A stretch of 64,000 nucleotides of DNA. It comes from Gordius sp. MW1 (Eukaryota; Nematomorpha; Gordioida; Gordea; Gordiidae). Within the stretch, counting starts at the first letter, position 1. Each line of letters opens with the position of its first letter. Shown here in pieces: positions 1-64,000 of this stretch. Under the pieces are notes generated by a model, which had not been told where the DNA came from, did no database searches, and worked only from the letters and a program-made list of their open reading frames with translations. The position numbers and the translations under genes are program-made. The stretch is from assembly GCA_964036665.1 (NCBI GenBank), contig OZ038532.1, positions 1,612,001 to 1,676,000 of the forward strand. The letters run 5' to 3'.

Positions 1-405
1 CATCCGTGTTAACATTTTTGACCCAACCTCTGAAGTTTTAACCAAACCACACTTATAGTAATATGAAAGATGCATTTTTTATCCCTCCCGGTCCCGTGGG
101 CTCAACACAACACAATTTGATTGATTCGAAATGCTATTTAAAATTCTATTTTTTTAGTGTGCTTTATTAAGGGCCGGGCATTCTTCTGATTCTGATCTCT
201 GTCTGTACCCTTTATTTAACCATTGTTGAGAGTATCGCATATTTAATGAATTTGTTGAATATTTACTTTACTATTACTTTTACGTCCTTTCCTTTTTTTA
301 TTGCTAACTAACGAACATGTGCTGTGCGTGCATGTGCGTGCACGTGCAGTCTAGACAAACATCCAACTCTCTTAAAAACGTTTTCATATTCATTTTCATT
401 CTATA

Positions 406-573
406 CCCCAAATTAGCACGTTTATCTAAAAACTATTTGCCATCCTGGCGACGAGTGCGGCTAGCGAAAGAAGCTTTTCTATTGCAGGAAGATTAATAGA
501 AGAAAGACGAACTCGACTATCTCCTGAAATTGTCGATGATTTGTTATTCTTACATAATAACTATAAAAAATAA
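406..573 (+). pseudogene. hAT transposase C-terminal fragment
   Basis: The frame ending in TAA at 571-573 encodes the C-terminal dimerisation region of a hAT transposase. It contains ATSAASERSFSIAG followed by RRTRLSPEIVDDLLFLHNN, the usual hAT family signature. A stop codon lies a few residues before the motif and no upstream transposase domain is visible in the window, so this is a remnant. The GC-rich block that follows (650-860) resembles the ends of the hAT-like elements at 62.1 and 63.4 kb and is probably the 3' end of this element. Confidence 0.85.
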
Positions 574-649
574 AATAGATGTTTTTATTTATATATACTC
601 ACTGAAATAATTTGGATGAAATAAAAAATTAGGGCTTAATGGACACATG

Positions 650-860
650 TAATATTTCGGGCGGGCATTTCGGGCAGCTCTTGCGCTTCGGGCCGGACCG
701 GGCGGGAATTTTGGGCAGCTCTTGCGCTTCGGGCCTGACCGGGCGGACACTGAGAAGGGTTTGGGCGGGCCGGGCAAGCAAATTAATCATAAAATTAAAC
801 CGGGCCGGGTTCGGGCAAAAAAATTTAAACAAATCTGACCTCTGTTCTGCACCTTAATGA
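650..860 (+). repeat. GC-rich subterminal repeat of a hAT-like element
   Basis: Repeated GGGCCGGGC and GGGCGGGC words stand out in otherwise AT-rich DNA. A tandem pair of about 55 bp shares the word CAGCTCTTGCGCTTCGGGCC. It follows the hAT C-terminus at 406-573, so I infer it is the 3' subterminal region. The exact end of the element is uncertain. Confidence 0.6.
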
Positions 861-1959
861 AGTAAAAGAGACTCAGCAGACAGCAGCTCTCATTTGGCTT
901 ATGTCTGACGATAAAAACTTTGAAAGTATATTTATGTATATATAATTTGAAACTTGTAACAGTTTAATTTGTTTAAAAATTGATTGATTAGCGTTAAAGT
1001 TATTTTTATAGAATATTAAGAAATTTTAAATTTTCTCTTATCTTTAAAAACTGGTATGCGTTTTGTGGTAATTTGGTTGCTTCAGTTCCCATTACTTTCT
1101 CAATGTCAAATGCGAAGGTACTTTTGTTCAAGCTTTATAAAATACTCTTGTTCATCACAAATATAACTTTGCTTTGAGAATAGTACATAACATTTTTTTA
1201 GTCCACATGTGTTTTAAGAGCATTACCCTTTCATTATGTGTAATATAATAAGTAATTTTATTTCTTGTAACAAACCTGTGGAACCAACTTACATTTTAAA
1301 TGCTTAAAATAATATTAGAAATTAATTTAATTAAAAAAACATTTTTAATATTTTTGTTCTAGATTAACATTTATTATAAAGAATCAGGCAATTTAATTCG
1401 ATAAATGTAAAGTTTTTATAAAAATTATAATAATGCCCTCTCATCAAAATGCCTAGAGAATGTTTTGTCATTTTTTTTAATTAATTTTTGTAAACTATTT
1501 CAATAAATCTTGTTTTAAATTAAATTAATTTTTCTATCATTTGTTAAGACACAAATTATTGTAATCAATGGTTTGCAATCGAGTTGCACTATAATTTTAT
1601 AAATAATGATCAGACCTTCCATTTCTTCTGCAGATCGCTATTGAAATCTTAGTTAATTATGTGTAATTTATCATAATAGTTGAGGTATCTTATTTTATTT
1701 ATTTCAAGCTATTAAAATAATTAGTATTATCACTAAAACACCAAAATATGCACAAAACATTATCATTTTGCCTACAATTTTACCACTTTTCGGATGATTT
1801 ACATTTATGCAATTATCATTTATAAGCATATTAAAAATAATAATTTAGCGTAACGGTTACGTATCACTTAAAACATTACCATTTATCTGTTTATCATTTA
1901 TATGATTTCGATAGTATAAGAATTGATTGCCAAAAAATAACCAGCACTTTATAATTTCA
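861..1959. other. AT-rich stretch, nothing recognised
   Basis: No convincing coding frame, splice pattern or inverted repeat was found here on either strand. Confidence 0.5.
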
Positions 1960-1972
1960 GCTTACTGAAATT

Positions 1973-2110
1973 CAGTGGTATAAACAGGATTGCCTAAATG
2001 TGGGGGGGGGGGTCAAACATTTTTTTTTAAATAATAGTATTAAACAAAGTTTAAATTATATACATCAATGGCATAGGCAGGATTGCCCAAGGGGAGGGGA
2101 AGAATGCAGA
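1973..2110 (+). repeat. Two fragments of CAGTGGCGTAGC-type DNA element ends
   Basis: Two stretches (from 1975 and from 2067) read CAGTGGTATAAACAGGATTG and ATGGCATAGGCAGGATTG. Each is followed by a G-run. They match the termini of the longer elements at 52688-53813 and 56127-56297. No opposite ends were found nearby. Confidence 0.45.
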
Positions 2111-2689
2111 TAGAGCAAGGTAGCTAAATAAAATCAGAAAATATTTGGAATTTTCCTCTATCTGAAATGCAAAAATCCATTTGTAAGTGAAAAATAGAAA
2201 AAAATCCAATTTTTTTGATAAAATATTAGAAGTGCTAATTGTTTAGATCATCGACCTCATTTCAAGTAATAAGAATAATAAGTTTAGGTAGCATTTCAAA
2301 CTTGAAATCAACTATGTTCAGAGTTTTGTGCAAATAGAGCACTTTAATTCTCAGGTAGCGATATGGTTATCGGAAAAGTAACGTTATATAAAAACTTAGA
2401 AGATGATAGTATGTCGAGGCATTTAATTTATGACAGGCCTCTTTGGTTGACACTACCAGATATTTATATACAAATTTAAAGTTGATGTATGTGCCCTTTA
2501 TATTAATGTTGTAAAAACTGCTGGCTGGTTTATACCAGCGTGTTGCTAAGCTTGGTTGTTGGTGTATGTTTTCAGAAAGCCTTTTAGTGTTTGTAGAAAC
2601 TTTTTGGTTCGCCCCTGGTGTTTGGAGTTTTCGCAATGACTTTTTTTAAAACACCCAAAGAATTTTGAAGGAAAATAATAAAAGTTACT

Positions 2690-3130
2690 ATGACGTCACC
2701 AAATGGAAAGTATTATAATCTTTAGTCATGGTAAAATTCTAATTATTTTCCAATTATTATGCATCATATATGCAATGCATAATTAAGTTGTACTATTGCA
2801 AATATATTTTTATAAAGTTTTGCGGTCACATAGGGGACAATTGTCATATCTACAATATTTATCAAAATGAATTGTTTTCTTGCAGTTGGGCTTTTGTGAC
2901 TAAAACAAGTTGTATCATTATAAAAACTATGTCTTTAAAATTTTGTGTTCACACAGGTAACAAGTATTATAATCTGCAATATTATTAAAATAAATATTTT
3001 TTTTGAACATTGGCTTTTTTATGGCTAAAATTGTATTATCAAAAAAAATATTTTTTTGAAGTTTTGTGGTCACTTAATCTACGATACATATTAAATAAAA
3101 TAAAAATTTTAAAAATTAGCTTATTCTAAA
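2690..3130 (+). repeat. Tandem repeat, about 122 bp, four degenerate copies
   Basis: The core GGTCAC (or GTTCAC, CGTCAC) recurs at about 2694, 2824, 2947 and 3068, giving spacings of about 130, 123 and 121 bp. Flanking words such as ATAATCT.CAATATT and TTGGCTTTT recur with it. No coding content is evident. Confidence 0.7.
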
Positions 3131-3548
3131 ATTAAACAAGTTGTGAACTTGAAAAAAAATTTGTCCACTTGGAAAAATATTTTTTCAGTTTTGACGTGAT
3201 ATTGGTAAAATGTGATCCCTAAGATTGGAAAACTCTATTTTTTAGTTATATTTCTATCAAATTTTTAACATTAGTAGTTTTAAACCCTCTTCTATACGAC
3301 CTTATTAATTATATCCTACAAAAAAATCCCTTTTTTGTTATGAGCCTAGATTTAAAATGGATTTCGTTAGTCGCCCTCTCAAGCCAATCTTTCTTTCCCT
3401 TTTATATTTAATATCTTCCATCCCATTTCCTTCTCTATCGCACTGCCCACATATTTATCTGAGCTCATTTCACCAGTCACTCCTCCCTCCTTTCCCCCTA
3501 TTTCAATTTTATCCTCCACCTTTTCTCTTCTGTATCCATTTTCATTGA
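3131..3548. other. Non-coding stretch with a pyrimidine-rich segment
   Basis: The part from 3390 to 3545 is rich in C and T on the + strand (CCTCC and TTTCCCCC words). The 63-codon frame inside it is of biased composition and is not supported as a gene. Confidence 0.4.
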
Positions 3549-3556
3549 GATCCCAT

Positions 3557-3760
3557 TAGTGTTGTAAAAACGGCTGGGTTTTGTTTGGTCGACCTTTGGT
3601 TTAACTAAGACTAACGGTCAACTCTGGTCTGTTTTTCTAATTTCGACTATGCCTAGAGGTCGACTAAGAAAAACAGAACAAAAAGCCTTTGGTCCTTTTA
3701 TGTTTAGTTGACTAAAACCAAAGGTCAACCTAACAAAACCCAGCTGTTTTTACACCACTA
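3557..3760. mobile_element. MITE with 8-bp target duplication
   Basis: The element starts TAGTGTTGTAAAAACGGCTG and ends with the near-complement CAGCTGTTTTTACACCACTA. The arms extend about 55 bp each. It is flanked by the perfect 8-bp direct repeat GATCCCAT (3549-3556 and 3761-3768). The TSD length and the TAGTG start fit hAT-type non-autonomous elements. It has no coding capacity. Confidence 0.92.
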
Positions 3761-3768
3761 GATCCCAT

Positions 3769-4169
3769 AACAAAAATTCATAAAAGGGCACTAATCATTC
3801 TAATAGCGCCGAAAAATGAGAGGGTACACCTAAAGTTGACCTAACCTACCAATATCTCCATTCATTTTTTTGTTCAAAAAGCGTTAAAATCTTTGGAACT
3901 AATTTAAATTACAGTGTACAACACAAGTTAATAAACATTGTAGAGAAAAATATTTAGATAAAAAGTGTTTGCATCCGCTAAATGGCTCAACTAAAAAAAC
4001 ATGGTTTTGGCCGTCACAGGTGGATAAAAGGTATATATAAACCATCTAGAATGCTAAGGCAATGTTCTGGCATAGTTTCAAAGCAATCGGTGGAGGACTT
4101 TCGGAGATCATAGTGCACATTTGTTTTTTCTCTCGCCTGTGTAAATAATTAATGTACCTTTATAAAATA
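3769..4169. other. Non-coding stretch
   Basis: No gene, repeat boundary or RNA motif was recognised between the MITE and the flank repeat of the receptor gene. Confidence 0.4.
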
Positions 4170-4560
4170 CAAGCATATACTCTGCAAACACATGCATATA
4201 GAGCCATTCTTTTCGCTATACATTTCAATCCTGCTATTTAATTTAACATAATGGCATCCTTAAAATTGGCTATACGACAATTTTTTATTTTAGCCGACCA
4301 CAAATACCTAGATCCGGATTTAAATTATTGATTTTGAAATTAAATGAATATTTATTAAATGTATCTACAAATTTAAATAGGTCAAGACGTTAGATAAACA
4401 TTAAGGCGTCTTATAGCTGAGGAAATGAGATTGAGAGCATGATTAAATTTGATTAAAACCCCTCGCCAAAAAGGTCTAGGTAATTAATTCAATGCTTACT
4501 TTTTTCGTCATTTATAACACCGGCCGCAAATAATAATTCGCATTCATATTTTCGGTTTAC
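4170..4560 (+). repeat. Upstream copy of a duplicated GPCR 5' flank
   Basis: This segment immediately upstream of the receptor ATG is repeated, diverged but collinear, at about 6265-6640. Shared words include TTAAAATTGGC, AATTTAAATAGG, GGAAATGAGATT and AAATTTGATTAAAA, in the same order and at similar spacing. It probably contains the receptor promoter and 5' UTR. No clear TATA box can be fixed. Confidence 0.7.
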
Positions 4561-4579
4561 TAAAATTGGATCACTGCTT

Positions 4580-5869
4580 ATGTCTCAAAAACGTGGCATA
4601 GCTCAGGTGAGTTTGAATACCACCAATGAAACAGAAGTTCCAAACAAATATATTTTGTGGAGCATAAATATCATTTATGGAATAATTCTACCTTTTCTAG
4701 TGGCAATCGGAGTCATCGGAAGTGGACTTTATTATATGTCGTATAGAGTTATTTTTTCAATTAAGTCAATAATGGGATGCAATATGGCAAAGAAATACAA
4801 ACAATCTGTGAATGTATTACTCCGATTTTTAGTCCTCTCCGATTGCCTCTTGATCCTATTCATTATACCTAGTCTTGTAATATACATGTTAAAGTACAGG
4901 ACATGTTTTGATAGTAAATGGTACGTCTTTAATGTAATTAAAGTCAATTTTCCCCTGTTAGATACGTTTGCCAATTTCAGCAATTTCATTCGGATAGCTA
5001 TATCATTGGAACGTTTGTGTGCTTTAACATTCCCACATCATTATAACCAATGTTGCAAGAATTTACGTATTAGTTATCTTATATTATTTCTAGGATTATT
5101 CGTTTCTCTGGCCCTAGTAATACTATACAGTTGGGGATTTAATGTTATGTATGCAGAAAACAAAAGCACGGATTTTTTAGACGCAATCTTATTAAATAAC
5201 AATATGACACACGTTTCAATCAACATTATCATTCAAAATGGCATACCACAAAAATTAAATTTAAACAGCAGTGTATGTAAATATGGTGGCTATTCCAACG
5301 GACCAAATCCTACAACTAATAGATGGTTCATTAGCTACCGTCGGTCAATTAACATTACATTATGTTTAGTCCCATTAATAATAACAGTTATTTCAAATAC
5401 TTTTATAATATACTGTTATATACGACTGATGAATCCAAAAAAAAATATCAAAAAAACTTACCGAACAAAGAATGTTGCAGCTGACAATCTTTTATCAAGA
5501 ACCTCTTGTTTTAAAAGCGAAACACAAGATGTTTCTTTTAATATAATTTCACTGAAAAAACACAGTCCTAAGAATAACACAAACAACAAATCATCTACAA
5601 AAAGCACATATAGACAAAATAAATTAATCTTATTATTAATAATTATCAATATATATTTTATTTTTAACATATTACCAATGACAATATATATGTTTGTCTA
5701 TCAACCATGGACGGATATGTTTAAAACCAAAACAGAACTATGGTTTCAGCATTTCGCCTACATTACGAAATACGGTATAAATAGTCTGGCCGTCTATATA
5801 CAATTATTTTTGGATCCAAAAATTCATCAAGGATTAAAATACGTTTGTAAAAATATGTGGCAAAAATAG
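4580..5869 (+). CDS. Class-A (rhodopsin-like) GPCR, probable neuropeptide receptor
   Basis: This 429-residue intronless frame encodes a seven-helix receptor that would sit in the plasma membrane. Approximate helices are TM1 26-54, TM2 77-104, TM3 122-145, TM4 163-186, TM5 258-282, TM6 347-371 and TM7 385-407. A class-A fold is supported by LSDCLLILF in TM2 (the conserved Asp), ISLERLCALTFP at the end of TM3 (the E/DRY position reads ERL), FIFNILP in TM6 with the conserved proline, and a cysteine before TM3 that can pair with one in extracellular loop 2. The N-terminus has NTT and NET sequons and no signal peptide. TM1 lacks the usual Asn, and the TM7 NPxxY is replaced by VYIQLFLDP. These are departures seen in FMRFamide-type invertebrate peptide receptors, which is my best but unproven guess. 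The intracellular loop 3 is long, basic and Ser/Asn-rich. The start gives the full TM1 and is the first ATG of the frame. Confidence 0.88.
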   Translation: MSQKRGIAQVSLNTTNETEVPNKYILWSINIIYGIILPFLVAIGVIGSGLYYMSYRVIFSIKSIMGCNMAKKYKQSVNVLLRFLVLSDCLLILFIIPSLVIYMLKYRTCFDSKWYVFNVIKVNFPLLDTFANFSNFIRIAISLERLCALTFPHHYNQCCKNLRISYLILFLGLFVSLALVILYSWGFNVMYAENKSTDFLDAILLNNNMTHVSINIIIQNGIPQKLNLNSSVCKYGGYSNGPNPTTNRWFISYRRSINITLCLVPLIITVISNTFIIYCYIRLMNPKKNIKKTYRTKNVAADNLLSRTSCFKSETQDVSFNIISLKKHSPKNNTNNKSSTKSTYRQNKLILLLIIINIYFIFNILPMTIYMFVYQPWTDMFKTKTELWFQHFAYITKYGINSLAVYIQLFLDPKIHQGLKYVCKNMWQK

Positions 5870-5984
5870 GTTTAAGTACGTTAATTTATGTACATGATCA
5901 TTTAGCTTTAAAAATTCAATCTCACCATGTTAAATGTGTTGCGCAATATATTAAATATGCGTCATAATATTGCATACATTTCGC

Positions 5985-5990
5985 AATAAA
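5985..5990 (+). terminator. AATAAA polyadenylation signal of the GPCR gene
   Basis: A canonical AATAAA lies 116 bp after the receptor stop codon, within TTTCGCAATAAAG. It is the nearest exact match downstream. Confidence 0.5.
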
Positions 5991-6264
5991 GAAAACCGTT
6001 TAAAAATGTTCCTACACATTATGTTATGCAAGTAACTCTTTATTATCAATCATCTACGATTGTAAATTTTTTCTTATGAACTAATATTTGAATAACATTA
6101 GTGTTTAATATGTCGACCATCGTTCCATATCATTGTTGTCATTATTGTTATGTAAATAAATATAAAGCATAAAATTAAGGAGCACTTGTGTAACTAAAAC
6201 ATGCATTAGTGGTCCAATGATTTAAGAGTCATTATTGAAGGTATAGACTAAATCTAACACATTT

Positions 6265-6640
6265 TAGCAATTTTACCTATATGCCTATAGAGGCATTCTT
6301 ACTCTCTATATCATCTATGTTGCATTTTAGATTAATGGTAGGTGTCATTAAAATTGGCCACACGACTATTTTTCTGGGACAAGCACTAATATTTGGATAA
6401 ACAATGTAATCATTGATTTTCAAATAAATGAAAATTTATTAAAAGGGGTCTACAATTTAAATAGGCTAGTTCTTTATACAATACAAACAATAAGGGGGGT
6501 TTCATAGCACAGGAAATGAGATTTCGAACAAAATTAAATTTGATTAAAATCTTTTGCCAAATAAGTCATTATAATTCAATGTTTGATTTTGTCCGCTATT
6601 TATAGTCAAAATAGCATAAGTGAGAATCACTGGGCATTAA
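6265..6640 (+). repeat. Downstream copy of the GPCR 5' flank, without a receptor ORF
   Basis: This is a diverged direct repeat of 4170-4560, beginning near TAGAGGCATTCTTACTC and ending near GAGAATCACTGGGCA (compare GGATCACTGCTTATG at the receptor start). After 6640 no sequence related to the receptor coding region follows. The duplicate therefore seems to carry only the promoter side, or its receptor copy has been lost. Confidence 0.65.
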
Positions 6641-7643
6641 ATTTAGGGAAAAATATTATTTAAACAATTTTTACCACTTATACGTTTAAAAATTTAACTA
6701 ATTTCATCATGATTGATTTAAACAATTATTAAACCAATTATATCATAATGTAGATTAGAGACTGCCATGGACCTAAATTTTAGATTTATGCCCGGCCCAT
6801 ACCCGCACAAATATTTGCTTCAGCCGTACTAGTAATAACAAATTGATGTTATCTTGAAATCTTATCTACCCGTTTTCCTTGAGTGGCTGAATATTTATTT
6901 GCAATTGTTGCATTGTACAAAATCCATTTTTTTTATTAAGTTAATTTACTGTATGTTGTGGTTGGTTCCCACGTCCCTCCCCCCTCTCTCTCTGTAAAAT
7001 GCCGCTTACTACCGCAGATGGTGCTAGTAAGCGAACTTTAATAGTTTTTCGCATATAAATAAAATAATGCTCTTTCGTCGTACTGTGACCCACTGGATTT
7101 AAATTGATGTTTATTCAAAAAGTATTTAATTAAATTTTTTAAATTAATTCAGCACACAGCTGTTGCCCAATTAGATCACATAACGCTTATTTCTTCCGGA
7201 TCTATCATTCTTAAAATATTCTATTCCAAAGTTCACGATTTTACATTTTTACAACCCTCTCATTCAATTCAGAAATAAATTAAGCGAATAACAATGGTCG
7301 TTTCCTTTTTTCTCACTTTTAATCTTGTTTTTTAATCACATTTTTAAATAATTTTAGACAACCTTACTCGTTACCACGGTTAGTTTCAAGCTACTCTGCT
7401 CGATGCCAGGTTAGTTTATTATATCTCACTCAACCAGCAACCATAGGCTGCTTTAATCTGCCAGTGCTCAACCGGGTTATTAAGCAGCAAGTGCACTTTA
7501 CGCTGGATGGGAATGGTATGAGATGTGTGCTACTACCATGGCTTATGGTTGTATCATTTAAGCATATTAACATCACTAGCTTTGGCCACTACTGGACTAA
7601 TAAAATTGTTGATTAAATTTTTTCACTTTCTTATTCTCCGTAG
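6641..7643. other. Intergenic stretch, nothing recognised
   Basis: No gene was recognised. A short palindromic pair, CAACCATAGGC near 7438 and GGCTTATGGTTG near 7541, may mark a small degraded inverted-repeat element. Confidence 0.35.
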
Positions 7644-7831
7644 AGGAGATAAGGTCGGGGGAGGAGATCTTAAAATTGGCAAATGTATTTTCCACAGTTA
7701 AGTCCCAACAAGCGTTAAGGTCACGAGTCCATGATATGAATGTAACGCCATCGATTCAAATGACCTTGTTCAATCATAAATTCTACTATACAACGTTATT
7801 TATAACTTCACGATTATTGCAATATGTTTAA
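7644..7831 (+). other. Possible internal exon
   Basis: A good 3' splice site (TTTCACTTTCTTATTCTCCGTAG) precedes an open frame that starts EIRSGEEILKLANVF and runs to a TAA at 7829-7831. Weak GT donor candidates lie at GCGTTAAG|GTCACG and at GATATGAAT|GTAACG. The protein is not recognised and the phases do not join simply to the frame at 7923. This is a candidate only. Confidence 0.2.
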
Positions 7832-7922
7832 TGCATTTTACTTTTCTCTAAAATTGCAACTTTTATTATTATTTGCTTTCTGCTCATTTAACTAGTTCTT
7901 ATTATACATTTTCATATTTTAG

Positions 7923-8095
7923 TTGTTGTTGTCTGGAAAATTCAAAAATTTGACTTCAAACATATAATTTATTTAGCAAAAAATAATATCGATGAAGTTT
8001 GCTTAGAATGCCAAGAAATATGTGATGTTGATTATGATAGAGTGAAAATAACTAAGCGGTTCTTTAAACGAGATTTTGAAGGGAAGCAACAATAG
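7923..8095 (+). CDS. Possible terminal exon of an unrecognised gene
   Basis: A clear acceptor (TACATTTTCATATTTTAG) is followed by an open frame beginning VVVWKIQKFDF. It contains the cysteine-bearing segment DEVCLECQEICDVDY and the basic tail KITKRFFKRDFEG, and ends at TAG 8093-8095. Codon content (Asp, Glu, Lys, Cys, Trp) looks protein-like and lacks the low complexity of neighbouring AT-rich DNA. Two nucleotides precede the first full codon, so the upstream exon would have to end in phase 1. I could not identify that exon or the product. It could instead be a relic of a transposon. Confidence 0.3.
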
Positions 8096-8204
8096 TTTAC
8101 ACATGTTAAAACATAGCTGCGTCTTAAGTCATTAGAAAACCATTCAAACTTAAACGATTTTACACATTCATTCATCATATATATGTGAATACATAAATAA
8201 CACT

Positions 8205-9477
8205 AACTACGACGGTCCAAAAGTCCGTGCAAAAAGTCGATAGTTGGCATCAGGTCGGAAACGGGCTATTAAAATTAACTCCAAAATCATGATAGTTTCA
8301 AGCAAAACTATACAGCAGAAAGCTAGGGCGTCCTTCACAAACGACGCGTACTGCATATCACGGCGGTGCAATGTCAAAAACACACTAGGGCTACTGCTTG
8401 ACTCACAACGAAGGCAACTAAGGAAGTTAGTTGAGGAAAAAATGCGATAAACTGCTGGAATGTGGGCACGTTGACAATGAGCATCGAGGTAGTATAAATG
8501 CTAAAAAGAAGAAAGGTACACATCGCCTGCCTACAATAGAAGAGGAACGGAACCAAAGCTCGGATGTTAGGAGAAAAAACTATTTTACCATGGGTCATCA
8601 AATCGTAGAAAGCGTCGGTATTTTAAGATATCGTTCAAGGATAAGGTGATAGAATTCAATCTTTGTTCAGACAGGTTAATTTGGGTGAAGATTGCAGATC
8701 AAGGGGGCCTCTTACCGTTATGTGCGCGTTTGCTCCCCAAATTGAGTGTATGGAATCAGAGAGAGAGATATTCTTCGATTTACTGAAAAAAGAAAAGCAA
8801 GGAATCCGACAGGAAGAAAGGCTAATTATTGGGGCTGATTTCAACGGTCACGTAGGGAAAGATCGTCTAGAGTATGAACGCAATCATGGAGGCTATGGGC
8901 ATGGTCTGAAGAACAAAAAAATGAAAAAACTTCTCCAGTACCCCAAGCATGTGACATGGCGATCGTTACCACCTATTTTCAAAAACGCGAAGATCATATT
9001 GTGACCTATAGAAGTGGGAAACATTTTAGTCAAATTGACTATTTGCTTATAAGGCAAAAGGACTTATGGACTATGGAGTATCAAGGATTGCAAAGTAATA
9101 CTGGGAGATACAATCGCGAGGCAACATCGTCCCCTTGTTATGGATCTTAACACAAGAGTATTTCCCGAAAGAAGAAAGGTCTATGAACCTCAAATTCAAT
9201 ATGAAAGGCTACGTCGACAAGCGAAAAATACCATTAAAAAGCCTCCTCACTCTTGGGTGCAAGGAAGTTGCAAAGGGACGTAGACGACGAGTGGGAGACG
9301 CTATCTAAGAACACAAAGGAAACAGCGATTCGTGTTCTAGGACAGACTAAAAGAGGCAAAGCTATGAATAAGGAAAAAGGTGGTGGGATCAATCGGTTAG
9401 GAATTTCATCGAAAGAAAAAAAATCTATATATACGGTGGTTTTAATCAAAAAAGTTGGAGGATTATCATTTAACAGA
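8205..9477 (+). pseudogene. RTE-clade non-LTR retrotransposon, 5' half (endonuclease)
   Basis: This fragment matches the 33750-35620 minus-strand copy from its 5' leader (GGTCGGAAACGGGCTATTAAA) onward. The AP-endonuclease domain is readable in broken frames: LIIGADFNGHVGKDR, then YERNHGGYGHGLKN, then YFQKREDHIVTYRSG with SQIDYLLIR. These are the metal-binding and substrate-binding blocks of the RTE endonuclease. The linker that normally leads to reverse transcriptase follows (KNTKETAIRVLGQTKRG). The copy stops abruptly near 9477 at a MULE sequence. At least three frameshifts separate the pieces, so it is dead. Confidence 0.88.
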
Positions 9478-10046
9478 CACAATGAATTTGATACAAATGT
9501 TATAATTTGTTTGAATTATAAAATTTAATAAGGTCATATCACTTAATATATTTATTATTTAAATGTTTCAGCTCAAAAACACTCACAAGAGTACTAATTT
9601 GTACAAATCTAAAAAGTGCACCACTATTCATTTTTAAATTTAATTCGTTATGCTATTTTATATATTAAACTAAAAGCGATTCTTTCGTATTATACTTAAT
9701 ATTTATATATAGTCTTTCTAATTGGCACTCCATAGAAATTGTTATCTATAGGAATTAGTTCATATCTATATATTGTCAATGCGATGTCGTGTCGCTATAT
9801 CATTAAAAAGTTTGTGTATTAAGGCTTTTTTTAAAATATAAAGGTATGCCATTTAGATTTTTGTAACAATTTTTTAATATTTTCAATAAAGCAGAAGAAA
9901 TTTTTATTTTGTATAAATTTTTCTAAAAAGTCGAGACGAGACGAGACCGAGATTTTTCTAGACCGAGACGAGATCGCGACTTTCATAATCGCTCCCGAGA
10001 CGAGACGAGATTTTGCTTTCGAGACCGAGACGAGATCGAAACACTA
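9478..10046 (-). mobile_element. MULE (Mutator-like) element left end, inverted copy
   Basis: The terminal block 9930-10046 consists of CGAGACGAGACCGAGA-type repeats and ends ...GATCGAAACACTA. Read on the minus strand, the terminus and the internal AT-rich part are homologous to 13042-13440 (shared words include TTAATACACAAACTTTT and CATTGACAATAT). This is the same left end as the transposase-bearing element to the right, in opposite orientation. Its distal part is missing or is interrupted by the RTE fragment. Confidence 0.7.
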
Positions 10047-10337
10047 ATATAAATGCATCATAGAAGGTTAGATTAAAGTATATTAAAATATTTCATGTAA
10101 TAAATATCTTAAAATAGACATTATATAGGACTATAAAACGGTAACTTTTTATCAAAAATGACACTTACTACATATTTATTTATTAAAGAGAGTTATAATT
10201 AAGTTACTTTATAAACAGACATTAGTATTATAAGTTCATTAATTTATAATTTTTTAGTCTATTATAATGCGAAGCTTTAATAATATTAATTATAAAGTAT
10301 AAACTCCTCAAACTAATATTATATGTTTATTTATTTA

Positions 10338-10557
10338 GGACCACTTGATAAAATGTAATATACCATTTTCAGACAAAGAATTATAAAATATATTGGACTT
10401 TTTAATGTTGAAATATCAAAGTGTGCAGGAAAATTATGCAAATGAGCTCTTTGAAATACCACAAGGAAAAATAGACCTGTTAAAATCTAAGTTCAAAATT
10501 CAAATATCTCAAATAAAAGAAAATGTTCATAAAATTTTTTTTAAAAATAGGTTCAGG
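10338..10557 (+). pseudogene. Possible decayed coding exon
   Basis: After the acceptor-like TTATTTATTTAG the frame DHLIKCNIPFSDKEL is followed by one TAA. It then continues in the same frame as ILDFLMLKYQSVQENY and IPQGKIDLLKSKFK. The continuity across one stop suggests a real but inactivated exon. The product is not recognised, and the AT-rich composition makes a chance frame possible. Confidence 0.28.
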
Positions 10558-11895
10558 ATAATAGGTTTTAATAATATTCAAAATAATATTGTAACGTTTT
10601 TTTGTTTCATACTGTAGAAGGTGGGGTCTTGGAAGACCCCGGACATCTAAATCACTCTGTATCTTAAAAACTATTTGAGAAAAACAAGCCAAATATTGCA
10701 TAGGTATTCTAGAATGAAACCACAAAAATAACTAACTTGGTTTGTACAGCATTTTTTAATGGCTTATTTAGGATGTTTTGTCATATATACTTCTTATTTA
10801 TACCTAGGCAAATGTTTTATTTAATTTTAACCCTCTGAAAATACAAAGTATAAAATAAACACAATACAGGATTTAAATAAACATTAGCAAATATATATGC
10901 CAAATGACTAAGAGATTGACAGTAATTTTGATGATGTGAAGAATGTATCAAAGGTTATCATAAACCTATTCTCAGACCTACCAAATGTTCGCATAAATTT
11001 TTATAAAAATTGGTCAAGCCATTTTGGAGGAGTTTAACTACAAACACCGTGACATGAGAATTTTTTATATTAAATAAATTTTACACACAATCTATGCTAA
11101 AGTTTATGTAAGTATATTCTAAGCTAAACATAAAATTACAAATGTTTAAATATAAAACTTGTTGGGTCCATAAAAACCTAAACTTAGACAAATGTTTTTT
11201 TTTACATTATGAAAATTGTCAGTTACCTTTAAACAACAAATTGATGTATTCAACAACACAAACTTTTTGTTCCACCCAATTAATACCTCAAAATTTTCTT
11301 ATATTGGACCTTTTGTTTAGAAATATTTTAGATTTTTAAAATATTTAATTTCCTCTATTTACTAGTAAGTTTAAGTTCAATAAGAAAATATAATAAATAA
11401 TTTTCAAAGACTAATCCTTAACAATTTCCACTTTAACAGCATGTAAGTATGTTAGGCCTTGCCAAAAGTGCATTAAATTTACAATTAAACATACAATACA
11501 ATTAAAATCAATTTAAGGTAGGCATAGTATAATTTTGATAGAAAAAATATATGTGGACCTAAATATTAGCTTCATATAAATTAAATGCCTATTATAGTGG
11601 CACCAAAATAGATTAGTTACAATGCCATTTTAAGGGGGGAGGGGACCTAAGATGTAGACATTTTTAAATTTTTGTTTGATATGAAAAAATAAAAGTTTTT
11701 ATTGATAATGTAATGAAGGGTGCTATGGAAGCAGACAATAAAAAACAGATTATAGTCACCATAATAGCATATTTTATTTTATATGTATCAGGTTATTATA
11801 AGCCATAAATCCATTTATATATAAATTTTATAAATGTAAGGTTGTTTTTGACTGCAAAAATTATAAATCAATATCAACTCTTCTAAAAACTAATC
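10558..11895. other. AT-rich intergenic stretch
   Basis: The only structure noticed is a perfect 8-bp hairpin at 10623-10640 (GGGGTCTT GG AAGACCCC). A possible minus-strand polyadenylation signal for NDUFA1 (TTTATT on the + strand) lies at 11773-11778, 118 bp past its stop. Confidence 0.4.
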
Positions 11896-12193
11896 TCAAG
11901 TAATCAAAGACTTTTTCAATTCTTGAATATCCTCTTTAGACTGCAATACTTCTAATCCATTATTTTTATTAGGATAACCATTTGTCCATCGCTCATCACG
12001 TTTAATGTAAGGTCGATTCATAAATCCATTATATTGCCGCGCATAAGGCTTAAATATTCTAAAATATTAAATTCTTTTTTTTGTTAATTACCTTATTTAT
12101 AAAAATTAGATGGACTACTGGAAATATTACCGCAGGTGCCGTTAAAAAGCCAACATAGAAAACAAAACTTGGTATTATTTCGTACCAAGCCAT
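11896..12193 (-). CDS. NDUFA1: NADH dehydrogenase 1 alpha subcomplex subunit 1 (MWFE), two exons
   Basis: This small accessory subunit of mitochondrial complex I is a single-pass inner-membrane protein needed for assembly of the membrane arm. Exon 1 (12092-12193) starts at ATG 12193 and encodes MAWYEIIPSFVFYVGF plus the rest of the hydrophobic helix. A 43-nt GT-AG intron (12049-12091) follows. Exon 2 (11896-12048) encodes NGFMNRPYIKRDERWTNG followed by NNGLEVLQ. Both exons join in phase 0 and give 84 residues. The family is normally about 70 residues, with an N-terminal M-W-[FY]-E-I-[LI]-P, one transmembrane helix, then an R-x-R-D-x-R block and a GLE near the C-terminus. All of these are present. 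The extra Ala after Met and the lysine-rich tail (KEDIQELKKSLIT) are unusual. A MITE begins 59 bp upstream of the ATG, so the promoter may lie in or beyond it. Confidence 0.87.
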
Positions 12194-12252
12194 TTCTATA
12201 TCGCTGTCAATTTATTACAAAACACTACTCGTCGCAACTTATTCGTCGCAGG

Positions 12253-12561
12253 CATAGACTAATAAAACTATAGACTGCCGAACAGCTGATTTTTACTATT
12301 AAAATCATTCAGACACCAAAATAGCTGCCATATTGTAGGAAAAATTCAACAACAGGTATATTTATACTTCTCCACAATAAAACATTGAAGAAAATAAATA
12401 AGACTAATAACTTAATTTATAAATCAAAAAAAATAAGTAGATTAGAACAATAAATTTTGCTGAATTCTATTGTTTGGTTACAATTTCCCACAATATGGCG
12501 GTTGCTATATTTGCTGTAAAATTATCAGCTATTCGGCAGTCTATGGTTTTATTAGTCTATG
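12253..12561. mobile_element. 309-bp MITE in the NDUFA1 promoter region
   Basis: The termini CATAGACTAATAAAACTATA and TATGGTTTTATTAGTCTATG are inverted copies. The similarity continues through GACTGCCGAACAGCTGAT and into the interior (GCCATATTGTAGG against CCCACAATATGGC). A perfect 8-bp duplication, GTCGCAGG, flanks it (12245-12252 and 12562-12569). This is a complete non-autonomous element with hAT- or MULE-sized TSD. Confidence 0.93.
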
Positions 12562-12569
12562 GTCGCAGG

Positions 12570-13041
12570 ATAACGTTATTACAATAAATAAGGTCTTACC
12601 CTGACCCCTCCTGGTTCAATAGAGGTTTGAAGATTTGTGGGATAGTGTCTGCTTGAAGTTCTTGGGATACAAAGTATAATAATCAATGGCTAGCAAGGGG
12701 GGAGGGCGTTACCAAAAATTGTTTTTTTATTAATTAAAAATTATCCAATGTATCAAAAAGTCGCGTAAAAGACTATGACACTTATAAATAATTTAAAAGA
12801 TTTTATATATACTATTTATTTATAAATTAAATTTTAGGCAAAAGCTTTAAACCCATTATTTTTCTTTTTCCTAATTCACTTGCCCGCTTGCCCAAAAAAG
12901 TTGATTAAGCATTTTCCCCACTACAGGGCCCTCCCATATCTGTTAGCAATTTTCTAAATTATAGGGTTAGTTCTTTTGGCAATTTAAATACTTGAATTCT
13001 TTTTCATATCTTGATAAATTTTCAGCTATTTATTCACTAAA
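12570..13041. other. Intergenic stretch with weak repeat traces
   Basis: A GGCTAGCAAGGGGGGAGGGCG word near 12690 and CCACTACAGGGCCCTCCC near 12920 may be ends of a degraded CAGTGGCGTAGC-type element. Nothing else was recognised. Confidence 0.3.
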
Positions 13042-13542
13042 TTGTGTTTCTATCTCGTCTCGGTCTCAAAAACAAAATCTCGTCTCGTCTCGGTCTAGAA
13101 AAATCTCCTTGTCTCGTCTCAACATTTTGAAAAAAAATTACATACGGAATAAAAATATCTCATGTTTTATTAAAAATATTAAATAAGTGTTTAAAAATCC
13201 AAATGGCAAACTTTTACATTTTTTTAAAACTTTAATACACAAACTTTTGAAGATTTAGCGGGACACAACATCTCATTGACAATATAAAGATATGAATTAA
13301 TTTATATAAATAACATAAAAGTGCAGACTTAAAAAGTATAAACAATTAAATTTTCAAATTACAACATTTGTATCAAATTCACTATGTCTTTCAACTATAA
13401 ATAGACTCAGAAAATTATAAGTTCACTTATAATTGACTCAGTTGCATAATTGAGCAAATTGAGACCCTTTATTAACCCTGGCTAAAGCTTCAAAGTAGAC
13501 CTTAACATATTTAAGACAAACATTTAAGTTCATTGATATTAC

Positions 13543-14632
13543 TAGTGTTGCGATCTCGTCTCGGTCTCGAAAGCAAAATCTCGTCTCGTCTCGGGTGCGA
13601 TTATTAAAATCTCGTCTCATCTCGCCCTAGAAAAATCTCGACCTCGTCTCATCTCGACGAGCTCGTGTCTCGACTTTTAAAAATAATTATACCATAAATT
13701 TTTTTCTGACTCTTATAAATTATTATATAAGATATAAATTGGTCCTAATGGAACCAATTTTTTATCTCAAACCCCCAAACACAAGCTAGATGGGTATCTT
13801 AGGAAGCATTATTAGAGGCGTTATATACTACTTGCCTCGAAGGTATAAAGTTGCTAAACAATAACTTACATTTCCTGGCTAAGGCTCAATAAAGGATAAA
13901 GTTAATAATATCATCATATTTTAACATAATGAATTTATTGAGATCTTAAATAATGACAAAAAGGCGAGAGTAAACTTTTGATATCATTATTTATAACAAG
14001 TAATTATCTGAACCTTGTAAATACAATAAAATAGGCATTTTTGTTGGAAGAAGATAAAATTTTTGAGATCTTACGTTTATTGCACATATATAACAATATA
14101 AAATTTTCTTTAAAGCACAATTTACACTTCCCCATTTTATTTGATTTATCCTTGGATACCGTGAAATGTTTGAGCAGCTTGCTCTTTTTTGTGCTGGATG
14201 ATGAACTTGTTGCGCAAACTCATTATAGGTCTAAATAATTTTATATTATATAAGCTATACAAATAAGTAACAAATACCTAATTAATTTCTCAAATACCCT
14301 AAGGGCTACTAGCACTGTGTTGTCTTTTAAGATTATATTACAAATTTGAAATTTGCGCGAAGCGGATAAAGTTAGGTGCGTACGTAATTTACTATCAAAT
14401 GTTTCAAAATCATATTAATTTGCATTTACCCTAAATTTAAATCTCATATAATAGAAATTCTTAATTAGCTAAATTAAGATTAAATAGATAAAAATTAAAG
14501 TCGAGATCTCGCCGATAAAATCTCGTCTCGAGGTTAAATTTCTCGTCTCGATCTCGACTCAATTTTTCAAAATCTCGTCTGTCTCGGTTTTTCGAGACGA
14601 GATCGAGATTTTTCGGTTTTTCCGCATCACTA
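13543..14632. mobile_element. Nested non-autonomous MULE, 1090 bp, with 8-bp TSD
   Basis: It begins TAGTGTTGCGATCTCGTCTC and ends CCGCATCACTA, with CGAGACGAG-rich subterminal blocks on both sides. The flanks are a perfect 8-bp repeat, GATATTAC (13535-13542 and 14633-14640). No transposase remains. It shares its ends with the surrounding element, so one family member jumped into another. Confidence 0.92.
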
Positions 14633-15234
14633 GATATTACCATCATCAATTATAGCCCATAGTGTTTATTGCATGTTTACTATAGCGTTATATACCACAA
14701 AGTGCGAGTGACTTTTAATGATAATATTGTTATTTACAGAATTGATAACTAATTGCGCATATTAAAACGATGTAAATACAACAATAAAATAGCATTATTA
14801 TAAGATTAAGAACATAAGGTTCTAAACTTTGAATTAAAGTGCACGTATTTTAATTTATGACAAAAATCATTATAATCAAATTTATAGTTCAAATAATTAC
14901 CTTCTAACTAACTTTGCCATTAAATAGTTATTTTTCAAATACAGTATAGGTTCGTGTATCTATTTATATTGCACAGTTATAAAAATTATAGTAAATTAAC
15001 CCAGCTTATAATGTGATAAGTAATGCATATGGGTATATTATTAGTTGAAGCATAAAAACCTTTATAAAACTCATGATTTAAGAATTAATCTATTACGGTG
15101 TCATTAATTACTCTATTGTACTTTTGAAATCGTTAGGCGGGTGCTTAAGAATCTCGAGTAATCTTAACTTAACTTCAAACTTACCATTATTGAACAATGA
15201 AGGCTGATTTGGCTTTTGAGGGTATGCCCCTCTT

Positions 15235-16145
15235 TCAAAGGCACACACTTAGCTTCTTTGGTTGGTATGCAAAGTTTAACTCCATTGTTAAAGTGTTAAA
15301 TAAGAAAATAAAATCTTCTTCTTTTTCATTAACACATAGAGACATTCCCAAAATATGGAAATGCCTATCATAGTCAGTTGTGTCAATTATTAATAATGGG
15401 TAACCCTGCCACGTTATTTTGTATGTTGCATCGGCATGCAATATATCTGAAAATTTACTGTTTAATAAAAGCCTTAAACTAGCAGATTATAAATAACAAA
15501 TACCTTTTTGTTGACATGAAAAATTTGAAATTGAAATCTTCATATGACACCATGTACGATACAATGTAGAATTCATCATCGTCAGACGGTATTTGAGAAC
15601 GATCAATTAGCCACTGCTTCAACTCTCCTAAACTAATCGTTGACACAGCATGTTTATTTCTTCTCAATGAATTTATAGTATTTCTTAGCTTAGCCAATGA
15701 AATATTATAATTTATTTTGTTGAGATTATGCATAATAGATTTAGGCTTGAGGCCTAAATCAAACAGTTTTTTTTTATCTCATCTTTAATTTCATTATTTA
15801 TTTTAAGCTTGTTAGTATTTTCGGTATGAGTATGAGATTAAGTTGCTGTGTATACAATAGCTATATATATTCGAGTTGCACATTGTGGCCCTCTACACTT
15901 AACTTTGTTGCACCTTAAAAATTATTATATAAGTCCTAATATTATACCTTTAATACACTTTTGTACCCTCTTCACTGTTGTTTTTAAACCATAGCCCCCA
16001 GCCATCCTCGAATTATTTTTTTGCTTCTTCAGCCTTTTCATAAGTGGCAACCTTTTCCCAAATGATATTAGTACTTCTACGTTTGATTTGATAATTTGTC
16101 CTTAACAACTTCTTCACTATCAGATTCATAAGGATAAAAGTCTGA
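15235..16145 (-). pseudogene. MULE-type transposase, disrupted
   Basis: Reading leftwards, 16145-15868 encodes an N-terminal zinc-finger-like region. It reads RSTNIIWEKVATYEKAEEA, then EDGWGLWFKNN, then after a GT..AG-like gap CNKVKCRGPQCATRI. The region 15733-15479 encodes SLGELKQWLIDRSQIP and VSYEDFNFKFFMSTKR. The region 15441-15235 begins the catalytic core with LHADATYKITWQGYPLLI, where the Asp of ADATYK is the first DDE residue, followed by NEKEEDFIFLFN. The rest of the catalytic domain is not found. Frames shift between blocks and stops occur, so it is inactive. The assignment rests on these MULE motifs. Confidence 0.8.
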
Positions 16146-17039
16146 TAACCTGAGAATGTAGGTTCCATGTTCACCAAGTTAAATTTGAAAGTAGCGCCAA
16201 AGGGAAGTATAGTTTTAGGGAAAAAAGCTTTTTGCTATTAATATATTAAAAAAATCAACTTTTAAGGAGACCACTGGTAATCCACGCCCTACTATGTAGG
16301 CTTCTCTAACTTAGTTTGCGAGTTCAAGACTCGCTTATACCTATATATTATTTTGAAAGTAATTTTAAATAACTGTGCAAAAATCATATTTAATGAACAG
16401 TATCGTAATAAATAACTGAACAAATGAAATTAATACTGTACAAAAAATATTTATTGAATATTATTTTTTTACTGAGCATTTAATTATTTTACTGTGTATT
16501 TGATTATATTACTGTGCATTTGATTATTTTACTGTGCATTTGAATTTTCAACTGTGCGAAAATTTAATTAATTACTGGGCACATTAATTTGTTCTCTATT
16601 TAATAATGCTAAGGATACAAATATGTTATAAATATATTATAAAATTATTCACATTAAAGATTAACCAAACTTAGGTATGAATGACAAATTTTAAATTTTT
16701 TGCAAAAATATATAATATTTACTACATTAGTAATTTTTTTAATATTAAATATATTCCATATATATTAATTTACACTGAATATATCTTAAATGTAAATCAT
16801 GCAAATTAAAATACACAATAATTAACTAAAATCTAACTATCAATAAAAGTCGAGATCTCACCGAAAAAATCTCGTATTTTTTCGTCTCGATCTCAACTCC
16901 ATATTTCAAATACCGAGATTTTTCTCGGTTTTTCCGCATCACTATTTTCAACCAGCTCGCTTGCAGGCTACCAACGTAAATTTAACCACCCCTCTAAAAA
17001 CCAGTAACTTTGTTTTTATTTAAAACGATGAATCTCAAA

Positions 17040-17376
17040 AAGGTTTATACACGGTCAATGGACCCTTCAAGATGCTTGAGAGGTACCTTAGATATTATAT
17101 AATCGAGAAGAATGGAGAGGCTGAGACCGTTTTAATTAAACCAGCTTATTTGGATTCAGCCTCATGCGTTAGCCCATCATCATTGGCTGCGTCACTAGAG
17201 GGTAAGATGAAGCCGCTTAGGTCGACAGGCTTAAATTGTCGACTTGGTGTATAATTCGGACGTTAATTCAAAATAATCCCCTTACAAATTAAGTATAGTA
17301 AAGGAGGTCGAAGAGTACAATGGCCAAAAAAGTTATCCGAGTTTTTCTAACACTCCGTGGTTAGGAGAGGGAGTAA
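17040..17376 (+). pseudogene. Ty3/Gypsy polyprotein C-terminus
   Basis: The frame reads GPFKMLERYLRYYIIEKNG and ETVLIKPAYLDSA, matching the end of Gypsy (CsRn1-like) Pol, where the chromo-like tail has a GP..V..R....y.idvnG.......RLKPAyl pattern. In a later frame it ends WLGEGVMW and TAA, like the usual GGGVLW terminus, and a TGTGGTAAAC LTR-like start overlaps the stop. Only this last piece of the element is present, and it is frameshifted. Confidence 0.62.
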
Positions 17377-17660
17377 TGTGGTAAACATGTTTTGTTTATA
17401 CATATATATACTCGTTGTTATTTTAATAGTATTTTCCGTGTACACGGTGTCGCTCCGCGATATCGTTTTTACCGCTTTTCATATATTTCTTTTTCCAATC
17501 TACCATAAACAAAGCACCTTCACTACGGTATTTCAACAGCACACGATGCATCTGAGCACGCAATCGCATTCACTCTATCGCATATAATTCGGCATATAAT
17601 TAGCTATAAATTTCTGGATCACTTTTGTCCCAGAAATCAATAATCACCGAATTATAAGCC
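17377..17660 (+). repeat. Probable 3' LTR fragment of the Gypsy element
   Basis: The sequence after the Pol stop begins TGTGGTAAACATG, as expected for an LTR directly following Pol. It continues for about 280 bp before AT-rich DNA resumes. No second LTR copy is in the window, so the end is a guess. Confidence 0.4.
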
Positions 17661-17862
17661 TATTTTTTTTTAAATAAAAGATTTACAAATTTATCTTTGA
17701 ATATAGAACTGAATTTAGATGGCGCTTAATAATTAGTCTCACTAAATTAGTGTTTTTTTTAACATTCAAATATTTTGGTTATTCTATCCTAAGCTAACGC
17801 TATAGAAGGGAGTTTTTTATTATATGCTTAATTTTAAAATTATATAAAGAGTATGATATTAA

Positions 17863-20800
17863 TCTATATATATAAAAATGTAACTCTATTTTCTTTGTCC
17901 TCTAATAACTCCTAAAGTTCTCGACCCATTGCCACCAAATTTGGCCATATCATTGCCGTAGCATCCTAGATGGTCTAAAAAATATTTTATCGACCTATAT
18001 AAGACGGTCAAGTTTTTTTTTTATACGTTTTGACACTTAATAAAGACGATACAGGATACTGTAAAATGCAACAATGTAAGACGTCATATGACGTTATCTG
18101 TAAAATGCAACAATGTAAATAATCTTTCATATATAAAATTAATTTAGTTCATTGACAATAAACCTCCTAAAGACATCGATAGTTTAATATATGCAGAAAT
18201 CTACTTTTATACCTAAATGCGTCGCAAGAGATCAACGATAGGGCGTCGTACACGAACTGCAAATAGAAAGCATCAAGTACGTACTGAGACTTGATGAGTG
18301 CCCACTGCTTTCGCACTCGCATTCTTCTGCTTCAATAATAGAGGCCTCTCAACCAACTGAACAAGCCAATCTCCAAAATTCAGCGAGTTTGCTTGAGCCA
18401 CCTACACCTAATCAACAATTACGATTCAGCCGCGTTGCATTTTCATGCGACTCTTCTCATATTGAAAGTTTGCGTCGCCATGTTCTAATTGGCGCTATGA
18501 ACGTTGTATGTCCTTACTGCAATGCTCTAAAATTTGCTGGAGAAACGAACGGCATGTGTTGCGCGTCCGGGAAAAATTAAACTACCGAAACTTGGAGAAC
18601 CCCCAGAGCCATTAAAATCTCTGCTTGCTGGTTATCCTGCTGATCTAAAGATTTTTTATCTAACATGAGGAAATACAACTCCTGATTCCAAATGACGTCG
18701 TTTGGTGCAGATATTATTACAACTCACTTCATGCCAACCTTTAAAGTAAAAGGCATTTACCACAAAGCGGGGTCCCTCCTTCCAATACCAGATAGGCAAC
18801 ATAAGTTCTTACAAATGTATTTTGTCGGGGATAATGAGATTAAATTAAATGCACGCCTTGGAATTTCTACTGGTGTAAAAAGTTCTATCGTTTTACAATT
18901 TCAGGCGCTTCTTCATGCTAAAAACAATTAGTGCGTTTGTTCAAAACCTCCCTCGACATGATGCCATCAGATACACACAGGATAGTTATTAGTGCTGACA
19001 AAACTCCCGCGGGATAACATGTGAGAAGATTCAAGGCTCCTTAAACGAAGTCGCAATTGTTATTGTTGGGGATCAATATCAATCACGAGATATTGTACTG
19101 CTTAGTAGAAACGCTACTTTGACACACGTTGCGGACACTCATCGATGCTATGACACCCTTTGGGATGGTGCTGACTCACTGGCGATCGACAAACTTAAAA
19201 TGCAGCGTTATCAACTATTATTCATACAGATTAATGACTCGAGAACACGAAGAAAATCATATTTTAAAATGCCGTCAATTGTTTCATCAATACATCGTAG
19301 ATATGTATGCCAAAATTGATCGAAACGTCTGCTCTACATCCGTTAAATCAGACCAAACTTCGCTCAGAAGAATATGTTCATTTGCGAGATACAGTTCTTA
19401 ACGACGCTAATACAAATAACGTTGTGAGACTAACCATTTTGCCCTCAACATACACCGGAAGTCCGCGTTATATACATGAATACGCCCAAGATTCAATCGC
19501 GTATGTTAGTAACTACGGTCGTCCGAACTTATTCAGTACATTTACATGCAATCCTGCATGGCCAGTGGTACAAGAACTCTTACTTCATGGCCAATCGCCA
19601 GTCGATAGGCATGACATCACAGCACGTGTTTTCCGACAGAAACTTAGATCATGATAAATCTCATACTAAGCATGAGGTATTCGGCCTTGTGCGTTGCTGG
19701 ATGTACTCTGTGGAATGGCAAAAGAGAGGTTTATCGCATGTCCATATACTCACTCATATGGCTATATACTAAGATCACACCCAACGAAATCGACTCAATA
19801 ATATGTGCTAAAATACCTGATCCCGAACTGGATAAGGACTTATACAAAATTGTTATTAAAAATATGATACACGGCCCTTGCGGAACGTTCATTCCAAAAT
19901 CGCCATGCATGATAGACGGTAAATGCTCAAAGCGATATCCTCGAGTCTTGGTTTGCAACACAATTACAGGAAGTGATGGATATCCTTTGTACAAAAGAAG
20001 ATCAACAGAGGATGGTGGACACGTGTCAACCAGATAGATATTCGCTGGGTTGTTTCATATCCTCCTCTGCTACTAAAATTATACAGATCACACATTAACG
20101 TTGAATATTGTAACTCTGTTAAATCTATTAATTACATTTGTAAGTATGTTAACAAAGGCAGTGATATGGCAGTTTTTACCGTTTAACCAGATAGAACTGC
20201 GAATATAGCGAACCTTCACGCTGATGAAATCGCACAGTATCAGGCTGGAATAAGCAGCAACGAAGCCATATGGCGTATTTTATCCTTTCCTCTTCATGAA
20301 CGTAGTCCAGCTGTGGTTCACTTAGCAGTACATCTATAAAATGGGCAACGCATGTATTTTACAAATTCAAATGTAAAACAAATAGCATTCCCCAGCTACA
20401 ACGTTAACAGCTTTCTTCAAGCTATGTGACCTTGATAATTTTGCTCAAACATTTCTATATTCCGAAGTGCCTATGTATTACACGTGGAATTCGCGCACCA
20501 GATCTTTTGAACGTCGTAAACGCGGAAAGCCAGTCCCCAGACGGCCTGACATATACCAAGCTAATGTGATAAGCCTATACACTGTTCACCCTAAGAAGAT
20601 GAATGTTTCTTTCTTCGCATGCTTTTAGTTAAAGTTCACGGTCCAACGTGTTTCCAGCAGTTAAAAGTGGTCAACGGCGTTGCACACCACTTTCCTCAGT
20701 GCATGCCAAGCTATGCATTTATTAGAGCACGATAATCATTAGGATGAATGCATTAGGGACGCGTGCCATACTTCACATCCTAAATAAATTCGTGCATTGT

Positions 20801-21698
20801 TTGCTATTATATTAACCTCCTGCTCTCTGTCATGTCCTACCCAGTTATGGAATAAATATAAAGCTTATATGGCAGAGGATATCATTCATCGGAATAGTCA
20901 TGCACATTGTAATATTCCGTTGGATCAAATGCTATTCCACTATAACGAAACTTTAATCATTCTTGAAGATTTATGCTTAAAAATAGGAAACAAGGCTTTG
21001 AATCAATTGGGTATGCCTGTACCAACTAGATCTGCTGCTGATACATTTGATGTAGACCAACATCGTGAACAAAATTACAACCAAAGTGATCTTGTCTTAT
21101 GTGCGATTTAATGTTCCAAAGCTAACGACGCAACAAAAAGTCGTTTACGATAAGATTTTGCTTGCTGTTAATAAAAAGTATGGAGAAGTCTTCTTCGATG
21201 CTCCTGGAGGTACTGGTAAAACTTTTCTACTGACATTGCTCCTGGCAACTATTCGTTCTCAAAATAATGTAGCCGTGGCTCTAGCGTCTTTGAGAATAGC
21301 TGCTACATCGTTACCCGGTGGAAAACTGCTCAATTAAAATTGCCTTTAAACGTTCATTATAGTAAAACTCCAATGTGCAACATTTCCAGAACATCTGGAA
21401 TGGGTAAAGTATTGGGAACCGGTCAAAGGAGCACAGAAATAGGAACGAAACTCGTCATGATTGCTCAGGATAAATTTAACATATTGTCTTAGCACAAAAT
21501 ATTTTATATTAACATGTCCTAGTGAAATCATAACAAGTAAATATATGGGTTAGGGTAAGTGTTAGGGTTAGGGTTTGGGTTATAATAACAAAGTGTGCTC
21601 CTTTCCTGATGAGCTCTGATGAGCTCCTTTGACCCCCACTCAAAGTATTACAGAAGTGCAAACTTATCGTGTGGGATGAATGCACAATGGCTCATAAG
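17863..21698 (+). mobile_element. Helitron, decayed; 5' terminus visible
   Basis: The sequence TCTATATATATAAAAATG at 17863 follows an A, which is the typical Helitron 5' start (TC, inserted after A). The RepHel protein follows (18217 onward). The helicase end is cut by a MITE at 21699 and no CTRR hairpin terminus was identified beyond it. Confidence 0.78.
18217..21698 (+). pseudogene. Helitron RepHel protein, many frameshifts
   Basis: RepHel joins an HUH-type Rep nuclease to a PIF1-like helicase for rolling-circle transposition. Visible in order: the start MRRKRSTIGRRTRTANRKH (18217); a Helitron_like_N segment with AYVSNYGRPNLFSTFTCNP near 19500; SVEWQKRGLSHVHIL near 19706, which is the region of the HUH motif (here HVH); SPCMIDGKCSKRYP near 19900; LWNKYKAYMAEDIIHR near 20840; and helicase Walker A FFDAPGGTGKTFL near 21195. 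The Walker B-like IVWDECTMAHK near 21670 is the last block. At least eight frame changes or stops occur, so the copy is inactive. Confidence 0.88.
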
Positions 21699-21809
21699 CA
21701 TGGGCGTAGCCAAGGGGGTTGCCACTCCCCCACCCCCCCCCCCCGTCCCCCTAATTGAACTTTATACGTTTCGCCCCCCCCCCTAATCCAAAACCTGGCT
21801 AAGCCCATG
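21699..21809. mobile_element. Small inverted-repeat element inside the Helitron
   Basis: CATGGGCGTAGCCAAGG at the left and CCTGGCTAAGCCCATG at the right form the ends of a roughly 111-bp element with a C-rich core. It interrupts the helicase frame right after the DECTMAHK motif. The ends belong to the GGCGTAGCC family seen at 52688 and 56127. Confidence 0.7.
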
Positions 21810-22716
21810 GTTGACATATAATATAAATACATGAAATACAAAAGACAAAATGCGTCAAATAAGAATTAAACATTTAATATTTAAGTTATTACTAAATATA
21901 AGTCATTTTTACGACGCCTTTAAAAATAATGAGAAGGCACAACTAGGCGTAGGCTGGATATATAAAGCATTTAGATTCACTTCTGTTTTTCGTGCTGCTT
22001 CTTTACGTTAAATAAAATGACTTGTTGCGATTTTTAAAAGTGATGTTTTTCCATATGACCAAATTCATGAGGTGCTTTTAACTTGAAAAAATATCAAGAA
22101 GTAAATTTTTTTTTGTATTTTATATTAATTATTGTATGTGTAAATGAATATCTTCATTAAAAAATCTCTTTTATTGACTCATACAATTTATTTTCAAATT
22201 TAATGTATGTGTGTTTTTTTATCAACTTAGAAATGTGTAAAATTCCATTTGTCAACTGTCCTTAATTTAGGATAAATACTGACCATAATTTTTTATTGAA
22301 AATATTGAATGATATAAATTTAATTAATGCGATTAGTTTAAAATACTACTAATATAAAATATAAAGGGCGTCAAATAAATAGCTCATTTTATTTTACAAG
22401 AGTCCAGGAATTCAAGATATATTTTTAATTTAATTTTGCGATTAAAATTGCTATTGATTGTAAAAATGCCGGGAATATTTAGAAGAGGGGGATCTGTTAA
22501 CTGTCATTAATTTAAAATAAATATTTATAAAACAATAATTGTTTTGACTCGGTAGGGGTAAAGGTAGTGATGGGAAGAACCTAGGTGTGGAACCAAGTTC
22601 ATAGCAAACCTTTTCTCAACAAAAGAGGGAATATCAAAATACTAAATTTATTGTTATTTAAGTTATATTACGTTATTTTATACATAAGACTTAAATTAGT
22701 TTAGGTTATAATATAA
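21810..22716. other. AT-rich stretch, nothing recognised
   Basis: No continuation of the Helitron, no coding frame and no repeat end were recognised here. Confidence 0.4.
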
Positions 22717-22975
22717 TAATTAGTAGTGCTGTAAATATTTTTAAAGAAATCCAACGCGTTCACGTTCGTTTTCAAAAAAAGGAATGCGCTCACGTTCATG
22801 AACGCGTTCACACTTTTATTAATTTAATATAAATAAATGTCTTATATTTTTAACACAATATATTCGCCATGATAAAAAATAATTGTTTTATTTTGATAAT
22901 ATAATTATAAATATAATCTAATAGAGCGATTATGAATATTTTTTGTTTAAAAAATTTCTTATTTATTTATATTAA

Positions 22976-23233
22976 TTATTGTTTTTCAAGATTTTTGTCG
23001 GAGCAGGAACGCCTGGCAGTTAATACAGCATTAGCTATACTAAAAACCACAGGGGCAGATGAGGGGATTGGAGTATTGTACTTAATAAACAAATCTTTTA
23101 AAGCAGGAAATTTATTAAAACATTTTAATGTTTTGTCCCTCGCTTCAAAAAATTGCGATAAGATATCATCCTCCAATCCGCGCTCTACTTCCTCGTCATA
23201 AAAACGATATTTCGGAATCGACAGTTCTTTCAT
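22976..23233 (-). pseudogene. hAT transposase C-terminal fragment
   Basis: The minus-strand frame contains FEARDKTLKCFNKFPALKDL, LFIKYNTPIPSSAP and FSIANAVLTARRSCSDKN. This is the hAT dimerisation domain (Lf.kyNt.lPSSApVERlFS...l..rR..LsD..fEk), with the VER residues altered. It lies at one end of the 22726-26277 element in the orientation expected. The rest of the transposase is absent. Confidence 0.8.
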
Positions 23234-23444
23234 TATAAATTCTAGGGGTTTTAAACCATTTTTTCAATTAAACTAAAAGTTTATTCTGTTTTACATTTAG
23301 TAATTATTGACTTCGGTCCTTTATATGAAATGAGTTAAAAATATTTTTGCTATTTTGGCCATGGTAATGTCAATTCATCTGCTGATTTTTAATATTCAGA
23401 ATCTGAAGATGACGACGATTTAATAATATGATTATCCATATTAA

Positions 23445-26050
23445 CCTATAAATTAAAATATAATTAATAATATCAAAATAATAAACTTTAATCTTATCTT
23501 CACGTTATGGTATGTTAAAAGTATTTTGTAATAGGAAAGAGGAAAAACAGCTGATACCCATTCAGGACTATCGTCGTATTTATCATACGCAAAATATACC
23601 ATTTTCAGGACCTCAAAGGCCTTATTATATTATCAAACGTAGTTTTTATTAAAGCTTAAACTGAGTTCTACCTTCCTGGTGGATCATTATTATTTTGTTT
23701 CCTTATTAAATGGCTTCTATAACCAATAAAAGAAAGCGTACTTTTGAAAATTTGAAAAATTCAGACTCTTTGTAAGTATATGTTAATAAACTTCTATATA
23801 ATAAACATTTACTAATTACATTTGCATATTCTTTAAAAAATGCTTTTTAAAATGATATATAATTTATACAATATTAAGCATATTTTCATATTTATATAAG
23901 CTTTTAAAAATTGATGTAATAATTTTCACACTATAGGCTTTTAAATACAGAAGAAGTCCTTACACTTTTAGAATCAGATAGTACTTTATTGAGCAACGTT
24001 CAAGCCATTGATTTAGCTCTTATTCCACCTGTTGATGGTTATGATACAGATTATGATGAAATTTCAGAAGATGAAACTGAAGTTTTTATTAATGATCCTC
24101 ATAAATTAGGACCTGGTGTATTATCAAAGAAAGCTGAGGTGCTTATACAAACAATGATAATGAAATAAATCACCTTGACACTGAAATGCTGTTACCATCT
24201 ATAAACAAAGTGTCCACATCTAAAAAAGAAAATCCTTATAAAAAGCAAAAACTCTTAACATGGAAATCAATTAAACTTGTGCCAGAAACAAAGGAACATG
24301 CAAAACTTAAATTACAGAATTTACAAGAGAATGCTCCTAACATTTTAACTGAAATACAAAAATCTTCTCTTACACCCTTACAAGTTTTTCAATTGTTTTG
24401 GGATACTGACTTAATTGAGCTCATATGCAAAGAGAGTAAAAAATATGCCAAATATAAATATAGTGATGAAACCTTTGAAGTGACTTGTGAGAATGTATAA
24501 ATTGCTTGGTGTTTTACTAGTATCAAGCTACTCTAAACTACCTAAAAAACGTCTGTATTGGGAAACGCAAGCAGATGTTAATAACATAGCGATTGCTAAT
24601 TGTATTTCCAGAGATCGCTTTCAAGCGATCTTCAAATATCTTCATTTTTCGGATACACTTGCAACCTGGAAATTGGAAGCCTGAAAAAGGTCAATGGATT
24701 ATATGAACAAAAAATTCGGAAAATATATTGAACCTAATCCCACAATATATTCTTTAGATGAAGCCATGGAACCATACTATGGTAGGTTTCATTTAAAGCA
24801 ATTTATACGTGGTAAGCCCATAAGATTTGGGTATAAGTTTTGGTGCTTGAACAAGCCCAATGGTTATTGTTGTCGTTTCAAATTATATGAAGGACGTGAG
24901 GAACGAGAACCAGGAGTACCCCTTGGTTCCGCCGTTGTAAAAAAGCTGGTTACAGGGTTTGTCCCATCAAATAGTCACATATTTATTGATAACTTTTTTA
25001 ATTCTTTACCATTATTGGAAGCGTTGGCGAAAGATTCAATTCAATTAACAGGAACAATACGAGCCGACAGGATTCAAAAGGCCCCTCTTCAAGATTTAAA
25101 AAGAGCGCCTAGGGGAGCCTGGCAAGTTCTTAGGGCAAAGGATACAAATATACAATTGTATAGATGGAATGATAATAGCCAGGTGACCCTGGCAACAAAT
25201 CGAACAGATAGCCTAGCAAGTACACTCACGAAGTGCACTAGGTATAGCAGATCAGCCAAGAGTAGGATTACCATTCCTCAACCAACCCTAATCAGCGAAT
25301 ACAATAAGGGAATGGGGGGTGTTGACCTTTTCGACCAGTTTCGTGGCTCATATCGTGTCGGAATACGATCAAATAAATGGTATTAGCCCCTAATACGTTT
25401 TTGTCTTAACGCTGCAGTCGTTAATTCGTGGCTGTTATATCGGGAAGTTCATAAAAAAATTTTAAATTTTTTGCGGAAGATTACAGTCCCTTTGCTATCT
25501 GTTCCGAACATTCGGCGATCGAGGACCGTATATCCAAGGCGTACAAGCAATGTTTATGCCGAGGTGCGGTTTGATAATCGGGAGCATTGGCCCGCAAAGA
25601 ACCCCACACAAAGGAGGCGTGGCCTTTGCCATAAATCCGCGAAAATCATATGCACAAAATGCAACATCGGTCTACATATTAATTGTTTTATTCAATATCA
25701 TACTCCGTAACTTGTTAACACTATGTTTTCATATTTTTGTGATTTTAAATTTTGCAATAAATTTTTAAATATATGACTTAAAATTAACTTGTCAATAAAT
25801 AATTTATATTATAATTAGTTTTATTTCATAATTAAATAATTTTTGCTTGAGCTATGGCTTAAAATTTGCATTTTTTATTGTAATATAAACAGCAGATTCC
25901 TATCGTATGAAATAAACGACACCTTAAAAATGGCAGTAATATATTTTTTTTCAAATTTTTTTCTCAATATTTTTTTTGGTGCAAAATCACTCGAGAATTC
26001 CAAATTTTACAAAAATCTGTCGAAGATTCATATGGTCCGGTCTCTATGGG
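23445..26050 (+). mobile_element. piggyBac element nested in the hAT element (boundaries tentative)
   Basis: A TTAA at 23441-23444 is followed by CCTATAAAT, and a TTAA at 26051-26054 is preceded by CTCTATGGG. These are weak inverted termini compatible with piggyBac TTAA targeting. The span of 2.6 kb matches the other piggyBac copy (48710-51337). The transposase frame lies centrally. The TIR match is short, so the exact ends are provisional. Confidence 0.45.
23710..25710 (+). pseudogene. piggyBac transposase with one intron, frameshifted
   Basis: Exon 1 (23710-23771) encodes MASITNKRKRTFENLKNSD. A 165-nt GT-AG intron follows (23772-23936), then an acidic N-terminal region (GYDTDYDEISEDETEVF). 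The DDE_Tnp_1_7 core reads YSLDEAMEPYYGRFHLKQF (first Asp region), IFIDNFFNSLPLLE, and EYNKGMGGVDLFDQF. The C-terminus carries the cysteine-rich zinc finger CHKSAKIICTKCNIGLHINC. Frame changes occur near 24165, 24490 and 24680, with a stop at 25384. The protein is thus close to full length but broken in about four places. Of the two piggyBac copies this is the better preserved. Confidence 0.92.
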
Positions 26051-26323
26051 TTAAAAAATAGAAGACTATTTTGTTACAAAACTTGAATTAACATTATTTT
26101 TCAAATAAATAAAGGGTTTTAAAATAGAACGAACGTTAAATTCGAAGCGTTCATCAAAAAAAAGGAAGGCGTTTACGTTTAAAGTTCACCAAAAAAAGAA
26201 ACGCCGTTCATCAATTTTTCCAAAAATTCTACGCATTCACGAACGCGTTCAAATTTGAACGCGTTCTTTCACAACACTAATTAGTAAATTTAATATTTCA
26301 AAATATAAGGGAGAGATTGTATA

Positions 26324-26711
26324 TGGAAATTATGGAAGTATTGAAATGCTAAAAATATGTATAATGAAATATACTAGAAAAATATGTAAGATATATGAAA
26401 TATGAATAGAGTAAATAATAATGCTTATGCGTAGGAATGATATGTATGAATTGAATTGCTGTGTGAATTATATGTGATGTGTTGTTTGTGTTGTTGAATG
26501 ATGTGAATTGAAGAAACTGTGTTCTCCAATATGATACGATAATATCTATTGATGAATAATGTGAATTGAAGAAACTGTGTTCTCCAATATGATATGATAA
26601 TATGTATTGATGACGTGTATGTGTTCTAAAAAACCATATGATCAATGAATGTCTGTTGTTTATGTTATGGGTTAACATGTGTGTATATGTTGTTTATGTT
26701 ATGTGTTAACA
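26324..26711 (-). repeat. 3' LTR of the BEL/Pao element with internal duplication
   Basis: This LTR is 388 bp long against 251 bp for its partner. Part of the excess is a tandem duplication of about 67 bp (AATTGAAGAAACTGTGTTCT occurs near 26507 and 26564). A shorter duplicate of TTGTTTATGTTATG...GTTAACAT lies at its right end. Confidence 0.85.
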
Positions 26712-26721
26712 TTCTGCCCCC

Positions 26722-27177
26722 CCCCCCGTTGAAAGTACTATCATCCAAATTGGTAGATCCCTGAAGAATATCATTGATAGGTAATACATGCAGTCTTTTT
26801 ACTGGCCTTTTGATCAAACCAGCTGATGTTCTTAAAGTAACTACTCTAGTTACTCCATCGGAGCCTGGGTGAATTTCTTGAATACGGGCTAAAGGCAATT
26901 TGAGAGGTGGCGTGTTATCCTCCTTAATTATTACAAGTTGACCGACCTTTACATTCTGAAATGATTTTTTCCATTTTTTACGCATCTGAAATTGATTTAA
27001 ATAATCCTTTGACCATCGGCGCCAAAATTGCTGTCGTAATAATTCTGTGTGCTGCCATCGAGATAAAGTATTCAGTTTTGCAGTTGTCCAATTAGGTTCA
27101 GAGATAGAAGTAAAAGAAGAGCCAATGAAAAAATGCGCGGGAGTTAAGCATGATAAGTCATTTGGATCTTCTGACAA
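26722..27177 (-). pseudogene. BEL/Pao integrase C-terminal tail (DUF5641-like)
   Basis: The frame reads DLSCLTPAHFFIGSSF, LSRWQHTELLRQQFWRRWS, VGQLVIIKEDNTPP, LPLARIQEIHPGSDG and VTLRTSAGLIKRPVKRLHVL. This is the conserved domain that follows the integrase core in BEL/Pao polyproteins. It overlaps the end of the integrase frame by a shift. Confidence 0.9.
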
Positions 27178-28030
27178 TTGTGTAAGAGGTCTTGAATTAT
27201 GATGGCTTCGATTTGAATTAAAAGTGTGGTGATTTCTTCATAAGCTAATAGAGCTTGACCCAATACTCTTCTCAAAGGATGTTTGGTAGATTTGACGGCT
27301 GCTTCCCATAAACCACCAAAATGAAGTGCTCTTGGTGGAATAAAGTGCCAATTAATGCCCTGTTCTGCTAGTTTCAACTTTATTCTTTCGTGGTTGCTGG
27401 GACTAAGTAAAGAATGTAGCTGGAATAATTCCTTGTTAGCTCCAGTAAAAGTGGTTGCATTATCGGAATAAATATTGAGTGGTTTACCTCTCCTAGCTAT
27501 AAAGCGTTTTAAAGCATTAAGAAATGCTTCAGTGGTAAGGTCTAATACTAACCCTAGATGAACTGCTCTTGTATTAAGACAAACAAACAAACAATGCAGA
27601 ATAGACCTTAATGAGCTTGCTGTTTCAACGTTTACTCTCCCGAATTTGTAATGGCCAAAGTAATTTAGACCGGTGTTATAGAATGGTCTGGTAGGTACAA
27701 CCCGACAAGTTGGAAGATTGCCAATGATACATTGTTGTGGTCTTGGCTTAACCTTAAAACAGGTAATGCAATTTCGTATTACTTGCTTGACAAGAGATCT
27801 GGCACTGATGGGCCAATAGGCGGTTCGAACATTAGCTATAGTATTTTGCACCCCAGTATGCAAATATTCTTCATGGTACATTTTAATTATGAGATTTGTA
27901 ATGAAGTGATTTTTTGGAAGAAGAACAGGATGTTTTTGACTAAAAGGGACTCTTGCGTTTCTTAGTCTTCCGCCTACTCTAATTACACCATCGTGAAGAA
28001 AAGGGGTAAAACTGAGTATTTTACTGTTGT
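27144..28030 (-). pseudogene. BEL/Pao integrase
   Basis: The open frame covers the zinc-binding region (HPVLLPKNHF, YHEEYLHTGVQ, CITCFKVKP). The catalytic core follows with NTRAVHLGLVLDLTTEAFL, SDNATTFTGANKE and LHFGGLWEAAVKS. The DDE-type Asp of YSDNATTF and the HFGGLWE glutamate block are seen. The first catalytic aspartate region is less clear. The frame runs without a stop for roughly 290 codons but is separated by shifts from RNase H upstream. Confidence 0.9.
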
Positions 28031-28040
28031 TTGAACCCTA

Positions 28041-28801
28041 TTAAACTTTACAAGGGTATGTTAATCTGTTGAAAAACATTCCATTTGGACTATTTTTAAC
28101 ACAGTTAATGTAGCTTGAGAGTTCTGTGGTTGACAAGGATCCATATTCCAAATGATTTTTACATTTAATGTTTGAATAAAACCGTAAACAATATGCTATA
28201 GTTCGTGTCAGTTTCCGAAAATTAGAATATTTTGTTAACAAAGGATTAGTCTTACAAATAGTAGAGCAGTGCACTGTTTTGTGTTCGGGTTTATTGGACA
28301 TATCACTCAAAGACAAATGCTCAATAATAGGACAGTCGGTGGATAACCAAATGGGTCCTGTCCACCATTTTATATCATTAATCAACTCACTTGGTGAACA
28401 GCCTCTTGATAAAGAGTCGGCTGGATTGTCACTTGTTTGTACATGATGCCAATTGTCAACTTTAGAGTTTTGTTGAATTTTGCTACTCGATTAGCCACAA
28501 AGGTATTCCAGTTGCTAGGTGAACCCTTGGTCCATGCTAACACTATTGTCGAATCAGTCCAACAATATGTTGTGGATTTTGGAACTTGAAATGCTAGATG
28601 GACAATTTTTAATAATTTTGTTAGCAGAAGTGCCCCGCACAATTCTAGTCTTGGAATTGAAATGCTTTTGATAGGAGCAACTCGCGATTTGGAGCAAAGA
28701 AGTCTACTGGACCAGTTATCATTGCTGGAAGATCGAATGTATATACATGCCCCATAAGCGATTTCGCTTGCGTCACAGAAACCATGAATTTCTATCTTCA
28801 A
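28041..28801 (-). pseudogene. BEL/Pao RNase H and connection region
   Basis: The RNase H domain begins EIHGFCDASEIAYGACIY, continues with ISIPRLELCGALLLTKL, and has the catalytic-type Asp in YCWTDSTIVLAW. The 28385-28041 frame (WWTGPIWLSTD) is the tether that precedes integrase. One frameshift lies near 28450. Confidence 0.88.
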
Positions 28802-28930
28802 GGGATTCTCATGGCCTATAACATGCCGGAGAATGTCAAGTGAGCTTAAAAGTACAAACTGATTTTTAAATGATGTCCATTTATTGCTAAGATCACTAGG
28901 AAGTGTTTCATCCCAAGATTGCTGAAGCTT

Positions 28931-30207
28931 CTAAAGTTGCTGCATACATACCTTAGCTCTTGTCAATACAGGCCCTAGTAATCCAAGTGGATCAAACATT
29001 TGAGAAATATGTGATAGAACATTTCGTTTTAATATAGTATCCCTTGTAGTTTCATTTTTAAAGTTGAATCGAATGTTGTCATTTTGTGGATTATAATGGA
29101 TACCTAAAGTCTTCATGTTACTATGCTTGTCTAACGGTATGATTCGTCACTAGAAATTGATGGTAGTTGAGTGAATAATGAGATGGAATTTGTGGCCCAT
29201 TTTCTTAGATTTAATCCAGCTTTTTTTAGCATGGTCTGTATTTGTACTACAATAATTTTAGCTTCTGAAATGTTGTGTGCCCCTGTTAATAAATCGTCAA
29301 CATAAAAATCTCGTTGTGCTATGCGTGCTCCAACTGGGAACTCTTTGCATTCATCTTCAGCCACTTGTTGAAGAACTTTGGTAGCTAAGTAAGGTGCTGA
29401 TGAGGTTCCATAAGTAACTGTAAGTAAGTCAAAAGATTGAACAGGATGTGATATTTCATCTCGCCACATATTCTCTGCAATTGAGTATGTGCTGGATTAA
29501 TCAATATGTGTCTGTACATTTTTTCGATGTCTGCTGTGATTGCAATATTGTGACTACGAAACCTTAATATTATTGATATTAAGTCCTGCTGAATCTTAGG
29601 ACCAACCATCAGAGTGTCATTTAATGATAGTCCAGAAGTTGATTTAGCGGATCCATCAAAGACTACCCGCAATTTTGTCGTGAGGCTGTCCATCTTGAAT
29701 ATGGCGTGATGCGGCAGATAAAAGACAGGCAAATCTTGTGATTTTGTTTCAGTAGTGGAGGCTAGGTGGCCCAAACGTTGATATTCATGGATAAAACTTG
29801 TGTAATCACGTCTTAGTTCAGGGTTCCGCAACATCTTATTTTCAAGAGATTGAAATTGGATGAAAGCTTGTTTGTAAGAATTTCTCAATTTTTTAACTTG
29901 ATCCTTTAGTGGTAGGTCGACAATATATCTGCCAAATAAATTTCGTCTGAGTAGCCTTGAATATCTCTTCACATTGATGCTCTTCATTGGAGTACTGAAC
30001 TGGTTGGGTTATCTCTTCAATTCCCCAAAAATTAGTTAGTTGCTTATTTAATAGTTGAGTAGACAAATTGCATGTTTGTGTAACTTTAGAATTCCACGGG
30101 TTAGAAAAAAAATATGGACCAGAAATTATCCAACCGAATTGTGTGTTTTTAAACACTAATCCATTTTGAAGATTTAATTGTTCTATGCATATGACATCCC
30201 AAAACAA
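28931..30207 (-). pseudogene. BEL/Pao reverse transcriptase
   Basis: From right to left: NTQFGWIISGPYF (30207 frame), then YLPHHAIFKMDSLTTKLRVV with FDGSAKSTSGLSLND, then ITADIEKMYRHILINP (palm motif A), FDLLTVTYGTSSAPYLATK, and FYVDDLLTGA (the YVDD catalytic motif C). The KTLGIHYNPQNDNI thumb block follows. Frames change at about 29900, 29480 and 29120. The active-site residues are preserved, but the frame breaks mean the copy is inactive. Confidence 0.92.
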
Positions 30208-30443
30208 TTCAACACCAATCAGAATATCTATTTCACTAGAGATGTTGAAGGAAGGGTCAGCAAGTTGTAAATTGTCTGGTACTAAAATATTTTTGGGATT
30301 GATAATGTTGGAAGGTTTTTTGTAATATGATTCATAACTAAGAATTTTAGTTGAGCATTGTATTTGCTATGCAAAGAATGAACCCTTGCATCAACGCAAG
30401 TTTTAATAGATGATTGACTGTTATTGATGCCTCCTATTGCAAT

Positions 30444-31000
30444 TTAAATTTGTTGTACATTTAATTGCAACCTGTTAGCAAACTCAGTTGTGATGAAATT
30501 TGATTGGGATCCTGAATCTAAGAGAACACGACATATGTGGGTATTTCCTTTCACATCATTTATACCAATTAAAGCTGTAGGAAGTAATACCTGTATGGAA
30601 TCTTTATGATGATGAATGTTTAGAGCTGAATTTGTCGATGAAATTTTTTGTAAATCATATTGGTGCAAGAGTGTATTGTGTCTTTTGTAACATATCCTAC
30701 ATGATCCTGCCGTGCAATGTGAGATGCTATGATTTTGGTTTAAACAATTTGGACAAAGGAGTGCTGCTTGACAAGTTCTCTTTTTTCCTCACAAGTTGAG
30801 TTTAAGAATTTTTTACATCTAAAAATAAAATGGGATTGATTGCATATGAAGCAGCTAGGAGTGGAAATAGCTAGGTTGTTAGATGATTTGAAATGATTAC
30901 CTTTGGTCAGAACATCTGTATTTTCTAGTTTATAAGTCTTTCCAAGATGTGACACTGGTGAGTAAGTAAATCTGTTAAATTTAAGAGAGAGGGATATCAT
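30444..31000 (-). pseudogene. BEL/Pao zinc knuckles and aspartic protease
   Basis: Zinc-binding blocks read CFICNQSHFIFRCKKF and, after a shift, CPNCLNQNHSISHC and CRICYKRHNTLLH. The protease follows with TALIGINDVKGN and CRVLLDSGSQSNFIT, where DSGSQ is the retropepsin active-site motif of BEL elements. The order and strand match the rest of the element. Confidence 0.88.
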
Positions 31001-31701
31001 CCCTTTTGATTGTAGATTCCCAAGCCTTGTTGGTGATCAAATCTAATTTATTTGTAACTATATATATTAGTAGCTGATCCCAATGTTCCACTGAACAATT
31101 TAATGATTTTAGTGCTCTGGTGTGTTTCAATACCCCATCCATTAATTTTCGGATGTGTAGAAATGACTCCTTTCTAACCATGTTTAAATTAAATATACCT
31201 CTAATATGTTTATTAATTATTAGTCTCTTGTTATTGAAACGATCATTTAACAAGTCCCATGCAATTTTATAATTATCTGTAGATATGTCTAAGGATTGAA
31301 TTATACTTGCCGCTTGGCCCTTTAATGAAAGTTTTAAGTAATTCAATTTTTCTACATTTGAGATATCACAATTATTGTGAATAAGTGTTGTAAACAAATT
31401 GGAGAAACTTAACCACTCCTCATAATTCCCGTCAAAGTGAGGCAATTCTATTCGTGGAAGTTGTAGTTTCCCAGATGTTGATGATGGTTGAGAGAGTGTT
31501 GGTGTGTGAGATTGGTTAATGAGACTCTGTGCCTTTGATATTGCCTTATAGTAATTATCTACAATCTCTTTTTGCTCATGAGTTTTCATCAATTATATCA
31601 ACTTGTTCTTAAAATTCCACATATTTTAAATATAACTTTTTAGTATCTTCAAGTTTTAATTTTATGTTGATTATATCATCAGATGATTCTACATAGTCCA
31701 T
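30981..31701 (-). pseudogene. BEL/Pao Gag (DUF1759-like)
   Basis: The frame carries LPRIELPHFDGNYEEWLSF, NVEKLNYLKLSLKGQAA, IIQSLDISTDNYKIAWDLL and LKHTRALKSLNCSVEHWD, the signature of BEL Gag. An earlier frame near 31701 begins MDYVESSDDIINIKLKLE and reads into it through a shift. The 5' leader between here and the LTR is about 80 bp. Confidence 0.88.
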
Positions 31702-31784
31702 AAAAATTGCAAGGCTGTCTTTTTCTTTTCAAATTTTGCAGTCATGCTGATCTGGAATCCGGCTCGAAGGACCAAAAAGGTTTA

Positions 31785-32035
31785 TGGAAATTATGGAAGT
31801 TTATTGAAATACTGAAAACATGTATAATGAAATATAATAGTATAATATGTAAGATATGATAATGTAAATGAAGTAAATGATAATGCTTAAGTGTAGGATG
31901 ATGATGTTTGAATGTATGTGTATAGGTGATGTTATTTGAAATTGAATTTACGTGAATATGTTATCATGACGTGTATATGTGTCCTAGAAATTCATATGAT
32001 CCATGAATGAATGTTTTTCATGTTATGTGTTAACA
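31785..32035 (-). repeat. 5' LTR of the BEL/Pao element
   Basis: This 251-bp copy is shorter and diverged from the 3' LTR, indicating an old insertion. On the minus strand it starts TGTTAACACATAAC and ends CCATAATTTCCA. Confidence 0.85.
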
Positions 32036-32778
32036 GAGCTCAATTTTCAAAAACTCACCAAGCTTGTTAGAATTGGCTTTGATGTATCTCTCTAGGCGCA
32101 ATTAATACTTTGGAAAGAAATCGCTAGATTTTATTAATTTAGAAAAAAAATTTTTTTAAATTCATTTTTTACCGAAATATTTTTTCATATCGTTTATTAA
32201 TTTAATTTTAAAACATATGACCATATAAAATACCTTATTAAATGCTAGTCTAATACACAACCCTAAGACCTAAAATACACTCTATACACAGGGTACATTT
32301 ACGAAACTAAGCTCCGGAGGAGTGAGAGTCTTATTAATCATTATAGTCTATATACATTATACACATATTAAATATAGGATTATGTATCTATTAAATATTT
32401 TTTTAATGAACTAATTATTTTTCTAATTTTGGAAAGAATTGTTATTAGACACTTTAACGGGAATGGTGAAAGTGGTTTCTTTTATTAAAAATACATTATT
32501 AATTTTATAATAATCTTCTTTAATCAAGTGCAACCATATCTTTTTATTTAAAGTTATTTATTTATAAATGATGGCGTCATTATGTAGAAATTACTACAAA
32601 AATGTCTTTATTATCTTGTAACAAATAGTTATTAGCAGCTAAGAACAAGGACGAACTTTATTTTTTAAAAGAATTAAGTTGTAAATTGTCTATGTAGATC
32701 TATATATTTAGTTCTTAAGAAAAGGCAAGGCATAATTTCTCTTTAGGCTTAGTTCGACCTACATATAATAAAAATAAA
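32036..32778. other. AT-rich intergenic stretch
   Basis: No repeat boundary, splice pattern or coding frame was recognised. Confidence 0.4.
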
Positions 32779-33015
32779 ATGAAGCCTTACAGAATATTGT
32801 CCAATTTAATTAAAACAGCTTCAATGAAAGATTTTCCTTATTTTAAATCAAACATTTTTTTAGTGAAGAGAAGCTATGTCTATCAAAACTCAAAAGCTGT
32901 AGGATATAATAATGCGTTTAAATTATTAAATCACTACATGCCACGTGAAAAATGGGATCGTCTGGTGAGGGGCAATTGGCTGATTAATAAATCCTTATTT
33001 TTAATGGTTGAATAA
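32779..33015 (+). CDS. Hypothetical 78-residue protein, possibly mitochondrial
   Basis: The frame starts at an ATG preceded by AATAAAAATAAA and ends at TAA. The N-terminus is basic and lacks acidic residues until residue 17 (MKPYRILSNLIKTASMK), which would suit a mitochondrial presequence. The remainder reads AVGYNNAFKLLNHYMPREKW and DRLVRGNWLINKS, with no low complexity. I do not recognise the family. A GTGAGG donor-like site inside (CGTCTG|GTGAGG) means it could instead be a first exon. No other gene lies within 700 bp on either side. A chance frame cannot be excluded. Confidence 0.4.
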   Translation: MKPYRILSNLIKTASMKDFPYFKSNIFLVKRSYVYQNSKAVGYNNAFKLLNHYMPREKWDRLVRGNWLINKSLFLMVE

Positions 33016-33749
33016 TTAAATAATATAGCACGGTATTACAAGGTTTCACATTAGTAGGAGAGACTGAAATACAAGATTTAAGGCTTTTCCATTTGTTAAT
33101 CCCAAATAAGTTTAGAGTATATTTTCCTTTCTCTAGCCGTTCCTTTATTAATCTTTTTGTTAAGGCAATTCACCTGAAATCAAAATGCTATTAAAATGAG
33201 TAGTAATACGATTATATCCTGAAGTATCGAATTAATTATAAACCATTTGGATAAATTTGCGATAGAATGACTAAAACTAGTATATAGTAAATGTTAAAAT
33301 TATTTTACTTTCATGTTTTCAATTTTATTTGGTAATTTCCTACATACATTTGCATAACATTTCCACAAAGGAGTCACAAAGCCCAAAAAAATCTTATGAC
33401 ATTAGTTTAGTTCACAGATGCTTTGCAACAGGTTTCTTAATGAATAAGATATGCTGAAATTTAAAATTCACCTGCATAGCCTTGAACAAAATTAATCAAG
33501 TATTAATTTACATGAGTTATCCAACATTAATTCATAAAATAACATTTTTTATCACATCTTAGGTTGATTAATTAAATTTTGAGACACGGTTATTATAAAT
33601 GGATCAATTAGACTTAGCACTTAAAATTACTACTCAAAAAGGAATTTGAATTAAGACTTTATATAATATAAATTATCTCTTATTTATCTTAAAATTGGGA
33701 ATATGCAGGGAAAATATCTTGACCACAATTATTAGGTGAGTAAAATTGG
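33016..33749. other. AT-rich intergenic stretch
   Basis: Nothing is assigned. A possible minus-strand terminal exon at 33101-33178 was considered and set aside. Confidence 0.35.
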
Positions 33750-35620
33750 TTGGGATACTCGGAACGTCTAAAATCTTCTTTAACGCCACGCGAAAAGGGA
33801 AATTTGTTTTGGGCGTTTACGGTAATATCCTCTCCGTAAGCTTTAAGGAGTGGCATTTTAGCTTGCTACCTTTGTAATTGCCACACTCCTGAGGGTCTCC
33901 TTTGCCTTTAAATAAGGGTATAATTGTGCACCCTTTCTATTGAATAGGAATTCGCTCTTCTAACAAAGACTTGATGACTATTTCTTCACGGCATCCGAGC
34001 AATGTTTTCATAGGTATTCCATATGAACCATAGCTTTTTCTTTTCGCATCTTATTGATTTGTGTACAAACTTCATCCTCCTGAAGGAGTTCGACCATAAT
34101 TATGATTGCCTCAATATCGGGGAGTGAATCTTTGTCATTTGCAATATTCATAAGTTTTTTAAAATATCCTTTCCACCTTTCCATCACTTCCTTCGGCTTG
34201 AATAAGGTATGACCCTTCTCGTTTTTGACTATTTTGCAAAAATTTTACATAACCCTATCGCCCCCTTTAATATCCAGTTTGTTTGCCATCTCGGTGCACG
34301 CGGCATTCTTTACTATTGCAAACCATTTTTGCGACTCTCTTTGCTTCCCTACACTCTTTATAATTCTCCGACTTTTTTGATTTATGTCACCGTCTATATA
34401 TGCATTTTGCTTTTTTTCAATAAAATCCCTAACCGATTGATCCCACCACCATAGTTCCATATTTATAGCTATGCCTACTTTTATCTGTCCTGGAACAAAA
34501 ATCGCTGTTTCCTTTATGTCCTTAGCGTCTCCCAATCGTCGTCTACGTTCCTTTGGAACTTCCTTGCATCCAAGAGTCAGGAGGTTTTTTGATGATATTT
34601 TTCGTTCGTCAACGTATGCTTTAGCCTTTCGTATCGAATTTGAGGTTCATAGACCTCTTTTCTTTCGAAAAATACTCCTCTGTCAAAATCCATAACAAGG
34701 GGACGATGTTGCCTGGCGATTCTTTTCCTGGTATTAAATCCTTTCGCCGTATGACCAGATAGTCATTTTGACAAAAATGCTTCCCACTTTATATAATATG
34801 ATCTTCTCGTTTTTGAAAATAGGTGTTAACGATTGGCATGTAGTATGCTTTGGATACTTGGTGAAGTTTTTCTCCTTCTTTGTTCTTGAGACCATGCTCA
34901 TAGCCTTCATGATTGCGTTCATACCCTAGGCAATCTTTCCCTACGTGATCTTTCCCTACGTGAGCGTTGAAATCCGTCTCAATTAGCCTTTCTTCCTGTC
35001 CTATTCCTCGTATTTCCTTTTCCAATGAATCGAAGAATTGCCTTTCTCTGATTCTTTATAACCAATTGGGGAGCATTCGCGCACATAACGGTTAGCAGGC
35101 CTCCTTTATCTGCAGTCTTAACCCAAATTAGGCTGTCTGAACAATGCTTGACTTCCACCGCCGTGTCCTTGAACGATTCGCTTAGAACGATACCGATCCC
35201 TTTCTACGTTTTGGTGACCCATTGAAGAATAGCTTGTATCCTTTTCCTAGTTCCGAGCTTTGGTTACATTTCACCTTGTCTCTTATAGGCAGGCGATGTG
35301 TACCTTTCTTTTTAGCATTTTTGCGACCTCGATGTTCTTCCCTGTCAACGTTCCTAGATTCCAGCACATTAATCGTATTCTTTCCACAACAACCCCTTCC
35401 TTGTGAGATGGGCAGTAACCTTACTATATTTTCACATTGCACCAGCGGGGCATACGCTCCGCTTCGTTTGTGGAGGACGCCTTAGCTTTCTGTTGTAAAA
35501 TTTTGTTTGAAACTATCATGGTTTGGAATTGGTTTTTATAGCCGGTTTCTGACCTGACGCCAATCCTCCACTTTCGCACACGGACTTGGGACCGCCGTAG
35601 GTAGTGTTGACTTTTCTTCT
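33750..35620 (-). pseudogene. RTE-clade retrotransposon: endonuclease, linker and start of RT
   Basis: This is the longest RTE copy here. From right to left: the 5' leader; endonuclease blocks ETDFNAHVGKD, YERNHEGYEHGLKN and NTYFQKREDHII; the linker KETAIFVPGQIKVG with WWWDQSVRDFIEKK; VMERWKGYFKKLMNIAND near 34190; and RT motif GDPQECGNYKGSKLK near 33880. It then ends, 3'-truncated or rearranged, so the catalytic FADD box is missing. Numerous frameshifts make it inactive. It shares the leader with the plus-strand copy at 8205. Confidence 0.88.
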
Positions 35621-35990
35621 CCTTTATCTTGGCCAGTTTGTACATAAGCCTATCGCCCCTTTATTGTCCAGTCTGTTTGGCCTCTCGGTGTACGCGGCAT
35701 TCTTCGCTATTGCAACGGCCTTTTTGCGGCTCTCTTTGCCTCCCTATACTCTTGATCTCTGATTTTTTGATTTGTGCCACCGTCTAAATAGATTTTTTTC
35801 TTTCGATTCCCTAGCCGATCGATCCTATTACCATAGTTTCTTATTCATAGCGCCTCCTGACTGCGTGTTGAAGTCGAATCGCTGTTTCTTTTATGTCCTT
35901 GGTTAGCGACTAATAATCGTCTTCTACGTCCCTTTGCAATTGTTTGATTTGTTTTTTGGGTGTACTTCTTTCAAAGGGTTCAAACACGCT
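35621..35990 (-). pseudogene. Second RTE fragment abutting the first
   Basis: Minus-strand translation gives the post-endonuclease linker in broken frames (IRNYGNRIDRLGNRKKK, GTNQKIRDQEYREAKRA) and joins YKLAKIKEKKSQH at the start of the next copy's leader. Both pieces have the same orientation, so one RTE appears to have inserted into another or they were joined by recombination. Confidence 0.7.
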
Positions 35991-35999
35991 CATTATCCC

Positions 36000-36131
36000 A
36001 GCTTTCAACTCTATTATTTTAAAAACTTGACGTATAGAGGGATGACGAATTTTTTTTTGTGTTTACCACAAAAAAACTGCATAAAAACATGTTAACCGTT
36101 TCCAGTTGATTTCGTATGTTATCTAGTGTTA
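36000..36131 (+). repeat. Fragment of the fold-back element family
   Basis: The words ACTTGACGTATAG, GTGTTTACCACAAAAAAACT, TTAACCGTTTCCAGTT and the end TCTAGTGTTA follow the same order as the right arm of the 945-bp fold-back element (55930-56045). Confidence 0.7.
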
Positions 36132-36440
36132 CCATTCCTCCAAACTCTCTCAGGTCGGGGCTCCAGAGGATACTTGCAAATTCAACAAATTGTTATGTAA
36201 AGTAATGATAAAATGTTTTCACATAAATTAAAATCTTTTACAGATGGCGCTAATCTAATATAACATATGCATTTTTGAACTTAAACTTTTTATATATTCA
36301 TTTTAAAATACTACACTCTTTAAATTTTTTTTAAATTTAAATAATTGATAATTAATAATCTAATAAAAAATTGCTTCGCAACTGTATTTCATTCAGAATA
36401 TTTTGGTATAAAATACTATACAGTATGTATGCAAACCCCA
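36132..36440. other. Non-coding stretch
   Basis: Nothing was recognised between the fold-back fragment and the palindrome cluster. Confidence 0.35.
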
Positions 36441-36640
36441 AGGTAACCTGACCCAACCTAAAGGTTGGGGCTTTCCTCCCAACGTTAGGTTTTGGGCTAT
36501 AATTTAAATATAGCCCAAAATTTTAGGTTGAGGTTTTTAAAAACCTAAGCCTAACCTAAAAAGGTTTAGGTTCAGGTCTTTTAAAAACCTGAGGTTTTAA
36601 AAAAACCTTAACTCGAAACTGGGGCAAGGTTTTGGAAAAA
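36440..36640. repeat. Cluster of palindromes with AGGTT/AACCT words
   Basis: Palindromes sit back to back: CCAACCTAAAGGTTGG, a 10-bp stem TTGGGCTATA/TATAGCCCAA with 7-nt loop, AGGTTTTTAAAAACCT, and CCTAAACCTTTTTAGG-like pairs. AGGTT or AACCT occurs more than ten times. It could be a hairpin-rich end of an unknown element. Confidence 0.6.
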
Positions 36641-36652
36641 GGAAGTAGTAAA

Positions 36653-37047
36653 ATAAATTGCATAGCAATTAATAATGAATGAGTATGCATGGAGTTGGCG
36701 ATGGCAGTTTGGGAAGGGGAAAAATAATATTCATATTTTTGCTTTGTATCTATTTAAACGCATTGAATTGCATACCTCATGATAATCACCAAAATATTTG
36801 TATACGAGTTGGCAATGGATATCTGGGTCGTTCCTAATCTTCAATAAGACTAAGGATTGTCTACATATAAACCTAAGTTAATTTATTATTAACAAGTAAT
36901 AGTATTAGATTCATGAAATGCTTTTTTATGAAGATGGGCCCCCTTTGGCCCACTATAATTTCCCTTTCCTACTTAATTCTACAATTTGTTAATAATAAAT
37001 TGACTTTTAGAGGATTATTGGTAAATAAGTAATTGCTATGCAATTTA
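36653..37047. repeat. 395-bp unit bounded by an 18-bp perfect inverted repeat
   Basis: TAAATTGCATAGCAATTA near 36653 and TAATTGCTATGCAATTTA near 37029 are exact complements. The same word recurs about ten times in the window beside satellite and hairpin elements. No coding content is evident. Confidence 0.6.
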
Positions 37048-37129
37048 TGGGCTCGTTTTTGGTTGTCCGTTGTCCGTTGATGTCCGTTGATGTCCTCCCT
37101 ATCTATTTGCATTGGGTATATTAGGTTAT

Positions 37130-37290
37130 CGATTTTTTAAATTAATGCATGAGAAAGAGGTGCCCCACCCCTCATCTCTATCTCCCTCGCTGTGTTATTT
37201 TTAAAATTAATGCATAAGAGGTGCCCCACCCCTCATCTCTATCTCCCTCGCTTTCGGGTGGGGTCGGGTTTTAATTGCTACGTTAAATTA
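37130..37290 (+). repeat. Tandem duplication of a roughly 62-bp unit
   Basis: AGAGGTGCCCCACCCCTCAT and CTCTATCTCCCTCGCT, with AATTAATGCATAAG between, occur twice in a row from about 37135 to 37255. Confidence 0.75.
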
Positions 37291-37369
37291 ATGCATAAGT
37301 ATATCTATTCGTTTTTGAATTGGGTGACATTGATATTAATTGCTATAATTACCCCACTACAAGGGTTTG

Positions 37370-38570
37370 GGTTAGAATCTCGGTTTTTTTTAAACTCTTA
37401 TGATTGTTCTTGTTACTGCCATTGATAATAAGACTTTTTGGCCGTCTGCTGGCTGCTGACCAATGAAAAAAATGACCATTGGCCAAAATGTGAATCCAAG
37501 TTTATTTTTTCTTTTTTTGATTATTATGATTGTTCCTGTTACTACCATTGCTAATACGACTTTTCGGCCGTCCACTGGCTGCTGACCAAAAAAAAAATGA
37601 CCATTGGCCAAAATGTGAATCCAAGTTTATTTTTTTGTTTTTTTTTGACTATTATGATTGTTCCTGTTACTACCATTGCTATTATGACTTTTTGGCCGTC
37701 TGCTGGCTGCTGACCAAAGAAAAAAATGACCATTGGCCAAAATGTGAATCCAAGTTTATTTTTTCGTTTTTTTTTGATTATTATGATTGTTCCTGTTACT
37801 ACCATTGCTATTATGACTTTTTGGCCGTCCGCTGGCTGCTGACCGATGGAAAAAATGACCATTGGCCAAAATGTGATTCCAAGTTATTTTTCGTTTTAGT
37901 TTTGACTATTACGATTGTTCTTGTTACTATCATTGATAATAAGACTTTTTGGCCGTCCGCTGGCTGCTGACCAATGAAAAAAATGACCATTGGCCAAAAT
38001 GTGAATCCGAGTTTATTTTTTCTTTGACTATTATGATTATTCCTGTTACTACCATTGCTATTATGACTTTTTGGCCGTCCGCTGGCTCCTGACCGATGGA
38101 AAAAATGACCATTGGCCAAAATGTGAATCGAAATTATTTTTTTCGTTTTTTTTTGACTATTATGATTGTTCCTGTTCCTACCATTGCTATTATGACTTTT
38201 TGGACGTCCGCTGGCTGCTGACCAATGGAACAAAATGACCATAGGCCAAAATGTGATTCGAAATTTTTTTTTTCTTTTTTTTGACTATTATGAATTTATA
38301 TCTACTTTTACCGTGTCCTAGCTGCTGACCAATGGAATAAAATGACCATTGGCCAAAATGTGATTCGAAAATTTGTTTTTCGTTTTTTTTTACTCTTATG
38401 AATTTATATCCATTTTTACCGTGTGCTGGCTGCTGACCGATGGAAAAAAATAACTATTGGCCAAAGTGAGCATCAAAATTTTTTTTCCGTTTTTTTGGCT
38501 ATCATTGACTTATAGAGTATCTGTTGGTACTGACCAATAGAGAAAAAATGACCATTCGCCAAATTTTTGA
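37370..38570 (+). repeat. Satellite array A: 128-bp monomers grading into 108-bp monomers
   Basis: The word GGCTGCTGACC recurs at 37451, 37577, 37705, 37834, 37962, 38084, 38213, 38320 and 38428. Spacings are 126, 128, 129, 128, 122, 129, 107 and 108. Long monomers carry TGATTGTTCCTGTTACTACC and CTTTTTGGCCGTC. Short ones carry GAATTTATATCCA and TTTTACCGTGT in their place. Every unit keeps the hairpin ACCAATGG-A/T rich loop-CCATTGGCC. Several long open frames cross the array only because monomers lack stops in phase. They are not genes. Confidence 0.95.
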
Positions 38571-38821
38571 TTTTTATAATTAAAAATTCTTCAAATTTAA
38601 CAAAAATTTCTCCCAACAATTCTGCAAATTCTTAACATTGTGATGTTTTATAATATAATGTTTGTTAGACCCATAATCACTAAAGGCCATAAAAACTAAT
38701 GTAATACGCAACTAGATGCAAACACTAAATCTAACCCTAACCCTTGCCTATATTACATTTTGCCTATATTACATTTTGCCTACCAATGGAAAATTTGTAT
38801 AAATAATTAATTAATCATTAG

Positions 38822-39012
38822 GCATTTAATACCCCCCTATAGGCATTCGCCCCTTCCCACTTTTCTCGCCCATAAATTGCTTAGCAAATATGATACATTT
38901 ATACGAAGTAAAGATGAGTCGTCCCCCCTTCCCTTCCCCCCTTCCCTTCTCCCCTCCCCTTCTCTCCTCCCCCTTCCCACGAGGGCCGAAGGCCCGAGTA
39001 TTTATAAACATA
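38822..39012 (+). repeat. GGGCC-hairpin element, copy 1
   Basis: It runs from GGCATTTAATACCCCCCTATA, through CCCATAAATTGCTTAGCAAA and GATGAGTCG with a CCCCTTCCC tract, to the hairpin GGGCCGAAGGCCC. It is homologous to 41905-42095 and, inverted, to 46500-46672. Confidence 0.85.
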
Positions 39013-39164
39013 TATAGTAAGTGAGGGCAACATAAAACATACTTTGTTTTTAAGCGCCTAGGCATATAGTCTAAGCTTGGCGAGAATCCAACGCATTAGC
39101 ACCTTCCACATTATTTTGGTCTATTTAAAATTACTCACAATACCACATTTATTTGAACACCTTA

Positions 39165-39310
39165 TTAATTGCTATGCAATTTATGGGCTCGTTTTTGGTT
39201 GTCCGTTGATGTCCGTTGATGTCCGTTGTCCGTTGTCCGTCCACCAAGTTATTGGCGCCAGCTTTGTGACGTGGATATCCCGGGTTCAAGCCAGGGAGAG
39301 GACTAATTTT
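39165..39310 (+). repeat. GTCCGTT-repeat segment with a tRNA-like B box
   Basis: ATTGCTATGCAATTTATGG is followed by five GTCCGTT-type repeats (39200-39242) and then by GACGTGGATATCCCGGGTTCAA, which fits a Pol III B box (GGTTCAANCC). A similar B-box context is at 41680. It resembles a SINE head but lacks a full tRNA fold. Confidence 0.55.
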
Positions 39311-39984
39311 TTTTTTAATTTTTTTAAATTAAATTAATATTTTGTTCTTGTTAATACCATTGATAATATGAATTTTTGACCATCCGCTGGCTACTGACCA
39401 ATGAAAAAAATGACCATTGGCCAAATAAAGCGTAATTTTTAATTGCTATATGCAATTTATGGTATTTTTTCGTCTTTGAATAGGTTAACATTGATAATTA
39501 CCCTATGCCCTTTCCTACAAGGGCCTACGCCTCTACTGATATGGGTCCCTGTGCCCCTTACCAAAGCCTATGCCTTTACTGATATGGGTCCCTGTGCCCC
39601 TTACCAAACCCTATGCCTATACTAATGTGGGTTCGAATCCCGGAGAGGGCAAAATTTTTATTTATTTTTTAAATTAAATTAATATATTGTTCTTGTTAAT
39701 ACCATTGATAATGTGACCTTTTGGCCGTCCGCTGGCTACTGACCAATGAAAAAAATGACCATTGGCCAAATTATAAATCGAAATTTTTTTTTCGTTTTTG
39801 AATGTTAACATTGATAATTATTACCCTATGCCCTCCCCTACAAGGGTCTATGTTTCATTATCTATATATTGTCACGCTCTTCGGTGTCTTGCACCGAATG
39901 TCTTGTCACGCATCGAATGTCTTCTCACGCTGTTTACTTTTAATTTTAATTAATTTAACTAGTTTGTGGGTTCGAATCCCGGAG
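39311..39984 (+). repeat. Satellite array B, long composite units (about 343 bp)
   Basis: GGCTACTGACCAATG recurs at 39388 and 39731. The intervening segment holds three copies of a roughly 43-bp unit (TGATATGGGTCCCTGTGCCCC) and ends with the B-box-like GTGGGTTCGAATCCCGGAG at 39606, repeated near 39965. Confidence 0.8.
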
Positions 39985-40890
39985 TTTTTTTTTGACTCTT
40001 ATGATTGTTCTTGTTACTACCATTGATAATAAAACTTTTTGGCCGTCCGCTGGCTGCTGACCAATGGAAAAAAATGACCATTGGCCAAAATGTGTATCGA
40101 AATTATTTTTTTCGTTTTTTTTACTATTATGATTGTTCCTGTTACTACCATTGCTATTGTGACTTTTTGGCCGTCCGTTGGCTGCTGACCAATGGAAAAA
40201 AATGACCATTGGCCAAAATGTGATTTGCAAATTTTTTTTTCGTTTTTTTTTGACTATTATGGAATTATATCCACTTTTACCGTGTCCTGGCTGCTGACCA
40301 GTGGAAAAAAATGACCATTGGCCAAAATGTGATTCGAAAATTTTTTTTTAGTTTTTTTTGACTATTATGAATTTATATCCACTTTTACCGTGTCCTGGCT
40401 GCTGACCAATGGAAAAAAATGACCATTGGCCAAAATGTGATTCGAAAATTTTTTTTTCGTTTTTTTTGACTCTTATGAATTTATATCCACTTTTACCGTG
40501 TTCTGGCTGCTGACCAATGGAAAAAAATGACCATTGGCCAAATTGTGAATCGAAATTTATTTTCCGTTTTTTTTGACTCTTATGATTGTTCCTGTTAATA
40601 CCATTGATAATATGACTTTTTGGCCGTCTGCTGGCTGCTGACCAATGGAAAAAAATGACCATTGGCCAAATTGTGAATTGATATTTATTTTCCGTTTTTT
40701 TTGACTCTTATGATTGTTCCTGTTAATACCATTGATAATATGACTTTTTGGCCGTCTGCTGGCTGCTGACCAATGGAAAAAAATGAGCATTGGCCAAAGT
40801 GAGCATCAAAAATTTTTTTTCCGTTTTTTTGGCTATCATTGCCTTATAGAGTATCTGTTGGTACTGACCAATGAAAAAAAATGACCATTG
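39985..40890 (+). repeat. Satellite array B, short units (128 and 108 bp)
   Basis: GGCTGCTGACC recurs at 40052, 40180, 40289, 40397, 40505, 40633 and 40761 (spacings 128, 109, 108, 108, 128, 128). Two monomer types are intermixed in blocks, as in array A, and the same hairpin is conserved in every unit. Confidence 0.95.
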
Positions 40891-41440
40891 GCCAAGTTTT
40901 ATATATAACCTAAAAATTTATTATAGATGGTCTAACAGACAGCCAACTATATAATATATATTTTTAATCTTATAAATGCATATCAATTATTTAATTGGGT
41001 TAATATATTTCATTTAATTAGATTGTGATTTCATAGAAAACCTAAAAAGTAATAGTTAAAAAAATATAGGTATTAGATTCTAATTTACGATAAATATACT
41101 GATAGAAACTAACACAAAATTCGAAACCTCCTTCAAAGGTATAATCATAGCCCGTTCTTTCTAATTAAATTCAATCTACTATTAAACTATTAAAACACGA
41201 ATTGTACTTTATTAGATGGCGCGCGTAAGTTTATATAATTAGTAAAATTTTCTACGTGTTATAGATATTACACCGCACGTGTGGCCGAGAAATGTCCGAT
41301 ATTTTTAAAACGAAAAGGTATTTTAGGAATCTGAAAAGGCTATTTTACCCCTGGCCGCCCTGGGCACCTACGGGTAAAGTTTCGAGCGAATCGGGCGGGT
41401 AGTTTCAGAATTTAGCCCTTTTTTAAAACTAAAAGGAATT
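40891..41440. other. Non-coding stretch between satellite blocks
   Basis: No gene or known repeat end was recognised. Confidence 0.35.
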
Positions 41441-41900
41441 TTTATTTTAATTTTTTTTCTTTAAAATTAAATTAATATTATGTTCTTGTTAATACCATTG
41501 ATAATTTGACTTTTTAACCGTCCGCTGGCTACTGACCGATGAAATATATTGATTTTCTAAACATAAAACAGAACTTTATTATTTCATTGTCTATATAATT
41601 AACATAATAACTTCTACTATTTTAATACCAGCATGGTGTGACGGGTTATAGCGCACGGCTTGTAAACAGGGTGACCTGGATATCCCGGGTTCAAGCTGGG
41701 GCAAAATTTTTATTTTTTTTTAAATTAAATTAATATTTTGTTCTTGTTAATATCATTGATAATATGACTTTTTGATAGTCCGCAGGCTACTGACCAATGG
41801 AAAAAATGACCATTGGCCAAATAAATCAAAAATTTTTTTCGTTTTTGAATTGGATAACATTGATAATTACCCTATGCTCTCCCCTACAAGGGTCTATAAC
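41441..41900 (+). repeat. Satellite array C with a tRNA-like segment
   Basis: Two degenerate long units (CCGTCCGCTGGCTACTGACC at 41519, AGTCCGCAGGCTACTGACC at 41777) flank 41635-41700. That segment reads TGGTGTGACGGGTTATAGCG and TATCCCGGGTTCAAGCTGGG. The T-arm can pair (CCCGG/CTGGG), but the rest does not fold as a tRNA, so I call it a tRNA-derived repeat segment. Confidence 0.75.
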
Positions 41901-41904
41901 TAAT

Positions 41905-42095
41905 TATTTTGCATTTAATACCCCCCTATAGGCATTCTCGCCCCTTCCTACTTTTCTCGCCCATAAATTGCATAGCAAATATGCTACGTTTATACGGAGT
42001 ATAGATGAGTCGCCCCCGCTACCCTTCCCCTGCTCCCCTTCCCCCTCCCCTACTCCCCTTCCCACGAGGGCCGAAGGGCCGAGTTTTATATATAA
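41905..42095 (+). repeat. GGGCC-hairpin element, copy 2
   Basis: It is collinear with 38822-39012: TTAATACCCCCCTATAGGC, CCCATAAATTGCATAGCAAA, TTATACGGAGTATAGATGAG, a C-rich tract and GAGGGCCGAAGGGCC. Confidence 0.85.
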
Positions 42096-42504
42096 TGATT
42101 TATAAATGTTTGCAGCTACTAACTGCTCTTTGGGCATTAAATAATTATTTAAGGAACTGTTTACTAGATTTTTGGGTATATTGCCAAAAAATAATCATAT
42201 TTGATCAAATATTTGTTTAGTGGTTGGCCCACGCAAATTTTGGGTAAGTGTTGGTAATGTTTATATTTTATTGAGCCAAAAATTGAATAACGCGTGGGAG
42301 CTTGGAATTTTTAAGCCTTGCGAACAAAATATAACGAAATACATTTCATTTCATTAGTTAAATTATACTTATTCGATGTCTGGGACGATCCACATCGACC
42401 GTTTTTTGCCCACCACCCACTCATAACAACATGAACTTGCACAAGTTCACACTGTTCAAATCTATTTACTTATATTTTATAAAAGTATATTGCTTATAAT
42501 GTAA
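42096..42504. other. Non-coding stretch
   Basis: A 16-bp perfect palindrome ATATTTGATCAAATAT occurs near 42196. Nothing else was recognised. Confidence 0.35.
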
Positions 42505-42711
42505 CTAAACTACGCCAAAATAGTGATAAACTTGCAAATTCATATTTAATATCATTGCTAAAAAGTAAAATCTGACTTTATTTTTTTTAATATGACTTAT
42601 GCTAAAAATGCGCTCACTGGTGGCATTGGTAATAGGAATTGATAAAGACTTTAAAAATGAATTAGATAAATTTGGTAGCAATGGTTGATGTTCTTTCAAC
42701 CATAGAAGCAC
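42505..42711 (-). pseudogene. hAT transposase C-terminal relic
   Basis: The minus-strand frame reads HQPLLPNLSNSFLKSLSIP and ITNATSERIFSIS, matching the hAT dimerisation motif (yP.l..la..yLsIPaTsa.SERvFS), but decays afterwards. No ends were found. Confidence 0.6.
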
Positions 42712-44484
42712 ATTCGTCTTAAGATCCTCTTTATTTTAATTCAGTAATTCAAAATGTATCCTCATTATAATAAATACTATTTATTCACCATTAAAACGTG
42801 CATTTCTACGTTGGTATGGTATAACAACTTTAAAATATGGTCAAATAAAAGCTGATTCTTTATCTAGGCCCCAGCCAGGCCGACACTTTCTATTCAGCTC
42901 TTTTTTAGGGCCTAGCTCATGCGTAAAATAATCTTACATGTGCTTTATAAAAACATATTTGCTAAAAAGCCTTTACATTTGTTAAATTATGTTTTGTATT
43001 CATTTTTGCTATAAAAACGATTATAGGCCTAGTCAGAGGGATACATTATAAGGCAGCTCAGGACCCCCCCCCCTTGACTTTTCTATGTTTATTAGAATAT
43101 GATATCACTCAACAAATAGACATTTTGTCGCTATTCAAGTTACTTTTATTTTTTCAACCACCTTGTATTTAGATATATTTAAATTATCAAAAACTTTTAA
43201 TTCACTTGTATGGGTTTATTAATGTTTTATTTGGTCCTTGATAATGGGCTAATGTGGTGCAAAAGATTGAAACACTTTCCTTCTCATTCCTTATCAATAT
43301 GATAATACCATTAATAAACTCAATTTTCTTATAACTAAGTCATGGGTTTTAGCATAATTGTGTTTATTTAAAAATTAATATTTGCTCCGAATAGCCTTAA
43401 CGCGATTAGACACTACTAAACTGACGTTCATGATAATGTAAATTAATTCGAATCCTATAATTACCAAATAATTAGAAATTGCTTAAACTGCAATGCCCAT
43501 GTTTGCTCAATAATTAGGCTCTACAAATATTTGTTTAAACAAAAAAGGAGTAAAAATTATAGTTTCGAATAATAAAAAATAGAGAAGCGATCAATTCCAA
43601 AAATTTTAAAGCCAAGACTACGTCGAAAAATCTCGAGCCGGGTCGGGTCTTGGACGACCCATTTAAAAATATATATAAAATTTGTATTTTCAGCTTACTT
43701 TGTTCATACTTTTGTAAAACGTTAGTCCTCTATAAGGTTTTTAAACTAAATGTCCTTGTCGAATTTACAATATATCGTTCTGGCTAATTGGAATGTTATT
43801 ATAAAAGCAGTTAGTATTGATGCATAACCTATCGTGTAACAAAATGCATTTATTTTTAAAAGAAACTAAATATTTAATATAAGAGTTTGAGTAAGCAATT
43901 ATTTTAAGTACATAATTCTGGTAATGTATTAATCACCATTTATAAATTTATTTTTCATTGGAATCTATGGTCCCCCTTGCCTACGCAATTATGAGGTTCT
44001 AAAAAAAAACCAAAATATACATTATCTTATCATGGACCTAAGTGCTTAAAAAATAATTTACTCAAATATTTTTATGTTTTAAAATTAAATGTCAAATATG
44101 ATAAAAAAATGACCATAATATATCAACAGCTTTATAATTTACAAAAATATATAAAACAATTTCTAGAGTTTATCGGCATTTTAATTTATAATATCTAAAA
44201 TTATATTTTTAATTAAGGTTGCATACATAATTATAAATTATAAAATTGGGTTATTTTGACCATTTAAACAGGTTTCAACAGGCATTTCCAAAATTAAAAA
44301 TAGACTATCTTAGATTTAATCTTTGTTAGCCTGTCTAAATATTCAGGATAGAACTGGTATTGTAAATATATCCTATACGCATGGCCTGATTCAGTTATAT
44401 TTGTTATCAAATAAAGCAATACATTTAATAGCCATTTTTTTAAGAAATATTTATTTTTTCGATTTTCCATAATTGGTTAAAATA
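42712..44484. other. Intergenic stretch upstream of the 14-exon gene
   Basis: It contains a C-run near 43065, the near-palindrome GGGTCTTGGACGACCC near 43637, and long AT-rich DNA. The last few hundred bases should hold the promoter of the downstream gene, but no motif can be fixed. Confidence 0.4.
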
Positions 44485-47400
44485 ATGTTTTTAATTTTAC
44501 TGTTAATAAATTGCCTTTCGTTGGCTTCCACCCAAGGTATCAATAATGTTCCCTCTAAATTATCATACATATTATGATTTTATATTTTTTTTGTAGAATT
44601 ATTTAAATTATAAAAAAAAATTTGTAACTATTTATTAGAGTGGAAAGATGATTTATGCAATGTCGTAAGTGGAGAAAAAGTGTACAGTACCGAAAATATC
44701 AAGGATTTACCCATCAATTTGTAAGTAACTATCACAATAATTTCCAAGTTTATATTTAATTTATAAAACCTAAAATTAAAAATTCAAACATATTCAACAT
44801 TTTTAATATAGCCCATCAAGCTTAAAATTAGCCAAAAGGGGACAAGATTTATTATGGGTATTGGATGGAGTTGAAATATATAATACTCAAAAGACTTGTA
44901 AACCGAATGTTAGAAAATGCTTAAATTTATACAACAATGCCAACCTAGAACACACACAAATTATATATGTCACCAATATTACAAATTCTTGGGCTTCGCC
45001 AATTCAAGCCGATAGTGACGTAAAATAACATGAATTAAATAAAAAAAATTCTATAATTTGTAAGTATTTATTAAACGATTTTTTGCTTTACATTAGCTCG
45101 TGATAAATTACAGTTCAAAGGCTCAAATTAATTTATTGCTTTGCACCTATACCCTCAGACTTGACGATTCCCTAAATTTCATTTGTGAAATTGTTGGATT
45201 CAATAATGCTAAAGTATGTTTAAAACATATAAACCTTTGGCAAAATGTTTGTATAATTTTAAAAATAATAAAACTTAACATAAAATTTATTAAATATTAA
45301 TAATTTTGCAAAATAATTATAGCGTCTTGTGATTGCCCAATTATTGAATTCCGTTCTAATTACACGTGTAAATAATCGAGATAATAGGGTAGTATCCGAA
45401 ATAAAGAATACATTTATTCTCAAATTCTCAGGAAATTATGGCGTTGGAGGAAGTAAACATCGACTCTTTTTCAACCTACATAAATGTCGAGGTATTTAGT
45501 TTGCCTTTTACCAAAAACTAATATTAACGTGATTAAAAAAGAGGCTGTAAAAGGGATTTTATCACTTTTAATAGGAAATTTATAATAGCTTTTTACTTTT
45601 ATTAAATTTGTAAATTGTATTACTAACATACAGATTCGGTTGATGTTTGCAAATCAATTAGTGATCAAATACCCCATGACATAGGAGAAATAATCCCAGG
45701 CACCGAGTAGATAGATGAACACTTAATCTAATTAGACTTTTTAAATTACTATATAAAATATTATACTACATTATAATTACAAATAAAAATTCCTTATTTT
45801 TAAAACAAGTTAAATATTAAATTTCTATGGGCAGGAATATAAAGACTATCATAATCCAGAAAAATGCCGAGGGCTTAGTTGAGCTTGTTGTAGATGGATC
45901 TTCTTTACATGGTCGCGATGATGCATCAACATTTTACGAAGCAATAAATGATGAATCTTTAGCTGTCATTAAAAGTTTAGTTAGACAGTATCCAAAAGCA
46001 ATACTACAAGAAATTGATAGCCATGTAAATTGTTTAGCCTTTTATATAAAATTAAATTTGATCCATCTTATGATATTTTTTACATTAAAAATCTGATGTA
46101 TATTTTATAAGTCTTCTACTTTTCTTCTTCTTTCTATGGCTGTTTGTCACCTAGGCTGGTGGTCAGTCATATATTTTATAGGTCTAAAAACAGTAAATTA
46201 TTGTTTGTGTTTTTGTATAAAGTGGTACGTAGATTGTCGTGGGGGCCTGTGTTGGGAAAAGGTATGTGGTATATCAATCAAGAATGGTGTCTTGCAAGAG
46301 GATTGTTATGATCCTAAAGATTATACCTTTCAATACTCCATTCAACCCAAGGTAAGTACAATAAATTTTTTTATTGATCAACACTTTTTTATATTGGTGT
46401 TTTAGTCAAATGTATTACTTATGGTATTATTCGTTTTAGCGAATACATTTTAATAAGAAACTAATTTTCATCCGGAGTTAAAGGATGTTTACTTAAAACT
46501 AGGGCCTTCGGCCCTGGTGGGAAGGGGGAGGGGGAAGGGAAGGAGAGGAAGGGAAGGGGGAACGAAACTCATCTATACTCCGTATAAACGTGGCATATTT
46601 GCTATGTATTTTATGGGCGAGAACTGTGGGAAGGGGCGAGAATGCCTATAGGGGGTATAAAATGCAAAATGTTTAGTTAATTATTTATACAAATAATTAA
46701 AAAGTTAAATTTTTTTTAAAACCTGCTATAAAACACTTATTAATACTTGATTTATTGAGGAATAGGTTTTCTTTCATTCATTATTATTTATCAACTTCTA
46801 AATTAATCAAAATGACGAAAGGAACGCAAATAGAGGGTGTGACCTTGGAAAAGCCAATAGTCATCCTTCCAAAACGTACAACTTTCAATTTAGAGTTTTT
46901 TTGATACTGTATAAATTAAAACAATTTGGTGTAGGCGACCCATAATTTGAATTATGACTATAGACTTTATTAAAATCATGCGCATATGTATAGTATAAAC
47001 AAGATATTAAAAAAACAAAAAAGATCCAATCAGACCTTGGCCATTGGTCATTTTTTCCATCTCTTTGGAAAGTGGTCATTTTTTCTAATGGTTAGCAGAC
47101 AGTCAAATAACTAGCTTATGCTTATAATCTAGAGAAAAAAATCGATTTTAATCTCACTTTGACCAGTGGTCATTTTTTCCATTGGTCAGTAACCAGCAGA
47201 ATGCCAAATACTGGCCAATAATTATAAGCTAGAGAAAAATCTGATCTTAATCTCACTTTGGCCAGTGGTCATTTTTTTATTGGTCAGTAGCCAGCAAACG
47301 GCCAAATAGTCTATATTTAAAATATAGAAAAAAAAATTTGCTACACTTTGGCCAATAGCCATTTTTTTTTATTGGTCAGTAGCCAGGACACGGTCAAAGA

Positions 47401-50400
47401 GGATATAAATACATAAGAGACGAAAAAAACGAGAAAAAAAATTTTGATTTACAATTTGGCCAATGGTCATTTTATTCATTGGTCAGCAGCCAGCGGACTG
47501 CCAAAAAGTCATATTATCAATGGTATTAACAAGAACAATTTATCAATTAAAAAAAAAAAAAAATTTGCTCTCTCCGGGATTCGAACCCTCATCAGTAGAG
47601 GCATAAACCTTTGTGGGGGGGGCACATGGACCCATATTAGTAGAGGCATAGGCCCTTGTAGGGGGGGGGCATAGGGAATTATTAATGTTAACATAATATA
47701 GCAATTCAAAAAAAGGGGAAAAAAATTTCGATTTATACTTTGTTTTTTCATTGGTCAGTTGCCAGGACACGGTCAAAAAGGATATAAATACATAAGAGAC
47801 GAAAAAAATTTCGAATCACAATTTGGTCACTGGTCATTTTTTTTATTGGTCAGTAGACAGGACACGGTCAAAAAGTCATATTATCAATGGGACAAACAAT
47901 AATTTAAAAAAAAAATAAAAAAATTGCCTTCTCAGGGATTCGAAACAGCAATTAAGAATTTGCCCTCGCCGGGATTCGAACCCACATCTAGAGGCATAGG
48001 CTTTTGTAGGGGGGGGGGGGGCACGGGGATTTATATCAGTAGAGGCATAGGGTATAATTATCAATATTAACCTAATATACCAATTCAAAAACAAAACAAA
48101 AAATTTCAAATCACAATTTGGCCAATGGTCATTTTTTTCATTTGTCAGTAGCCAGGACACGGTCAAAAAGTCATATTATCAATGGTATTAACAATAACAA
48201 TATATTAATTTAAAATTTTTTTGTTTTCTCCTGGTATCGAACCAGCAATTAAGAATGTTGGACGGACGGACAACAAAAAGAGAGCCCATAAATTGCATAG
48301 CAATTAATAAGTGAGTGATTCCCGATTTTTCTCCCCATAAAAAACAAGAATAACAGTTTCTCAACCCCTAATTGTCCAATAATGATTTATTTGGAAAAAA
48401 AATATTTAGTCCAAAAAGCCTTAACGCCTTCAAACTTTATTTTAGTGAGTAAATTTGTATAATTTTTATAAACAAGATCTTTAGTTATAAATTTTTTTTA
48501 ACTAGGTAGGTCGCGGAAGGCGTCGACGCGCCTGCTAAAGTAATTTTTATGGATAGCATAAAATGGTTACACCATAAGTGCTAGTCTTCTTTTCTTTTGA
48601 GGACGGTCCCTAAGCGAAATTACGCGCAATAAGATATATTTTATTATAGTTAAAATGCATATAGAGTCAAATAAAATAACTATGTATATGTGATTAAAAA
48701 GATTACATACCCGAGAGGTACCAGTGTAACCTGTAGGTGACACCACTTTGAACGCTAATTTTTAAACTATTGGATGAAATATTAATTTTTAAATTGAATA
48801 TGAAAAAGCACACTTAGGCGAATCAGCTGATATGTTTTATTCCCCTTCCTCTTCCTTCTTTCATTAATAATGAGGTCTCAAATATCGCTAATTTCGTAAT
48901 TTCGACTGCTTCTCATATATTTACTAAAAATGCAGACTCAACCATATGTAATCTTATTTTAATTTATATCATTAAAATCTTGACACTTTCACAATTATTT
49001 TGATATAAAATTTAATTGTTTTTGGTTAATTAAAATGGGAATAATGTTGGTCCAAAGTTTGGTGTAACCTGTAGGTTACACTGGGGAGAGGTCCATACCT
49101 ATAAGCTTATTTAAATGAGTAATGCTACTTTTTTATTTGCCTTAATTTGATTTTTTATAAGTAATTTCGTATAAAAATATCCTTATTACAAAGTTAATAT
49201 CGCTTTGAGGTAAAAATTATATGATTAATTTAACATTTGACCCCATCCACTTGGAAAATCCTGAAGATTACTTGAAACAATTTCTTTCAAATGATGTTAT
49301 TTTGTATGTGGTGAATATGAGTAAATTTAACTGTTAATGAATTTAAAGTCTAAACTCAATTCTTTTTTTAACGGGCTACTTGTTTCCTAAGTATATTAAA
49401 ATGTTTTGGGAGCTCCTACCTGACTGTTTTAACATAATGGTATCTAGTGGAATGCGTAGAATCGCTTCCAAGAAATAACTAAATATTTACATTTGGCCGA
49501 CAACAGCAAATTGGTAAGGGTTGACACTTTTTTCAAAGTTCGAGATTATATGAATCTTTTAAATGAAAAGTTCAAAAGCAACTTAAACATGCTAGCTCTT
49601 CTCACATATCCATGGATGAGTGTATGGTTCCTTATTTCGGGACCACAATGCAAAACAATTTATAAAAGGCAAGCCTTTTCGTTTCGGTTATAATATGTGG
49701 TGTGCAAAAAATGGCTACCTTGTCCGATTTCAACCTTACCAGATGGCTAAATTTACCTTAAATTGACAAAACGAAATAAGTTAAGGAGGAGCGGTCATTA
49801 GACTTAGTAAATCAACTACCACCAGAATTTGGTCCACACAATATTTATTTCGATAATTTTTTTACGAGCCACAATTTAATGATATGTCTTTCAAAGATGA
49901 ATATTAGGGGCACAGGAACGGTTCGGGTCGATTGTTTAAAATGCCTAAACATCGATGTAAAAGAACGAGGGTTTCAAAAAACACTTATTTGATGGCTGTC
50001 CGATGGAATGATAATAATATTGGCATAATGTTGTCAAATTGTCATAGGGTCAAGCCTATAACCTCTATTGGAAGAATCACTAAAGCGAAAAAATAGAAAA
50101 AAAATTGTAATTCAATATCCTCGTATGATCAAAAATTCTAATTGTTTTATGGGCGGTGTCGACCGCTTTGAGCAAAATATGGATGCAACTAAATTATCAT
50201 TTCACGACAGAAAAATGGTATTTTCCTATATTTGTAATTGGGCTGGATGCTGCATGCCAAAGGGGAAAACTACATTATGTAATTTCAAGAGAGATAATGC
50301 AAAATTATTTTAAAAAATACAAAAAACCGCGTAAACGGACTTTAAACCCTAGATTAACTAATTATAAGAATACTATAACATACAACCAAAGGCATCGTGT

Positions 50401-53400
50401 ACTCAGAGGCGTTGTGTCGTCTGTCATAAAGCTAGTAGAATTTTTTGTGCATATTATAAAGTTGGCCTTCTCCTCCCTGTCCCCCCCCCCTTTCTCCTCT
50501 TTAGTTTTGTTTGATCCAGTTGGAGGCGCTTGGTTCTAGATTCCCTCCTTTTCCAGTTTTAATTACCCTTCTTTCTCTTAGGGAGAGTTAAAATTAGATT
50601 TATAAATGGTCGTAAAAAATATACCCCATCCAAGGTCACGGTGATCTCGTGTTAGTATGATTCTTCTAAAGTCCCCCCCCCATTGTATTACTTACGTCTT
50701 CAATTCCCCCCGATTATGATTATTAATTACCACCATCATCATTATCAACGCGCGGTACACTACTATTGTTTACTTGCTTACATCTTCAATTTCCCCCCCC
50801 CCCCGATCATGATTGTATTATTGTTGTTTATATCTCCCCACTATTGAAAGAGGGATTATGTGTAAAAAAATAGATATCGAAATTTGTTTCTGGATTTATA
50901 ATTGGAGAAAATCTTTAATAGGTAATTGTTGATATTATATTGTGAATTATTATCATTGGAAAATAAAATTAGTATTTGTGTGAAGTGGATTATAATATAA
51001 AGATATTTAAGGAAGCCCTTCGTTATTCAACAATTGTTGGTCAATATTTCATAATAATTAACATATTTTATACTCATTTATGTTAGTTTAAATTTTTATG
51101 TATTTTATAAAAAAAATCATCATTATTGCATACATAATTGTAAAATTTAATAAATTTTCTTTATACGCGAGTATATTTGTGCTGTCCAGTGTAACCTGTA
51201 GGTGACACCTCTTTTTTTCTCAAAGTAAATAATTTTTTTAAAATTTTTTAATTGTTTAGCTTTATTTAGCATGTAAGAAAGCCCGGAAAAATTTCATAAA
51301 TTTTTTTTCGGCCGAACTGGGTCTGTTACCTGTCGGGTTAAGGTTACACAAAATTACATGGCTACCGTGTGTTTGTACAAATCAATTAAAGCACAAAATG
51401 GAACGGGTATATTGTCAAGAAAAGTGTTATTTGTTCTAAATTATACCATTGATAAAACTGTATAACGACTGTCCTTATAACAAAAAGATATTGCCGCAAT
51501 CCTAATTAACAGACAATACATATTTGATTTAGGTTGTTGTTTGAAAGGATTTAATTATCTAGAAACTAATATAAATAATTACCAAATACAGTAAATAAAA
51601 TAATTGTTTGTGGGCAAGATTTTTTCCCTTGGGGGTGCCGAAGGGGCCAGGATTCTGCTCTTAGTGGGGGGGGGGGGCTTGGCCTCTTTACCACACCCTC
51701 CCCCCTAGCTACACCACTGCTCACGGTAGAGTTGTTAAATTGCTTACTTGCTTCAACTCCAGCTACCATCTGCTCGCATTTTTATATGCTACTGTCCTGC
51801 CTAATGCACCTAACAGCGAGCACTTATTGTGCTAACGCGCATATTAAGCAACTGAGTGTGCGTGCTCGCGTCTGGTGTTGAAGCAAGTTAGCAATTTAAC
51901 AACTCTAGCTCACGGCATACTCTTTTAATGATGGTGATGTTATTTAGTCTGTTTCCTTTCTACAGCCTAGGTCTTATAAGGCGCGCTAGTTAACAACACT
52001 TAAGGGCTTGTCTTAATATCGGATTCCGATTCAAATAGCGCGAATTTAGCTTATACCCGATTCAATTTCATGGGTCAAACTCGGTTATAATTATCAATAT
52101 TTTGTTTTTTGATAGTTAAAACCGTTTTTTTGTTTATTTCAACTCTTGACATTAAATCTAAACTTTGCTGATACCTAAAAATTATAAGAACCTACAACAT
52201 TTAAGCTTAGGAATTTTGCATCTTACAAAATCGCTGTTATGTTATGCGTTTGAATGTAAATCTGCTGTGAATTCGAAGTTAAGACATAGCTAAGTTATAG
52301 CTCGTACGACGATTTTTGTGGCGCAGAAAAATCCGGTATTAAGACAAGCCCCAAGATTATACGCTTTTTTGTAATAGACTATTAAATAGTAATATTGAAT
52401 GAAACTTATTTCAATTTAATAAAACTCTATACAAAATTGTGGTGAAATTTATAGAGTGTGAGACTTTATCAAAAAGATGGATTTATCCACGTGCTCGAAC
52501 ATTATGACACAGAGGTAATAACAAAATCATTCCCCTTTGACTTCTTCATCCGAAATATGACTTATGGGCCAGGAATAAAATATATGCGCAGAAATGGTCT
52601 GCACCAATTGAAATTGGTAATCGATGATTGTGGAAATAGAGTCGAGGAAAAATGCGGTTAGTATTTTTATTTTTGTGTAACTTATCACAGTGCCGTAGGC
52701 AGGATTACTTAGGAGGGGAGGTGATTTCACAAAATTTTGATAAAAAATACAATTAAATAAAAATCTATTAAGATTATATACATTCAATATCTACGATGGG
52801 TCTAGAAAAATCATTAACAGTTAAATTATTAAAAATTTATGACCCAATTTCACCTGTGGTCTTTCTTCCAACAAAGAAATTTGCCAAAAGCTCCTTTTAA
52901 TTTTTCTATCTATGTCAACCAAATTTGAGATGTGCGCGGACCTTCTAGGCTTAATTGTTCCACCAGTACCAAATTTTAAAAGCCCTGTTTCGTCCCGGGT
53001 TCGTTCGCGCGAAGCTAAAAAAGCGAAGAGAATTTTATTTCGCCAAATTGGCAAAGCAATCACCGGCCCTAATTTTTTTTAACAAAAGCCCATGTAGTCC
53101 TTGCACGTTTCATCCCCAGGCCTTGATTTTAAAATTTAAACTTTGCCGATGCCAACTAAATTTTAATAAAGTTGGATATGTGATGATCCTCTAAAAGTAA
53201 ACATTACAAATCAATTCACTACATCATGAGGATTATTTTTTATTAGTTAAGTTTGATCAATCTATACTGTAGAAATAGCACGCTTAGTTTCTGAAGAGTA
53301 GAGATTTGAAATTATGCTTAAAAATGAACATTCATGAACGAATTATGTAAAACGCTTTTTAAAATTATCATTTACTTTGAGTTTTCTATTTTGATATTAT

Positions 53401-56400
53401 GCTCATCTCTAAGAATATAAACTCTTGCAAATACTAAATAAAGGAAGCAAATCTACGTTCATACAAGCATGTTAAACGCTAAAAAAGAATTTTAATTACC
53501 ATACTACCAAAATGTGGCCTCTATTAGAAACTTCCTCTTGTATTTTAGAATTTGACATAGTATTTTAGATAAATAACCAAGAATTAAATTTCTTTTCATA
53601 TTAAACAAGCATTAGAAAATATTTGTATATAAATAATCTTATACTTAATAGATTTTTATCTAAATTTAAAAAATTAAGAAAATTAATTATTTCAACGGCG
53701 CAATACCAAAAAGAGCCCTATTTTTATTATTGTGTATTTCCGTAGGGAAAATATTTGTATTTTTTGCTTGGGGGGAGTGCTAACCCGAAACCCCTCCTTT
53801 CCTACGCCACTGTTTATCATCTCTATTTAATTACCAAAAATTACTTAGTCTTTTAAATTCTAAAAATATACATACTAATCTCCTTAAGATTTATTTTGAT
53901 TTATTGTAAACAACTAAGCTTTATTGGCCAAACAGTCTACTTAAATTATGCAGCAATTTTATAATAAACAAAATTGAATTAATAAAAAAAATTAAAAATT
54001 CGAATTTATTAGATCACTTTTTTAACGTATAAATTGTCTTTATGATTAGACGATGGTTTGGACACTTGTTGCAAGTGGAAAGATCAGAATACGGTTTATC
54101 CAATGGGTCAATTCAGACCAGGACTGGGTACATCCAACATATATATTTAAAAAAAATTTTCCAAAAAACTTACTTTAATTTTATAAACGTAAATAATGCC
54201 CATAAATGTTTATAGTAATCATAGCATTTATAATTAAAATATTGCTTTAATATTTAGATGAATTTTGGGATGTTGATACATTGTGTGATAACGTAATTCA
54301 ATCTCTATCCTACAACGTGATAAATGCCAATCTACATGGCACCAAAATGATGTAATTTTTTAATTAATCAATTATTCACAAAATTAATCTATTTTAAAGT
54401 TGCTATGTTTTAAAAAACTTTGGCAATTATAATAAACACTTGTTTTAGAGACTCTAAGATAATGGTTTAAAATATGCCAAACAAATTTTTAAAGTTTTTA
54501 TAAATAAAAATGTGAGCACCCTTTAAAATTAATTTCCTGCACTAGGCCTTATAACCTCAATAGATGAGGTTTCAAAGGAAGGACACTTAAACTGTCTTGT
54601 TTTTAGATTTAAGAATCAGTCTTAATTTATGCTGTGATACTTTATTTAATTGTTTTAATTTATTTTGATTTGAATAGGAATCTTAAAATGAGAAAATGTA
54701 ATGGAACAGTCAAGGCAAAATGGGTAGCTAATATGGACCCATTAACACAAGGGAACGATATCATTTATTTCTTTTTTACTGAAGAAGAAATAGATAACTT
54801 GAAGGCAATGGCTTACGTTGAGAACTATCAAATTTCTTGCAGCAAAAACGTAAGTATTGTGAATAAATTAACTGTATTATAATTTTTGTTTGATTAGATT
54901 TTCTTGAAATTAAAAGACATAGTTGATACAACAATTACAATGATAAATGTGGAAACTGGGGAACTCAAAGAGTATGAAACACAAAGCCAAAAAGATGTAA
55001 GAATATTAAAAAGTTGGTTTTTTAATTTTTGGTATTACTGTATTGTCTTCCAATTTTAACAAACTAAAAATATTATACTCTTCGTATTACATTAATTACA
55101 CTGGTCAACAAAAAAAATAACCGGAAAACGGTCAACATATTCCGATAGAGTTTTTTGTGGTGAACACAAATATGTTTTTCGTTTTTTTCCTATACGTCAA
55201 GTTTTTTAGATATTTCGATTCAAAGTTGCAAAAATGACTGTTTTTGACCCTTTTCGATGCTCAATAGAGCGATATTGAATGGCTAAAAAAAATTTTGAAA
55301 CCTCTAAGTGGTAGAACCAACTTAGGGTAAAACATTAAAAAATGATTTTTTCCCTATTGTTTTTACTTTTTCCAATATATCGAATTTCAATTAGTCCCTA
55401 TGCGAAGCGGCATCCTTTGAGCCTCCTCCCTCCCTCTCTATCTAATTGGGTTTATAACACTATACTCTTGGTGCATGTGAGTGATTGATGGATGATGTGG
55501 GGGTGTGGGTGTAGAAGAGTAGTGGCGTAATACGAGCTATTCTTCTAGTAGAGATGGAGGATGACAGACGTAGTAGTAGGACTAGGAATAGTTCGTATTA
55601 ACCCACTACTCTTGCACCCACCACACTCATCAATCACTTACATGCACTAAGGGTATAGTGTTATATAAGCATATAAGCCAATAAAATAGAGAGGGAGGGA
55701 GGCTTAAAGGATGCCACTATTTCGCGTAGGGACTAATTGAATATTGGATATATTGGAAAAAGTAAAAACAATAGGGGAAAAAATCATTTTTTAATGTTTT
55801 ACACTAAGTTGGTTCTACCACTTAGAGGTTTAAATTTTTCTTTTTAACTATTAAATATCGCTCATTGAGCGTCGAAAAGGGTCAAAAACGGTCATTTTCG
55901 CAACTTTGAATCGAAATATCTAAAAAACTTGACGTATAGGAAAAAAACGAAAAACATATTTGTGTTCACCACAAAAAACTCTATCGGAATATGTTGACCG
56001 TTTCCCGGTTATTTACACAAGACCATTATTTGTTGACTAGTGTTATTTAGCATAAAATTAATTTTTGGCTGGCGTGAAAAATCATATCATAAACATATCG
56101 TAAATTAAACATAAATAGTAACTTTATATCCATGGGCGTAGCCAGGATTGGATTCAGAGGGGGGCCTTTATGATTTAGGGAGCGGAATAATAATTTTTCA
56201 AAATTTATCCAAAATTTTAGCCAAAATTGTTTAAGAATTTCTAAATTAAAAGATTGGCAGCCGTCCCTTTATGCCACCGACTGGCTACGCCTATAATTAG
56301 GTAGGTAGAATGTATAATAGTGTGAAATTATATTTTGATCTACTTAGATTCAAGTGGAACAAACAGTACAAGGCGTAGACATTATAGCGGTGGGCAAAGA

Positions 56401-56536
56401 TGATAAAGACTTTTATTATCCATATCCAAAGCATGCTTTAGTTAAGATTCAAACAAAAGTTGAAAGCATCCAAGAGAATAGGATGGAATCGGGAAGAGAA
56501 TTTATCGTATTGTCAAAATCAATTAAACATTGTTAA
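44485..56536 (+). CDS. Novel predicted secreted cysteine-rich protein, 14 exons, 617 residues
   Basis: Exons: 44485-44536, 44639-44720, 44812-45019, 45097-45213, 45323-45491, 45634-45706, 45835-46024, 46223-46351, 52455-52656, 54050-54127, 54258-54351, 54678-54849, 54898-54996, 56348-56536. All introns are GT-AG, phases agree at every junction, and no stop occurs in 1854 nt. Exon 1 is a signal peptide (MFLILLLINCLSLASTQ). The mature protein has scattered cysteines (DDLCNVV, TCKPNVRKCLNLY, DCRGGLCWEKVCG, LDTCCKWKD, RKCNG) and N-X-S/T sequons, with no transmembrane helix, so it is probably extracellular. I do not recognise the family. The stretch KWVANMDPLTQGNDIIYFFF loosely recalls a semaphorin blade, but the rest does not follow that domain. 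The weakest junction is the exon 6 donor (GA|GTAGAT). Without it, translation stops at 45708 after 234 residues, and a second gene could start at ATG 45827. Intron 8 (6.1 kb) and introns 9 and 13 hold transposons. Confidence 0.72.
46500..46672 (-). repeat. GGGCC-hairpin element, copy 3 (inverted)
   Basis: It lies in intron 8 of the secreted gene. It starts with AGGGCCTTCGGCCCT, followed by a G-rich tract, ACTCATCTATACTCCGTATA, ATTTTATGGGCGAGAA and TGCCTATAGGGGGTAT. It is the reverse complement of copies 1 and 2. Confidence 0.85.
47020..48310 (-). repeat. Satellite array D (inverted orientation) with B-box words
   Basis: Units read GGCCANTGGTCATTTTTT...ATTGGTCAGNAGCCAG, the complement of arrays A-C. 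The first four (47030-47340) are a distinct subfamily of about 107 bp with AGCTAGAGAAAAA words. Later ones are long composite units with CTCTCCGGGATTCGAACCCT (47573) and CTCGCCGGGATTCGAACCC (47964), the complements of Pol III B boxes. The block ends with the GGACGGACAACAAAAAG segment and the 18-mer word at 48285. All of it lies inside intron 8. Confidence 0.9.
48710..51337 (+). mobile_element. piggyBac element, 2628 bp, in intron 8
   Basis: The left end CCCGAGAGGTACCAG and the right end CTGTTACCTGTCGGG are inverted repeats (13 of 15 match). The right flank is the TTAA target (51338-51341); the left flank reads CATA, presumably mutated. A subterminal word GTGTAACCTGTAGGTGACAC occurs at 48724 and 51188, and a perfect palindromic form occurs at 49058. 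A decayed transposase lies within. Confidence 0.82.
49219..50440 (+). pseudogene. piggyBac transposase, heavily decayed
   Basis: Readable pieces in order: INLTFDPIHLENPEDYLKQF (49219), SISMDECMVPYFG-like residues near 49600, EFGPHNIYFDNFFTSHNLMI near 49830, RGTGTVRVD near 49910 and NSNCFMGGVDRFEQNMDATK near 50130. IYFDNFFTS and MGGVDRF are hallmark blocks of the piggyBac DDE domain. Many frameshifts and stops are present, and no C-terminal zinc finger was found. It is more decayed than the copy at 23710 and clearly a different lineage. Confidence 0.88.
51600..51718 (-). repeat. Fragment of a CAGTGGTGTAGC-type element end
   Basis: Read on the minus strand the segment starts CAGTGGTGTAGCTAGGGGGG. 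A second copy of a G-run and GCCAGGATTC lies at 51650 in the opposite sense, suggesting a small degraded inverted-repeat element. Confidence 0.5.
51727..51907. mobile_element. 181-bp MITE with 8-bp TSD
   Basis: The ends TAGAGTTGTTAAATTGCTTA and TAGCAATTTAACAACTCTA are inverted, and the arms continue through ACTTGCTTCAAC. The perfect duplication GCTCACGG flanks it (51719-51726 and 51908-51915). It lies in intron 8 of the secreted gene. Confidence 0.93.
52004..52352. mobile_element. Inverted-repeat element of about 349 bp
   Basis: GGGCTTGTCTTAATATCGGAT at the left and CCGGTATTAAGACAAGCCC at the right are complementary, with a weaker second pair (AGCGCGAA/GTGGCGCA) inside. TTAA precedes the left end but CCAAG follows the right end, so the TSD is not established. 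Confidence 0.75.
52688..53813. mobile_element. 1.1-kb non-autonomous DNA element in intron 9
   Basis: It begins CAGTGCCGTAGGCAGGATTA and ends CCTTTCCTACGCCACTGT, with GGAGGGG/CCCCTCC inside each end. TTATCA occurs directly on both sides (52682-52687 and 53814-53819). The interior shows no recognisable transposase. This is the longest member here of the CAGTGGCGTAGC family. Confidence 0.72.
55099..56043. mobile_element. 945-bp fold-back element in intron 13
   Basis: Two arms of about 450 bp are near-perfect inverted copies over their whole length. The left arm opens CACTGGTCAACAAAAAAAAT and the right arm closes TTATTTGTTGACTAGTGT. Only some 60-70 bp near 55540-55605 are unpaired. TA occurs on both sides, compatible with a Tc1/mariner-type TA target. 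No coding frame was found. The transcript of this intron could form a very long hairpin. Confidence 0.9.
56127..56297. mobile_element. Small GGCGTAGCC inverted-repeat element in intron 13
   Basis: CATGGGCGTAGCCAGGATTG at the left and GACTGGCTACGCCTAT at the right form the ends of a roughly 165-bp element with an AT-rich core. It lies just upstream of the last exon (56348). Confidence 0.75.
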
Positions 56537-56639
56537 ATATTAAAAATAGGTTCTTCTGCCTTACATTTTTACAAAATTCAATTTTGAATCATATTTTATG
56601 TTTTTAAATCAACTCATACAACTGATTATAATCAGAATT

Positions 56640-56645
56640 AATAAA
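56640..56645 (+). terminator. AATAAA polyadenylation signal of the 14-exon gene
   Basis: AATAAA lies 104 bp after the stop codon of exon 14, in AGAATTAATAAATATTGG. Confidence 0.45.
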
Positions 56646-56764
56646 TATTGGCATTTTCAATGATCATTGTTAATTTAGTCAGCTTTATACTTATATGAGA
56701 GAGGGGGGTCAGAAAAGGCAGCTGCTTCCCTTAATCTTTATCTAACCATCTAAAAAAAATCCTA

Positions 56765-57245
56765 GAGCTATTTGTCACACACATTGGTCAGCTCCTTGAA
56801 GTAATATTTCCATTCGCTTTAGCTCATGCCTTTATAATTCCATGTCTATTTTATGTTTCCATGTCAGCTTAGGTCTCCCTCTCTTTCATTAACCTTGACT
56901 TACATTACCGGGTGACTTTTCTCCCGTCTCTTTAAATGGCGATATAATCTCAATCTTCTTACAACCAACTTCTCTAATCGAAAATATATCAAAATTTATC
57001 CCTTAAATCTTGATTTCTTATAGGTTGGTTCTTGCTTAATTTCAAGATCAATCTTAACATTCACATCTCCAATTTAGCCAAGCTTTGCTCTTCCTTTGCC
57101 CGCTCCCTATATTACCGTTGGTACAATAACTGTTTTATATAATCGTTCTTTCAATTTCTGTAGTAAGCGTGCGTCACATAGACCACTCATGTCCCTGAAT
57201 TTTAGCCATCCTGCGTTTATTGTGGCCACTTTCCACACCCCCAAC
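56765..57245 (-). pseudogene. RTE retrotransposon C-terminal fragment
   Basis: Minus-strand reading gives VATINAGWLKFRDMSGL, TVIVPTV, VVRRLRLYRHLKRRE and KRGRPKLTWKHKIDMEL in shifting frames. These match the C-terminal region of the plus-strand copy at 58236 (KAGWLKFWVLSG, RGRPKLTWKHKINMDL). This is the 3' end only. Confidence 0.82.
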
Positions 57246-57937
57246 ACATGTACCATAAAACCAAGATATCATAGTAGTGTAATTTTATTTGCGTTATTAC
57301 TTTAAAAAAATTCATGATGGTGCTGTGTTAACAATTTATTTTATTTTGAATTAAGTTTTATTGAAATTATTAATTATAGCATGTGTCAAAAATCTGTTTT
57401 ATAATAACTCCATTATTCTATTACGAGGGGGGGGGGGCAGTGTAGCGCTGATCTCTAAAATTTAGCTAAGGGAAGGGTGGGTACCGATATCAAGGTCATA
57501 GATCTGTAAAAGAAGTCGACAGTTTTTTTAGGATTTTGATTCTAATGAGGGATGGGGCAACAAAAACCTGTGTAATTTTAGAATCATTTTAGAAGGGCGC
57601 GACTAAGACGAGGAGGGGCTTTGTTTATGCAATATGTGGAAGACGCGACAATTAATAGTTTGTAAAAAGAAAGAATAGGAATCCGGGTAATCTTAAAGCT
57701 ACTAGTTTTAATAAAACTTAAAATCTGTGCTAAGATTAAAAAAGGTGAGCATTCATATCTTAAGTGTTAAAAAAATCGATTCACAATGTAAAAGTATATA
57801 GAGGACATTGATGAAAATTATTCGATAAATTAAGTTTTTTTTCCAATATTTATGTTTGGTATAATTCTTAACACCCTCACCTCGTCCCAAGTTGGTCAAA
57901 TTTGTTCAATATTTAATTATTCATAAAACTTGTATGC
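57246..57937. other. Non-coding stretch
   Basis: A G-run (57427-57438) is the only notable feature. Confidence 0.35.
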
Positions 57938-58235
57938 AGGGGCGTGGTGGCGTAGTGGGTATAAGTTTAGACTTTGAAGCAAGAGGTTGCCGATTCGATA
58001 CCACTTCCGGCACTTATTTCAAAGATTAAAAATATCTCACAACGTTAACACGGCTGTCAGGCCTGGATAGCCGAGCGTCACTCCTGATCCAAGTGCTATA
58101 TGAAAGTTCGTAATAATGAAAGTATGAAAGCGCTAGGGCGTTCTCCGTAAATGACGGGCATGGTAGGCGCCCGTATCATGTGAAAAGTCAACGAGGATCA
58201 CTACATCTTCCGCAAACGGATGTAGTTAAAGAAAC
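57938..58235 (+). repeat. tRNA-derived SINE-like unit
   Basis: A Pol III A-box-like TGGCGTAGTGGG (57949) and B-box-like GATTCGATACC (57991) stand about 40 bp apart in a tRNA-like head (GGGGCGTGG...CGGCACTTATTTC). A unique body of about 200 bp follows. No poly-A or short-repeat tail is seen before the RTE sequence begins, so the unit may be 3'-cut or part of the RTE leader. Confidence 0.62.
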
Positions 58236-59960
58236 TAGTTTGCAAGTTAACCAGTAAAGAAGGGGAAAGAATGATCTACAAAATCGCAAAGACCAGAGCA
58301 AGGAACTCGAAGGATGTGGTAAACGTGAAAACTATAAAGAGCAAGGAAGGCATCACTCTACTCTGGACCATCAAATAATAGATCGTTGGGAAGAATACTA
58401 TTAAGAATTATTAAACAGTGAAAATGGGTTTTCAGACCACTGCGAAAGCAAGACCTATGAATATGTTCAGAGTTAGAAGTGACAGAAGAAGAGGTTGACC
58501 AGGTGCTTAAAAAGATGACCATGGGTAGAGCGGTAGGACCTGATAATATACCTATGGAAGCTTTCAAAATGCTAGGACCCTTAGGTGTACATCTACTTGC
58601 AAAGCTGTTCAACAAAATACTTGCAAGTGGTATATGCCTGATGAGTGGTGGGAAAGCTATGTTATACTTATCTATAAATTAAAAGGAGATGTACAAGAAT
58701 GCAACAACTATCGAGGGATAAAGTTAACGAGTCACGTAATGAAGGTGTGGGAAAAGGTTATAGAAGCTAACTCCGAAAAACAATCTCAATAGATGAACGA
58801 CAATTTGGGTTCATGCCTGGAAAGGACTTCAGATGCAATACATGGTCTTAGGAGGCTTATGGAATTATATAAGGAAAAACAAAAGGATCTTCATATATGT
58901 TTCATTGATCTTGAGAGCTTTCGATAAAGTGTCAGGGCAGTTGATATGGGATAGCTGAGTTCTAATGGTGTACCCGACGCATATATAATGTTAATAAAGG
59001 ATGTGTATAGAAACGCAAAAACCAAAGTTTGGACATCCAGTGGTACATCAAAGGGATTCAGTTTAAATCTCGGTGTGCATCAAGGATCGGCCTTAAGTCC
59101 ATTGCTCTTCGTAGCAATAATGAATTCGATAACGAAGGACCTGAAAGGCGAATCACCTTGGGCAATGCTCTTTGCGGATGATATCGTCCTGTGCGCAGGC
59201 TCAAATGTAGAATTAGCAGAGCAGGTAAAAGTGTGGATGGAGCAAATTGAAAGCAAAGGGCTTAGGGTCAACCGAGATAAAACTGAATATGTATGCTTGG
59301 AGTCGGGAATTAATACAAAGAAACACACCTGCAAATCGATGACTGGTGTTTAAGCAGTAGGAAGGAATTCAAATATCTTGGTTCTAGGGTACAGTGTGAT
59401 GGAGGTGTGGAAAACGAAATTAAGCCAAGAATAAAAGCAGGCTGGCTAAAATTTTGGGTGTTGAGTGGTGTCCTATGTGACAAACACATTCCACTCAAAT
59501 TGAAAGGACGGTTTTATTACACCGTTATTGTACCCACGGTATTGTGTGGAGCGGAAACCTGGGCAATTAAGGCAAAAGTGGAACAATGCTTGGCTACAAT
59601 GGAGATGCGAATGTTAAGATGGATCTTGGGAATAAGCAAAAAGGACCATATAAGGAATCAAGACATAAGGGGTAAACTAAATGTGGTTCCGTCAGAGAAA
59701 GTTGGTGGTAAGAAGATTGAGATGGTATGGCCATTTGGAGAGACGGAAGGAGAGGCACTTGGCAAATTGTATCAAGCAAGTGCAAGTCGAAGGTAAAAAG
59801 AGAGGGAGGCCTAAACTGACATGGAAGCATAAAATAAATATGGACTTGAGAAGGTACGAGCTAAAGCGAAGCTGAAGTGCAGGAATACATGAAGAACGTA
59901 CTTGAAGGGTCTGACCATAAATGTGACAAACAGCTATAGGAAAAAAATAATAAAAAAATA
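58236..59960 (+). pseudogene. RTE-clade retrotransposon, reverse transcriptase half
   Basis: From a point after the endonuclease: IYKIAKTRARNSKDVVNVK, VTEEEVDQVLKKMTMGRAVG with PDNIPMEAFKMLG, GDVQECNNYRGIKL, GVHQGSALSPLLFVAIMN, and AMLFADDIVLCAGS (the FADD catalytic motif). Then come KAGWLKFWVLSGVLCD, PTVLCGAETWAIKAK and KRGRPKLTWKHKINMDL. A stop at 58678 and shifts near 58770, 58915 and 59350 break it. An A-rich tail (AAAAAAATAATAAAAAAATA) at about 59940-59960 marks the 3' end. Confidence 0.92.
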
Positions 59961-60724
59961 AAACTTGTATGCCTTAATGCCATAACCGTTGTTTATTTTT
60001 ATGATAGTTGGGACGAGGGAAATGATTTATCTAAAAATAATGTTTTTCTTTACTGAATTTAGAAAAGATACATGTCATTTAGTCAATTATGTGTAAGCGG
60101 GCGATTGATGCCCATTTAAATAAATACCTATGGCTGCTCATAATTAGCAATAGGCATACCAATTCTACTTCATATCAAAATACCTTGATGATTATGTTAT
60201 GCACAATGTGTTTTTAAAGCTTAATATTATTTGCAGTTCACATTCTCATTTAGGACCTAACTCAAGGTTTATAGATTTTGTTGTCTTAATCAGTTTTTAA
60301 CATTTAAGCAAAAGGATTAAAAGGTATATTATATTAAACAGGATTTATAAAAGGAGGATTATTATGGCGCAAAGGACATTAAATAAACTTCAATATATTG
60401 ATGTCATCTGAATAAAAAAAAACTTTCTTGGTCTTCTTTTCAAACCAAGGAAGATCGGGGCTAGTAATAGACCCGGGTTACGTTTATCTTCTCTATTATT
60501 TTTAAAATAATAATTATAGAATATTAAAACTAAAACCATAGGTGTATTTTGTCATAAGGTACAAGTGAAAAAAATTTTCTTAGGCAAAAATAAAATTAAA
60601 AAACTTATAGAGGACAAACGTTTTTTGGGGGCTATTAGTAACCCTTACAAAATTTTGTATTTTGCTCATAAAAATTTGTTGGCAGTTTATTTTGGATTAA
60701 TTAAAGTTTTATTAATTCAAGAAC
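59961..60724. other. AT-rich intergenic stretch
   Basis: Nothing was recognised. Confidence 0.35.
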
Positions 60725-61375
60725 TCTAGTTGCTGTTTCCATTATGCCCTTAAAGCCTCTCCCAATCGTGGTCTATGTCCCTTTGTAACTTCCTTGCACC
60801 CAATAGTAAGGAGGCTTATTGATAGTATATTTCGTTAAGGTATTCTTTCCTTTCGAATCAAATTTGAGATTCATAGATCTTTCTTCTTTCGGGAAATACT
60901 CTTCTGTCTAGGTCCAAAATAAGGGGACGATGTTGCCTTGCGATTTATTCTCACATCATTAAATCGCAATCCTTGATACTCCATATGTACTTTCACAGTA
61001 TTAGGAGATAGTCAATTTGACTGTGCTTCCCACTTCTATAAGTCACAACATAATCTTCGCCTTTTGAAAATATGTGCTAACGACCCTACTTCGTATTCTG
61101 ACTATACTTGGAGAAGTTTTTCATCTTCTTTGTTCTTCCGATCATGCCCATAGCCTCCATGATTTTCATCCCAGAGGCGATCTTTTCCTACGTGGGCGTT
61201 AAAATCCGCCCCAATAATCGGCCATTCTTCCTGTCTAGTTACTTGTAATTCCTTTTCCAATAAAATGAAGAATATGTCTTTCTCTGATTCCATGGACCTA
61301 ATTTAATGAGCATACGCGCACATGGCGGTTATGGGGTCCTCTTTCTGCAAACTTCACCCACAATAACCTGTGAGA
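60725..61375 (-). pseudogene. RTE retrotransposon endonuclease and linker fragment
   Basis: On the minus strand: MESEKDIFFILLEKELQ, IIGADFNAHVGKDRL, ENHGGYGHDRKNKEDEKLL, then an IVVTYRSGKH-like block near 61030 and the linker to 60725. It is the same family as the copies at 8205 and 33750. Both ends are truncated and the frame is broken. Confidence 0.87.
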
Positions 61376-62066
61376 ATGCAAAAAAAGGACTTAGATCTTC
61401 AGCAAGTTAGACAGTTAGCAGAAACTTTAGTAATAGTAGTCAAACCTAAGGCTTAGTTGTATGATTTTGAACTTAAGAAACCTTGATATGCAAAGAAAGG
61501 ACAAGAATCCAAATAATATTTCACCCGAATTCTTTGATTGTTTTACCAGAAACGCGAATGAAAATAAATTATATAAGTATTTCGTCCAAAGAATCCCTTG
61601 GTTGCCCTATCAGATTATAAAATATTGAAATCTTTGCCCAACATCACAACTCTTCTTTACCTATTAGCTTTTATATAAGAAATACTATGTCAAAAAATAG
61701 ATTAAATGGATTGGCGGTTTTTATAGCATTTTTATTTGAGTCATTATAAAATAATTTTATATTTTTTTCCCAGCGATAATATCTCAAGAACTTCATCTGA
61801 GTGGGAGTTTTCCAATAAATTGCATAGCAAGTAATAAGTGTCTTAGTTGGTCAGTTACGTTACACAACTATAAAATATAACCTTTAGATCTAAAGTAATT
61901 TTTTTTCATAAAAATAGGGTCCCCCCTCCATTTACGCTATTGATGCCACCACTATGGCTCGTCATCCTTTTAATACATGTACTATAAGTGCAAAGTTGAA
62001 GCGTAAAATGAAATTTGTGTTGTGGTTTTTGCCCACGGTGATGATGAGTAGAAAACGTCATTTGTT
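61376..62066. other. Intergenic stretch
   Basis: It contains one copy of the ATAAATTGCATAGCAA word near 61813. Nothing else was recognised. Confidence 0.35.
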
Positions 62067-62235
62067 GTAGAGACCTGCAACGGGCCTGTTTAGGTCAGTC
62101 GCCCCGCCCGTAATAAAAGTTTAAAAGCCCGGGCCCAACCCGGGCCCGTCAAATTATTAAATTATAATCCTGGGCCCGGCCCGCTAATTTTATACAAAGC
62201 CCGGCCCTGGCCCGTAAAATTTTTTTATTTTAATT
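62067..62235 (+). repeat. GC-rich end of a hAT-like element
   Basis: TAGAGACCTGCAACGGGCCTG opens a block of GCCCGGGCCC, GGGCCCGGCCCG and GCCCGGCCC words. It matches the start of the element at 63447 (TAGAGCCCTGCACGGGCC). The partner end was not found. Confidence 0.6.
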
Positions 62236-62849
62236 ATTTTGTTTACTTTTCATATCGATAAGGTAAACAATATGTATGTAAAAATGTTAATGAAAATATT
62301 GTAAAAATAATATATTAATAATTCCCGGTCGACGAGTTCTTCTATCTTTTAAGAGGGGACCTTTGGGATACATAAAACCATATAAGCCAATTAAACTTTT
62401 GAAATCCTTATTTAAGATTATAATGTTTTTAATAAAGTTTCTTGGCTTCTTTGCTACCATTTTAAATTTTTAGGTAATTGATAAAAAATGGAAAAACAGT
62501 GATATTTTACAAAAGTAACTTAAAGAATAGAATGTTTTTTAATTTATTAATGATAATAAGTATATAATTTTTGGCCGTAGGCCGGGGTCAGATAAAGTAG
62601 CAATTATCCGATACATAGCAACAACCTAGACAAATTGCCCAAAGAAATTCATTAATAAGGTGATCATCGGGCACAAAATGGAAGTTGAGCACGGACGAGG
62701 TCAAAAAAAATAACACCAATCAGCCGTCATTAGCTAGTCTATTTGCGAATGCAAAATAAAAATCTTTTACAGAAGCATATGTCCAAAGCCATTAAAAGCC
62801 GTATAAGTTTCCACGGCAATTATTAAAAAATTACAAGTTGGACAGGACA
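62236..62849. other. Intergenic stretch
   Basis: No gene was recognised. GGCCGTAGGCCGGGGTC near 62573 may be a fragment of a GC-rich element. Confidence 0.35.
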
Positions 62850-62912
62850 GGACGAACGTACAGGACGGACAACAAAAAGTGACCCCATAAATTGCATAGC
62901 AATTATTAATAA
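62850..62912 (-). repeat. GTCCGTT/18-mer junction segment
   Basis: On the minus strand this reads TTGCTATGCAATTTATGG then a TTTTTGTTGTCCGTCC block, as at 37029, 39165 and 48250 (inverted). Confidence 0.75.
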
Positions 62913-62959
62913 CACAGATCTACAAAAAAAGAAACCCCGCAATCCGACCAATAATTCTG

Positions 62960-63443
62960 ATAAAGAATTTTGCGCTGAAAAATAATATGTTTTTAGTTTT
63001 TCTACGATTACCAGTTTTTTAGATATACGAGGTTGAAAGGCCAAAAATGCCCTTTTTAAGCCTTTTTGAGGCTATATTGCCACGGCATTTTTAATATTTA
63101 GCGAAAAATAGTAAAATATTCATGTAGATTAAAGTTTCATCTATAGGTCCATTCTTTTATTTTTTTATATCACCCTTATACTTAAATTTATACGCGTTTG
63201 CGTAAACCCCTTCTCCTTATCATAATTCGATCGACTATGTCTTGAAAAATGAATTCATTAAAGTTCATACTACACACACGCTGTTTACTAATACATATAT
63301 CTCTCCCTTTACCTACTCTCCTCTCTTTCTCCTCCACTCCCGCCCCTTCATGTGTGCTTAGATAAATATGGGGGCGGGAGTGGAAGAGATGGAGAAAGGG
63401 AGAGAAAGATGTGATAGTAAACAGCGCGTGTGTAGTATGAACT
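62960..63443 (+). repeat. Truncated fold-back element with 83-bp terminal hairpin
   Basis: The sequence 62960-63250 follows the pattern of the 55099 element (ATATGTTTTTAGTTTTTCTAC, TTTTTTAGATATACGAGG, TTTTTGAGGC). The part 63257-63443 is a self-complementary hairpin: GTTCATACTACACACACGCT pairs with GCGCGTGTGTAGTATGAAC, and CTCCACTCCCGCCCC pairs with GGGGGCGGGAGTGG, with a 20-25 nt loop. The far arm stops at the hAT-like element at 63447. Confidence 0.78.
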
Positions 63444-63446
63444 ATA

Positions 63447-64000
63447 ATTAGAGCCCTGCACGGGCCGTCCGAGGCCCGGCCCGGCCCGAGTTCAGCCCGG
63501 CCCGACGGGCTTTCGAGCCGGGCTCGGGCAAATTTTAAAACATTAATCGGGCCTCGGGCTTGGGTCGGGCCTGATGGGCCAGCCCGACCCGAGGCCCGAG
63601 CCCAAAAAAAAATTTGAATAAATATTAATCCAAAATATAATTACAATACAAGATAATCCCCCTACAAATAAATATTTAGAATTTTACTACCACCTCATAT
63701 TAATTTCTTGATTAGCCGTGTGGGTCTATCTATGCTATGTATGACTTTGACTATGAGTGATGATGAAATATTTAATACAACGGTGTGTAGATTAAGCTTA
63801 AAAGCAAAAATAATAGTAGCTATTATTTACCATAATTATTGATATTTAAAATCACATAATATTCGCGATACGTAATATATTTATAAATAAATTTTTGAAA
63901 TAAAATTGGTACAAATTTACATTTTTACAAAAGTCGGGCCGGGCTCGGGCTCGGGTCGGGCCTGAGTGAAAAAAACAAATCGGGCTCGGGTCGGGCTCGG
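63447..64000 (+). mobile_element. GC-rich non-autonomous hAT-like element, cut by the window edge
   Basis: It starts TAGAGCCCTGCACGGGCCGT, followed by about 150 bp of GGCCCGGCCC and GGGCTCGGGC repeats. A 310-bp AT-rich core follows, then GTCGGGCCGGGCTCGGGCTC repeats run to the end of the window. The reciprocal end is outside the window, so the TSD cannot be seen. Confidence 0.65.

Follow-up and report, generated by a model that had tools for sequence, protein, structure and literature searches.

The window, that is the whole stretch of 64,000 nucleotides that was analysed, raises the question of whether exons scattered over 12 kb belong to one gene, and of what kind of protein such a gene would encode. 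The initial annotation had proposed a gene of 14 exons with GT-AG joins for a product of 617 residues. We rebuilt these exons on the + strand, from 44485-44536 through 56348-56536 (Table 1), and found GT-AG borders at 13 of 13 introns and a joined coding sequence of 1854 nt, which gives 617 amino acids and a stop codon. Read in its other two sense frames, the joined sequence holds 52 and 53 stops, and a random frame of 617 codons would be open with a probability of about 2e-22 at this base composition, a figure that ignores the freedom in choosing exons. A tandem copy 41 kb downstream (paralogue B, locus L032; the window gene is called A) keeps all 14 exons, the splice positions and the frame, with equal lengths in 12 of 14 exons and a difference of 6 nt in exons 4 and 8. 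On the evidence of these two sequences, we regard the gene as real and the model of 14 exons as correct.

A and B share 84% of their amino acids (519/615), and the estimated dN of 0.075, dS of 0.242 and dN/dS of 0.31, all over the whole coding sequence, show constraint on average, as far as substitution rates tell. The 615 codons differ at 48, 42 and 92 first, second and third positions, respectively, and the excess at third positions is significant (binomial p 1.2e-6). Exons 8-14 are 82-92% identical, against 60-75% for introns 7 and 9-13 (intron 8 lies outside the alignment), while introns 1-6 are 84, 95, 75, 95, 97 and 95% identical, so that the contrast between exons and introns appears weak in the first half of the gene. 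A chain of open reading frames produced by chance is disfavoured. A pseudogene is disfavoured as well, since both copies are open and dN/dS is 0.31.

The scattering of the exons by transposon-bearing introns, also claimed beforehand, was borne out by mobile DNA in introns 8 and 13. Intron 8 measures 6103 nt in A and 466 nt in B, and intron 13 measures 1351 nt and 253 nt, respectively. Of three pieces scanned in intron 8, two resemble a transposase of the piggyBac type, with profile matches (E 7.9e-4 and 9.4e-5) that fall just short of the Pfam cut-off. Genes of this kind could escape automatic gene callers, as the window gene illustrates: its coding sequence of 1.85 kb is scattered over 12 kb, and one transposon-bearing intron alone takes up 6.1 kb.

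Table 1. Positions of the features of the window gene and of related loci in the genome
Feature	Position	Strand	Description
Exon 1	44485..44536	+	probable signal peptide (MFLILLLINCLSLASTQ); phase 1 at end; counterpart exon in paralogue B
Exon 2	44639..44720	+	segment a of module 1
Exon 3	44812..45019	+	segment b of module 1; LLWVLDGVEIY..C..C..DSD
Exon 4	45097..45213	+	segment c of module 1
Exon 5	45323..45491	+	segment d of module 1; HKC holds the last cysteine
Exon 6	45634..45706	+	segment a of module 2; donor GTAGAT; shuffle z 3.57
Exon 7	45835..46024	+	segment b of module 2; ends EIDSH, against QADSD in module 1; shuffle z 5.44
Exon 8	46223..46351	+	segment c of module 2, by position; own score z 0.91
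Exon 9	52455..52656	+	segment d of module 2; IDDC, then 8-residue tail; shuffle z 5.21
Exon 10	54050..54127	+	first half of segment a of module 3; extra phase-1 intron splits the segment
Exon 11	54258..54351	+	second half of segment a of module 3; z of segment a 2.16
Exon 12	54678..54849	+	segment b of module 3; z 1.33; related exon in gene X
Exon 13	54898..54996	+	segment c of module 3; z 1.43
Exon 14	56348..56536	+	segment d of module 3; z 2.70; IKHC end, then TAA
Candidate poly-A signal AATAAA	56640..56645	+	
Intron 8	46352..52454	.	6103 nt, against 466 nt in paralogue B; within 49620-49989, degraded pieces that resemble a piggyBac transposase
Fold-back (long inverted-repeat) element in intron 13	55094..56047	.	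intron of 253 nt in paralogue B
Gene X	C6:6158328-6173600		sister gene with module relatives
Gene Q (locus L033)	about C6:6116.3-6120.7 kb		module relatives; hydrophobic N-terminus at start
Locus Y	C5 near 4.995 Mb		module relatives
Lone d exon	contig C2		

Beyond the signal-peptide exon, the protein appears to consist of three divergent copies of one module of about 190 residues (about residues 18-208, 209-407 and 408-617), each with six to seven cysteines. Every module is made of four exons, a-b-c-d, entered in phases 1-2-0-0, that is, a symmetrical class 1-1 cassette. Phase-1 introns follow residues 17, 209 and 407; module 3, which closes the protein, has one on its left side only. A four-exon cassette with phase-1 introns on both sides could be duplicated or moved without loss of frame. 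From the sequence, this cassette anatomy is shown for module 1, less directly for module 2, and is probable for module 3.

Relatives of the module recur in the same genome, where 13 complete modules with the 1-2-0-0 grammar were found across five loci (A, B, X, Q and Y). Modulo 3, exon length agrees with the cassette rule in 12/12 a, 14/14 b, 14/14 c and 11/11 non-terminal d exons of these loci. These counts leave out four terminal d exons and, in A and B, the split a exons of module 3, and they are partly circular outside A: exon ends were picked by eye, and for at least two exons (X0 a and Y b) the choice between sites was made by the expected phase. For module Q1, no c exon could be located. 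Gene X has at least five modules, which are joined by Thr/Ser-rich micro-exons, and this composition suggests O-glycosylated, mucin-like stalks. Segments a and b of its modules X1 and X2 are almost identical, and the b segment of its module X0 is without the two cysteines, as in module 2. Both the internal four-exon repeat and the gene family had been overlooked in the initial annotation.

The relation between the modules was scored with an exon-anchored profile test, in which module 2 reached a combined z against module-1-type profiles of 7.56 (relative to shuffles) and 7.71 (relative to peptides of other open reading frames of the window), and module 3 reached 3.81 and 4.11; some rows of the profiles are near duplicates of each other (A and B, X1 and X2). 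Among mismatched-exon controls, 1 of 14 reached z 3.84. These scores point clearly to kinship of module 2 with module 1, and moderately to that of module 3. Segments a, b and d of module 2 were matched by 1, 0 and 0 of 300 shuffles, respectively, and each by none of 300 peptides of the open-reading-frame null, while its segment c is at null level (z 0.91). It could be argued that module 1 alone belongs to the repeated family, and that exons 6-14 encode one or more unrelated secreted domains which share the intron phases by chance. In line with this, a local HMMER search found modules 2 and 3 no better than shuffles: with the module profile, module 2, module 3 and the C-terminal module of X (its copy of module 3) ranked 57, 79 and 136, counted from 0, among 903 sequences, 900 of which were shuffles. 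The hhalign comparisons of modules 1-2, 1-3 and 2-3 likewise gave no link (P 0.068, 0.068 and 0.17; probabilities below 1%), with P of 0.025 and 0.032 for the d exons alone. Module 3 reaches only modest anchored scores, and its copy in X lies near null (combined z 2.17 and 2.58). However, the near absence of null peptides that reach the scores of segments a, b and d of module 2, the recurrence of the entry phases and the lack of the same two b-segment cysteines in X0 all argue against unrelated domains, which we regard as rather unlikely. The anatomy of three modules in a secreted protein is very probable.

A single gene across 45706-45835 had been claimed, and at this point the evidence is mixed. 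In both A and B, read-through of exon 6 gives ...IIPGTE before it runs into a stop, and exon 7 is preceded, at a distance of 8 nt, by an in-frame ATG. On a two-gene reading, exons 1-6 would be one gene that ends shortly after exon 6, and the ATG just before exon 7 would start a second one. The donor of exon 6 is GTAGAT, and the protein of the putative second gene would hold 13 cysteines. Conservation does not mark the junction, since introns 2, 4, 5 and 6 are as alike between A and B as the exons (95-97%). The stop itself is not telling, because an immediate read-through stop also follows exons 2, 9 and 11. Against two genes, the profile scores place exons 6 and 7 in one module, as its segments a and b, respectively, joined in the a-to-b phase of the family, and the putative second product would begin MGRNIKTIIIQK, with no signal peptide. 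One gene, with a junction that is kept in B, seems the better reading, and two adjacent genes are improbable.

The initial annotation had described a secreted-looking, cysteine-rich protein of no assigned family, and this description still stands. The N-terminus is hydrophobic, and the call of a signal peptide is by hydropathy only; past residue 30 no stretch of 19 residues averages more than 1.03 on the Kyte-Doolittle scale. The protein is probably secreted, with an N-terminal signal peptide. Beyond it there are 19 cysteines, every one of which is matched in B. The modules probably form disulfide-bonded domains, which might be mostly beta, to judge by the cysteine count of six or seven in each and by a visual reading of the residue patterns. 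The AlphaFold models were of low confidence: exon 3, run with a three-row alignment (exons 3, 7 and 12), gave short strands (pLDDT 50.9), and exon 5, run alone, gave a helix (pLDDT 61.1). The helix is at odds with a mainly beta module.

No match over the curated cut-off was found in Pfam-A for the whole protein, the modules or the module profiles. Matches that lay under the cut-off, or whose standing was not given, comprised REC104 (E 0.029), CBM_56 (0.042), ATP_synth_reg (0.048), Avidin (0.084), Lin-15B (0.1) and DUF5844 (0.19), each in one sequence except CBM_56, which was seen in the whole protein and in module 3. Nothing above threshold was found in NCBIfam, with module 1 as the only query, or among PDB sequences, where the best match was the collagen-binding adhesin 7lgr (E 0.33). 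A scan of IMG/VR with the module alignment gave five stretches that fit a pattern, none of which was confirmed by tblastn, and hence no viral relative. The module therefore appears, provisionally, to be absent from known families, its novelty being relative to the Pfam, NCBIfam, PDB-sequence and viral libraries. A Sema-type or other beta-propeller protein, as proposed in the initial annotation, is highly improbable: the protein has no match to Sema (PF01403) at E 10, the only Sema match reported in the genome is on contig C1, and the repeat unit of about 190 residues is not of the size of a propeller blade. The likeness to the Sema domain of semaphorins and plexins, which is also extracellular and cysteine-bearing, is in a general sense only, while sequence and repeat length differ. 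Pfam probes of the genome for insect odorant receptors, arthropod cuticle, nematode cuticle collagen and tunicate-type GH6 had no hits either, which carries little weight because the control genomes likewise gave none.

Overall, the best explanation of our data, and one that we consider reasonably probable, is a secreted extracellular protein in which a signal peptide would be followed by three tandem copies of one module of about 190 residues. The family would have spread by tandem duplication and by duplication within genes. It is probably a family of extracellular modules with an adhesive or structural role, and the most likely job would be binding or cross-linking within extracellular material, such as mucus, cuticle or surface coat, egg coat or gland secretion, a role that we propose tentatively. 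The window gene would be a short form without stalks, with X as a sister gene with mucin-like stalks. Mucins and mucin-like domain proteins are a class to which there is no family match here. Gene X resembles them in that cysteine-containing modules alternate with Thr/Ser-rich stretches, whereas in the window protein no Thr/Ser-rich tandem stretch or linker was seen by eye, and the modules have no Pfam domain above cut-off. A lineage-specific gland product that acts on another organism (salivary, venom or host-interaction) would also be secreted-looking, cysteine-rich, tandem-duplicated and without relatives in the families searched. The average constraint over the whole coding sequence speaks against such a product, and the mucin-like linkers of gene X fit better with a component of a coat or mucus; we find it doubtful.

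Passages of PMC8001218 state that the domain types of animal exon shuffling are class 1-1, and that phase-1 introns are over-represented near signal-peptide cleavage sites. As in the class 1-1 mobile modules of animal mosaic proteins described there (Patthy; PMC8001218), the signal-peptide exon of the window gene ends in phase 1, and the module has phase-1 borders, looks secreted by sequence features, and occurs as tandem repeats within the protein as well as in multiple genes (loci A, B, X, Q and Y). Unlike them, it fits no curated domain searched and has three internal introns in the fixed phases 2-0-0; it was looked for, and seen, in this one genome. It is tempting to speculate that this is a previously undescribed mobile, four-exon, six-cysteine, class 1-1 extracellular module, which may have arisen in one animal lineage and may still be undergoing shuffling there, through tandem duplication of genes, duplication within genes (X1/X2) and combination with mucin-like micro-exons. 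If so, a new shuffling module, beyond the few dozen types of animal exon shuffling, could be observed in action. If the module is truly absent from known families, it would provide a case of exon shuffling that is young and still duplicating, in which one genome holds both near-identical and deeply diverged copies, and structural work would gain a defined target.

The 14-exon gene reported in the window by the initial annotation was confirmed: the joined exons of this gene, here called A, amount to 1854 nt and give 617 codons plus a stop, with 13 introns, all of the GT-AG type. Its product, earlier regarded as an unassigned single protein, is better interpreted as three modules long and as part of a local gene family whose exon cassette is conserved. 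The first exon, which encodes the probable signal peptide, ends in phase 1; the entry phases of the remaining exons are 1,2,0,0 / 1,2,0,0 / 1,1,2,0,0. The recurrence of 1,2,0,0 suggests three modules of four exons, designated a to d, with an additional intron in the third. Past the signal peptide there are 19 cysteines (six, seven and six in modules 1, 2 and 3), and the protein, with a mature mass of 68.7 kDa, carries four N-glycosylation sequons. Hydropathy analysis found no segment past residue 30 that matches the N-terminus in hydrophobicity.

A search of the source genome (G000; 211.8 Mb, 12 contigs), in which the window occupies C6:1612001-1676000, identified a tandem paralogue, B, which begins about 41 kb downstream of A on the same strand. 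All 14 exons are present in B with identical junction positions; 12 show no difference in length between A and B, and the other two, exons 4 and 8, show one of 6 nt. The proteins are identical at 519 of 615 aligned residues, and B matches all 19 cysteines of A and has three more. Differences at codon positions 1, 2 and 3 number 48, 42 and 92 (position-3 excess, p = 1.2e-6), with dN 0.075 and dS 0.242. Introns 8, 9 and 13 measure 6103, 1393 and 1351 nt in A versus 466, 238 and 253 nt in B, which is most simply explained by insertions gained by A. Two of three scanned pieces of intron 8 match a piggyBac-type transposase profile slightly under the cut-off, and intron 13 holds a fold-back element with 151-nt arms that are 97% complementary. 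The stretch comprising exons 1-6 and introns 2, 4, 5 and 6 (window 44317-46070 against 1363-3085 of L032, the locus of B) is far closer between the copies than the rest; dS is 0.137 for residues 1-234 versus 0.275-0.354 later. This unusual likeness suggests that A and B underwent gene conversion, or that their 5' halves were exchanged later. Similarity also continues upstream to 43379, at 69%.

The junction of exons 6 and 7, at which the initial annotation had stated that absence of splicing would mean two genes, is indeed a weak point. The exon 6 donor is GTAGAT in A and B, read-through past exon 6 (window 45707-45834; L032 2723-2850) meets an immediate stop in both copies, and in both exon 7 is preceded, at a distance of 8 nt, by an in-frame ATG, so that a transcript left unspliced here might in principle be translated into a short protein of module 1. 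Conservation is unable to mark this junction, because introns 2, 4, 5 and 6 are all 95-97% identical. The stop and the ATG would fit a split into two genes between these exons, but we consider this improbable: the stop is of little weight, since read-through of exons 2, 9 and 11 also gives one immediately, exon 6 scores as an a segment and exon 7 as a b segment of the family module, their join has the phase used across the family, and a second gene begun at the ATG would be without a signal peptide.

With A read as a single gene of three modules, 13 complete four-exon modules were found in the genome: three in A, three in B, five in X (C6:6158328-6173600) and one each in Q and Y. X consists of complete modules X0, X1, X2 and X3 and a C-terminal module of module-3 type, and has in addition an upstream module, where the search covered segments c and d and both were seen. 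Q (in L033) begins with a hydrophobic exon of its own, followed by two modules and a stop; the first of these modules yielded no c exon. On C5, one complete module was found for Y, whose flanks lay outside the examined stretch. With the X copy as query (E up to 1), modules of the C-terminal module-3 type turned up in no loci other than A, B and X. The length-modulo-3 rule of the cassette is kept by 12/12 a, 14/14 b, 14/14 c and 11/11 internal d exons; the four terminal d exons are outside this tally, as are the a exons that are split in module 3 of A and B. Exon ends were set by eye, and where the a exon of X0 and the b exon of Y allowed more than one site, the expected phase helped in the choice. 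The X modules are separated by Thr/Ser-rich exons, seven of which were joined (39-141 nt, each a multiple of 3); further by-eye Thr-rich micro-exon candidates in L052 and L034, and another one bounded without AG, were omitted. The a and b segments of X1 and X2 (C6:6161613-6163360 and 6166711-6169140; L053, L052, L034) are almost identical, the mark of a recent duplication within one gene. Over 50 residues, a lone d exon on C2 (L051 5022-5188) has 72% identity to the C5 copy; it is apparently frame-broken close to its start, and no other module exons were found around it within the 9 kb fetched.

Relatedness of the modules was assessed by exon-anchored global alignment to module-1-type exon profiles (9 a, 9 b, 9 c and 10 d sequences, near-duplicates included), with 300 shuffles each and 300 peptides from 95 other window ORF segments as nulls. 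For module 2, z values for a to d were 3.57, 5.44, 0.91 and 5.21 against shuffles (combined 7.56) and 4.87, 5.28, 0.50 and 4.77 against ORF peptides (combined 7.71). Module 3 gave 2.16, 1.33, 1.43 and 2.70 against shuffles (combined 3.81; ORF null 4.11), and the X C-terminal module combined values of 2.17 and 2.58. A run with smaller profiles gave combined values of 7.58, 3.62 and 2.80 for these three modules, and 13 of its 14 mismatched-exon controls (length within 16 residues) scored at most 1.65, the other 3.84. No convincing link was obtained by hhalign for module pairs (P 0.068, 0.068 and 0.17) or d exons alone (P 0.025 and 0.032), and a local HMMER search, run on 903 sequences of which 900 were shuffles, put modules 2, 3 and X-M3 at ranks 57, 79 and 136 (counted from 0). 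From these comparisons modules 1 and 2 are taken as homologous, and module 3 is probably homologous to both. Nine module-1-type modules have C7, P25, L34, W43, S96, F167, G179, H182 and C191 as invariant columns (numbered from the module 1 start; Q1 is represented without c, and the incomplete upstream X module is excluded).

Pfam-A gave no match over the cut-off for the A protein or the modules scanned, NCBIfam none for module 1, PDB sequences none (best E 0.33) and IMG/VR no confirmed one; the Sema fold put forward in the initial annotation is unsupported at the sequence level. One Sema match was reported in the genome (seven candidates scored), at G000:C1:15289216-15289419, with a TAG within the aligned stretch. 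The family scan took in eight window frames, four without a family match; for the GPCR-like frame, a search of PDB sequences at E 0.001 gave none. This frame, through its rhodopsin-type match, and the exon pattern point to an animal as the source. By eye, loci L034 and L051 as well as intron 8 of A (near 47050-47900) also contain sequence related to the tandem arrays.

Other features of the window, with family-scan E values
Feature	Position	Strand	Remarks
GPCR-like open frame, 461 codons	4484-5869	+	rhodopsin-type, 7tm_1 E 8.9e-6, below curated cut-off
piggyBac-type transposase	24685-25386	+	E 8.3e-41
Integrase with H2C2 zinc finger	27144-28037	-	E 4.8e-11; within minus-strand frame run 26665-31592
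Reverse transcriptase piece	58955-59353	+	E 3e-15
Large tandem arrays	37383-38502 and 39984-40830		periods ~108, 128-129 and 257 nt

Of the known kinds, the A module resembles the shuffled extracellular modules of class 1-1. PMC8001218 places the domain types that animal exon shuffling uses in class 1-1, describes the most used ones as mainly beta, and states that phase-1 introns are in excess close to signal-peptide cleavage sites; the phase pattern of A fits this description. Our guess, by eye, is that the module fold is mainly beta; low-confidence structure models have short strands in exon 3 and a helix in exon 5. The Thr/Ser-rich exons of X are, by their sequence, mucin-like, and for this reason a role at the surface, in mucus or in the matrix is our best guess. 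The A family is ordinary as one more orphan extracellular family, and its module deserves some attention as one that may be a young shuffling module.
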